From positions 1 through 37,231 of the forward strand of contig JAQWJH010000036.1 of the NCBI GenBank assembly GCA_029248455.1: a stretch of 37,231 nt of DNA, in the 5' to 3' direction. Positions 1-37,231 of this stretch are shown here, one piece after another. The DNA comes from Flavobacteriaceae bacterium. Lineage in GTDB: Bacteria; Bacteroidota; Bacteroidia; Flavobacteriales; Flavobacteriaceae. The translations under genes and the position numbers were made by a program. Positions within the stretch are counted from its first letter, which is position 1, and each line of letters starts with the position of its first letter. The notes below the pieces were generated by a model, which was given only the letters and a program-made list of their open reading frames with translations, was not told where the DNA came from and did not search any database.

Positions 1-90
1 TAATTCACCAAAAGGTTGTTTTAAAAAGGGTTTATTTTTAAGTTTTTGTTCCCATTTATAAAAGGGAAAATCAAATAATTCATCAATCAT
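1..90 (-). CDS. Probable acyl-CoA synthetase (AMP-binding), N-terminal 30 residues only
   Basis: An open frame starts with ATG at 90 and runs off the left edge of the window. Its 30 residues begin MIDELFDFPFYKWEQ and continue with a KPFLKQP stretch. This matches the usual beginning of long-chain acyl-CoA synthetases, where a short FDxPxYxWE-like leader precedes a 'xPFLKQPxxGxW' segment. None of the AMP-binding core motifs lie in the window, so the call rests on the leader and on context: it is divergent to a nine-gene acyl-CoA degradation cluster, which would need a ligase to activate its substrate. A TAnnTTTG box on the same strand at 167-174 could serve it. The call is tentative; any protein with a similar leader remains possible. 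Confidence 0.5.
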   Translation of the reverse strand, partial: MIDELFDFPFYKWEQKLKNKPFLKQPFGEL

Positions 91-428
91 GATTTTAATT
101 TTTATTTAGTTGCTATTTTATTTTTTTTTTAAATGCTATTCCTTTCTCATCACTTTCTGAATATAACAAAAATAATCCATCATCCGAGTCCATGTGTAAA
201 TAAAATAAAAGTGATAAAAAAGCTGTCATAAAGATCAAAAAAATAAAATATATTATAAAATTCTGTTTTAGAATCTAATCTTATAAAAACATTACATATA
301 CACTTTTTAAAAGTACTTTAAAAAAATTTAAATAATAATTAATTTTTACACCATTAAAAAGGAAATATATTTTCATTAATTTTACAATTGGTCTATTTAT
401 CAACCCATTTAAATAAAACGATTGTTTA
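91..428. other. Divergent intergenic region, no gene seen
   Basis: These 338 bases are extremely AT-rich and lie between the divergent acyl-CoA synthetase fragment and the carboxylase gene. I found no credible small ORF on either strand and no tRNA. A TATTTTTG box on the minus strand (167-174) fits the Bacteroidota TAnnTTTG -7 consensus. A 10-bp palindrome centred near 315 (aaagtacttt) is within AT-rich sequence and may be chance. No clear -7 box was found for the plus-strand operon. Confidence 0.6.
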
Positions 429-2027
429 ATGAAATCTAGAAGTTCTAATATTGACGTTTTAAGTTCAAGTTTTATTGAAAATGAAATTTCAATGAAAAAG
501 TTATTAAAAGAACTTAATTCTTATTTTGATTTATCAAAATCTGAGGGTAGTAAAGAAAAAATTAAAAGAACAAGAACCAGAAAAAAACTTCTTGCAAGAG
601 AAAAAATTGATTTATTATTAGATAAGAATAAACCTCACATTGAATTAATGTCTTTAGCTGGTTTAAAACATGAAAATGGATTTGGTGCTGGCGGGACTAC
701 TGTTGTTGTTTTAGGGTATGTTTCCGGAACACTTTGCTTGATTAATGCAAATGTTGCCACACGAAAAGCTGGAGCAATTGATTATGCTACAAGTTTAAAA
801 AATTTAAGATTATCTCAAATAGCAAAAGAAAATAAATTATTAACCATTAATTTGGTTGAAAGTGGAGGTGCAAATTTACCAGATCAGGACAGGGTTTTTA
901 ATAATTATGGAAAATTTTTCATGGAAATGTCAAGAAGGTCTAAAGATGGTATTCCAACAATCTCAGTCGTTTTTGGTAACGCAACTGCTGGAGGCGCCTA
1001 TGTGCCAGGCATGTCGGATTATTCTATTTTTCAAAAAAATGCTGCTAAAGTCTTTTTAGCAGGCCCCCCTTTGGTTAAAATGGCAACAAATGAAGATGCA
1101 AAAGATGAGGAATTAGGTGGGGCTATGATGCATAGTACCATTTCTGGAGTCTCTGATTTTTTAGCAAAAGATGAAAAAGAAGCTATTGAGATAACTAAAG
1201 ATCTCATTAAAAAAATTCAACAGCCTAAAGAAAACAAGTTCGAAAATCAATCATCTTTGCCGAAATTTGATAAAAATGAAATTTTAGGAATTATTCCTTC
1301 AAATTTAAAGAAACCGTTCGATATAAGAGATTTAGTAAGAAGGTTTGTCGATAGTTCAGAATTTATTGAATTTAAAGAAAATTATGGTAGAACAATGTTT
1401 TGTTGTTGGACAAAAATTAATGGTTATCCTGTAGGAATTATTGCCAACAATGGAGTTATTTTTATAGAGTCAGCTAAAAAAGCTACACATTTTATTCAAT
1501 TGGCTAATAAATCAAATACCCCATTACTTTTTATTCACAACACAACTGGTTTTATGGTTGGGAAAAAATATGAACAAAATGGAATGATAAATAGTGGGTC
1601 TCAATTAATTCATGCCGTTTCTGGTAGTACTGTTCCACACATCAGTTTACAAGTAGGTAATTCATATGGTGCTGGAAATTATGCTATGTGTGGAAGATCA
1701 TTTGAACCCAGATTTTTATTCTCCTATCCAAATGCCAAGTCTGGTGTTATGGGGGCAGATCAATTATCAGGTGTTATGGAAATTGTAAAAAGAAATTCAG
1801 CATCATCATTAAACAAAGTAATTAATGAGGAAAAACTTCAACATGAAAAGAAAATATTGGCTGAACAAGCCGATGAGAAGGCTAGTGTTTGGCATACAAC
1901 ATCTGAAGTTTGGGATGATGGAGTTATAGACCCAACCGATACCAGAAAATATTTATCCTTGGCATTAGCTACAGTTTACAGTAACGAAATAATAGGATCT
2001 AGTTCTTTTGGAGTATTTAGAATGTAA
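429..2027 (+). CDS. Acyl-CoA carboxylase beta subunit (3-methylcrotonyl-/geranyl-CoA carboxylase-like carboxyltransferase)
   Basis: This is the carboxyltransferase subunit of a biotin-dependent acyl-CoA carboxylase, which moves CO2 from carboxybiotin to an enoyl-CoA. At 532 residues it has the usual length of the MCC-beta/AtuC family (about 535). The N-terminal crotonase-like half carries ESGGANLPDQ at 144-153 and TAGGAYVPGMSD at 186-197, both typical of MCC-beta rather than propionyl-CoA carboxylase. The C-terminal half carries the GNSYGAGNYAMCGR oxyanion segment. It is first in a nine-gene plus-strand cluster, 8 nt ahead of an enoyl-CoA hydratase that resembles methylglutaconyl-CoA hydratase, the next step after MCC. 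The partner biotin carboxylase/biotin carrier subunit is not in the window. Substrate could be 3-methylcrotonyl-CoA or a longer isoprenoid such as geranyl-CoA; sequence alone does not decide this. Confidence 0.9.
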   Translation: MKSRSSNIDVLSSSFIENEISMKKLLKELNSYFDLSKSEGSKEKIKRTRTRKKLLAREKIDLLLDKNKPHIELMSLAGLKHENGFGAGGTTVVVLGYVSGTLCLINANVATRKAGAIDYATSLKNLRLSQIAKENKLLTINLVESGGANLPDQDRVFNNYGKFFMEMSRRSKDGIPTISVVFGNATAGGAYVPGMSDYSIFQKNAAKVFLAGPPLVKMATNEDAKDEELGGAMMHSTISGVSDFLAKDEKEAIEITKDLIKKIQQPKENKFENQSSLPKFDKNEILGIIPSNLKKPFDIRDLVRRFVDSSEFIEFKENYGRTMFCCWTKINGYPVGIIANNGVIFIESAKKATHFIQLANKSNTPLLFIHNTTGFMVGKKYEQNGMINSGSQLIHAVSGSTVPHISLQVGNSYGAGNYAMCGRSFEPRFLFSYPNAKSGVMGADQLSGVMEIVKRNSASSLNKVINEEKLQHEKKILAEQADEKASVWHTTSEVWDDGVIDPTDTRKYLSLALATVYSNEIIGSSSFGVFRM

Positions 2028-2035
2028 AATAATTT

Positions 2036-2848
2036 ATGAGATATTTCAAAAAAAATGATATAAAAAACATAAAATCATACAACTTTGATTTTATAGAATT
2101 GTTTGAATTGAACCATATTTTAACTGTTACACTAAATCGCCCAAAAAAAAAGAATGCCTTACACCCTCAAATGATTAACGAGATAGCATTTGCTTTTCAG
2201 TATGCTTCAAATAATGATAATATTAGAGCTTTAAAGCTCAAGTCGAAGGGTAATGTTTTTTGTTCTGGACTAGACCTCAAAGCCTTGGCTGGTGATGTTG
2301 AGAAAAATAACTCAACTGTTCCGATTGCTAATTCAAAAATATTGATTGGCGATTTATTCAATAAATTATATAAACCTAAAATTTGTCAATTAGAGGGAGA
2401 TGTTTTTGCTGGAGGTTTATTGTTAGTTGCTGGTTGTAATTATGTTATTTCAATTGACGGTCTTAAACTGGGTTTGCCAGAAGTAAAAAGAGGATTATTT
2501 CCAATGCAAGTTATGGAATCTCTATCAAAAGTAATTCCTAATAAAAAAGTAATTGATTGGTGCATTAGAGGATACGATTTAGATGTTAAAATTGCTAATA
2601 AGTGGGGTTTAATTTCTCAAATAGTTGATCAATCTAAAATTGAATCATCTGTTTCAAAATGGTTATCTGAAGTTACTAATAATTCACCCACAGCAATTAA
2701 ATATGGACTGGAGGCGAATCATAAAATAAATACGAGTGAGTCTAATCATGTTTACCTTTCAGAAATGTTAGATTTAGTATTGAACTCCAATGATGCAAAA
2801 GAAGGAATTTCCGCTTTTAAAGAAAAAAGAAAACCAAATTGGAATTAA
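2036..2848 (+). CDS. Enoyl-CoA hydratase/isomerase family, methylglutaconyl-CoA hydratase-like
   Basis: A crotonase-fold protein of 270 residues. The first oxyanion-hole segment FCSGLDL lies at 75-81 and the second, FAGGLLLVAGC, at 124-134. The acid equivalent to Glu164 of rat enoyl-CoA hydratase is present (E149 in GLPEVKRG), but the position of Glu144 holds Leu (about 129). That pattern, a GGL...AGC segment followed by xPEVxxGL, is seen in LiuC/AUH-type methylglutaconyl-CoA hydratases. With the carboxylase gene just upstream, hydration of a glutaconyl-type CoA product is the most reasonable role. The N-terminus is about 25 residues longer than usual; no later ATG keeps the domain intact. 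A strong inverted repeat follows the stop codon, so transcription may partly end here. Confidence 0.85.
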   Translation: MRYFKKNDIKNIKSYNFDFIELFELNHILTVTLNRPKKKNALHPQMINEIAFAFQYASNNDNIRALKLKSKGNVFCSGLDLKALAGDVEKNNSTVPIANSKILIGDLFNKLYKPKICQLEGDVFAGGLLLVAGCNYVISIDGLKLGLPEVKRGLFPMQVMESLSKVIPNKKVIDWCIRGYDLDVKIANKWGLISQIVDQSKIESSVSKWLSEVTNNSPTAIKYGLEANHKINTSESNHVYLSEMLDLVLNSNDAKEGISAFKEKRKPNWN

Positions 2849-2857
2849 ACTCTTTTT

Positions 2858-2889
2858 AAAAAAATATTATGCACGCATAATATTTTTTT
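2858..2889. repeat. Perfect 15-bp inverted repeat (terminator or operator) between hydratase and oxidoreductase genes
   Basis: Arms aaaaaaatattatgc (2858-2872) and gcataatattttttt (2875-2889) are exact reverse complements with a 2-nt centre. The A-tract before and T7 tract after the core resemble an intrinsic terminator. The repeat also ends 2 nt before a TATTTTTG box (2891-2898), where a regulator could block a promoter for the downstream genes. Which of the two roles applies cannot be decided from sequence. Confidence 0.6.
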
Positions 2890-2890
2890 A

Positions 2891-2898
2891 TATTTTTG
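2891..2898 (+). promoter_or_regulatory. Candidate -7 box (TATTTTTG) for the MDR-to-dehydrogenase genes
   Basis: The octamer matches the Bacteroidota -7 consensus TAnnTTTG and lies 39 nt before the oxidoreductase ATG at 2938, immediately after the inverted repeat. No TTG -33 element is visible at the usual 17-23 nt spacing, because that area is occupied by the repeat; this weakens the call. Confidence 0.4.
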
Positions 2899-2937
2899 GC
2901 TTTCTTGTGTTCAATACAGTATTCAAAAATATATTAT

Positions 2938-3933
2938 ATGTTAAAAAATAAAGTTGTAAAACTATCGGTCAGGCCAATTGGTTTTCCGTCAAAAGAAACA
3001 TGGATCTATGAAAATGAAGATGTAAAAGAAATCAATGAAGGTGAAATTTTATTAAAAAATTTATATGTTTCTTTTGATCCAGCTATGAGAGGATGGTTAA
3101 ATGAAGCTAGGTCTTACATTCCGCCTGTAAAAATTGGAGAAGTTATGAGAGCAGGTACATTAGGAGAAGTTGTAAACTCAAAAAATTCAAAATTTAAAAA
3201 AGGTGATATTCTATCTGGTTGGGGAGGGGTTCAACAATATTCGATTTCAAATGGTAAGGGATATTTTAAGGTACCAAACACTGATATACCCCTACCAACC
3301 TATATTGGAACTTTGGGTATGCCAGGAATGACTGCTTATTTTGGAATCCTTGAGGTTGGTAAAATCAAACATGGTGATACTGTTTTAGTTTCTGCAGCAG
3401 CTGGTGCAGTCGGAAGTATTGTTGGTCAAATTGCTAAAATAAAAGGATGTAAGGTTATTGGAATTGCCGGTGGAAAGCATAAGTGTGATTACGTTGTTAA
3501 CGAATTAGGTTTCGATGGTTGTATCGACTATAAAAACGAAAGTGTTAAAAGAGGAATAAAAAGAGAATGTCCTGACGGAATCGATGTTTATTTTGATAAT
3601 GTTGGTGGAGAAATACTAGACGCTGCTTTAATTTTTTTAAAAATGGGAGCTAGAGTTGTAGTATGTGGAGCAATTTCGCAATACAATGAAATGTCTGCAA
3701 AAGGACCAAATAATTATTTGTCTTTACTTGTTAACAGAGCTTCAATGAAAGGTATGGTTGTTTTTGATTTTGCTGAGAAATACCCACTAGCAACAAAAGA
3801 AATGACGGAATGGATTTTAAACGGCACCTTGAAATCAAAAGAAGATGTTTACGAGGGAATTGACAATTTTTATGAGGTTTTTAAAAAGTTATTTAATGGA
3901 GAAAAGAAAGGAAAATTAATTTTAAAGTTATAA
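2938..3933 (+). CDS. NADP-dependent MDR-family oxidoreductase (CurA / prostaglandin-reductase-like)
   Basis: A zinc-free medium-chain reductase of the leukotriene B4 12-hydroxydehydrogenase/CurA/YfmJ type, which uses NADPH to reduce activated double bonds. From the chosen start it has 331 residues, close to the family's 330-345. Signatures are [10 protein letters not shown] near the N-terminus, [13 protein letters not shown] before the Rossmann domain, the dinucleotide-binding [20 protein letters not shown], and [16 protein letters not shown]. The frame is open from 2896, but the first 14 codons have no counterpart in the family, so the ATG at 2938 ([13 protein letters not shown]) is preferred. 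The stop is 2 nt from the thiolase ATG, showing co-transcription. Within a degradation cluster it may act as an enoyl-CoA reductase or remove a reactive enone; the exact substrate is unknown. Confidence 0.85.
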
Positions 3934-3935
3934 TT

Positions 3936-5117
3936 ATGAGAGATGCATTAATAGTTTCAACGGCAAGAACTCCGCTCACAAAATCATATAGAGGAACATT
4001 TAATAACACAACTGCTCCAACAATGGCTGGCTGGGCAATAAGGGAAGCTGTTAAAAGATCGGGTGTTGATCCAAACAAAGTTGATGATGTTATTATGGGT
4101 GCTGCTCTTCAACAAGGAACTACACATGCTAATGTTGCAAGAAACGCTGCCTTAGCTGCTGGTCTTCCAGTTACCGTAAGTGGTATGAGTCTCGACAGAC
4201 AATGTTCATCTGGAATGATGGCTATTTCTACTGCCGCAAAACAAATAATTTCTGATGGAATGGATGTAGTTGTTGGTGGTGGTTTGGATTCAATAAGCTT
4301 AGTTCAAACTCAAAAAATGAATTTAGACAGATATGTTGATGAAAACTTAATTTTAAAACATGAACATATTTATATGCCCATGCTTCAAACTGCTGAGGTT
4401 GTGGCTAAAAGATATAAAATATCCAGAGAATTGCAGGATCAATACGCTTTACAAAGTCAATTAAGAACTGCTAAAGGTCAAAAAGAAGGCAAATTTGATG
4501 ATGAGATTATTCAAGTAACAACTTCAATGGGAGTTATGAACAAAGAAACCAAAGAAATTTCTTTTGTTGACAAGACTATTTCTAAAGATGAATGTAATAG
4601 ACCAACTACCACAATTGAAGGACTGAGATCATTAAATCCTGTTATTGAAGGAGGTTCAATTACAGCAGGAAATGCTAGTCAACTTTCAGATGGTGCCTCT
4701 GCATGTGTTTTGATGGAATCTAAAATCGCTGCACAACATAATGTGACTCCACTTGGTATTTACAGAGGTTTAGCAGTCGCTGGATGTGAACCTGATGAGA
4801 TGGGAATAGGTCCTATTTATGCAGTTCCAAAATTACTAAAACAAAACGGTCTTAAAATGAAAGATATTGGATTATGGGAGTTAAATGAAGCATTTGCTGT
4901 TCAGGTAATCTATTGTAAAGATATATTAGGTATTCCAAATGAGCTTCTCAATGTAAATGGAGGTTCTATTTCTATTGGTCATCCCTACGGAATGAGTGGT
5001 TCCAGAATGGTTGCTCATGCTCTTATTGAAGGAAAAAGAAGAGGAGCTAAATATGTTGTTTCTACTATGTGTGTTGGTGGTGGAATGGGTGCTGCTGGTT
5101 TGTTTGAGGTTGTTTAA
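3936..5117 (+). CDS. Thiolase (acetyl-CoA C-acyltransferase)
   Basis: Degradative thiolase of 393 residues, the normal length. It cleaves 3-oxoacyl-CoA with free CoA, releasing acetyl-CoA (or propionyl-CoA). The acyl-accepting Cys is C90 in LDRQCSSGM; the catalytic His is H349 in [11 protein letters not shown]; the second Cys is C379 in [18 protein letters not shown] is also present. The GHPYGMSG version, instead of the common GHPIGASG, occurs in a subgroup of thiolases associated with clusters for unusual acyl chains. It sits 2 nt after the MDR gene and 48 nt before the SDR, so it would perform the last step of the cluster's beta-oxidation. Confidence 0.92.
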
Positions 5118-5165
5118 TCATATAATAAGCGGTCATAAATTAAAATAATAACTTAAATTAAAAAA

Positions 5166-5906
5166 ATGAAAAGATTAGAAGGTCAGGTAGCTATTGTAAC
5201 TGGTGGAGCTAGAGGAATTGGTCGTGGTATTTGTGAGGTTTTTTGCCGTGAAGGTGCCACAGTAGCTTTGTGGGATGTTTTGGATGGAAGCGAAACAGTA
5301 AAAGAAATAACCCAAAACGGAGGAAATATATTTTTTCAGAAAGTTGATGTTACATCACAAGATTCTGTTGATAATGCAATTGGAGAAATAATAGAAAAGT
5401 ATGGAAAAATAGAAATTCTTATTAATAATGCAGGTATTATTCGAGATAGATCCTTTCTTAAAATGACAGAAGAAGAATGGGACTCCGTTATAAATGTAAA
5501 TCTTAAATCTCTATTTATTGTAACTAAATCGGTTGTTCCTCATATGAAACAAAATGGATATGGAAGAATTGTTTCTGCTTCTTCAATAAATGGCTCAGCT
5601 GGAGCATTTGGTCAAACAAATTATTGTGCTACTAAAGCAGGAATCTCAGGATTTACCAGAGCACTTTGTAAAGAGGTTGGTAAAAATGGTATTACCGTTA
5701 ATGCAGTTGCACCTGGCTTTGTAAAATCAGTAATGTCGGATAGTATGCCGGAAGAGATAATTAAAGCTGGTATAAAAATGATTCCCGTAGGTAGAATTGG
5801 TACACCCGAAGATATGGGTCATGCGTATCTATTTCTTGCCTCTAAAGAAGCTGGATTTGTCAGTGGAATTACACTTCATGCAAATGGAGGAGCAATGCCT
5901 ATGTAA
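5166..5906 (+). CDS. SDR-family 3-oxoacyl/3-hydroxyacyl-CoA dehydrogenase (FabG-like)
   Basis: A classical short-chain dehydrogenase of 246 residues. The cofactor motif TGGARGIG is at 12-19, NNAG at 87-90, and the catalytic set is N112, S140, Y153 and K157. FabG-like SDRs in acyl-CoA degradation clusters oxidise the 3-hydroxyacyl-CoA made by a hydratase. An acidic/polar residue pattern after strand 2 (WDVLDG, D37) favours NAD(H) over NADP(H), which fits an oxidative role. The next gene is a MaoC hydratase 25 nt downstream, whose R-3-hydroxy product would suit an SDR of this type. Confidence 0.88.
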   Translation: MKRLEGQVAIVTGGARGIGRGICEVFCREGATVALWDVLDGSETVKEITQNGGNIFFQKVDVTSQDSVDNAIGEIIEKYGKIEILINNAGIIRDRSFLKMTEEEWDSVINVNLKSLFIVTKSVVPHMKQNGYGRIVSASSINGSAGAFGQTNYCATKAGISGFTRALCKEVGKNGITVNAVAPGFVKSVMSDSMPEEIIKAGIKMIPVGRIGTPEDMGHAYLFLASKEAGFVSGITLHANGGAMPM

Positions 5907-5931
5907 TAATTAATTTAAAATTAAATAAATA

Positions 5932-6408
5932 ATGGAAAATATAGAAGCTTATAAAACTCATTTTGAAAATTTTGAAGAAATGAGTAAAAGTGTTGGTAAA
6001 GAACTTGGAATAAGTAATTGGGTAGAAATAAGTCAAGAAAAGATTAATTTATTTGCAAAAATAACCGAAGATGAACAGTGGATTCATATTGATGCGGAAA
6101 AATCTGCTAAAGAATCTCCTTATAAAACTACAATCGCTCATGGATTTATGGTATTATCTTTAGCTTCTCGATTTTCTTACGATACCGTTAGTATTGCTAG
6201 TGTTAAAATGGGTGTTAATTACGGAGTAGACAGAGTTAGATTTACTAGTGCTACACCCTCTGGAGGACTGGTAAGAGGAAGAGTTTCTTTATTAGAATTT
6301 GAGTCCAAACCCGGTGGAGCAAAATACAAATTAGGTATCAAGGTTGAGCTTAAAGGTCAGGAAAAACCAGTATGCGTTGCTGAAACCTTAGCAATGGGAT
6401 ACGAATAA
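5932..6408 (+). CDS. MaoC-like (R)-specific enoyl-CoA hydratase
   Basis: A single hot-dog domain of 158 residues. The catalytic pair of (R)-hydratases is visible as D47 and H52 in the segment ITEDEQWIHID, followed by the IAHGFMVLSL helix (68-77) that lines the substrate tunnel. The QWIH form places it in the NodN/Rv0130-like subgroup of MaoC proteins. It would add water to a trans-2-enoyl-CoA, giving the (R)-3-hydroxyacyl-CoA that the neighbouring SDR could oxidise. The following gene begins 12 nt after its stop codon. Function as a dehydratase of a ring or branched acyl substrate is possible; the fold and catalytic residues are secure. Confidence 0.88.
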   Translation: MENIEAYKTHFENFEEMSKSVGKELGISNWVEISQEKINLFAKITEDEQWIHIDAEKSAKESPYKTTIAHGFMVLSLASRFSYDTVSIASVKMGVNYGVDRVRFTSATPSGGLVRGRVSLLEFESKPGGAKYKLGIKVELKGQEKPVCVAETLAMGYE

Positions 6409-6419
6409 AAACAAAAAGT

Positions 6420-7202
6420 ATGGAAAAAGCAGTTTTATTTGAAAAAGAAAAAAATATTGCAATTATTACTTTTAACAGACCGCAAAGATACAATGCGGTA
6501 AATCAAGACTTAGTTGATGGTATTAATGATTCGCTTTCAATTGTTGAAAACGATAATGATATTAGAGCTGTAGTTTTGACTGGAAATGGTAAAGGGTTTT
6601 GTTCAGGAGCTGATATGTCAGTTTTTGGAGGTAAAGTTTCATCCGAACAAAGACGTGATTATATAGTCGAACAATATCAACCATTAATGAATCGTTTTTT
6701 TAAAATAAAAAAACCGATAATTGGAGCTATTAATGGAACTGCTGCAGGAGTTGGTGCAGCATTTGCATTAGCTTGTGATTTAAGAGTGATGAGTAAAGAA
6801 AGTGCCTTGCTTTATGCTTTTGTAAACATAGGGCTTGGTCCAGACGGTGGTGCTAGTTGGTTATTGGCTAGACAAGTAGGATATAGTAAAGCCTTAGAAA
6901 TTGCAATTAGCGGTAAAAAGATTTTTGGAGAAGAATGTTTAAATTTAGGTTTAACTAATAAAATTGTTAAAACAAATGAGGTTTTAAATGATGCCAAAAA
7001 ATGGGCTAATGAACTTTCTGTTCGACCTACTTTGGCAATTGGTATAGCAAAAGCTGATATGATGTATTCAATGGATAATAATTTAAGTGACACAATTGCC
7101 TTTGAAGCACAGGAGCAAGTTGCAGCTTTTAATAGTTATGACTTAAAGGAAGGAGTTACTGCTTTTATTCAAAAAAGGCCTGCAAAATTTTTAGGAAAAT
7201 AA
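6420..7202 (+). CDS. Enoyl-CoA hydratase/isomerase family, PaaG-like
   Basis: A second crotonase-fold enzyme in the cluster, 260 residues. It has FCSGADM (60-66) and the oxyanion segment INGTAAGVGAAFALACD (104-120). At the catalytic position it reads NIGLGPDGGASWLLARQVG, with D142 corresponding to the Asp of PaaG-type isomerases and no Glu at the usual hydratase positions. PaaG and related enzymes shift double bonds or open/rearrange rings, for instance 1,2-epoxyphenylacetyl-CoA to oxepin-CoA. Here it may act as a delta3,delta2-enoyl-CoA isomerase for unsaturated or branched chains. No other phenylacetate genes are nearby, so it should not be named paaG. Confidence 0.85.
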   Translation: MEKAVLFEKEKNIAIITFNRPQRYNAVNQDLVDGINDSLSIVENDNDIRAVVLTGNGKGFCSGADMSVFGGKVSSEQRRDYIVEQYQPLMNRFFKIKKPIIGAINGTAAGVGAAFALACDLRVMSKESALLYAFVNIGLGPDGGASWLLARQVGYSKALEIAISGKKIFGEECLNLGLTNKIVKTNEVLNDAKKWANELSVRPTLAIGIAKADMMYSMDNNLSDTIAFEAQEQVAAFNSYDLKEGVTAFIQKRPAKFLGK

Positions 7203-7231
7203 AAACATTAAAAAAAAGATAAAAAAAAATA

Positions 7232-8428
7232 ATGGAAACAAAAGTAAATACTGATTTAACTAATTTTCGAATGGAAACTAGAAAATGGTTAGAAGATAAT
7301 TGTCCTTTAAGCATGAGAGAACCTACTAAAGATCCTTCACAATTATACTGGGGGGGAAGAAATGGAGAATTTAGTAGCGATGATCAAAAATTATGGTTCG
7401 AAAGAATGCTTGAAAAGAAGTGGATTGTTCCTTACTGGAAAGTAAAATATGGGGGAGGAGGACTCTCTATAGAAAAAAATAATATTTTAAATCAAGAAAT
7501 GGGTAGGCTTGGCTGTAGAAAACCTCATTACAATTTTGGTATTTCTATGCTAGGACCTGCAATGTTAAAGTTCGCATCAGAAGAACAAAAGCTTAATTAT
7601 TTACCTGATATAGTTCAAGGAAAAATTAGATGGTGTCAAGGATACAGTGAGCCAAATGCTGGAAGTGATTTAGCAAACCTTCAAACTAAAGCAGAAGATA
7701 AAGGAGATTATTTTTTAGTTACTGGTTCCAAAGTTTGGACATCATATGCTGAAAAAGCAGATTGGATTTTTTGCCTTGTAAGAACCGATTCAAGTTGTTC
7801 AAAACATACAGGTATTAGTTTTTTATTAATTGATATGGCCTCTGAGGGTGTATCCACTAGACCAATAAAACTTATCAGTGGAAAGTCACCATTTTGTGAG
7901 ACTTTTTTTGATTCAGTGAAGGTTCCAAAAGCAAACTTAGTTGGAACTTTGAATGATGGTTGGACAATTGCCAAGTACTTGTTAACTCATGAAAGGCAAA
8001 TGATAGGTGGAATAGGTGAAACGGATAAAAAATTACATATTAGTAATGAAGCTATAAATGTTATGTCAAAAAATAATGGAATTTTATCTGATACTATTTT
8101 ACGATCAAAAATTTCAGAATTTGAAATGAACGAAGAAATTTTTGATTTAACAATTAGAAGAACTATGGATGAAGAAAAATCTGGGAATAATTCAGGAGCT
8201 GCTTCCTCTTTTTTTAAATATTATGGAACCGAATTAAATATTCAAAGAGAAGAATTAAGATTAAAAATTAATGGTTTTAGTTCAACTGAATGGAACAGCA
8301 AGGCTTCAGAAAACGGAAAACAAGCTCGTTACTTTTGTAGAACTAAAGGTAACTCCATTGAGGGAGGTACACATGAAGTTCAATTAAATATTATAGCAAA
8401 AAGAATCTTGGGGCTTCCCACTAAATAA
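7232..8428 (+). CDS. Acyl-CoA dehydrogenase, catalytic (Glu-bearing) chain of a probable heteromeric enzyme
   Basis: Acyl-CoA dehydrogenase fold, 398 residues. The middle domain has the YSEPNAGSDLANLQTKA segment (138-154), and WTSYAEKADW follows. A Glu sits at position 254 in LLTHERQMIGG, aligned with the catalytic base of isovaleryl-CoA dehydrogenase and FadE26-like chains. By contrast the REQFGxxIG and QxxGGxG motifs that bind FAD across the subunit interface in ordinary homotetramers are absent; the equivalent part has diverged. The C-terminus ends in EGGTHEVQLNIIAKRILGLP, with Gly rather than Glu at the medium-chain catalytic position. The next gene, 6 nt downstream, encodes a second chain with the opposite pattern. 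This is the arrangement of alpha2beta2 dehydrogenases in steroid-side-chain catabolism. Confidence 0.9.
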   Translation: METKVNTDLTNFRMETRKWLEDNCPLSMREPTKDPSQLYWGGRNGEFSSDDQKLWFERMLEKKWIVPYWKVKYGGGGLSIEKNNILNQEMGRLGCRKPHYNFGISMLGPAMLKFASEEQKLNYLPDIVQGKIRWCQGYSEPNAGSDLANLQTKAEDKGDYFLVTGSKVWTSYAEKADWIFCLVRTDSSCSKHTGISFLLIDMASEGVSTRPIKLISGKSPFCETFFDSVKVPKANLVGTLNDGWTIAKYLLTHERQMIGGIGETDKKLHISNEAINVMSKNNGILSDTILRSKISEFEMNEEIFDLTIRRTMDEEKSGNNSGAASSFFKYYGTELNIQREELRLKINGFSSTEWNSKASENGKQARYFCRTKGNSIEGGTHEVQLNIIAKRILGLPTK

Positions 8429-8434
8429 AAATAA

Positions 8435-9559
8435 ATGGCTTTAATAATAAACGAAGAACAGCAAATGCTTAAAGAATCTACTAAGGAATTTTTAGATTTA
8501 AAATCTCCTATCTCTAGTATGAGAAAATTAAGAAATAATAATTTTCAAACTTATAATAAGGAATTGTGGATGGAAATGGTTGAAATGGGTTGGACGGCTT
8601 TAACTATACCTGAAAAATACAATGGATTAAATTTTGGATATGTGGGTTTAGGACAAGTTTTCGAAGAAATGGGGAGAAAATTAAGTATTTCACCAATTAT
8701 TTCTACAGTTTTAATGTCAACGACATTAATTTCTCTTTCAAAAAATGAAATTTTAAAATCCAATTTATTTAAAGAAATCATGAACGGCACTAAACTATCT
8801 ACTGTTGCTCATGATGAGGGAGTGCATCACAATCCAGAAATTTTAAATTCTTTGATTTCTAAAGAAGGAGATTTTTTTGTTTTAAATGGAAAAAAGAATT
8901 TTGTAATTGATGGTAGTATTTCAGATTATCTAATAGTAACTGCAAATAATGAATCTGGGTCAAATGTTTTAATATGTGTTGTCGATTCCAAATCCACTGG
9001 AGTAGAATATAATAATAAAGTTCATATGGATTCTAGAACCTATTCTGATATAACATTTAATAATGTTAAAATTAAAAATGATAATTTTTTATCTTTTGAA
9101 GGAGATGGTAAGTTGATTTTAGAAAAAACTCTAGATATTACTAGAATAGGCTTAGCAGCGGAAATGTTAGGTAATATTCAAGAAGCATTCGAAATTACTG
9201 TAAATTACTTAAAAGAAAGAGAACAATTTGGTGTGAAAATTGGATCTTTTCAAGCGTTACAACATCGTTGTGCTTTAATGTTTGGAGAAATAGAATTATG
9301 TAAGTCTATAGTATTGAAAGCTTTGCAAGCTATAGATTCTAATGATTCTAGTCTTTCAAAATATTCTAGTCTAGCCAAAGCTAAGTTAGGGTCTATTTTA
9401 CAATTGGTCAGTAATGAAGCTGTCCAGATGCACGGAGGAATTGGGGTAACAGATGATGCAGATATCGGATTTTTTCTTAAAAGAGCTAGAGTCGTGCAAT
9501 CAATGTTAGGAGATTCAAATTTTCACTTAGATAAATTAGCTAAAATCAAAAATTATTAA
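8435..9559 (+). CDS. Acyl-CoA dehydrogenase, FAD-binding non-catalytic chain of a probable heteromeric enzyme
   Basis: Acyl-CoA dehydrogenase fold, 374 residues. It keeps the FAD-contacting motifs REQFGVKIG (262-270) and QMHGGIGVTDD (331-341), but where its partner has Glu254 it reads DITRIG, without a base, and the C-terminal YEGT-type Glu is also missing. The EPxAGSD segment of catalytic chains is replaced by AHDEGVHHNP (125-134). It is therefore expected to be inactive alone and to pair with the product of the preceding gene. It is the last gene of the plus-strand cluster; the stop codon forms part of an inverted repeat shared with the convergent aldehyde dehydrogenase gene. Confidence 0.9.
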   Translation: MALIINEEQQMLKESTKEFLDLKSPISSMRKLRNNNFQTYNKELWMEMVEMGWTALTIPEKYNGLNFGYVGLGQVFEEMGRKLSISPIISTVLMSTTLISLSKNEILKSNLFKEIMNGTKLSTVAHDEGVHHNPEILNSLISKEGDFFVLNGKKNFVIDGSISDYLIVTANNESGSNVLICVVDSKSTGVEYNNKVHMDSRTYSDITFNNVKIKNDNFLSFEGDGKLILEKTLDITRIGLAAEMLGNIQEAFEITVNYLKEREQFGVKIGSFQALQHRCALMFGEIELCKSIVLKALQAIDSNDSSLSKYSSLAKAKLGSILQLVSNEAVQMHGGIGVTDDADIGFFLKRARVVQSMLGDSNFHLDKLAKIKNY

Positions 9560-9581
9560 TTAGTTCATTAATTGACTAATT
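9558..9581. terminator. Possible bidirectional terminator between convergent genes
   Basis: Arms aattagt (9558-9564) and actaatt (9575-9581) are exact reverse complements around a 10-nt loop, spanning the two convergent stop codons and followed on the plus strand by a T-rich run. The stem is short and almost all A/T, so its strength is doubtful. Confidence 0.35.
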
Positions 9582-11128
9582 TATTTTAGATTAAAATTAA
9601 TTCCTTGAGCCAGGGGAGTTTCAGATGAATAGTTAATAGTATTTGTTTGCCTTCTCATATAAACTTTCCAAGCGTCAGACCCGCTTTCTCTACCACCGCC
9701 TGTTTCTTTTTCTCCGCCAAAGGCTCCACCAATTTCAGCTCCTGATGTACCTATGTTTACATTGGCAATACCACAATCACTTCCTGTATGTGACAAAAAC
9801 TTTTCTGATTCTTTTAAATTTTCAGTTAAGATGGCCGAGGACAGGCCCTGTTTAACATCATTCATTAATTGTATAGCATTTTCAACTTTACCCTCATACT
9901 TTACAAGATATAAAATTGGAGCAAAAGTTTCTTTTTGAACTATTTGTGCGCTATTTTTTATTTCTGCAATAACTGGCTTTACATAGTTCTCACTTTGGTA
10001 ATTATTTCCTTTTAAATTCCCTCCATTAACAATTATTTTACCACCCTGTTTTACAATTTCTTTAATTGCATTGAGATATTGGTTTACTGCATCTTTGTCA
10101 ATTAATGGTCCCATATGATTAGTTTCATCTAAAGGATTACCAATTTTAATTTGTTTGTAAGCCTTTTTTAGTTCATTTTTCACTTTTTCAATAATAGATT
10201 CATGAATTATTACTCTTCTTGTAGAGGTACAACGTTGCCCACAGGTACCAATTGCTCCAAAAACTATATTACTTATAGCATGTTTTATATCTGCGTTTTC
10301 TGTTATAATAACTGCATTATTTCCTCCCAATTCTAATAATGTTTTTCCTAATCTAAATCCTACTCTTTTAGCAACATCTTTTCCCATTTTAGTAGATCCA
10401 GTTGCAGATAAAAGATTTATTCTTGGATCATCAGACATTAACTTTCCAATATCTTTTCCCCCATTTATTAAGCATGAAACTCCATTTGAAATTTTATTTT
10501 CTTTCAAGACCTCTAAAATTAAATTTTGGCAAGCTATGCTACATAAAGGAGTTTTCTCAGAGGGCTTCCAAACACAAACATTTCCACATATCCATGCTAA
10601 GGAAACATTCCAGCTCCACACAGCTACAGGAAAATTAAAAGCAGATATAATTCCAACTACACCTAAAGGGTGATATTGTTCATACATTCTGTGATTGGGT
10701 CTTTCAGAGTGCATTGTAAAACCATATAGTTGCCTGGATAATCCAACTGCAAAATCACATATATCAATCATTTCTTGTACTTCTCCCAATCCTTCTTGTA
10801 AAGATTTTCCCATTTCCCAAGAAACCAGTTCACCTAATTTTGTTTTATTAGTCCTAATCTTATTTCCTAATAGACGAACTAAATTTCCTCGTTGAGGTGC
10901 TGGAATATTTCTGAATTCTAAAAAAGCATTCTGAGCTTCATTGATTATTTTTTCATAGTCCTTTTTACTAGCAAATTGAATAGTCCCTATAAGCGAATTA
11001 TCTACTGGACTGTAAGATTTTATAATTTGTCCGGATCCAAACCATTTTTCACCAAAAGAACACCCTTTTTGATTATTTGAAATACCCAATTTTTCTAAAA
11101 TATAATTTACTTTTTTATTTTTTTTCAT
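9581..11128 (-). CDS. amaB: ALDH7-type aldehyde dehydrogenase (L-aminoadipate-semialdehyde / piperideine-6-carboxylate dehydrogenase)
   Basis: An NAD-dependent aldehyde dehydrogenase of 515 residues in the ALDH7 (antiquitin) family, which oxidises 2-aminoadipate 6-semialdehyde to 2-aminoadipate. Catalytic Glu266 is in LLELGGN and the nucleophile Cys300 is in CGQRCTSTRR, where Arg299 matches the conserved substrate-binding Arg before the Cys in human ALDH7A1. The C-terminal half carries the family signature NVNIGTSGAEIGGAFGGEKE and then TGGGRESGSDAWKVYMRRQ. The start codon overlaps the stop of the DUF1338 gene (ATGA), so both are translated from one message. With the upstream lysine 6-dehydrogenase-like gene, the lysine-degradation role is well supported. 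The symbol is by family and context. Confidence 0.92.
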   Translation of the reverse strand: MKKNKKVNYILEKLGISNNQKGCSFGEKWFGSGQIIKSYSPVDNSLIGTIQFASKKDYEKIINEAQNAFLEFRNIPAPQRGNLVRLLGNKIRTNKTKLGELVSWEMGKSLQEGLGEVQEMIDICDFAVGLSRQLYGFTMHSERPNHRMYEQYHPLGVVGIISAFNFPVAVWSWNVSLAWICGNVCVWKPSEKTPLCSIACQNLILEVLKENKISNGVSCLINGGKDIGKLMSDDPRINLLSATGSTKMGKDVAKRVGFRLGKTLLELGGNNAVIITENADIKHAISNIVFGAIGTCGQRCTSTRRVIIHESIIEKVKNELKKAYKQIKIGNPLDETNHMGPLIDKDAVNQYLNAIKEIVKQGGKIIVNGGNLKGNNYQSENYVKPVIAEIKNSAQIVQKETFAPILYLVKYEGKVENAIQLMNDVKQGLSSAILTENLKESEKFLSHTGSDCGIANVNIGTSGAEIGGAFGGEKETGGGRESGSDAWKVYMRRQTNTINYSSETPLAQGINFNLK

Positions 11129-12033
11129 TTTCTATTAGTTTGTTTTGTGTATGTGCTTTCAAAAATTTTATCTGCATTTGATGCTTCAAACCCATCTCTA
11201 CGATGTTTTGATTCAATTTTTTCAATCGGTATATTTTTATATTCTGGAAGTATTTTTCTTTCTGCAAACTCTACATAACTTCCAGAAATTAATGAATTTA
11301 TATTGTCAGAAAATTTAGCTTTAACTTTATTAGCAACTGTACTGCTTTGAAGTAATAAACCATCCTTACTTTTTTTGATAAAACCACCAGAGTCATTTAG
11401 TTTGATGTCTATATTCTCTAAAAATCTATTAAACTTTTTTAAAGTATTATAATTTTTATTTAAATCATGAACACTTATTGTATAGTGATTTAGATAATAC
11501 CTATTGTATATTACCCAGGACGCATATTCACTTTCTTTTAATAAGTTATTATAGTCTTCAAATAATGGAATGCTCCACAAAGGCTTTTTTAAAAATTTAA
11601 TTACATTATTAACATTATCAAGATCTAACTCATCAACGGGATCTTTCTTCACCTGATCAGTATATTTATATATTATGTTTTTTGACTTTTTTGAAAGCTC
11701 ATCTACTTTCAATTCACTAATAAATATCCTTGGCATATTTTTTTCGTTGTGAGAATACCAATAAGCATTAAGTTTTTTTAATTTAAAATTTAAAAAATCT
11801 CTTTTTTTATAACCATGGTGTATGAAGATTTTTTCAAATGAATTAATACCTAAGTTTTTTACACCCATTGTTCTAAAAGCTATATGATCATTTACTATAT
11901 CATTTTGATTTGAAATAATTTGTCTTTGAATTAATTCATTGGTAATTTTATTTACATAGGGAACTCTTTTTGAATAGCTTTTAAATAATGATTCAAGTAT
12001 AATGTGAATGGGTTTTTTTTCTTTAAAATTCAT
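11125..12033 (-). CDS. DUF1338 protein, probable 2-oxoadipate dioxygenase/decarboxylase (HglS-like)
   Basis: A protein of 302 residues with the DUF1338 (YdcJ/HglS) signature. HglS of Pseudomonas putida converts 2-oxoadipate and O2 to D-2-hydroxyglutarate and CO2 using a metal held by two His and one Glu. Candidate equivalents here are H50 with R54 in NDHIAFRTMG, H183 in LNHYTISVH, and E255 in SYVEFAERK. The C-terminal RRDGFEASNADKIFEST (278-294) is a further family hallmark. It is shorter than P. putida HglS, as is usual for the Bacteroidota/plant-type versions. It lies between genes for the preceding steps of lysine breakdown and overlaps the aldehyde dehydrogenase gene by 4 nt, which strongly supports the assignment. 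The aminotransferase making 2-oxoadipate is not in the window. Confidence 0.85.
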   Translation of the reverse strand: MNFKEKKPIHIILESLFKSYSKRVPYVNKITNELIQRQIISNQNDIVNDHIAFRTMGVKNLGINSFEKIFIHHGYKKRDFLNFKLKKLNAYWYSHNEKNMPRIFISELKVDELSKKSKNIIYKYTDQVKKDPVDELDLDNVNNVIKFLKKPLWSIPLFEDYNNLLKESEYASWVIYNRYYLNHYTISVHDLNKNYNTLKKFNRFLENIDIKLNDSGGFIKKSKDGLLLQSSTVANKVKAKFSDNINSLISGSYVEFAERKILPEYKNIPIEKIESKHRRDGFEASNADKIFESTYTKQTNRK

Positions 12034-12042
12034 TACATAAAT

Positions 12043-13104
12043 TTAATTTAAAAATAGTTTACCTGAGTTGGTTTTTAAAAATTCAACGTAAGGAATTTCT
12101 TCCTGTTTTATAAATCCCTTGTTTGGAAGTTTTCCATTTGCAACCATTTCAATAACAGCAGCTACGGATGCAGCTGTAGTCCATGAAATTGCTCTCCATT
12201 TTTTTCCTTGAATTTCAATCGGATAATATGATTTAAAAAACTCACTTCTTGAAATTTTATTTTTTTTCCATCCTTCAACAACTGCATAAACATAAACTAC
12301 ATCATCATCAACAGGCGGTTTAGCGTTACTTAATATTTCTTCAAGTTTGTTTTTATCATTTTTAAGTATGAGTTCATACATTAGAAATCTCATCAATTTT
12401 CCATGTCCTGGGTATCTTATTGTTTTATAATTTAAGGTGTCAAGTTTTCCTTCATATGTATCACACATTGTCCCAAGACCACCAGATGTGGTAAATGCTT
12501 CAAATTCTTGTCCCTCTATGTTTATATATTCAAAACCATCAAGCGATGGTACTGTTTTTTTTATTCCATTTTGTATAACCTCTGCATCATTTAGATACTC
12601 ATTAATAACACCATGAGGAGACCATGTAAAAGAATAAGCAAGTTGTCCATTAGGATATCTGGGTAATGCCCCAACCCTAAGTTCAATATCCCTTAATCTA
12701 TCAAATTTCATTGCTATATTATTTCCAATGATTCCAATTAAACCCGGAGCTAATCCGCATTGAGGTGCCATTATCCTATTTCCTGTTAAACTTAATTTTT
12801 TTATATATTTTGTTGTTTGAACATCTTCGGTCAAATCAAAATAATGTAGGTTTAGTTTATGAGCTAATTTTGCTATTTTTTTATTTAAAAAAAATGGTAA
12901 TGCAGAAACTACAGCATCATGTTTTTTAAAAATTGATTTCATTTTTTTTAAATTTCCAACATCCTCTGGAATCACTTTAAATGGTAGTTTGTAATTATAA
13001 TGTGGTTTTTTTTGATCTACCCCAATTACATTGAATTTTTTTGAAAGTAAGGTGCCAACTAATGAACCAACTTTTCCCATACCAAGAACTAAAATATCTT
13101 TCAT
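12043..13104 (-). CDS. Lysine 6-dehydrogenase-like / saccharopine dehydrogenase family protein
   Basis: An NAD(P)-dependent enzyme of 353 residues with an N-terminal Rossmann motif GMGKVG (8-13). Segments such as APQCGLAPGLIGIIGN, VGALPRYP, a TSGGLGTMCDT stretch and LNYKTIRYPGHG match the lysine 6-dehydrogenase (LysDH) of Geobacillus closely in order and wording as I recall it. LysDH deaminates the epsilon-amino group of L-lysine to give aminoadipate semialdehyde, the substrate of the ALDH7 enzyme two genes downstream. A saccharopine dehydrogenase would give the same product but is normally longer (about 440) and needs a saccharopine-forming partner, absent here. It is the first gene of the minus-strand cassette, 9 nt before DUF1338, with a palindrome just upstream. 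Confidence 0.85.
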   Translation of the reverse strand: MKDILVLGMGKVGSLVGTLLSKKFNVIGVDQKKPHYNYKLPFKVIPEDVGNLKKMKSIFKKHDAVVSALPFFLNKKIAKLAHKLNLHYFDLTEDVQTTKYIKKLSLTGNRIMAPQCGLAPGLIGIIGNNIAMKFDRLRDIELRVGALPRYPNGQLAYSFTWSPHGVINEYLNDAEVIQNGIKKTVPSLDGFEYINIEGQEFEAFTTSGGLGTMCDTYEGKLDTLNYKTIRYPGHGKLMRFLMYELILKNDKNKLEEILSNAKPPVDDDVVYVYAVVEGWKKNKISRSEFFKSYYPIEIQGKKWRAISWTTAASVAAVIEMVANGKLPNKGFIKQEEIPYVEFLKTNSGKLFLN

Positions 13105-13124
13105 TTATAACAATTTTAACTTTT

Positions 13125-13144
13125 ATTGTTATAAATATAACAAT
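13125..13144. promoter_or_regulatory. 20-bp palindrome, candidate operator of the lysine cassette
   Basis: attgttata (13125-13133) and tataacaat (13136-13144) are exact reverse complements separated by two bases. The palindrome covers 21-40 nt upstream of the lysine-dehydrogenase ATG. A third copy of the half-site, ataacaatt, is at 13107-13115 directly before the start codon. On the minus strand the centre reads TATATTTA, close to a -7 box, so a bound protein would cover a promoter. The regulator is unknown. Confidence 0.5.
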
Positions 13145-13266
13145 TATAAAAAAATTTATACGATAAATTTTAGATATAATTATTTTAAATAAAACTGTGA
13201 TTAATTGGTAGTAGCGAAAAATTTATTCTTTAATATTAAACCAATTAAAATTTTTGAAGAGTTGAG

Positions 13267-13650
13267 TTATATTTTCTCTAATTTGATCCATTTGTTTTCT
13301 GAATCTAATTTAAAAGCACCAACAAATATTTTATCCCACATATCAGGTTCAATAAGTGATAAAAATAAGGTTTCATCTTCTTTTTGATACAAAAAATATA
13401 CTTTACCTTTTTCAGGTTCAAATTTAAAGTCCGAAGCATAAACTAATTTATTCCATTCGTAATTTTCAATTAATTTTTGATAATCTTCTTTAATCTCATT
13501 AAATTTTGCTTCAAAATATTGATTTGTTTTTATAATTTTTTCACTTCTCCATACACCAACATCATTGGGCTTTATAGCAGGAGCTCCCACGTTTGTTCCG
13601 TAAGGGAGAATATTGGGATTATCAGCTACGTTATCAGGCTTTTTTTTCAT
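13267..13650 (-). CDS. DUF2452 domain protein
   Basis: A cytoplasmic protein of 127 residues without signal peptide or membrane segment. It begins MKKKPDNVADNPNILPYGTN and then VGAPAIKPNDV, the pattern of the DUF2452 family of Bacteroidota, and continues with the family's LVYASDFKFEPEKGKVYFLY core. Length is typical. It stands alone between the lysine cassette and a convergently unrelated envelope gene. A TATATTTG box on the same strand at 13676-13683 fits a -7 element 26 nt before the start. No function is established for the family to my knowledge; the aromatic-rich core suggests a compact beta-rich fold. Confidence 0.82.
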   Translation of the reverse strand: MKKKPDNVADNPNILPYGTNVGAPAIKPNDVGVWRSEKIIKTNQYFEAKFNEIKEDYQKLIENYEWNKLVYASDFKFEPEKGKVYFLYQKEDETLFLSLIEPDMWDKIFVGAFKLDSENKWIKLEKI

Positions 13651-13675
13651 TAAATTTTTATTCTTTATTTTATTG

Positions 13676-13683
13676 CAAATATA
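13676..13683 (-). promoter_or_regulatory. Candidate -7 box (TATATTTG) for the DUF2452 gene
   Basis: Exact match to TAnnTTTG on the minus strand, 26 nt upstream of the ATG at 13650. No TTG -33 element at standard spacing was seen. Confidence 0.4.
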
Positions 13684-13747
13684 AAGTGATTAATTAAAGA
13701 AAAAAATAACTTAATTCTTTATTAATTTATTTTTAAATTTAGATATT

Positions 13748-14200
13748 ATGAAATACTCTTTTATTTTATTTTTTTTAATTTCTTTTTTTTCTAATTCTCA
13801 AGACTCATCATTTACTGAACATTATGGACAAAAAATTGATTTTCAAGGAATTGATAATTACTATTCTGTAAAAAATGATTTATTAAAAGTTAATAAAAAG
13901 CATGTGAAAATTAAAGGTAAGATTTTATCATCATGTCCTATGAAAGGTTGTTGGATGAAAGTTAATGTTGATAACGATACATTACTTGTAAGGTTTAAAG
14001 ATTATGGATTTTTTGTACCCAAATCAGGATTAGAGGGAAAATCTACGATTCTTAGAGGTGTAATTTCTATAGACACTTTAAGTGTTGCTCAATTAAAACA
14101 TTATGCAGAGGATGCAGGTAAAACCATTAAGGAAATTAATTTAATTAAAAACCCTCAACTAACATTATCAGTCTTAGCTGATGGAGTTTTAATTGAGTAA
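13748..14200 (+). CDS. Secreted DUF4920 protein
   Basis: A 150-residue protein with an N-terminal signal peptide (MKYSFILFFLISFFSNSQ, cleavage near residue 18). The mature part carries KIKGKILSSCPMKGCWMKV, an OB-fold-like strand with a CPMKGCWM cysteine/methionine cluster, and RFKDYGFFVPKS followed by AQLKHYAEDAGKT; all are hallmarks of DUF4920. The Cys-Pro-Met-Lys-Gly-Cys segment suggests metal or redox binding in the periplasm, but this is inference. It is followed 20 nt downstream by another small secreted protein gene, so they may share a transcript. Confidence 0.82.
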   Translation: MKYSFILFFLISFFSNSQDSSFTEHYGQKIDFQGIDNYYSVKNDLLKVNKKHVKIKGKILSSCPMKGCWMKVNVDNDTLLVRFKDYGFFVPKSGLEGKSTILRGVISIDTLSVAQLKHYAEDAGKTIKEINLIKNPQLTLSVLADGVLIE

Positions 14201-14220
14201 CAAATGTTTATTTTGATCAC

Positions 14221-14604
14221 ATGAAAAATTATTTTTTTTTTATGCTAATTCCTTTTTTCTTTTTTGGCCAATCTAAGAATCAAGAATTAGAATTAACTGC
14301 TTTAAGAAAAAGTAATAATTTTTCAAAACCTTATAGAATTTTAAAGACAACAATTTCTGATCAATCTGTGTTTCAAGAAATTTATAATGACACTGATTTT
14401 ACACTAGATTATGTTATTAGGTATCATTTTTATACATCAATTGATTTAAATGCAAAAAAAAATCAATTAATTAGTATGGATGGTACTACATTTGATCTTT
14501 CCTCAGAAAATGCTAAAGATTTGACAGATGAAGTTATCTCTCTAGTTAGTAGGATGTATTATGGTAAAAATGAATTTAAAGAATTTAAAGGATTAAATAA
14601 ATGA
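14221..14604 (+). CDS. Small secreted protein, unrecognised
   Basis: A protein of 127 residues that I do not recognise. The N-terminus (MKNYFFFMLIPFFFFGQS) is a typical Bacteroidota signal peptide ending at Gln17/Ser18. The rest is soluble, with strands around YRILKTTISDQSVFQEIYND and YVIRYHFYTSID, and a charged Lys-rich tail. Its stop overlaps the start of a 33-codon membrane ORF (ATGA at 14601-14604), so translation is coupled. The set of DUF4920 protein, this protein and two small membrane proteins is probably one envelope operon. Confidence 0.7.
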   Translation: MKNYFFFMLIPFFFFGQSKNQELELTALRKSNNFSKPYRILKTTISDQSVFQEIYNDTDFTLDYVIRYHFYTSIDLNAKKNQLISMDGTTFDLSSENAKDLTDEVISLVSRMYYGKNEFKEFKGLNK

Positions 14605-14702
14605 ATAAAGATTATATAAAACAGTACATAGCTGTTTTTCTAATTGTCATTATGGGAATTTTAATTGGAATATTACTATACCCGTACATTGAAAAAATAT
14701 AG
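14601..14702 (+). CDS. 33-residue single-pass membrane microprotein
   Basis: ATG at 14601 overlaps the TGA of the preceding gene. The product begins MNKDYIKQYIAVFLIVIMGI and ends YPYIEKI: a charged N-terminus, one hydrophobic helix of about 20 residues (about 9-27) and a short polar tail. The ATGA coupling and conserved amphipathic layout argue for a real gene; AT-rich sequence can produce hydrophobic ORFs by chance, hence moderate confidence. Confidence 0.55.
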   Translation: MNKDYIKQYIAVFLIVIMGILIGILLYPYIEKI

Positions 14703-14710
14703 ACTAATAT

Positions 14711-14971
14711 ATGTCTTTAAAAACGGCCTTATTAATCATTTTACTCATTTGGGGACTGCCTAGTACTTATTTTAGGAGTAAGTTTAGAAAAATTGTTTAT
14801 AATACCAATGATTGGAAAATTAATATAAAACCCATATTCTTGAAAGAGATAAGGGGACTATTATTTAATATTTTTCCTAACGATAAAAAATATATTAAGT
14901 CTAGAAATGATTACAGAATATATCTTTTCATATACCTAATTTTATTTATTCTTTATTCAAATATTAATTAA
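14711..14971 (+). CDS. Small integral membrane protein, unrecognised
   Basis: A protein of 86 residues with hydrophobic segments at about 4-18 and 68-83 flanking a basic middle part (FRSKFRKIVYNTNDWKINIK). I do not recognise the family. It follows the 33-codon gene by 8 nt and precedes the oxidoreductase gene by 9 nt, so it is probably in the same transcript. Both ends hydrophobic with a soluble basic loop suggests a two-pass inner-membrane hairpin. Confidence 0.6.
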   Translation: MSLKTALLIILLIWGLPSTYFRSKFRKIVYNTNDWKINIKPIFLKEIRGLLFNIFPNDKKYIKSRNDYRIYLFIYLILFILYSNIN

Positions 14972-14980
14972 AAAATTAAA

Positions 14981-16204
14981 ATGTCTACAAAAAAAGAATT
15001 TGATGTAATTGTATGGGGAGCCTCTGGATTTACTGGAAAATTAGTATGTGAGTATATTTTTAAGAAATTCCGAACTAATAATGAACTGAAATGGGCAATG
15101 GCAGGAAGAGATTTGTCAAAACTTGAACCAGTAAGAGCTGAAATTGCTGATCATACTGTACCCATTGTAATTGCTGACAGTAATGATATGAAAAGCTTAG
15201 ACTTAATGACTCAGCGAACAAAAGTTGTATGTACAACAGTTGGTCCCTATGCCAAATATGGATCTAAATTAGTTCAATCATGTATTGAAAATAAAACACA
15301 TTATTGTGATTTAGCTGGCGAAGTTCAATGGATTCGAAAAATGATTGATAAATATCATGAAAAAGCTAAACGGAATACTGTCAAGATAGTTAACTCTTGT
15401 GGATTTGATTCAATTCCATCTGATTTAGGTGTTTATTATATCCAAAAAGAGTCAAAACAAAAGTTGAATAAAAGAGCTAAAAATATTAATATGCGTGTCG
15501 CTGGAATTAAAGGTGGGATCAGTGGAGGCACCTATGCCAGTTTAAGTAACGTAACAAAAGAAGCTTTTAAGGACAAAAATATTTTTAAAGTTGTTACTAA
15601 CCCATATGGTTTAAATCCTATCAATGAGCAAACAGGGCCCGATAAAAATGATTTAAGAAAAATAGTTTTTGATAAAGTATCAAGAAATTGGATTGGACCA
15701 TTTATTATGGCAAGTATAAACACTAAAATTGTAAGAAGAAGTAATGCATTAATGAATTATACTTATGGAAAGGATTTTACATACAATGAGGCAACTTTAA
15801 GTGGAGAAGGATTTACAGGTATGATTAAAGCTTACACTTTAGTTATTCCCTTAGTAATTTTAATGAGTGCTAAGCCAGGATCACTTTTGAAAAAAATTGT
15901 TGATTTTATTTTACCTAAACCAGGTGAAGGACCTAATAAAAAAAACAGAGAATCAGGGTTTTATAATCTAAGATTTTATGTTAAACTCGAGGACGACTCG
16001 GATGCGTTTGCAAAGGTTACAGGTGATATGGATCCTGGATATGGATCGACTTCAAAAATGTTAGCTGAAAGTGCTATTTGTTTAGCTAAAGATAAATTAC
16101 CAAATAGCTATGGAGTTTTAACACCGTCATCAGCGATGGGTGATTCAATTTTAAAAAGACTTCAATCAAACGCAGGGTTATCTTTTAGCTTTGTAACTAA
16201 ATAA
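14981..16204 (+). CDS. Saccharopine dehydrogenase-like NADP-binding oxidoreductase (SCCPDH / trans-acting enoyl reductase type)
   Basis: A protein of 407 residues with the Rossmann motif WGASGFTGKLVCEYI near residue 10, followed by WAMAGRDLSKL, TVGPYAKYGSKLV, THYCDLAGEVQWIR and VNSCGFDSIPSDLGVYY. These are the hallmarks of the SCCPDH/trans-acting enoyl reductase group (mycobacterial Rv2953-like), which is unrelated in function to lysine metabolism in spite of the name. The C-terminal part has a short hydrophobic stretch (around 280-295), typical of the family. Mycobacterial members reduce a double bond in lipid biosynthesis; in flavobacteria the role is not known to me. It is followed 15 nt later by the DUF1080 gene. 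Confidence 0.85.
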   Translation: MSTKKEFDVIVWGASGFTGKLVCEYIFKKFRTNNELKWAMAGRDLSKLEPVRAEIADHTVPIVIADSNDMKSLDLMTQRTKVVCTTVGPYAKYGSKLVQSCIENKTHYCDLAGEVQWIRKMIDKYHEKAKRNTVKIVNSCGFDSIPSDLGVYYIQKESKQKLNKRAKNINMRVAGIKGGISGGTYASLSNVTKEAFKDKNIFKVVTNPYGLNPINEQTGPDKNDLRKIVFDKVSRNWIGPFIMASINTKIVRRSNALMNYTYGKDFTYNEATLSGEGFTGMIKAYTLVIPLVILMSAKPGSLLKKIVDFILPKPGEGPNKKNRESGFYNLRFYVKLEDDSDAFAKVTGDMDPGYGSTSKMLAESAICLAKDKLPNSYGVLTPSSAMGDSILKRLQSNAGLSFSFVTK

Positions 16205-16219
16205 TTATTATTTTTAAAT

Positions 16220-17002
16220 ATGAACATAAAATTAAAATCTATTATTTCAATCTTATTATTAGCTTTCATACTTACATCAAGTTTCAATAATGTTAAGGTT
16301 GAAAAAAACTGGGAGTACTTATTTAACGGTAAAAATTTAGATAATTGGGGGATAAAAATAAAAAACCACGAATTTGGTGATAATTATAAAAATACTTTCA
16401 AAGTCGAAAATAATATTTTAAAAGTTTCATATGAGGGTTATGATTCATTTCAAGAAAAATTTGGTCATATTTTTTACATGAAAAAAAAATTTAAAAACTA
16501 TCATTTAAGCTTGAAGTATAGATTTAGTGGAGACCATTTAAAAGGTGCACCCGCTTGGTCTATTAGAAATAGTGGAATAATGCTTCATTGTCAAGACCCT
16601 AATACGATGCTCATTGATCAAGATTTTCCTGTAAGTGCAGAGGTTCAATTATTGGGTGGCTTGGGTGATGGTGAGAGAACTACTGCAAATATTTGTTCTC
16701 CAGGAACCAATGTCGATATTAATAATAAGTTGGCTAAACCACATTGTAATAGTTCTAATTCAAAGACATTTCATGGTGATCAGTGGGTTAATGTCGAGGT
16801 TATAGTATATGCTAACAAATTAGTTTACCATATAGTTGAGAATGACACCGTTTTAAGCTACACTAACATCAAAATAGGTGGAAATAAGGTGCCTAAAAAC
16901 TATTTAGAAAAAATTGGTTCCTCTCTATCAGAAGGTTATATATCTTTACAATCAGAGGGTCACCCCGTTGAATTTAAAGAAATTAAAATTAAAGAGTTGT
17001 AA
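16220..17002 (+). CDS. Secreted DUF1080 protein (3-keto-disaccharide hydrolase-like / LamG fold)
   Basis: A protein of 260 residues with a signal peptide (hydrophobic to about residue 20). The mature N-terminus has WEYLFNGKNLDNWGIKI, the DUF1080 hallmark 'LFNGKDLxxW'. GIMLHCQDP and VSAEVQLLGG follow, and the C-terminus YISLQSEGHPVEFKEIKIKEL is the usual family ending. The fold is a concanavalin-like beta-sandwich; some family members hydrolyse 3-keto-glycosides, others are of unknown activity. No sugar-uptake (SusCD) genes are nearby. The convergent membrane-protein gene ends 4 nt beyond its stop. Confidence 0.85.
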   Translation: MNIKLKSIISILLLAFILTSSFNNVKVEKNWEYLFNGKNLDNWGIKIKNHEFGDNYKNTFKVENNILKVSYEGYDSFQEKFGHIFYMKKKFKNYHLSLKYRFSGDHLKGAPAWSIRNSGIMLHCQDPNTMLIDQDFPVSAEVQLLGGLGDGERTTANICSPGTNVDINNKLAKPHCNSSNSKTFHGDQWVNVEVIVYANKLVYHIVENDTVLSYTNIKIGGNKVPKNYLEKIGSSLSEGYISLQSEGHPVEFKEIKIKEL

Positions 17003-17006
17003 GCAT

Positions 17007-17744
17007 TTATTCTCTGTGCATTTTAAATAAATCCAAATCTATATCATCTAAACCTTCTTTGTCGAACGGATATTCCATTTGATCTTGAATGTTATAGAGA
17101 GATATTAAGATAAATTCACTTAAAATAACAATAAAATAAGTCAACCCTGTTGGGTTTCCAATCCCAATTTTATAAATAATAGTTGGTGTATAAATGATAG
17201 GAAAAATATATACAAAAATAAGACAATAAGCTTTTAAGCTTATAGGAGTTCGATGTCTATGTATTCCCACTAAATTATCTGCACTATCAATAGTGTCTTT
17301 TAAAAAACGAAGAGCTTTCTGTAACGTCCCTCCCCCAATTATATCTTTTTTTGATTTGAGAAAAATAAATAAATCGTTTATGTTTTTATCATGTTCAGTT
17401 GTAGTATTCTCTCTTTTAATTAAATAATCAAATAACCCATTATTAACTTTATCAATTAAAGTAATTACTTGTTTTATATCTTCAGATTCTAATTTAGAGC
17501 TTGAAATAATATTTTGGACTGTTTGCAAACTTGCTCTAAACAAACTTAAGTGTTCTAGTGCTTTTTCTCTCCTTCTAAAAGCTCCTCTAATTGTAAAAAC
17601 TAATGGAAATATTATAGCAATACTAATTAAGGTTAAATCAATATCATAAATGATTTCATATTTATATGCCACAAATGGGATCAAAAATGAAATCAATAAT
17701 GCAAATAAAGTTCTATAATTAAGTATTGTTAAGTACCTTGTCAT
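17007..17744 (-). CDS. Bestrophin-like integral membrane protein
   Basis: A protein of 245 residues with about four membrane segments: residues 11-28, 35-52, 170-190 and 198-217. The central cytoplasmic part is charged and helical (FRRREKALEHLSLFRASLQ). The end, SLYNIQDQMEYPFDKEGLDDI, resembles the conserved C-terminus of bestrophin-related channels, in which a short 'QxxxENPF...DDI' sequence follows the last helix. I therefore place it near the bestrophin family, known for anion channels, with moderate confidence. It stands alone, divergent from the CotH-like gene, whose start lies 43 nt away. Confidence 0.72.
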   Translation of the reverse strand: MTRYLTILNYRTLFALLISFLIPFVAYKYEIIYDIDLTLISIAIIFPLVFTIRGAFRRREKALEHLSLFRASLQTVQNIISSSKLESEDIKQVITLIDKVNNGLFDYLIKRENTTTEHDKNINDLFIFLKSKKDIIGGGTLQKALRFLKDTIDSADNLVGIHRHRTPISLKAYCLIFVYIFPIIYTPTIIYKIGIGNPTGLTYFIVILSEFILISLYNIQDQMEYPFDKEGLDDIDLDLFKMHRE

Positions 17745-17787
17745 TGTAAAAAAATTATTAAATTACACTAAATTAAAAATCTAATAT

Positions 17788-18807
17788 ATGAAGAAACAAG
17801 CTATTATAGTACTGATCCTATTTATTTGTTCATTTACTTATGCTCAAAAACCTTTGAGCTCTGATCTTCTTTATGCGGATCAAACTCCAATGAAAATTAA
17901 ATTAAATTATTCGAATAAAAATATGAAGAAAAAAACTACAGATTCAACTTATATTGAAACTGATTTAAATTTTCTTCAAGAAGATAAATGGAATACTATC
18001 CCTGTTTCTTTAAGAGCTCGTGGGAATTTTAGAAGAGCCAAATGTTATTTTCCTCCTATCAAGATGAAAATTAAGAAGAGTCAAACAAAAAATACTGTTT
18101 TTAATGGTAATAAATCTCTTAAGTTGGTACTTCCTTGTAAAATTGAAAATGAAAATAATGACAATATTCTACAGGAATACATAGCATATAAGATATATGA
18201 AATTATTTCACCATATCATTTTAAAACTAGAAGGGTAGATGTTGATTTCACTGAACCAAAAGGAAAAAAATCTAAATCATATCAGCTTAAAGGATTTTTA
18301 ATTGAAGACGATAGTAGGCTAGCTAAAAGGTTTGATGGTAGAGTTGTTGAACAATTTATTCATCCAATGGCAATGGGAGGATTAACTTCTGTCAGACATG
18401 CCTTTTTTCAATATTTAATTGGTAATACGGATTTTTCTGTTTCATTTCAACACAATGGAAAATTATTATATACAAACAAAGAGTTTCTTCCTCTACCTTA
18501 TGATTTTGATATGACAGGTTGGGTAGATCCAAGTTACGGTTTTGGTAATCCAACTTTGGGTTTAAGTTCGTTAAGTGAACGAGTATATAGAGGTTTTAAG
18601 AGAGACAATGAGTTGATGAATACTGTTAGGACACAATTTATTGATTCTAAATCTGAAATTGTTAAACTGGTTAGCTCTTACAAGGAAGAATTTGATAATG
18701 CATCCGAGTTTGATAAAATGTTTGGTTTTATGCAAGAGTTTTTTGAAACAATTGAAGACGACGGTAAATTTCAAAAATCCATTTTAGATAAAGCTAGAAC
18801 AAAATAA
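17788..18807 (+). CDS. Secreted protein distantly resembling CotH-type kinases
   Basis: A protein of 339 residues with a signal peptide (MKKQAIIVLILFICSFTYAQ, cleavage after Ala19). Three segments recall the CotH kinase-like fold: a basic RARGNFRRAKCYFPPIKMKI region (about 72-91), a NILQEYIAYKIYEIISPYHF helix, and IGNTDFSVSFQHN followed by LPYDFDMTGWVD, where Asp residues could bind metal as in the CotH DFD element. Similar proteins are widespread in Bacteroidota and usually left as hypothetical. CotH proteins phosphorylate secreted proteins in Bacillus; whether this one is an active kinase is unknown. Its stop lies 2 nt from the end of the convergent phosphatase gene. Confidence 0.7.
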   Translation: MKKQAIIVLILFICSFTYAQKPLSSDLLYADQTPMKIKLNYSNKNMKKKTTDSTYIETDLNFLQEDKWNTIPVSLRARGNFRRAKCYFPPIKMKIKKSQTKNTVFNGNKSLKLVLPCKIENENNDNILQEYIAYKIYEIISPYHFKTRRVDVDFTEPKGKKSKSYQLKGFLIEDDSRLAKRFDGRVVEQFIHPMAMGGLTSVRHAFFQYLIGNTDFSVSFQHNGKLLYTNKEFLPLPYDFDMTGWVDPSYGFGNPTLGLSSLSERVYRGFKRDNELMNTVRTQFIDSKSEIVKLVSSYKEEFDNASEFDKMFGFMQEFFETIEDDGKFQKSILDKARTK

Positions 18808-18809
18808 AT

Positions 18810-19850
18810 TTATTTTATAGATTCTCTCAACTTGTAGAATATCTGTGTGTTTTCATAAATTCCACTGAAGGTTTCTGAACTTGGTCCAAAACTAAATACT
18901 GGAACCATTGTTCCTGTGTGACTTTTAGTATTGAATTTAATGTTCACATTGTTAATTTCCCCTCCATTTAAAGACATGCCGCCTGTCTCATGATCTGCAG
19001 TTACAACAACCAGGGTATTACCATCATTTTTAGCAAATTCTAAAGCTTCCTTAACTGCAGAATCGAAGTCAATAAATTCAGATAAAACCATTTTACTATC
19101 ATTGTCATGCCCTCCCCAATCAATCTGAGAGCCTTCAATTACTACAATAAAGGGTGATTTATTGAGTGATAATTTATTTAAAACAGTTCTTGTTATAAGG
19201 TCTAAGTTGGCAGGTCTACCATTTAATATTGATGGAGGTTCGTCAAAATAAGTGAAATATCCAACTTTTGTTGATATACTTTTTTCTAATTCGTCCAATG
19301 ATTTAATAAATTTATATTCAAACATTTCGTTTATTAAATTTCTCTTATCCTTTCTAGTTGTGAAATATTTACTTCCTCCGCCTATAAAAATGTCAATGTT
19401 GTGGTTCCTGAGTTGAAGTGCTATATTTTCATAATTATATCTTGAATTTTCCTTTGCGTAAAAAGAAGCAGGTGTTGCGTGAACAATACTTGATGTAGCA
19501 ATTAAAGCAGTTTTATATCCCTTTTCTTTACAAATTTCAAGGATAGATTTTTGATGTATGTTATCGGGACTAATTCCCAAAACTTTATTATTAGTTTTAA
19601 TCCCCGTAGCCATTGCAGTTCCGCTTGCAGCTGAATCAGTAATTAATTTATCAAAAGATGCAGTTTTTGACAAGCCTATATAATCAAATTGTTCAAGTGC
19701 TGTTGAATTATCATTGGCATACATTCCAGAGCTTATTTGAGTAAGACCCATCCCATCCCCAATCATAAGAATTATATTTGGAGATTTTTTTTGTGACCAA
19801 ATAATTGTGGTAAAAAAAAATACCCAAAGTCCTATTGAAATTTTTTTCAT
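18810..19850 (-). CDS. Alkaline phosphatase (PhoA superfamily), secreted
   Basis: A protein of 346 residues with signal peptide (cleavage near Ser19/Gln20). Zinc/phosphate-site residues are visible: D32 in MIGDGMG, the nucleophile S73 in TDSAASGTAMATG, VVEGSQIDWGGHDND and VVTADHETGG. These are the standard PhoA-type alkaline phosphatase motifs, so the enzyme should release phosphate from monoesters in the periplasm. The length is at the short end for the family (350-550), lacking the crown and C-terminal extensions. A TAAATTTG box ends 4 nt before the ATG, implying a leaderless or nearly leaderless message. No PhoB-type operator could be identified. Confidence 0.9.
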   Translation of the reverse strand: MKKISIGLWVFFFTTIIWSQKKSPNIILMIGDGMGLTQISSGMYANDNSTALEQFDYIGLSKTASFDKLITDSAASGTAMATGIKTNNKVLGISPDNIHQKSILEICKEKGYKTALIATSSIVHATPASFYAKENSRYNYENIALQLRNHNIDIFIGGGSKYFTTRKDKRNLINEMFEYKFIKSLDELEKSISTKVGYFTYFDEPPSILNGRPANLDLITRTVLNKLSLNKSPFIVVIEGSQIDWGGHDNDSKMVLSEFIDFDSAVKEALEFAKNDGNTLVVVTADHETGGMSLNGGEINNVNIKFNTKSHTGTMVPVFSFGPSSETFSGIYENTQIFYKLRESIK

Positions 19851-19854
19851 ATAT

Positions 19855-19862
19855 CAAATTTA
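19855..19862 (-). promoter_or_regulatory. Candidate -7 box (TAAATTTG) for the alkaline phosphatase gene
   Basis: Exact TAnnTTTG match on the minus strand, ending 4 nt before the ATG at 19850. If used, transcription would begin about at the start codon. No TTG -33 element at standard spacing. Confidence 0.4.
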
Positions 19863-19941
19863 CTTACTTTCAATAAACTATTGTTTGTAGATAAAATATT
19901 TTTTAAAAATTGTTAGGCATGACTTTTGAATCACAAATTAT

Positions 19942-20829
19942 ATGAAAAATTATTTTTTAATATTAAGTATATTTTTTTTTTCTTGTTCAAGTGATGAATC
20001 AGAAAAAGATGGTTATGATAAGGAAGGTAACTCTTATGATGGGCCTATTGAAACTATCACCCACAATGGTTTAGAGAGGAAATATATTATTTATACACCT
20101 CAAGGCTATGATGGCACTTCAAAATTACCTCTTTTGTTAAATTTTCATGGATTCGGTGGACAGGCTGGTGATTATATGTCATACACCAACATGAACTCTG
20201 TTGCTGATTCAGAAAATTTTATTTTAGTATACCCCCAAGGTGCTGATTTGGATGGCTCTTCTCATTGGAATGCTGCCTTAAATGGAGCCGACAACAAAAG
20301 TAGTGTAGATGACTTGGGTTTTGTGGAAGCTTTAATTAATAAATTATCATCTGAAAACTTAATAGATATAAAAAGAATTTATGCTGTTGGGTATTCAAAT
20401 GGAGGGATGATGAGTTATGCTTTGGCTTGTTACAAAAGTAATTTAATTGCTGCCATTGGTTCAGTTTCAGGATATATGCTCCAAGGAGATGAATGTATGC
20501 CATCACACCCAACTCCACTAATTAAATTACATGGAACAACGGATTATTATGATGGGGGAGGTGTTTACAATTCTGTGCAATCAGTTCTTGATTTTTGGAC
20601 AAATTTTAACAATACTAGTTCTAATCCAATTATTAATAATTTAAATGATTCTGGGACTTCAATTACAAGTTATACATACAAAGCTGGAGACAATAATGTT
20701 TCTGTTGAGCATTACAAAATAATTAATGGAGAACACGTTTGGTTTGATGTTAATTTTAATGGAAAAAACACTGGTCAGTTAATATGGGAATTTTTTTCAA
20801 AATATGATATTAATGGATTAATCAATTGA
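19942..20829 (+). CDS. Lipoprotein esterase (CE1 / PHB-depolymerase-like alpha/beta hydrolase)
   Basis: A protein of 295 residues with a lipoprotein signal (ILSIFFFSCSSDE, lipidated Cys15), so probably anchored in the outer membrane. The hydrolase domain shows the oxyanion HGFGG (69-73), the nucleophile S152 in VGYSNGGMM, an Asp in LHGTTD (about 201) and the catalytic His in GEHVW (about 267). This order is that of the LpqC/poly(3-hydroxybutyrate) depolymerase and feruloyl/acetyl-xylan esterase family CE1. Substrate cannot be named; ester-linked plant or algal phenolics or short polyesters are possible. Downstream lies a long inverted repeat. Confidence 0.85.
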   Translation: MKNYFLILSIFFFSCSSDESEKDGYDKEGNSYDGPIETITHNGLERKYIIYTPQGYDGTSKLPLLLNFHGFGGQAGDYMSYTNMNSVADSENFILVYPQGADLDGSSHWNAALNGADNKSSVDDLGFVEALINKLSSENLIDIKRIYAVGYSNGGMMSYALACYKSNLIAAIGSVSGYMLQGDECMPSHPTPLIKLHGTTDYYDGGGVYNSVQSVLDFWTNFNNTSSNPIINNLNDSGTSITSYTYKAGDNNVSVEHYKIINGEHVWFDVNFNGKNTGQLIWEFFSKYDINGLIN

Positions 20830-20835
20830 TTTCCT

Positions 20836-20900
20836 TTTTGCCACTAAAACTTTAATAATTTTATCATATATATTTTTGATTTTATGTTTAAGTGGCAAAA
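20836..20900. repeat. Inverted repeat, 14 of 15 bp matched, 35-nt centre
   Basis: Left arm ttttgccactaaaac (20836-20850) and right arm gtttaagtggcaaaa (20886-20900) pair at 14 of 15 positions. The GC-containing core TTTTGCCACT is exact. It begins 7 nt after the esterase stop. No T-tract follows the right arm, so it is not a standard terminator; it could be a structured RNA, a processing signal or a protein-binding pair. Confidence 0.6.
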
Positions 20901-20997
20901 TCAGTTTAACTTTGAACATGGTTGTATATTTTTTATATTAGATATTCTAATAAAACATCTTATTAAACAAAATTAAAACACCAAAAACACCTGCATA

Positions 20998-21804
20998 TTG
21001 ATTGATTTAAAAAACTTAAGGCCAATTCACGTTGATAATTTAGTTAGAATTGGAAGACCAAATGATGGAGGTTATGTTATTCCAAAAACAGTTTTTAAAT
21101 TATGTGATGGCTTGTTATCATTTGGAATAAACAAGGACTGGAGCTTTGAAAAAGATTTTTCAAACAGAAATCCAAAAGCTAATATACATTGTTACGATTA
21201 TTCAGTAAATTTTTTTTCTCTAATTATTTTCACCCTAAAATCTTTTATTTTAAGTTTCGTTCGTGTAATAATGTTTGATAAAAAAAGATTTATAAAAGAT
21301 TTTTATGGAATTTTTACAATTCCTGATTACTATAATTTTTTTAGAGAAAATAAAATTTATTTTAAAAAAAAAATAAGTATTAAAAATGAAATGAATTGTA
21401 TTACTATTGAGGATACTTACAAAGTTATTTCATCAAACTCTAAGAATATTTTTTTAAAAATGGATATTGAAACATCCGAATATGATGTTTTAAAATCATT
21501 AATAGATTCAGATTTAAATTTTGTCGGATTAGCAGTTGAGTTTCATAAAATTGACGAATTTACCGAGGACTTTAATTATTTGATAAAAAAGATTTCATCT
21601 AAATATCATATCGTACACATACATGGAAATAATTACGGAAAGCTTATTAAGCAAAATAATTTTCCCTCAATTATTGAAATTACATTTATGAATAAAAAAC
21701 ATATAGAGGATCCAATAGTGAAATCATCAAAAAATTATCCTATAATTGGTCTTGACCAACCAAATAGAAGCTCTAAGCCAGATTGCGAATTAATATTTGA
21801 TTAA
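20998..21804 (+). CDS. FkbM-family methyltransferase-like protein (TTG start)
   Basis: A protein of 268 residues resembling FkbM-type SAM-dependent methyltransferases. Family-like segments are an N-terminal RIGRPNDGGYVIP, the FLKMDIETSEYDVLKSLI strand-helix (SAM-fold 'KxDIExxExxVL'), VEFHKID, and a C-terminal LDQPNRSSKPDCELIFD. The canonical Gly of DIEGxE is Thr here. The open frame has no ATG before the conserved N-terminus; an upstream stop at 20974 leaves TTG at 20998 as the best start. A hydrophobic insert (SLIIFTLKSFILSFVRVIMF) is unusual and may bind membrane or lipid substrate. It is a solitary gene, next to tRNA-Arg, not part of a polysaccharide cluster. Confidence 0.75.
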   Translation: MIDLKNLRPIHVDNLVRIGRPNDGGYVIPKTVFKLCDGLLSFGINKDWSFEKDFSNRNPKANIHCYDYSVNFFSLIIFTLKSFILSFVRVIMFDKKRFIKDFYGIFTIPDYYNFFRENKIYFKKKISIKNEMNCITIEDTYKVISSNSKNIFLKMDIETSEYDVLKSLIDSDLNFVGLAVEFHKIDEFTEDFNYLIKKISSKYHIVHIHGNNYGKLIKQNNFPSIIEITFMNKKHIEDPIVKSSKNYPIIGLDQPNRSSKPDCELIFD

Positions 21805-21893
21805 TTTTTTTCTCAATCTTATTATATGTTCAGTCAAACTAGTCTTTAAATAGACCTCTTCAAATGATGTAATTTAGATAGTAGTTAATAAAC

Positions 21894-21927
21894 TAAAAAA
21901 AGGGAACTACCTAAAAGTAATTCCCTT
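21894..21927 (-). terminator. Intrinsic terminator of tRNA-Arg
   Basis: On the minus strand an 11-bp stem (one G-T pair) formed by 21917-21927 and 21900-21910 encloses a 6-nt loop and is followed by a run of six T residues at 21899-21894. It lies 4 nt after the tRNA 3' end. Confidence 0.85.
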
Positions 21928-21931
21928 CTTG

Positions 21932-22005
21932 TGACCTCGCTAGGATTCAAACCTAGAACCTCTTGAGCCGTAATCAAGTGCACTATTCAGTTATGCTACG
22001 AGGCC
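21932..22005 (-). tRNA. tRNA-Arg (anticodon ACG)
   Basis: The minus strand folds as a full cloverleaf of 74 nt including the discriminator A. Acceptor GGCCTCG pairs with CGAGGTC (one G-T pair). The D-stem GCAT/GTGC, anticodon stem CTTGA/TCAAG around loop TTACGGC, and T-stem CTAGG/CCTAG around TTTGAAT are all intact. The anticodon ACG is at plus-strand 21969-21971 and would be edited to ICG by TadA to read CGU, CGC and CGA. CCA is not encoded. A terminator follows directly. Confidence 0.95.
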
Positions 22006-22146
22006 TTAAAACTGGATGCGAATTTAAACAAATTTCATTATAATAACATTATTCATTGATTTATGAATTATTAAAATATAATTCTTTTAAAATGTAATTT
22101 TTTGGTTGAATTTTATAGTATCTTTTTAACGTATTAAATTTATGTT

Positions 22147-22314
22147 ATGAAAAATATCTTAAATGAATATGGTCGTAAATTCTTTAATAAAAGGCCTAAT
22201 ATATACTTATTTATTATTCTAATAATTATTTTATTTTTCATAGGCTCTGATCCTGAAAATATTATTATGAATTTTCTAAAATATTTCACAGATATTTTAA
22301 ATATTTTTAAGTAG
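22147..22314 (+). CDS. Possible 55-residue single-pass membrane protein
   Basis: An ATG-started frame of 55 codons with a basic N-terminus (MKNILNEYGRKFFNKRPNIY), a hydrophobic helix at about 19-32 (IYLFIILIIILFFIG) and a polar tail. It follows the positive-inside rule and precedes the quinone reductase gene by 32 nt. I do not recognise it. Composition in this AT-rich DNA can produce such ORFs by chance, so it needs a homologue to be accepted. Confidence 0.4.
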   Translation: MKNILNEYGRKFFNKRPNIYLFIILIIILFFIGSDPENIIMNFLKYFTDILNIFK

Positions 22315-22346
22315 ATAAGCTGATATTATAATTATATATTTAGACC

Positions 22347-22925
22347 ATGAAAAATTTAATAATAATTGGTCATCCCGATATGAATTCTTTTTGTTACAAT
22401 GGTATTTTTAAAACAGTAAAAAATGAACTTAATACTGAAAATCAAGAAACAAAAACTATTGACTTATATAGAGACAGCTTTACTAGACCTAGAGCTAATC
22501 TAATTAAAAATTATCAAGACTTAATTTCTTGGTGTGAAAGAATTTATTTTATTTCGCCTGTGTGGTGGTTTAGATTGACACCTAGGATGGAAATTTTTTT
22601 TGATGAAGTATTCACTCAGGGATTTGCCTATAAATTTGTAAATATTACAAAGCTTTATGCATATCCCAAACCCTTTTTAAAAGATAAAAAAGTAAGAACC
22701 TATGTTACACACGGTGCACCTGCTTTACCAGTTATTACATTGTATTTAAATTCTGTTAAGTTGAGGTTGGTTATGGGTGTATATACTTTTGTTTTTGGAT
22801 GGCGATTTTCATTATTTTCAAAGACTAGGCAATTTTGGTCTGTTCCCTTTGTTTCGGATAATAAAAGATCAAAATATCTAAACTCTATAAAAAAAGATAT
22901 TAAAAATGATTTAAAAGAAGGTTAA
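22347..22925 (+). CDS. Flavodoxin-fold NAD(P)H dehydrogenase (quinone), MdaB/KefF-like
   Basis: A protein of 192 residues in the flavodoxin_2 family. The FMN/FAD phosphate loop is represented by IIGHPDMNSFCYNG (6-19), the middle by ISPVWWFRLTPRMEIFFDEVFTQGFAY in the usual 'PxWW...P...K.WxDRVxxxGFA' position, and VTHGAPA follows. Such enzymes reduce quinones or similar acceptors with NAD(P)H. In family members a Lys often follows the P of the WW-FxxPxxxK stretch; here it is Arg/Met, so cofactor contact may differ slightly. The stop codon interlocks with that of the convergent 77-codon gene by sharing TTAA. Confidence 0.82.
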   Translation: MKNLIIIGHPDMNSFCYNGIFKTVKNELNTENQETKTIDLYRDSFTRPRANLIKNYQDLISWCERIYFISPVWWFRLTPRMEIFFDEVFTQGFAYKFVNITKLYAYPKPFLKDKKVRTYVTHGAPALPVITLYLNSVKLRLVMGVYTFVFGWRFSLFSKTRQFWSVPFVSDNKRSKYLNSIKKDIKNDLKEG

Positions 22926-23155
22926 TTTACTTGTTGAGCTCTGTTGGGTCTTAATGTAATTTTAATTTCATTTAAATCATTCTGATCAATAATCGAATAA
23001 GCAATACTGTGCATTTCAGTCAACTTTTCAATACCAGATTCATATAATTTTTTGTTTTCTTTTTTAAAAAATTCCTGTAAATGCTTTTCATGATGATCAG
23101 CAATTTTTTGAGAAACAGGTCCTCTAAAGTCCCAAATTATTTTTATTTTATTCAT
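22922..23155 (-). CDS. Conserved small cytoplasmic protein, unknown function
   Basis: A soluble protein of 77 residues beginning MNKIKIIWDFRGPVSQKIAD, with HHEKHLQEFFKKE and TEMHSIAYSII. This pattern of IWDFRGP, a His-His helix and EMHS recalls a family of short uncharacterised proteins common in Flavobacteriia. It has no signal or membrane segment. The three conserved His residues (21, 22, 25) and H49 could bind metal, which is inference only. It is 9 nt upstream of nothing else on this strand; the preceding gene on the strand is threonine dehydrogenase, ending 9 nt before its start, so the two may be co-transcribed. Confidence 0.75.
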   Translation of the reverse strand: MNKIKIIWDFRGPVSQKIADHHEKHLQEFFKKENKKLYESGIEKLTEMHSIAYSIIDQNDLNEIKITLRPNRAQQVN

Positions 23156-23164
23156 TTAAAAAAA

Positions 23165-24082
23165 TTAGTTGTTCAAGCTTTTTTTAATACTTGAATCTAA
23201 TCCAAATTTAGGTTTCCAGCCCCAATCATTTTTTGCTTTTGAATCATCAATTTTTCTTGGCCAAGAATCAGCTATTTTTTGACGTGAATCAACATTATAT
23301 TCTACTAAAATTTTAAAACCGTTCTTGTTAATTTCTTTAATTAATTTCTTAGGACTTATACTAAAGCTAGTTATATTATAAGATCCGGAAATAGATATTT
23401 TTTTTCTTTCTGTTGACATTAATTTAATCGCTGACTCAATTGCATCATCTATATAAATCATTGGTAACACAGTATCTTTATGTAAATAACAATTATATTT
23501 TTTCTCTTTTTTTGCTGCATTGATCATTTCTATAACATAATCAGTTGTTCCTCCCACAGGAACTGTATTTGTACATATAACACCAGGGTATCTTAATGAT
23601 CTAATATCTAATTTAAATTTTTTAAAATAGTAATCTGCTAATTTTTCGCCTGCTAATTTTGTAACTCCATACATTGTTGATGGATTCATTGAGGGATTTT
23701 GAGTAGCTAAGCTCAATTTAGATTCTGTTCCAAAAACAGCAATTGAACTTGGCCAAAATATTTTTCTTATGTTATGTTTAATGGAAATTTCAGCAATATT
23801 TTGAAAACTATCCATGTTTAATTTCCATGAATTAAAAGGGCTGATTTCACCGCTGGCTGAAAGAACAGCTGCTAAATGATAAATAATATTTATTTTATAT
23901 TTTTCAACTAATAAATCAATTCTTTCCTTATTTAAAACATCTAAAATTTCAAATTCACAATTCATTTTTATTTTGGGATGTCTAATATCAGTGGCTAGTA
24001 AATAGCAGTTGGTTTTGTTAAAATTATTAACAAATGCATTCCCAAGTTGCCCCAACGCGCCAGTAATTAATATTCGTTCCAT
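23165..24082 (-). CDS. NAD-dependent epimerase-type L-threonine 3-dehydrogenase
   Basis: An extended SDR of 305 residues. The NAD motif is G8xxGxxG14 (GALGQLG), S112/S113 precede the catalytic Y138 and K142 (YGVTK), and the substrate domain has RYPGVICTNTVPVGGTTDY. This last segment and the C-terminal DSWPRKIDDSKAKNDWGWKP are characteristic of the UDP-epimerase-like threonine dehydrogenases of Flavobacterium and Cytophaga. The enzyme oxidises L-threonine to 2-amino-3-ketobutyrate. The ligase that uses this unstable product is encoded divergently, 43 bp away, a strong contextual confirmation. It is not the zinc-dependent Tdh of E. coli, so that symbol is not used. Confidence 0.9.
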   Translation of the reverse strand: MERILITGALGQLGNAFVNNFNKTNCYLLATDIRHPKIKMNCEFEILDVLNKERIDLLVEKYKINIIYHLAAVLSASGEISPFNSWKLNMDSFQNIAEISIKHNIRKIFWPSSIAVFGTESKLSLATQNPSMNPSTMYGVTKLAGEKLADYYFKKFKLDIRSLRYPGVICTNTVPVGGTTDYVIEMINAAKKEKKYNCYLHKDTVLPMIYIDDAIESAIKLMSTERKKISISGSYNITSFSISPKKLIKEINKNGFKILVEYNVDSRQKIADSWPRKIDDSKAKNDWGWKPKFGLDSSIKKSLNN

Positions 24083-24125
24083 TTATTTGAAATAAAAGTT
24101 TAAATTTATTAAAAACTATATTCAA

Positions 24126-25316
24126 ATGTACGATTCTATTAAAAATAGACTTAAAGATGAATTAGACAATATTTCTAATTCAGGTCGTTACAAAAATGAA
24201 AGGATTATAAGCTCAAAACAAAATTCTAATATTAAATTAATTGATGGAAATAATGTATTGAATTTTTGTACAAACAATTATTTAGGATTAGCTTCCAACC
24301 CCTCTGTCATCGATAAGGCTAAAAGTTCTTTAGATTCTCATGGTTTTGGTTTAGCTTCTGTGAGATTTATTTGTGGTACACAAGACATTCATAAAAATTT
24401 AGAAGCTAAGATTTCTAAATTTTTAGGCAAACAAGACACTATTCTTTATGCAGCAGCTTTTGATGCAAACGGTGGTTTGTTTGAACCCTTATTTAACGAT
24501 CAAGATGCTATTATTAGTGATGCTTTAAATCATGCATCAATAATTGATGGGATAAGATTATGTAAGGCACAAAGATTTAGGTATTTACACAACGATATGG
24601 TTGATTTAGAAAATCAACTCAAAAAAACTATCAATCTAAGAAATAGAATTATTGTAACTGATGGAGTATTTTCTATGGATGGCACCTTAGCGCAATTAGA
24701 TAAAATATGTGAATTAGCAAAAAAATACGATGCGCTTGTTATGTCGGATGAATGTCATTCTACTGGTTTTATTGGTCCTAATGGTAGGGGTGTTCATGAA
24801 GAGCTTGGAGTAATTGATGAAGTCGATATAATAACAGGAACGTTAGGAAAAGCTTTAGGGGGAGCATCCGGTGGTTTTACAAGTGGACCAAAAGAAATTA
24901 TAGAAATTCTTAGACAAAAATCTAGGCCTTATCTTTTTTCAAATACACTAGCTCCTTCAATAGTTGGAGCTTCTTTAGAAGTTCTTAATATAATTGAGTC
25001 TGACAATTCATTTTTAAATAAATTAAAAAATAATACCAAGATTTTTCGATCTGAAATGGAAAAACTTGGTTTTGATATTAAACCAGGAAATCATCCAATA
25101 GTTCCAGTCATGCTTTATGATGATCATTTAGCACAAAAAATGTCTAAAGAGCTTCTAGAAATGGGTGTTTATGTGATTGGATTTTTTTTTCCAGTTGTTC
25201 CAAAAGGTGAGGCAAGAATTAGAGTTCAGTTATCAGCCTCACATTCAGTTGAGCAAATTAATTTTACGTTAAAAGCTTTCGAAAAAGTTGGGAAAAAATT
25301 AGGTATTATAAATTAA
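24126..25316 (+). CDS. kbl: 2-amino-3-ketobutyrate CoA ligase (glycine C-acetyltransferase)
   Basis: A pyridoxal-phosphate enzyme of the alpha-oxoamine synthase family, 396 residues, the exact length class of Kbl (about 397). The PLP lysine is K242 in TGTLGKALGGASGG; H136 (NHASIIDG), D208 and H211 (MSDECHSTGFIG) make up the rest of the cofactor site. It splits 2-amino-3-ketobutyrate with CoA into glycine and acetyl-CoA. It is divergently paired with the threonine dehydrogenase gene. Its TAA overlaps the stop codon of the convergent DUF6029 gene in a shared TTAA. Confidence 0.95.
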   Translation: MYDSIKNRLKDELDNISNSGRYKNERIISSKQNSNIKLIDGNNVLNFCTNNYLGLASNPSVIDKAKSSLDSHGFGLASVRFICGTQDIHKNLEAKISKFLGKQDTILYAAAFDANGGLFEPLFNDQDAIISDALNHASIIDGIRLCKAQRFRYLHNDMVDLENQLKKTINLRNRIIVTDGVFSMDGTLAQLDKICELAKKYDALVMSDECHSTGFIGPNGRGVHEELGVIDEVDIITGTLGKALGGASGGFTSGPKEIIEILRQKSRPYLFSNTLAPSIVGASLEVLNIIESDNSFLNKLKNNTKIFRSEMEKLGFDIKPGNHPIVPVMLYDDHLAQKMSKELLEMGVYVIGFFFPVVPKGEARIRVQLSASHSVEQINFTLKAFEKVGKKLGIIN

Positions 25317-26965
25317 AATAAGGAAGAGGAAATACTAAAACTTAATCCAGAACTTTCAGGAACATATCTACAGATCCCACCTGTACAAACTAAACCTCCT
25401 CTTTGTCTTCCATAATTTATTGTAAACCGATTGATTCCTTTACTATAACTTCCTCCAAAATTATAATAATGAATTTTTTTTTCTTCTTTGGGGTTTTGAT
25501 AATTATATAAGTCTGAAAGATAGATAGAAAAAGCAGAGTTTAAATTGAACTCAATTGCATAGCCTGACCAATTTTTATTATCATCTTTAGTTGATAAATG
25601 TTGAAGTTCAAGTCTCAAAGATTTTTTATCATTTAATTTATAAGTGTTTTCTAAAACTAAAACATTGGATTTTACTTCTCCAACTTTTTCTTCAATAAAT
25701 CTGGAGTTATAGTACTGATTTATAAACAGGAAAATATTGTCAAATTTTGATGACCATTTTTTTCTTATTTCTAAACTTATTTCAGAGAAATATTTTTGTC
25801 CAAAGCCAAATAAATCAGTGTCATAATTTTGATTATCAAAATCGAAATTTCCATCTAAATTATTCCAAACAGCTCCATTAACAGAAACGTTTGTCCCATA
25901 TTTACCACCAATAAAAGTATTTTTCTCAAAAAAATAATATAAATCAATTTGCATTCCAATTTCTCCAACCTTCATTAAATCATTAGTTTGAAATGACACG
26001 TTAGGTTGAGCGGAATATACATATAAATTAGCTAGGGAATAATCGTGCTGTTTGGTTAGAGCAGGTAAATAGTTTACAATACTTTCGTTATAGGGATTTC
26101 CGTAAGCCTCTCTCTCTGAAAATAAAGACATATTCTCTAATCTTCTAAATGTAAAATCAATTCCAAAACCTTTGTTAAAAAAACCTGAATTTAATAATAA
26201 AGAAGAGCCTTTTTTAATAAAAGTATTGGAAAGGGATCCAAAAACTGAAATAGGATTTTTAGATTTATCAACTATTTCAATATTTGAATAAAAGGAGTTT
26301 GAGGAGTAATCTAATCTTCCTGAAAATAAATTGGTCATTTCTGAATAAAAATCGCTTATAGTATTTTGATCGTTTCTACCAACATAGCTTAGGCCCATTA
26401 ATAAAGTAGAGCCATTAGTAATCTTTGAAAAATCAAATTCTGAATCAAAACCAAGTATATATCCTTTAGAATATTTGAAACCCTTTTTTTGTTGTCCTAT
26501 AAGTGCAGTGATATTAAATTCATCATTAATTCTATATTTTGTAATGAGTCCGCGAATGGAGTTATTGATTCCTAAATTTTTATCTTCCCAAGATCTGAGA
26601 GTCATACCACTTCCAAATTGTTCGTAAAAGTTTCCAATTGAGATGTTCAAATTATTCTTATTGTATGCGATGTTGAATGTTGATAGATTCGTTTCTTTAA
26701 AATTTGGTGAATAATTCAATAAAGAGTTAGGTACATACGATTCTACTTGTAATTCTAAATTCCAGTTTTTATCAATATTAGATTTTATATTTAAATAGTT
26801 ATTTGAACGAAATCTATTATTTTCATTAAAATCTCCTGTTTTAGAATCGTCTAAATAATATGCTGAAAACGAATTAAATGAAGCAGTCGTGTGTTTAAAT
26901 AATTGGGAATACGAAGTAGTATTATATAAAAAAATGAAAAGAATTAAAATTGTTTTTTTATTCAT
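25313..26965 (-). CDS. DUF6029 outer-membrane beta-barrel protein
   Basis: A protein of 550 residues with a signal peptide (MNKKTILILFIFLYNTTSYSQ). Alternating polar/hydrophobic strands run through the whole mature part. The N-terminal portion has ISIGNFYEQFGSGMTLRSWED, typical of DUF6029 (a porin-like family), and the C-terminus ends in SFSISSSLF with the terminal Phe used for barrel insertion. It follows the TlpA gene by 6 nt and is in a module with Omp28, genes commonly seen together in Flavobacteriia. The barrel could be a transport or surface-assembly partner; its cargo is unknown. Confidence 0.87.
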   Translation of the reverse strand: MNKKTILILFIFLYNTTSYSQLFKHTTASFNSFSAYYLDDSKTGDFNENNRFRSNNYLNIKSNIDKNWNLELQVESYVPNSLLNYSPNFKETNLSTFNIAYNKNNLNISIGNFYEQFGSGMTLRSWEDKNLGINNSIRGLITKYRINDEFNITALIGQQKKGFKYSKGYILGFDSEFDFSKITNGSTLLMGLSYVGRNDQNTISDFYSEMTNLFSGRLDYSSNSFYSNIEIVDKSKNPISVFGSLSNTFIKKGSSLLLNSGFFNKGFGIDFTFRRLENMSLFSEREAYGNPYNESIVNYLPALTKQHDYSLANLYVYSAQPNVSFQTNDLMKVGEIGMQIDLYYFFEKNTFIGGKYGTNVSVNGAVWNNLDGNFDFDNQNYDTDLFGFGQKYFSEISLEIRKKWSSKFDNIFLFINQYYNSRFIEEKVGEVKSNVLVLENTYKLNDKKSLRLELQHLSTKDDNKNWSGYAIEFNLNSAFSIYLSDLYNYQNPKEEKKIHYYNFGGSYSKGINRFTINYGRQRGGLVCTGGICRYVPESSGLSFSISSSLF

Positions 26966-26971
26966 TCATAT

Positions 26972-27481
26972 TTAATTTTTGGCTACAGAGTTATTTATAA
27001 TAAAATCATAAAGGTAATTTTCCTCCCCTGGTTTATAACCTATTCTTCTATAAATTATTTTATTTCCTTTGGTTACAATAGTATGTGGAATTGCATCAAT
27101 ATTTAACGCCCTTTTTAATGATTGATTTTCATCTAAAAAAATTTTAAAATCCCATTTTTTACCATTGACTAGAGGTCTTATTCTTCTTTTAGTTCTAGAA
27201 TCGTCAGTTGAAATAGCTATAATCTTAACATTAGCATCATCCCACTTTTGAATTTCATTATGAATGTCATCAAGTTCATTGATACAAGGAACACACCAGG
27301 TTGCCCAAAAACTATAAACGGTTAATCCGTTTTTGTTATAAGTAGTTTTTGAATTTATTGTTTTCCCCTCAAGTGTTTTGATATTAATATTAGGCATACT
27401 AGTCTGAGAATACGCATTGTTTAGAGAAAACAAAATCATAAATACAATTGTTACAATAGGTTTTAAATTCATATTATTCAA
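26972..27481 (-). CDS. Periplasmic TlpA-family thioredoxin-like protein
   Basis: A protein of 169 residues with a signal peptide (cleavage after about residue 25, YSQ). The thioredoxin fold shows SFWATWCVPCINELDDIH with the redox pair C63 and C66, and AIPHTIVTKGNKIIYR with the cis-Pro. This is the TlpA/ResA pattern of membrane-associated thiol reductants. A second ATG (residue 4) is possible. A TATATTTG box at 27511-27518 on the same strand, overlapping the start codon of the divergent Omp28 gene, may be its promoter. It likely keeps the cysteines of Omp28 or other envelope proteins reduced. Confidence 0.9.
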   Translation of the reverse strand: MNNMNLKPIVTIVFMILFSLNNAYSQTSMPNINIKTLEGKTINSKTTYNKNGLTVYSFWATWCVPCINELDDIHNEIQKWDDANVKIIAISTDDSRTKRRIRPLVNGKKWDFKIFLDENQSLKRALNIDAIPHTIVTKGNKIIYRRIGYKPGEENYLYDFIINNSVAKN

Positions 27482-27510
27482 TTAATTATAATTATATTAG
27501 ACTATTATTA

Positions 27511-27518
27511 CAAATATA
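27511..27518 (-). promoter_or_regulatory. Candidate -7 box (TATATTTG) for the TlpA-DUF6029 operon
   Basis: Exact TAnnTTTG match on the minus strand 30 nt upstream of the TlpA ATG. It overlaps the first base of the divergent Omp28 start codon, so the two transcripts may interfere. Confidence 0.4.
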
Positions 27519-28570
27519 TGAATCTATTGTTCAAATCATTTACAGTTTTATTCATCTCTTGTTTTATTATTTCCTGTACAACAGAAGGTTATGGTGAAGA
27601 TAGTCCTGGTGGCGATTCAACACCATTAGAAGTAACTAGCATCAAGCTTTCAATATCATCAGAAAATATTGAAGTTAACTCTGAAATAATTTTAACTGTT
27701 TTAAGTGATAAAAATGATTTGTTGACATCAAGTTGTAAGTTTTTTGTAAATGGAAATGAAATTTCTGGAAATACATTTAAGCCAGGTGAACCAGGTGAAT
27801 ACACAGTATATGCCACTTATAAATCATTAAAAAGTAATACCAAAACTTTTTCAGCTTCCACCGAGCCTATTAAAAATTTCACATCAAATGTTTTAGTTGA
27901 GGACTTTACAGGAGCTTGGTGTGGTTGGTGCCCACGTGTAACTTATAAATTGACAGAGCTTAAGAAAACAATGAAAACCCAATTGATTATAGTTGCTGCA
28001 CATTATGGAGACGCTTTTCAATATTCTAAAATATCCGAAATGACTAATGCTTTTGGAGTTTCTGGATATCCTCATGCTAGAATCAACCGATCAGTGAAAT
28101 GGAATGAGGGTGAGGGAGTTGATGCAATTTCATCTGTAGTTTCCACAACTTCAAAACTAGGAGTTTTGATAGAATCTTCAATAAGCGAAAATAACTTATC
28201 AATAAAAGTTAAAGCTAAATTTTCTCAAACATATACTGACTTGAAGCTAGGTTTGTTTTTATTAGAAAATGATTTAATATTGGACCAAAGAAATTTTGCT
28301 GATTTAGGTTATGGCAGTGCTGATCCTCTTGTTGATTTTGAACATGATGATGTTTTACGAGTTGCTCTAACAAGTCCCCTTGGCGACAATATAGCATCTG
28401 ACGCAACCAAATCTGGTTCAGTTTTCGAAAAAACTTTTACTTACGAAATACCAGATTCTTACAAAAAAGATAAGATGCATATAGTTGCTTTTATTACTGA
28501 TAAAAATAGAAAGTCTTTAAACGCAAGAGAATCTGCGATTGGTGTTACTCAAGAATTTGAGGAACTTTAA
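27518..28570 (+). CDS. Omp28-related lipoprotein with thioredoxin-like WCGWCP motif
   Basis: A protein of 350 residues with a lipoprotein signal (LFISCFIISCTTEG, lipidated Cys20). An Ig-like part (about 35-115) precedes the Omp28 domain, whose signature VLVEDFTGAWCGWCPR (125-140) carries C135 and C138. AAHYGDAF and GVSGYPHARINR follow, the latter with the cis-Pro typical of thioredoxin folds. Omp28 was first described as an outer-membrane adhesin-type antigen of Porphyromonas; the Cys pair suggests a redox role in the envelope. It is divergent to TlpA, and the three-gene set probably acts together. Confidence 0.9.
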   Translation: MNLLFKSFTVLFISCFIISCTTEGYGEDSPGGDSTPLEVTSIKLSISSENIEVNSEIILTVLSDKNDLLTSSCKFFVNGNEISGNTFKPGEPGEYTVYATYKSLKSNTKTFSASTEPIKNFTSNVLVEDFTGAWCGWCPRVTYKLTELKKTMKTQLIIVAAHYGDAFQYSKISEMTNAFGVSGYPHARINRSVKWNEGEGVDAISSVVSTTSKLGVLIESSISENNLSIKVKAKFSQTYTDLKLGLFLLENDLILDQRNFADLGYGSADPLVDFEHDDVLRVALTSPLGDNIASDATKSGSVFEKTFTYEIPDSYKKDKMHIVAFITDKNRKSLNARESAIGVTQEFEEL

Positions 28571-28575
28571 ATTTA

Positions 28576-28725
28576 TTAATCAAGACTGTTTTTTGTTATA
28601 TAGTACCTCCAGCCAATAATTGCTAGTTGAATCTTGTTAGCTCTTACTGGATCTAACCTCTTTTTTGTCATACTTGGTAATACCAATTTGTTTAGTCTAG
28701 CAATAATTTTAAATAAAAATTTCAT
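28576..28725 (-). CDS. Conserved 49-residue microprotein (often misnamed SsrA-binding protein)
   Basis: ATG at 28725 opens a 49-codon frame: MKFLFKIIARLNKLVLPSMT, then KKRLDPVRANKIQLAIIGWR and YYITKNSLD. It recalls a short basic protein family found in Flavobacteriia, sometimes annotated as 'SsrA-binding protein' although it has no SmpB domain. The sequence is rich in Lys/Arg with an N-terminal amphipathic helix and a conserved-looking IGWRYY end, suggesting membrane or RNA contact. The gene fills the apparent gap between Omp28 (6 nt from its stop) and the antiporter, and is convergent with Omp28. Its start lies within the antiporter's promoter region. Confidence 0.65.
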   Translation of the reverse strand: MKFLFKIIARLNKLVLPSMTKKRLDPVRANKIQLAIIGWRYYITKNSLD

Positions 28726-28726
28726 A

Positions 28727-28759
28727 TTGACACAATATACGATTCATGTATTATCTTTA
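28727..28759 (+). promoter_or_regulatory. Promoter of the antiporter gene (TTG - 22 nt - TATCTTTA)
   Basis: A TTG at 28727-28729 and TATCTTTA at 28752-28759 are separated by 22 nt, within the 17-23 nt spacing described for Flavobacterium promoters; the last base of the -7 box deviates (A for G). Predicted transcription start is about 10 nt before the ATG at 28774. This is the best two-part promoter in the window. Confidence 0.55.
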
Positions 28760-28773
28760 CAACTTTTAAAAAT

Positions 28774-29712
28774 ATGGATTTAAACACATTCATTTTATTA
28801 TTTTCTGGTTTATTTGTTTTAATAATCGGAGGAAATTTACTTTTAAAAGCTGCCGTTTCAATATCAATAAAATTCCAAATTCCTAAAATTTTGATTGGTA
28901 TGACCGTTGTATCTCTAGCAACTTCAGCTCCAGAATTAATTATAAGTTTAAAATCTGCATTAATAGGATCTCCTGACTTAGCTATATCAAATGTAGTTGG
29001 ATCTAATATTGCTAATTTAGGTTTAGTATTAGGACTAACAGTTTTTTTGTCTCCAATTAAAATATCAAAAGATATTTATAAGGTTGATTGGCCAATCATG
29101 ATGTTTTCCGCAATATATTTTTTAATAATAATTATGGACGGAGTAATTAGTCAATTTGAAGGAGGTATTCTGGTTTGTTTTTTAGCAATAACAATTATTT
29201 TTTTAATTAAACATCAGGAAAAATCGGAGGAGGATATTGATTTAGAAGTAAATTCATTTGGCTCTTTGCCAAAATCTTTAGTTCTTTTATTTTTTGGGGG
29301 TGTTTTTTTGTATTTAGGTTCAGAGTGGTTTATTTCAGGGGCTATTAGTCTAGCTAGTTCTTTTGGAATCAGCGAAAGAATAATTGGAATTACAATAGTA
29401 TCAGTTGGAACGAGTATTCCAGAACTTGTAACTTCAATGGTTGCGGTTTTTAAAAAGGAAAAAAGTATTTCTTTAGGAAATTTGCTAGGATCTAATATTT
29501 TTAATGTCTTTGCTGTTCTTGGGATTACTTCAATTGTCACTCCTCTTGTTGTAAATGACTCAAATTTAATGGACTTTGATATTTATGTGATGTTATTTTT
29601 TGCAGCAATTATTTTCCCATTGATTTTTTTTCCAAAAAAATTCATTTTAGGTAGAATTGAAGGGGTAATAATATTAAGTTGTTATTTGATTTATGTTGTT
29701 AATATTTTTTAA
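28774..29712 (+). CDS. Calcium/sodium antiporter (CaCA family, YrbG-like)
   Basis: A polytopic membrane protein of 312 residues with about ten hydrophobic segments in two inverted halves. Both alpha repeats are visible: GMTVVSLATSAPELIISL (about 43-60) and GITIVSVGTSIPELVTSM (about 208-225), each with the ion-binding Glu after Pro, and each followed by a NVVGSNIANLGLVLG / NLLGSNIFNVFAVLG copy. This is the full CaCA signature of bacterial K+-independent Na+/Ca2+ exchangers. A charged loop (EKSEEDIDLEVNS) links the halves. A promoter lies 15 nt upstream. Its stop is adjacent to the terminator shared with glnA. Confidence 0.92.
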   Translation: MDLNTFILLFSGLFVLIIGGNLLLKAAVSISIKFQIPKILIGMTVVSLATSAPELIISLKSALIGSPDLAISNVVGSNIANLGLVLGLTVFLSPIKISKDIYKVDWPIMMFSAIYFLIIIMDGVISQFEGGILVCFLAITIIFLIKHQEKSEEDIDLEVNSFGSLPKSLVLLFFGGVFLYLGSEWFISGAISLASSFGISERIIGITIVSVGTSIPELVTSMVAVFKKEKSISLGNLLGSNIFNVFAVLGITSIVTPLVVNDSNLMDFDIYVMLFFAAIIFPLIFFPKKFILGRIEGVIILSCYLIYVVNIF

Positions 29713-29740
29713 AAAAAAGCACCCAAGTATTTAGGTGCCT
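29711..29740 (-). terminator. Intrinsic terminator of the glutamine synthetase gene
   Basis: On the minus strand the stem GCACC/GGTGC (29719-29723 with 29734-29738) with a 10-nt loop is followed by eight T residues (29718-29711). The convergent antiporter gene ends inside the T-tract (stop at 29710-29712), and the plus strand after the stem is also T-rich, so it may work in both directions. Confidence 0.75.
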
Positions 29741-29762
29741 TAATTTATATAAATGTGATTTG

Positions 29763-30773
29763 TTAAATTTTTGCAGATTTAACAGTTTTAATAATTCTTC
29801 CAGCTATTTTATATGGATCACCGTTTGAAGCTGGTCTTCTATCCTCAAGCCATCCTTTCCAACCTTTTTCAACAGTTATAATTGGAATTCTTATAGATGC
29901 TCCTCTGTCAGAAACACCGTAACTAAAATCATTAATTGATGCAGTTTCGTGAAGACCAGTAAGCCTTTGATCATTGTCTTGTCCATAAACATCGATATGT
30001 TCTTTAACCACTGATCTAAAAGATTCACATACAGCTTCGTAAGTTTCTTTGCTTCCACATGTTCTTAATAGCGTATTAGAAAAATTAGCATGCATTCCAC
30101 TTCCATTCCAGTCTCCTTTAATAGGTTTTGGATGGTAATCAATATAATAATTGTATTTTTCTGTCAATCTATCTAACAAATATCTTGCAATCCAAATTTC
30201 ATCACCTGCTTTTTTTGCACCTTTAGCAAATAATTGGAACTCCCACTGTCCGCTTGCAACTTCTTGGTTAATACCTTCAAAATTTAAACCAGCTTCAATG
30301 CATTGATCTGCATGTTCTTCAACCAAGTCACGTCCGTGAGTGTTTTTACCACCAACAGAGCAATAGTACATTCCTTGGGGCCCTGGGTAACCTCCAATTG
30401 GGAATCCTAGTGGCAATTGCGTGTCACAATCCATAATGAAATATTCTTGTTCAAAACCAAACCAAAAATCGTTATCGTCATCATCAATTGTTGAGCGTCC
30501 GTTGGATTCGTGAGCAGAACCATCAGCATTTAAAACTTCAGTCATTACTAAGAATCCGTTAATTCTGTCCGGATCTGGATAAATAGCAACTGGCTTAAGC
30601 AAACAATCAGAAGAACCACCTTCTGCTTGTAAAGTAGATGATCCATCAAATGACCATATTGGACAGTCATTCAATTTTCCACTAAAATCTTCAATAACTT
30701 TAGTTTTACTTCTCATGTTTTGTGTTGGCTTGTAACCGTCTAGCCATATGTATTCTAGTTTAGATTTACTCAT
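29763..30773 (-). CDS. glnA: Glutamine synthetase, short GSII type
   Basis: A GSII-type (eukaryote-like) glutamine synthetase of 336 residues. The N-terminal part has the beta-grasp with PIWSFDGSSTLQAEG (39-53), and the metal/ATP site has FGFEQEYF (105-112) with E108 and E110. GQWEFQ, GDWNGSGMHANFSN and NDQRLTGLHETAS follow, as in plant and Bacteroidota enzymes. It makes glutamine from glutamate, ammonia and ATP in the cytoplasm. It is a single gene with its own terminator, divergent from purM across an AT-rich 242-bp region. No adenylylation Tyr segment is present, as expected for GSII. The symbol is by function; it is not the 12-mer GSI of enteric bacteria. Confidence 0.93.
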   Translation of the reverse strand: MSKSKLEYIWLDGYKPTQNMRSKTKVIEDFSGKLNDCPIWSFDGSSTLQAEGGSSDCLLKPVAIYPDPDRINGFLVMTEVLNADGSAHESNGRSTIDDDDNDFWFGFEQEYFIMDCDTQLPLGFPIGGYPGPQGMYYCSVGGKNTHGRDLVEEHADQCIEAGLNFEGINQEVASGQWEFQLFAKGAKKAGDEIWIARYLLDRLTEKYNYYIDYHPKPIKGDWNGSGMHANFSNTLLRTCGSKETYEAVCESFRSVVKEHIDVYGQDNDQRLTGLHETASINDFSYGVSDRGASIRIPIITVEKGWKGWLEDRRPASNGDPYKIAGRIIKTVKSAKI

Positions 30774-31001
30774 TTTTAATTTTTATAATTATAAAATAAA
30801 ATTATAATATAATATTGATTTTTAGAACTTTATGTGGTTAAAACAAATAATATTTATGAACATTTATTAATTATATATTTTTTAATATCTAATTATTTTA
30901 TTTTCATAATTTTTCAATAGTAAAAATGAATTTTTTATAATTTTTAGATAATATTTTTTAATTGTCCTTTTAAAAAAATTTTAAATACTAATCTTTACCA
31001 C

Positions 31002-31009
31002 TATCTTTG
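31002..31009 (+). promoter_or_regulatory. Candidate -7 box (TATCTTTG) for the purM-prfA-pyrF operon
   Basis: Exact TAnnTTTG match ending 6 nt before the purM ATG at 31016. If used, the message would be leaderless or nearly so. No TTG at the standard -33 spacing is visible in the AT-rich upstream sequence (30774-31001), where I see no other feature. Confidence 0.45.
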
Positions 31010-31015
31010 TTTTAT

Positions 31016-32194
31016 ATGAATTCCAATTCACAGGATAGGTACATGCTTAGAGGAGTTTCGTCGGATAAATCTGATGTGCATAATGCTATTAAAAATATTG
31101 ATAAGGGTTTATTTCCAAAAGCTTTTTGTAAAATAGTTCCTGATACCCTAACTAACGATCCGAATTATTGTCTTGTTATGCATGCTGATGGAGCCGGAAC
31201 AAAATCTTCATTAGCTTATATGTATTGGAAAGAAACTGGAGATCTTTCCGTTTGGAAAGGGGTTGCTCAAGACGCTTTGGTAATGAATTTAGATGATTTA
31301 TTGTGTGTAGGAGTTACTGATAATATTTTATTATCCTCGACAATAGGTAGAAATAAAAACCTAATTACCGGTGAAGTAATTAAAACTATAATTGAAGGTA
31401 CTGAGGAATTAATTGACGAAATGGCAAGTTATGGTGTTAATATAAAATCTACTGGTGGAGAAACCGCTGATGTTGGAGACTTAGTTAGAACAATAATTGT
31501 AGATTCAACTGTCGTGGCTCGTATTAAAAAATCTGAACTGATTGATAATTCAAACATTTCAAGCGGGGATGTTATAATTGGTTTATCATCCTTCGGAAAA
31601 TCAAATTATGAAAGTTGTTATAATGGTGGGATGGGTAGTAATGGACTTACTTCAGCTAGGCATGATGTGTTTCATAAGTATTTGATGAATAAATATCCAG
31701 AAAGCTTTGATCCAAGCGTTCCAGAAGACTTGATCTATTCTGGTTCAATGAAAATTACTCAGAAAGTTGAGGGTTTAGAAATAGACGCAGGTAGGTTAGT
31801 TCTTTCTCCAACAAGAACTTATGCTCCAATTATAAAAAAGGTATTAGAAAAATTTAATTCTCACGATATTCACGGAATGGTTCACTGTAGCGGGGGGGCT
31901 CAAACTAAAATCCTTCATTTCATTGATAATCTTCATATAATTAAAGACAGTTTGTTTCCTGTCCCTCCATTATTTGACTTAATTAAAAAAGAATCCAATA
32001 CTTCTTGGAAAGAAATGTATAAAGTTTTTAATATGGGGCATAGAATGGAATTGTATGTTAATCCACAATGTTCTGAAGAAATCATAAATATTTCCAAATC
32101 ATTTGGGGTCGATGCCAAAATTATCGGAAGGGTTGAGGATAGTAGCAGAAAAAAACTGTCAATTATTTCGGATAATGGAAGCTTTTTTTATTAA
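31016..32194 (+). CDS. purM: Phosphoribosylformylglycinamidine cyclo-ligase (AIR synthase), Bacteroidota long form
   Basis: PurM converts formylglycinamidine ribonucleotide to aminoimidazole ribonucleotide in purine synthesis. From the chosen ATG it has 392 residues, the Bacteroidota form (about 390), longer than the E. coli enzyme (345). Conserved segments are MHADGAGTKSSLAYMYWKET, AQDALVMNLDDLLCVG, KSTGGETADVGDLVRT and GMGSNGLTSARHDVF, and the C-terminal MGHRMELYV. A TTG at 31007 extends the frame by three codons, but it is part of the -7 box TATCTTTG, so the ATG is preferred. It heads the purM-prfA-pyrF gene order that is conserved in many flavobacteria. Confidence 0.93.
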   Translation: MNSNSQDRYMLRGVSSDKSDVHNAIKNIDKGLFPKAFCKIVPDTLTNDPNYCLVMHADGAGTKSSLAYMYWKETGDLSVWKGVAQDALVMNLDDLLCVGVTDNILLSSTIGRNKNLITGEVIKTIIEGTEELIDEMASYGVNIKSTGGETADVGDLVRTIIVDSTVVARIKKSELIDNSNISSGDVIIGLSSFGKSNYESCYNGGMGSNGLTSARHDVFHKYLMNKYPESFDPSVPEDLIYSGSMKITQKVEGLEIDAGRLVLSPTRTYAPIIKKVLEKFNSHDIHGMVHCSGGAQTKILHFIDNLHIIKDSLFPVPPLFDLIKKESNTSWKEMYKVFNMGHRMELYVNPQCSEEIINISKSFGVDAKIIGRVEDSSRKKLSIISDNGSFFY

Positions 32195-32231
32195 TCCACG
32201 CTTCATCAAAAATATATTAAATTTGTAATAA

Positions 32232-33311
32232 ATGTTAGATAAACTAAACATAGTTCAACAGAGATTTAATGAAATATCAGATCTAATAATTCAGCCTAAT
32301 ATAATTAGTGATCAAAAACGTTATATTAAGTTAAATAAAGAATATAAAGAATTTGGTTTAATCATTGAAAAGAAAAAGCTTTATGAAGAATTATTATCTA
32401 ACATAAGTGAAGCTGAAGAAATTTGTAAAGTTGAAGATGACAAAGAAATGGTTGAAATGGCTTCTGAACAATTGGCCGAATCAAAAGAAAAAATAGTAAA
32501 ATTAGAGGAAGAAATTAAGTTTATGTTAATTCCTAAGGATCCAGATGATTCTAAGAACGTTGTTATCGAACTTCGAGCTGGAACAGGGGGGGATGAAGCC
32601 TCAATATTTGCTGGAGATTTATTCAGAATGTATACTAAGTTTTGCGAAAGTAAAAAATGGAATGTTAGTTTAGTTGATTCTAACCCAGGAACCTCTGGGG
32701 GTTATAAGGAAATAATACTTGAAGTATCTGGAAATGATGATATTTATGGATTATTAAAATTTGAGTCTGGCGTTCACAGGGTACAAAGGGTTCCTCAGAC
32801 AGAAACTCAAGGACGAGTTCATACTTCTGCAGCAACAGTAATGGTTCTTCCAGAGGCTGAAGAATTTGATGTTGAAATAAACATGAATGATGTTAGGATT
32901 GATTATTTCTGTTCATCAGGGCCAGGCGGACAATCTGTTAATACGACTTATTCTGCAGTTAGATTGACTCATACGCCAACTGGAATTGTTGCTCAGTGCC
33001 AGGATCAAAAGTCACAACATAAAAATAAAGATAAAGCTCTTAAAGTCCTTCGCTCAAGGTTATATGAACTAGAGTTGAGTAAAAAATTGGAAGCAGATTC
33101 ATTGAAAAGAAATTCTATGGTTTCCTCAGGTGATCGATCTGCTAAAATTAGAACTTATAATTATCCTCAAGGAAGAGTTACGGATCACAGAATTGGTCTA
33201 ACCTTATATGATCTTCAAAATATCGTTAATGGTGATATTCAAAAAATAATTGACGAATTAAAACTTGTTCAAAATACAGAAATGCTTAAAAATTCAGAGG
33301 AAGTTTTTTAA
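32232..33311 (+). CDS. prfA: Peptide chain release factor 1
   Basis: RF1 ends translation at UAA and UAG codons. The protein has 359 residues, the normal length. The peptidyl-hydrolysis motif GGQ is at 232-234 in [20 protein letters not shown], and the codon-recognition PxT motif is PQT at 188-190 in [19 protein letters not shown], a variant usual in Bacteroidota. The N-terminal helical domain (1-100) is charged. It follows purM by 37 nt and precedes pyrF by 2 nt. The start at 32232 gives the conserved [15 protein letters not shown] beginning. Confidence 0.96.
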
Positions 33312-33313
33312 TT

Positions 33314-34132
33314 ATGGAATTAAATAAATTAGTAGATCAAATTAAAATTAAAAAATCATTTTTATGTCTTGGACTGGATTCTGATCTTTCAAAAATTCCT
33401 CAATTTTTATTAAAAGAGTCTGATCCTATTTTTAGTTTCAACAAAGCTTTAATTGATGCACTTAGCGGTTTAATTGTTGCAGTTAAAATTAATACAGCAT
33501 TTTATGAAGTTAACGGAGTAGAGGGTTGGAATTCACTAAAAAAAACCATTGAATATATCAATATAAAATATCCTGAACTATTTACTATAGCTGATGCTAA
33601 AAGAGGGGATATTGGAAACACATCTGACAAATATGCCAAAGCTTTTTTTGAAAAACTTTCGTTCAATTCAGTAACTGTTTCTCCTTACATGGGTAGTGAT
33701 TCGGTTGAACCTTTTTTAAAATATAAAAATAAGTATACCATTTTGCTTGGCTTGACCTCAAATAAGGGAAGTAATGATTTCCAATCTTTTCCCTCTAAAG
33801 AAGATAGTCTTTTTAAACAAGTATTAAAAAAATCTAAACTTTGGAAAGGTTCAAATAATTTAATGTATGTTGTTGGAGCTACAAAATCAGAACATTTAAA
33901 AGAAATTAGACTAATAGTTCCTGATAGTTTTTTATTGATTCCAGGTGTTGGTGCTCAAGGAGGTAGTTTAATAGATACTTTCAAAAACGGTGCTAATCAA
34001 AACATTGGATTATTAATTAACTCATCAAGAGCAATTATCTATGCAGGTAATGGTAACGATTTTTTGAATAAATCCATTTCTGTAGCTAAAACCTACCAAA
34101 TTGAAATGGATAAACTAATAAAGACTTTATGA
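33314..34132 (+). CDS. pyrF: Orotidine 5'-phosphate decarboxylase (type 2)
   Basis: The last step of UMP synthesis: decarboxylation of OMP. The protein has 272 residues, typical for the long type-2 (mycobacterial/Bacteroidota) form. Active-site residues lie in DAKRGDIGNTSDKYAKAFF (94 onward), the Lys-Asp pair typical for the family. LCLGLDSD near the N-terminus and LLIPGVGAQGGSL near the C-terminus complete the phosphate-binding barrel. It is 2 nt after prfA, and its stop overlaps the start of the hydrolase gene (ATGA), so the four genes form one operon. Confidence 0.95.
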   Translation: MELNKLVDQIKIKKSFLCLGLDSDLSKIPQFLLKESDPIFSFNKALIDALSGLIVAVKINTAFYEVNGVEGWNSLKKTIEYINIKYPELFTIADAKRGDIGNTSDKYAKAFFEKLSFNSVTVSPYMGSDSVEPFLKYKNKYTILLGLTSNKGSNDFQSFPSKEDSLFKQVLKKSKLWKGSNNLMYVVGATKSEHLKEIRLIVPDSFLLIPGVGAQGGSLIDTFKNGANQNIGLLINSSRAIIYAGNGNDFLNKSISVAKTYQIEMDKLIKTL

Positions 34133-34914
34133 TTAATTATAGTATTTATAAAAATTCTAAAGCAAAACAATGGGTAACTTTTGTTCATGGAGCAGGTGGG
34201 AGTTCTTCAATTTGGTTTAAACAAATAAGGGCTTTTAAGAAGTGCTTTAATGTTCTTTTATTGGATTTAAGGGGGCATGGAAAATCTAATTTTAAAATTG
34301 GTAATGCCTTTGAAAAAAAATATACATTTTCGTCAATTGCTAATGATATTATTGAAGTTTTAAAAAAAGAAAAAATCAAATCTTCTCATTTCGTAGGAAT
34401 TTCATTAGGAACAATTTTGATTAGGCATATTGCAGAATCTTATCCCAAACTTGTTGAAAGTATGATTATGGGTGGTGCGATTATGAAATTAAATTTTAGA
34501 TCTAGATTTTTAATTAGACTTAGCTCAATCTTTAAATCCATAGTTCCGTACATATGGATCTATAAAATTTTTGCATTTATAATAATGCCATATAAAAATC
34601 ATCGAGAATCTAGAATGCTTTTTATAAATGAAGCTAAAAGGTTGTATCAAAAAGAATTTTTAAGATGGTTTAAGTTAACTTCTGAAATCAATCCTGTATT
34701 GAAACTTTTTAGACAGGTTGAGCTAAAAATTCCAACTCTTTATGTTATGGGTGCTGAAGATTATATGTTTTTAGAGTCCATTAAAATTTTAACAAAAGAA
34801 CATAGAAACTCTAAGCTATTAGTAATACCAAATTGTGGTCATGTAGTTAACGTTGAAAAACCAAATTTTTTTAATAATAAAACAATTTCTTTTTTAAAGT
34901 CCCTAAAAAAATAA
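34129..34914 (+). CDS. Alpha/beta-fold hydrolase
   Basis: A hydrolase of 261 residues. The oxyanion segment HGAGGSSSIW (20-29) and LLLDLRGHGKS (45-55) precede the nucleophile elbow GISLGT (Ser near residue 89). The acid is in GAEDYMF and the catalytic His in NCGHVVNVEKP near the C-terminus. A basic, hydrophobic cap follows the elbow (LIRLSSIFKSIVPYIWIY), suggesting a lipid-like substrate, though this is inference. It is translationally coupled to pyrF, an association not tied to pyrimidine synthesis by any known role. Substrate unknown. Confidence 0.85.
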   Translation: MINYSIYKNSKAKQWVTFVHGAGGSSSIWFKQIRAFKKCFNVLLLDLRGHGKSNFKIGNAFEKKYTFSSIANDIIEVLKKEKIKSSHFVGISLGTILIRHIAESYPKLVESMIMGGAIMKLNFRSRFLIRLSSIFKSIVPYIWIYKIFAFIIMPYKNHRESRMLFINEAKRLYQKEFLRWFKLTSEINPVLKLFRQVELKIPTLYVMGAEDYMFLESIKILTKEHRNSKLLVIPNCGHVVNVEKPNFFNNKTISFLKSLKK

Positions 34915-34917
34915 AAA

Positions 34918-36477
34918 TTATATTCCAGGTTGCTTAATTTCAAATTTTTCTTTTTTCTTTTCTTCTAAAACCATATGTTTTACTTCCTCTAATAATTTTT
35001 TTGAATTATAAATAATACCATCTTTTATTGTGTACTTAACTCCTCCAACACGAGTCACCTTGTTTTCTTTGTTTAATTTTATTGCCCCTGTGCCGTAGAG
35101 AACTTTAAGATTTTCAAGTGGATTTTCCTCAATTATCACAAAATCAGCAAATTTTCCTACTTCAACTGAGCCAATCATATTATCTACTCCTAAAGCTTCA
35201 GCGCCGTTTAAAGTGGCAGCTTTGATTATCTCTAGCGGGTGAAAACCAGCCTCTCTTAAAAGTTCTAATTCTCTAATGTATGCGAAGCCGTATAATTGGT
35301 ATATAAATCCTGAATCTGATCCAGTTGTAACTCTTCCCCCTCTGTTTTTGTATTCATTAATGAATGTCATCCAAAGTCTATAATTATTTTTCCACTGAAC
35401 CTCTTGTTCAGTTCCCCAAAAATGCCAATAAGATCCATGAGATATTTTACTTGGCTCATAAAATTTCCACAATGATGGTAACGTATATTCTTCATGCCAT
35501 TCTGCTCTTCTGGCTCTATGTAAATCGCGACTCGCTTCATAAATATTAAAGGTTGGATCAATTGTAAAATCTAGCTCAATTAATTCATTTATAACATTAT
35601 TCCAATGGTCAGAATAGGGTTTTGCTGCTTGTTGCCATAATTTTCCAGCTTCTTCAAATCTATGTTGTTCATTTTGATAATTATAGTTTGAAGGATAGTT
35701 TTGAATAGTTTGATTGGTGAAAAGAGCTTCTGGAAGCCCATACCAATGTTCCATACTTGTTAGTCCAGCTCGTGCGGAATGTAAAACGTTCCATCTAGCT
35801 ACGCTCATTTGAGCATGGTGACAAGCAGATTTTAATCCTAATTTATTATTTTCCTCTAAAGCAGCTTTCATAATTTCAGGAGATGCTCCAAAAAATTTAA
35901 TTCCATCTGCACCATTTTTAGCATTATTTCTTACCCATTCTCTGGCTTGGTCAGTTGTATTTATGTTTTTTCCAGATCCAAAGCCTGTATATGAAAATAT
36001 TCTAGGCGCTATTATAGAATTTTTCTTACTCTTTTGTTTAAGTTTAAGAGTAAAATCTGAACCTCTCCCACTGGGTTCTCTGACAGTAGTAATTCCATGA
36101 GCCATCCATAATTTGAAAACATAATCAGGCTCAGCACCCTGAGATACACCCCCTATATGTCCGTGCATGTCTATAAAACCAGGAAGAAGATACATTCCGT
36201 TACCATTAATTTCTTTTCCGTTTTTCTTAAGTTTAGGTCCTGGTTTTCTTTTACTAATTCCAGGATAGCCAACAGTTTGTATTTTACTTATTATATTATT
36301 TTTAACCTCAATATCAACTGGTCCTATAGGTGGAGAACCATTTCCGTTTATCAAAGTAACACCTCTTATTATTAATTGTTCAAAAGGTCCTTGACTTATT
36401 TCTTGAGAATTTATGTAAAAAAACTGCATTAAGAAAAAAAATATACATAGCAGTTTTGAAAAGAATATTTTTTTCAT
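34918..36477 (-). CDS. Secreted amidohydrolase (imidazolonepropionase/prolidase-like)
   Basis: A metal-dependent hydrolase of 519 residues with signal peptide (hydrophobic to about residue 21, cleavage near INSQ). The metal site starts with HxH (H105, H107) in GFIDMHGHIGG. A Lys in NGADGIKFFGASPEIM may be carboxylated, the next His residues lie in ACHHAQ and SMEHW, and the Asp is in VTTGSDSGFIYQLY. The C-terminal GSVEVGKFADFVIIEENP closes the composite beta-sandwich. Members act on peptides, imidazolones or other amides in the periplasm. The substrate is not evident. A 300-residue central segment with many Trp and Tyr is longer than in cytosolic relatives. Its stop lies 3 nt from that of the alpha/beta hydrolase gene. 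Confidence 0.88.
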   Translation of the reverse strand: MKKIFFSKLLCIFFFLMQFFYINSQEISQGPFEQLIIRGVTLINGNGSPPIGPVDIEVKNNIISKIQTVGYPGISKRKPGPKLKKNGKEINGNGMYLLPGFIDMHGHIGGVSQGAEPDYVFKLWMAHGITTVREPSGRGSDFTLKLKQKSKKNSIIAPRIFSYTGFGSGKNINTTDQAREWVRNNAKNGADGIKFFGASPEIMKAALEENNKLGLKSACHHAQMSVARWNVLHSARAGLTSMEHWYGLPEALFTNQTIQNYPSNYNYQNEQHRFEEAGKLWQQAAKPYSDHWNNVINELIELDFTIDPTFNIYEASRDLHRARRAEWHEEYTLPSLWKFYEPSKISHGSYWHFWGTEQEVQWKNNYRLWMTFINEYKNRGGRVTTGSDSGFIYQLYGFAYIRELELLREAGFHPLEIIKAATLNGAEALGVDNMIGSVEVGKFADFVIIEENPLENLKVLYGTGAIKLNKENKVTRVGGVKYTIKDGIIYNSKKLLEEVKHMVLEEKKKEKFEIKQPGI

Positions 36478-36520
36478 AAAACTTATTTTATTTATGAAAA
36501 TAGTTATAATTATTCATTAA

Positions 36521-36555
36521 AAGAAAAAGCTCGATTCATTATAAATCGAGCTTTT
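36521..36555 (-). terminator. Intrinsic terminator of the ammonium transporter gene
   Basis: Perfect 12-bp stem (aaaagctcgatt 36525-36536 with aatcgagctttt 36544-36555) and a 7-nt loop. On the minus strand it is followed by a run of T residues with one C. It lies 22 nt after the transporter's stop and 44 nt before the amidohydrolase start. Confidence 0.88.
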
Positions 36556-36577
36556 AAAACTAACACAACAATTAAAT

Positions 36578-37231
36578 TTAATTTATAGAGAAGTCTCCAT
36601 AGGCTCTTGTTCCATGTTCAGCAATATCAAGTCCATCTTCCTCTTCTTTTTCATCTACTCTTAACCCTGTAATTGATTTTACAATTACAGTAATTAAAAT
36701 ACCACCCACAACACAGAAAAATCCAGCAATACCAACACAAGCCAATTGGACCATAAACTGGTCAAAACCTGCCATTTCTCCAAATAGACCAACTGCTAGG
36801 GTTCCCCAAATTCCACAAAATAAATGAACAGGAATTGCCCCTACAGGATCATCTAACTTACATTTATCTAAAAGTGCTACACCTGCAACAACAATTGGTC
36901 CCGAAATAGTACCAATAATAATAGCTGACATTGGAAGCATTTGATCGGCACCTGCTGTTATTCCAACTAGACCTCCTAATACTCCATTCATAAACATAGT
37001 CAAGTCTAAATTATTATATGCTATTCTAGAAGTTAGTGCTGCTGAAACTCCACCAGCGGCTGCTGCTAAGCATGTGGTAACTAATGTTAACGAGGTTAAT
37101 GCTGGATCAGCTGAAAGTACTGAACCACCATTAAACCCAAACCAACCTAACCATAAAATTAGAACTCCAGCGGCAGAGAGGGGAATATTTGACCCAGTGA
37201 TTGCTAAAGGTTTACCATCAGAATCAAACTT
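36578..37231 (-). CDS. amt: Ammonium transporter, C-terminal part (start beyond window)
   Basis: The frame runs from the right edge of the window without a stop, giving at least 217 residues. The internal ATG at 37003 is not the true start, because conserved sequence continues upstream of it (GWFGFNGGSVLSA and LAAAAGGVSAALTSRIA). Seen here are the second half of the Amt/Rh fold, including GLVGITAGAD, VHLFCGIWGTLAVGLFG (with the pore-lining His) and a cytoplasmic tail EKEEEDGLDIAEHGTRAYGDF, which is the conserved Amt C-terminal 'GLDxxEHG' regulatory helix. It imports ammonium. No glnK is visible downstream; the upstream side is outside the window. Confidence 0.95.
   Translation of the reverse strand, partial: KFDSDGKPLAITGSNIPLSAAGVLILWLGWFGFNGGSVLSADPALTSLTLVTTCLAAAAGGVSAALTSRIAYNNLDLTMFMNGVLGGLVGITAGADQMLPMSAIIIGTISGPIVVAGVALLDKCKLDDPVGAIPVHLFCGIWGTLAVGLFGEMAGFDQFMVQLACVGIAGFFCVVGGILITVIVKSITGLRVDEKEEEDGLDIAEHGTRAYGDFSIN

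Follow-up and report, generated by a model that had tools for sequence, protein, structure and literature searches.

The window analysed here, a stretch of 37,231 nucleotides from a Flavobacteriaceae bacterium whose genome is 73% complete, carries a three-gene cassette that would serve lysine catabolism, leading from lysine through piperideine-6-carboxylate (P6C), 2-aminoadipate and 2-oxoadipate to 2-hydroxyglutarate. Judged from sequence, this reading is given a probability of about 0.78. Three open reading frames, all on the minus strand, were confirmed at the following coordinates:

12043..13104, minus strand: putative L-lysine 6-dehydrogenase (LysDH), cassette gene 1, 353 aa, with the Sacchrp_dh_NADP and Sacchrp_dh_C domains and a match to 3abi
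11125..12033, minus strand: putative 2-oxoadipate dioxygenase/decarboxylase (HglS, plant FLO7-type), 302 aa, with PF07063, a match to 6w1k and the invariant residues
9581..11128, minus strand: L-piperidine-6-carboxylate / 2-aminoadipate semialdehyde dehydrogenase (ALDH7), 515 aa, as predicted by NCBIfam NF050084

In the proposed pathway, LysDH would remove the epsilon-amino group from L-lysine by oxidative deamination, giving 2-aminoadipate 6-semialdehyde without passing through saccharopine, and the semialdehyde would cyclise to P6C. ALDH7 would oxidise P6C or the semialdehyde to 2-aminoadipate, which a transaminase encoded elsewhere (the candidate being an AspAT-like gene, L091) would convert into 2-oxoadipate, and the Fe(II)/O2-dependent HglS is predicted to decarboxylate and hydroxylate the latter to 2-hydroxyglutarate. 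We infer the substrates, the direction, the identity of the transaminase and the product's D configuration; this route by LysDH, ALDH7 and HglS, already put forward in the initial annotation, is the best reading of the protein families, of their linkage and of the rhizobial clusters described below. The genes had also been called adjacent and partly overlapping: adjacency holds, and HglS and ALDH7 do share 4 bases (11125-11128), whereas LysDH and HglS are separated by a gap of 9 bases (12034-12042). A pattern scan of positions 9400-13800 returned 26 promoter-like sites versus 26.8 in shuffled sequences, and 3 terminator-like sites versus 1.1. Two other proteins of the window were considered and set aside, namely its second saccharopine-type protein (14981-16204), devoid of a Sacchrp_dh_C match in Pfam, as a cassette partner, and its PF00155 protein (24126-25316), a glycine C-acetyltransferase, as the pathway transaminase.

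By its match to FLO7 and its conserved residues, the window oxygenase is a HglS of the plant FLO7 type, which refines the earlier description of a HglS-like DUF1338 protein. The 11125-12033 product matches PF07063 (HGLS) at 4.7e-59, with 201.1 bits for a gathering score of 25, and the rice FLO7 structure 6w1k aligns to it over nearly its full length (5.5e-63). The pattern of two His, one Glu and one Arg noticed at the outset corresponds to H50, H183, E255 and R54, which are in register with FLO7 and invariant in all 42 aligned HglS proteins, these being the window protein and 41 of the 42 fetched homologues (L059, with an over-long frame, was excluded). H50, H183 and E255 are likely the Fe(II) ligands, and R54 the substrate arginine. 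The same ligands and arginine are found by alignment in rice FLO7 and Arabidopsis AT1G07040, for which the conversion of 2-oxoadipate and O2 into 2-hydroxyglutarate and CO2 has been demonstrated, according to PMC7286885. Unlike these plant proteins, the window HglS is bacterial, and its gene forms an operon-like group with those of LysDH and ALDH7; in plants, aminoadipate semialdehyde is reached by the bifunctional LKR/SDH enzyme, as stated in PMC7253579. Since neither of the NCBIfam HglS equivalog models (NF049974 and NF050083) matched the window HglS while the long rhizobial form passes NF049974, the window protein would represent another branch of PF07063. The window route has its last step and the intermediate 2-oxoadipate in common with the Pseudomonas putida HglS pathway. 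The latter is entered by D-lysine/pipecolate chemistry, whereas LysDH and ALDH7 would provide the entry in the window cassette. No P. putida HglS chain was listed in the profile search with the window HglS at E <= 1, and P. putida HglS is only about 15% identical to FLO7 according to PMC7286885.

Regarding the first gene, the 12043-13104 product matches Sacchrp_dh_C (1.1e-21) and Sacchrp_dh_NADP (4.6e-11) in Pfam, and no NCBIfam model. Its best solved relative is 3abi (2.3e-24, against 8.5e-8 for the human saccharopine dehydrogenase domain), that is P. horikoshii PH1688, EC 1.4.1.18, given as lysine 6-dehydrogenase in PMC10413350. Both belong to the Sacchrp_dh family, and the window protein holds its two domains in a LysDH-like length (353 aa versus 365 aa), although the relationship is distant (E 2e-24). 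With a profile built from 19 LysDH homologues, 3abi reached 8.4e-31, 5l78 6e-9, 2axq 3.3e-8 and 1e5l 4.4e-6, which places the window dehydrogenase nearer to this established LysDH than to the saccharopine dehydrogenases of proven function. By pattern and not by alignment, and with H181 not placed, a Y-x-T-x-R run (Y226, T228, R230) resembles Y238/T240/R242, modelled as substrate residues in Geobacillus LysEDH (PMC6697735); across the 19 aligned homologues, Y226 and R230 are invariant and T228 is merely the majority residue. An AlphaFold model of the single LysDH sequence had a pLDDT of 33.8. LysDH rather than saccharopine dehydrogenase is thus the favoured identity, as the initial annotation had proposed, in view of the 3abi match, the failure to detect lysine-ketoglutarate reductase in 12/12 genomes holding both LysDH and HglS, and two rhizobial clusters.

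It is rather improbable that gene 1 would instead code for a glutamate-forming saccharopine dehydrogenase, the cassette then being the tail of a plant-like saccharopine pathway whose lysine-ketoglutarate reductase is encoded elsewhere. The Pfam domains would be identical, and the reductase was detected in all six other genomes tested, namely the four with the closest HglS-negative homologues (G316, G335, G383 and G542; 55-59% identity) and the two HglS-positive ones tested that have no close LysDH (G313 and G659). Because all four of the former possess the reductase, the HglS-negative LysDH branch could consist of saccharopine dehydrogenases; in the tree, the homologues of HglS-positive and HglS-negative genomes are not firmly separated. 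However, the reductase was found in none of the 12 genomes holding LysDH and HglS, including G435, which is a single contig and 100% complete. The PF05222 matches in these genomes are alanine-dehydrogenase-like, apart from one weak and unclear partial match in G429, and G680 has none at all; likewise, the sole AlaDh_PNT_N protein found in the window genome (73% complete) is alanine dehydrogenase. Besides, the solved saccharopine dehydrogenases score far under 3abi and are longer than the window protein (450-497 versus 353 aa). As to a saccharopine dehydrogenase encoded beside the reductase, nothing similar to the window LysDH occurs in the six reductase neighbourhoods.

The reading of gene 1 as LysDH is also consistent with gene linkage in the family. 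Among 397 Flavobacteriaceae genomes, HglS is present in 49 and close LysDH homologues in 16, 12 of which hold both, with the two genes being neighbours in every one of these 12; the association has a Fisher p of 4e-9, uncorrected for relatedness. Given these neighbours and this association, the adjacency is beyond chance. Within 42 HglS neighbourhoods, LysDH adjoins HglS in 15 and the full trio occurs in 10, the genes being linked in two different orders and in members of two bacterial families. A LysR-type gene faces HglS in eight of these loci, seven of them with no LysDH or ALDH7 nearby, and the neighbours of some HglS genes lacking LysDH display no common theme.

The third gene is assigned by a curated equivalog model, its product scoring 799.4 bits for a cut-off of 730 with NF050084 (L-piperidine-6-carboxylate dehydrogenase), which bears out the ALDH7 call; it also matches Aldedh in Pfam (1.6e-127), and its PDB relatives include antiquitin and ALDH7A1. 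At a threshold of 1e-120, an ALDH7 match occurs in 364 of the 397 genomes, so the presence of ALDH7 alone carries little information, and the enzyme has a function independent of both LysDH and HglS. Two genomes with LysDH-HglS, G483 and G650 (each 78% complete), have no match at this threshold, and in G530 ALDH7 lies apart from LysDH-HglS, behind an amino acid permease gene. This near universality, together with the HglS loci that face a LysR-type gene, would fit a scheme in which LysDH and ALDH7 interconvert lysine, P6C and pipecolate, for instance for osmolyte supply, while HglS uses 2-oxoadipate of other origin and adjacency reflects nothing but shared regulation. Such a scheme is nevertheless very unlikely, as LysDH in the family occurs mainly with HglS (12/16), always adjacent where both are present, and as two complete rhizobial clusters exist.

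These clusters, from Rhizobium leguminosarum Vaf10 and Agrobacterium fabrum pRiA4b, each contain a homologue sharing about 40% identity with the window LysDH, together with a P6C dehydrogenase and a PF07063 HglS, as in the window. They add a PLP aminotransferase, an FAD/Fe-S D-2-hydroxyglutarate-dehydrogenase-like protein and AsnC/LysR regulators, and their HglS is of the long type (NF049974), whereas the flavobacterial cassette consists of three genes only, with a short FLO7-type HglS. In NCBIfam, the Vaf10 proteins score 798.2 (cut-off 730) for P6C dehydrogenase and 738.9 (cut-off 550) for HglS. Twelve plasmid regions carrying a homologue of LysDH were examined, and 8 of them have no HglS or P6C dehydrogenase in the vicinity. 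Finally, it is scarcely credible that gene 1 would belong to polyamine metabolism, as a carboxy(nor)spermidine dehydrogenase or as some other Sacchrp_dh relative: the superfamily is common to both, but the His-Glu-Glu run described as central to CASDH in PMC10413350 is absent from the window protein, and 4RL6 and 4INA, the CASDH-like chains named there, are not among the 13 sequences found by the LysDH profile at E <= 1.

For the remaining steps, searches for a 2-aminoadipate transaminase and a D-2-hydroxyglutarate dehydrogenase had been suggested. A survey of the PF00155 family gave 11 places in the window genome; the AspAT-like gene of L091, which shares 42% identity with the transaminase found in the rhizobial cluster, is a candidate, not a proven enzyme. 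The second search gave no such lead: FAD-oxidase_C, the usual D-2-hydroxyglutarate dehydrogenase family (YdiJ-like), was found in 0/22 genomes of this genus of small-genome flavobacteria, where the product would thus be deprived of its usual oxidase. Across the family, a homologue of the D-2-hydroxyglutarate dehydrogenase L053:2740-5661 is present at 1e-100 in 339/397 genomes. In 8/42 neighbourhoods it lies no more than about 6 kb from HglS; it was rejected as an HglS-linked gene, being rarer across genomes with HglS (37/49) than without (302/348; p = 0.05). It may tentatively be proposed that the genus runs HglS-based lysine catabolism without the FAD-type dehydrogenase; given the absence of the latter, an unrecognised 2-hydroxyglutarate-oxidising enzyme, another HglS product or enantiomer, or excretion could be envisaged. 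Lysine 6-aminotransferase (LAT, TIGR03251) was also sought as a source of P6C in the family: none of 73 chosen genomes (49 HglS-positive, 4 LysDH-positive and HglS-negative, 20 with neither) exceeded the cut-off, and since none of 14 control genomes did either, this survey is without a positive control.

Each kind of enzyme discussed here is already known. In agreement with the initial remark that good descriptions of the route are lacking for marine flavobacteria, no description of a one-step LysDH paired with a plant-type oxygenase was found in the literature searched, whose coverage is incomplete, most subscription papers lying outside it. The reaction of the plant-type oxygenase FLO7 was demonstrated in 2020, and the data suggest that bacteria possess counterparts of it, encoded in operon-like groups whose other genes point to its pathway; lysine would enter there through a one-step dehydrogenase in place of saccharopine. 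The core of the route would remain the same while its entry module may be interchangeable, being LysDH in these flavobacteria and in the pair of rhizobial clusters, perhaps an FAD oxidase in Deinococcus, and perhaps the saccharopine pathway in other flavobacteria (two genomes).

The three minus-strand genes of the cassette, whose families in the initial annotation were borne out by Pfam and, for ALDH7, by an equivalog cut-off, are listed here with the gene run that faces them.

12043-13104, minus strand: putative LysDH, 353 aa, Pfam Sacchrp_dh_NADP and Sacchrp_dh_C
11125-12033, minus strand: putative HglS, 302 aa, Pfam HGLS
9581-11128, minus strand: ALDH7, 515 aa, Pfam Aldedh, NCBIfam P6C dehydrogenase
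429-9559, plus strand: operon-like gene run converging on the cassette

ALDH7 scores 799.4, against a cut-off of 730, with the NCBIfam equivalog model for L-piperidine-6-carboxylate (P6C) dehydrogenase, and no NCBIfam match was obtained for the LysDH and HglS of the window. The partial overlap proposed for these genes holds for HglS and ALDH7 (4 bases) and not for LysDH and HglS, which are 9 bases apart. Judging from sequence, the cassette very probably serves a lysine-to-2-hydroxyglutarate route, as the initial annotation had proposed; this reading draws on the structure closest to LysDH, the distribution of lysine-ketoglutarate reductase, gene adjacency and two rhizobial clusters.

The alternative for the first step is that LysDH is a saccharopine dehydrogenase, its substrate being made by a lysine-ketoglutarate reductase encoded elsewhere, as saccharopine formation requires this reductase. 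A PF05222 search of 18 genomes, in which each match was sorted by tblastn, revealed AASS-type reductase proteins in G316, G335, G383, G542, G313, and G659, the G316 copy matching the human AASS reductase domain at 2.2e-37. By the same search, no such reductase was found in any of the 12 genomes possessing both LysDH and HglS; their PF05222 matches are alanine-dehydrogenase-like (broken in G530), the exceptions being G429, with an extra weak partial match to AlaDh_PNT_C only, and G680, with zero matches. What counts against the lysine 6-dehydrogenase reading is that the four closest LysDH homologues without HglS all occur in reductase-containing genomes, and for this reason their branch may consist of saccharopine dehydrogenases. 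In a tree of 27 sequences these four cluster together (94/90), their group not being firmly placed relative to the 15 HglS-linked proteins. By sequence, LysDH is closest to 3abi (2.3e-24 as a single sequence, 8.4e-31 as a profile), and saccharopine dehydrogenases rank after it (6e-9 to 4e-6). The 3abi entry was deposited as an uncharacterised protein and is given as lysine 6-dehydrogenase in PMC10413350. A second saccharopine-type protein of the window (14981-16204, plus strand, 407 aa) has Sacchrp_dh_NADP only and is not to be taken for a saccharopine dehydrogenase.

Among the 397 family genomes, HGLS was detected in 49, LysDH homologues at E <= 1e-10 in 65 (at least 55% identity in 16, 27-38% in the remainder), and ALDH7 at E <= 1e-120 in 364. 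LysDH and HglS co-occur in 12 (Fisher p = 4e-9, without correction for relatedness) and adjoin each other in all 12, the G358 case being deduced from two contig ends. ALDH7 comes next after the pair in seven of the 12, lies at another place in G530 (downstream of an amino acid permease), G680, and G337, and was not found at E <= 1e-120 in G483 and G650. All three genes occur together in 10 of 42 HglS neighbourhoods; LysDH adjoins HglS in 15 of the 42, ALDH7 lies close to HglS in 17, and 8 have a LysR-type gene facing HglS. The arrangement LysDH-HglS-ALDH7 was seen seven times and HglS-LysDH-ALDH7 three times, the latter in three genomes from a different family; across the class, HglS is patchy (13/295). 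The cassette is preceded on its own strand by a DUF2452 gene (13267-13650, minus strand), which also lies ahead of it at loci L046 and L073; since none was seen in the upstream stretch of L047 and L072, it is probably not part of the cassette. The converging run encodes a carboxyl transferase, an enoyl-CoA hydratase, a zinc-type reductase, a thiolase, an SDR, a MaoC dehydratase, another enoyl-CoA hydratase, and two acyl-CoA dehydrogenases resembling, far below cut-off, the large and small subunits of pimeloyl-CoA dehydrogenase. In 5/5 close relatives examined (L046, L047, L069, L072, L073), the final five genes of this run terminate next to the cassette.

Conversion of 2-oxoadipate to 2-hydroxyglutarate is reported for P. 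putida HglS, E. coli YdcJ, and plant enzymes by Thompson et al. 2020 (PMC7286885), a paper that gives two His and one Glu as metal ligands and Arg74 (FLO7 Arg64) as binding the distal carboxylate. The same pattern, previously noticed in the DUF1338 protein, is confirmed by alignment: H50, H183, E255, and R54 of the window protein are the counterparts and are invariant in 42/42 aligned proteins. The closest solved structure is rice FLO7 (6w1k, 5.5e-63); a profile of 42 homologues matches 6w1k, 3lho, and weakly 3iuz, and at E <= 1 no other chain bearing the name hydroxyglutarate synthase. Because of these two results, the window HglS is placed in the short, plant-type branch. Two named records were found, an uncultured Flavobacteriaceae MAG (HglS 97% identical) and AG-319-A09 (88%). 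Two Flavobacteriaceae, G272 (C8) and G651 (C2; loci L003, L018), have instead of the FLO7 type a long HGLS protein spanning the entire Pfam model (E about 1e-157).

In a search of 72,556 plasmid records, LysDH homologues appeared in 83, every one below 60% identity. Two of the 12 matched regions viewed, in Rhizobium leguminosarum Vaf10 and Agrobacterium fabrum pRiA4b, combine the homologue with a FAD/Fe-S protein of the D-2-hydroxyglutarate dehydrogenase kind, a PLP aminotransferase, a P6C dehydrogenase, and a long HglS, whereas the window cassette has the short plant-type enzyme. Family checks of the Vaf10 proteins gave 798.2 for P6C dehydrogenase (cut-off 730), 738.9 for HglS (cut-off 550), and a FAD-oxidase_C match. 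On pRiA4b, an indoleacetamide hydrolase gene is a few kilobases away from the lysine-to-2-oxoglutarate cluster (L161 8001-17068). Two further regions, from Legionella adelaidensis (770.0 versus 730) and Ruegeria (66% identity to the Vaf10 enzyme), have a gene for an ALDH7-like protein after LysDH; the stretches viewed in the remaining eight showed no HglS and no P6C dehydrogenase. On the Ruegeria plasmid (L166 5992-12952), the LysDH homologue and aldehyde dehydrogenase adjoin cyanophycinase and cyanophycin synthetase. Two Deinococcus plasmids (L155 3822-7547; L157 3812-7580) carry a FLO7-type HglS (53-54%) flanked on one side by a FAD oxidoreductase of the DAO type and on the other by an ALDH, which may be the same pathway with LysDH replaced by an oxidase; the D. 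proteolyticus ALDH, the sole one scored, is below the NF050084 cut-off.

The draft window genome (1.55 Mb, 124 contigs, 73% complete) was also checked for the enzymes before and after HglS. It has eleven PF00155 places, and an AspAT-like protein (L091), 42% identical to the rhizobial cluster aminotransferase, is a candidate 2-aminoadipate transaminase. The usual FAD-type D-2-hydroxyglutarate dehydrogenase did not turn up: FAD-oxidase_C was found in 0/22 genomes of the genus, while 11/14 control genomes match, and this absence is not due to chance because the completeness of the 22 genomes (51-93%) is too high. The YdiJ-like homologue of this kind occurs in 339/397 family genomes and in six of the 12 with LysDH and HglS, being absent from the other six. 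It lies near HglS in 8/42 neighbourhoods, directly behind it in L084, and is not commoner alongside HglS across the family (37/49 versus 302/348).

The initial annotation regarded the route as not well described in marine flavobacteria, and no description was met in the literature searched. The parts are already known; what would be new, within that literature, is the combination, in flavobacteria, of lysine entry through a one-step LysDH and an HglS of the plant type.
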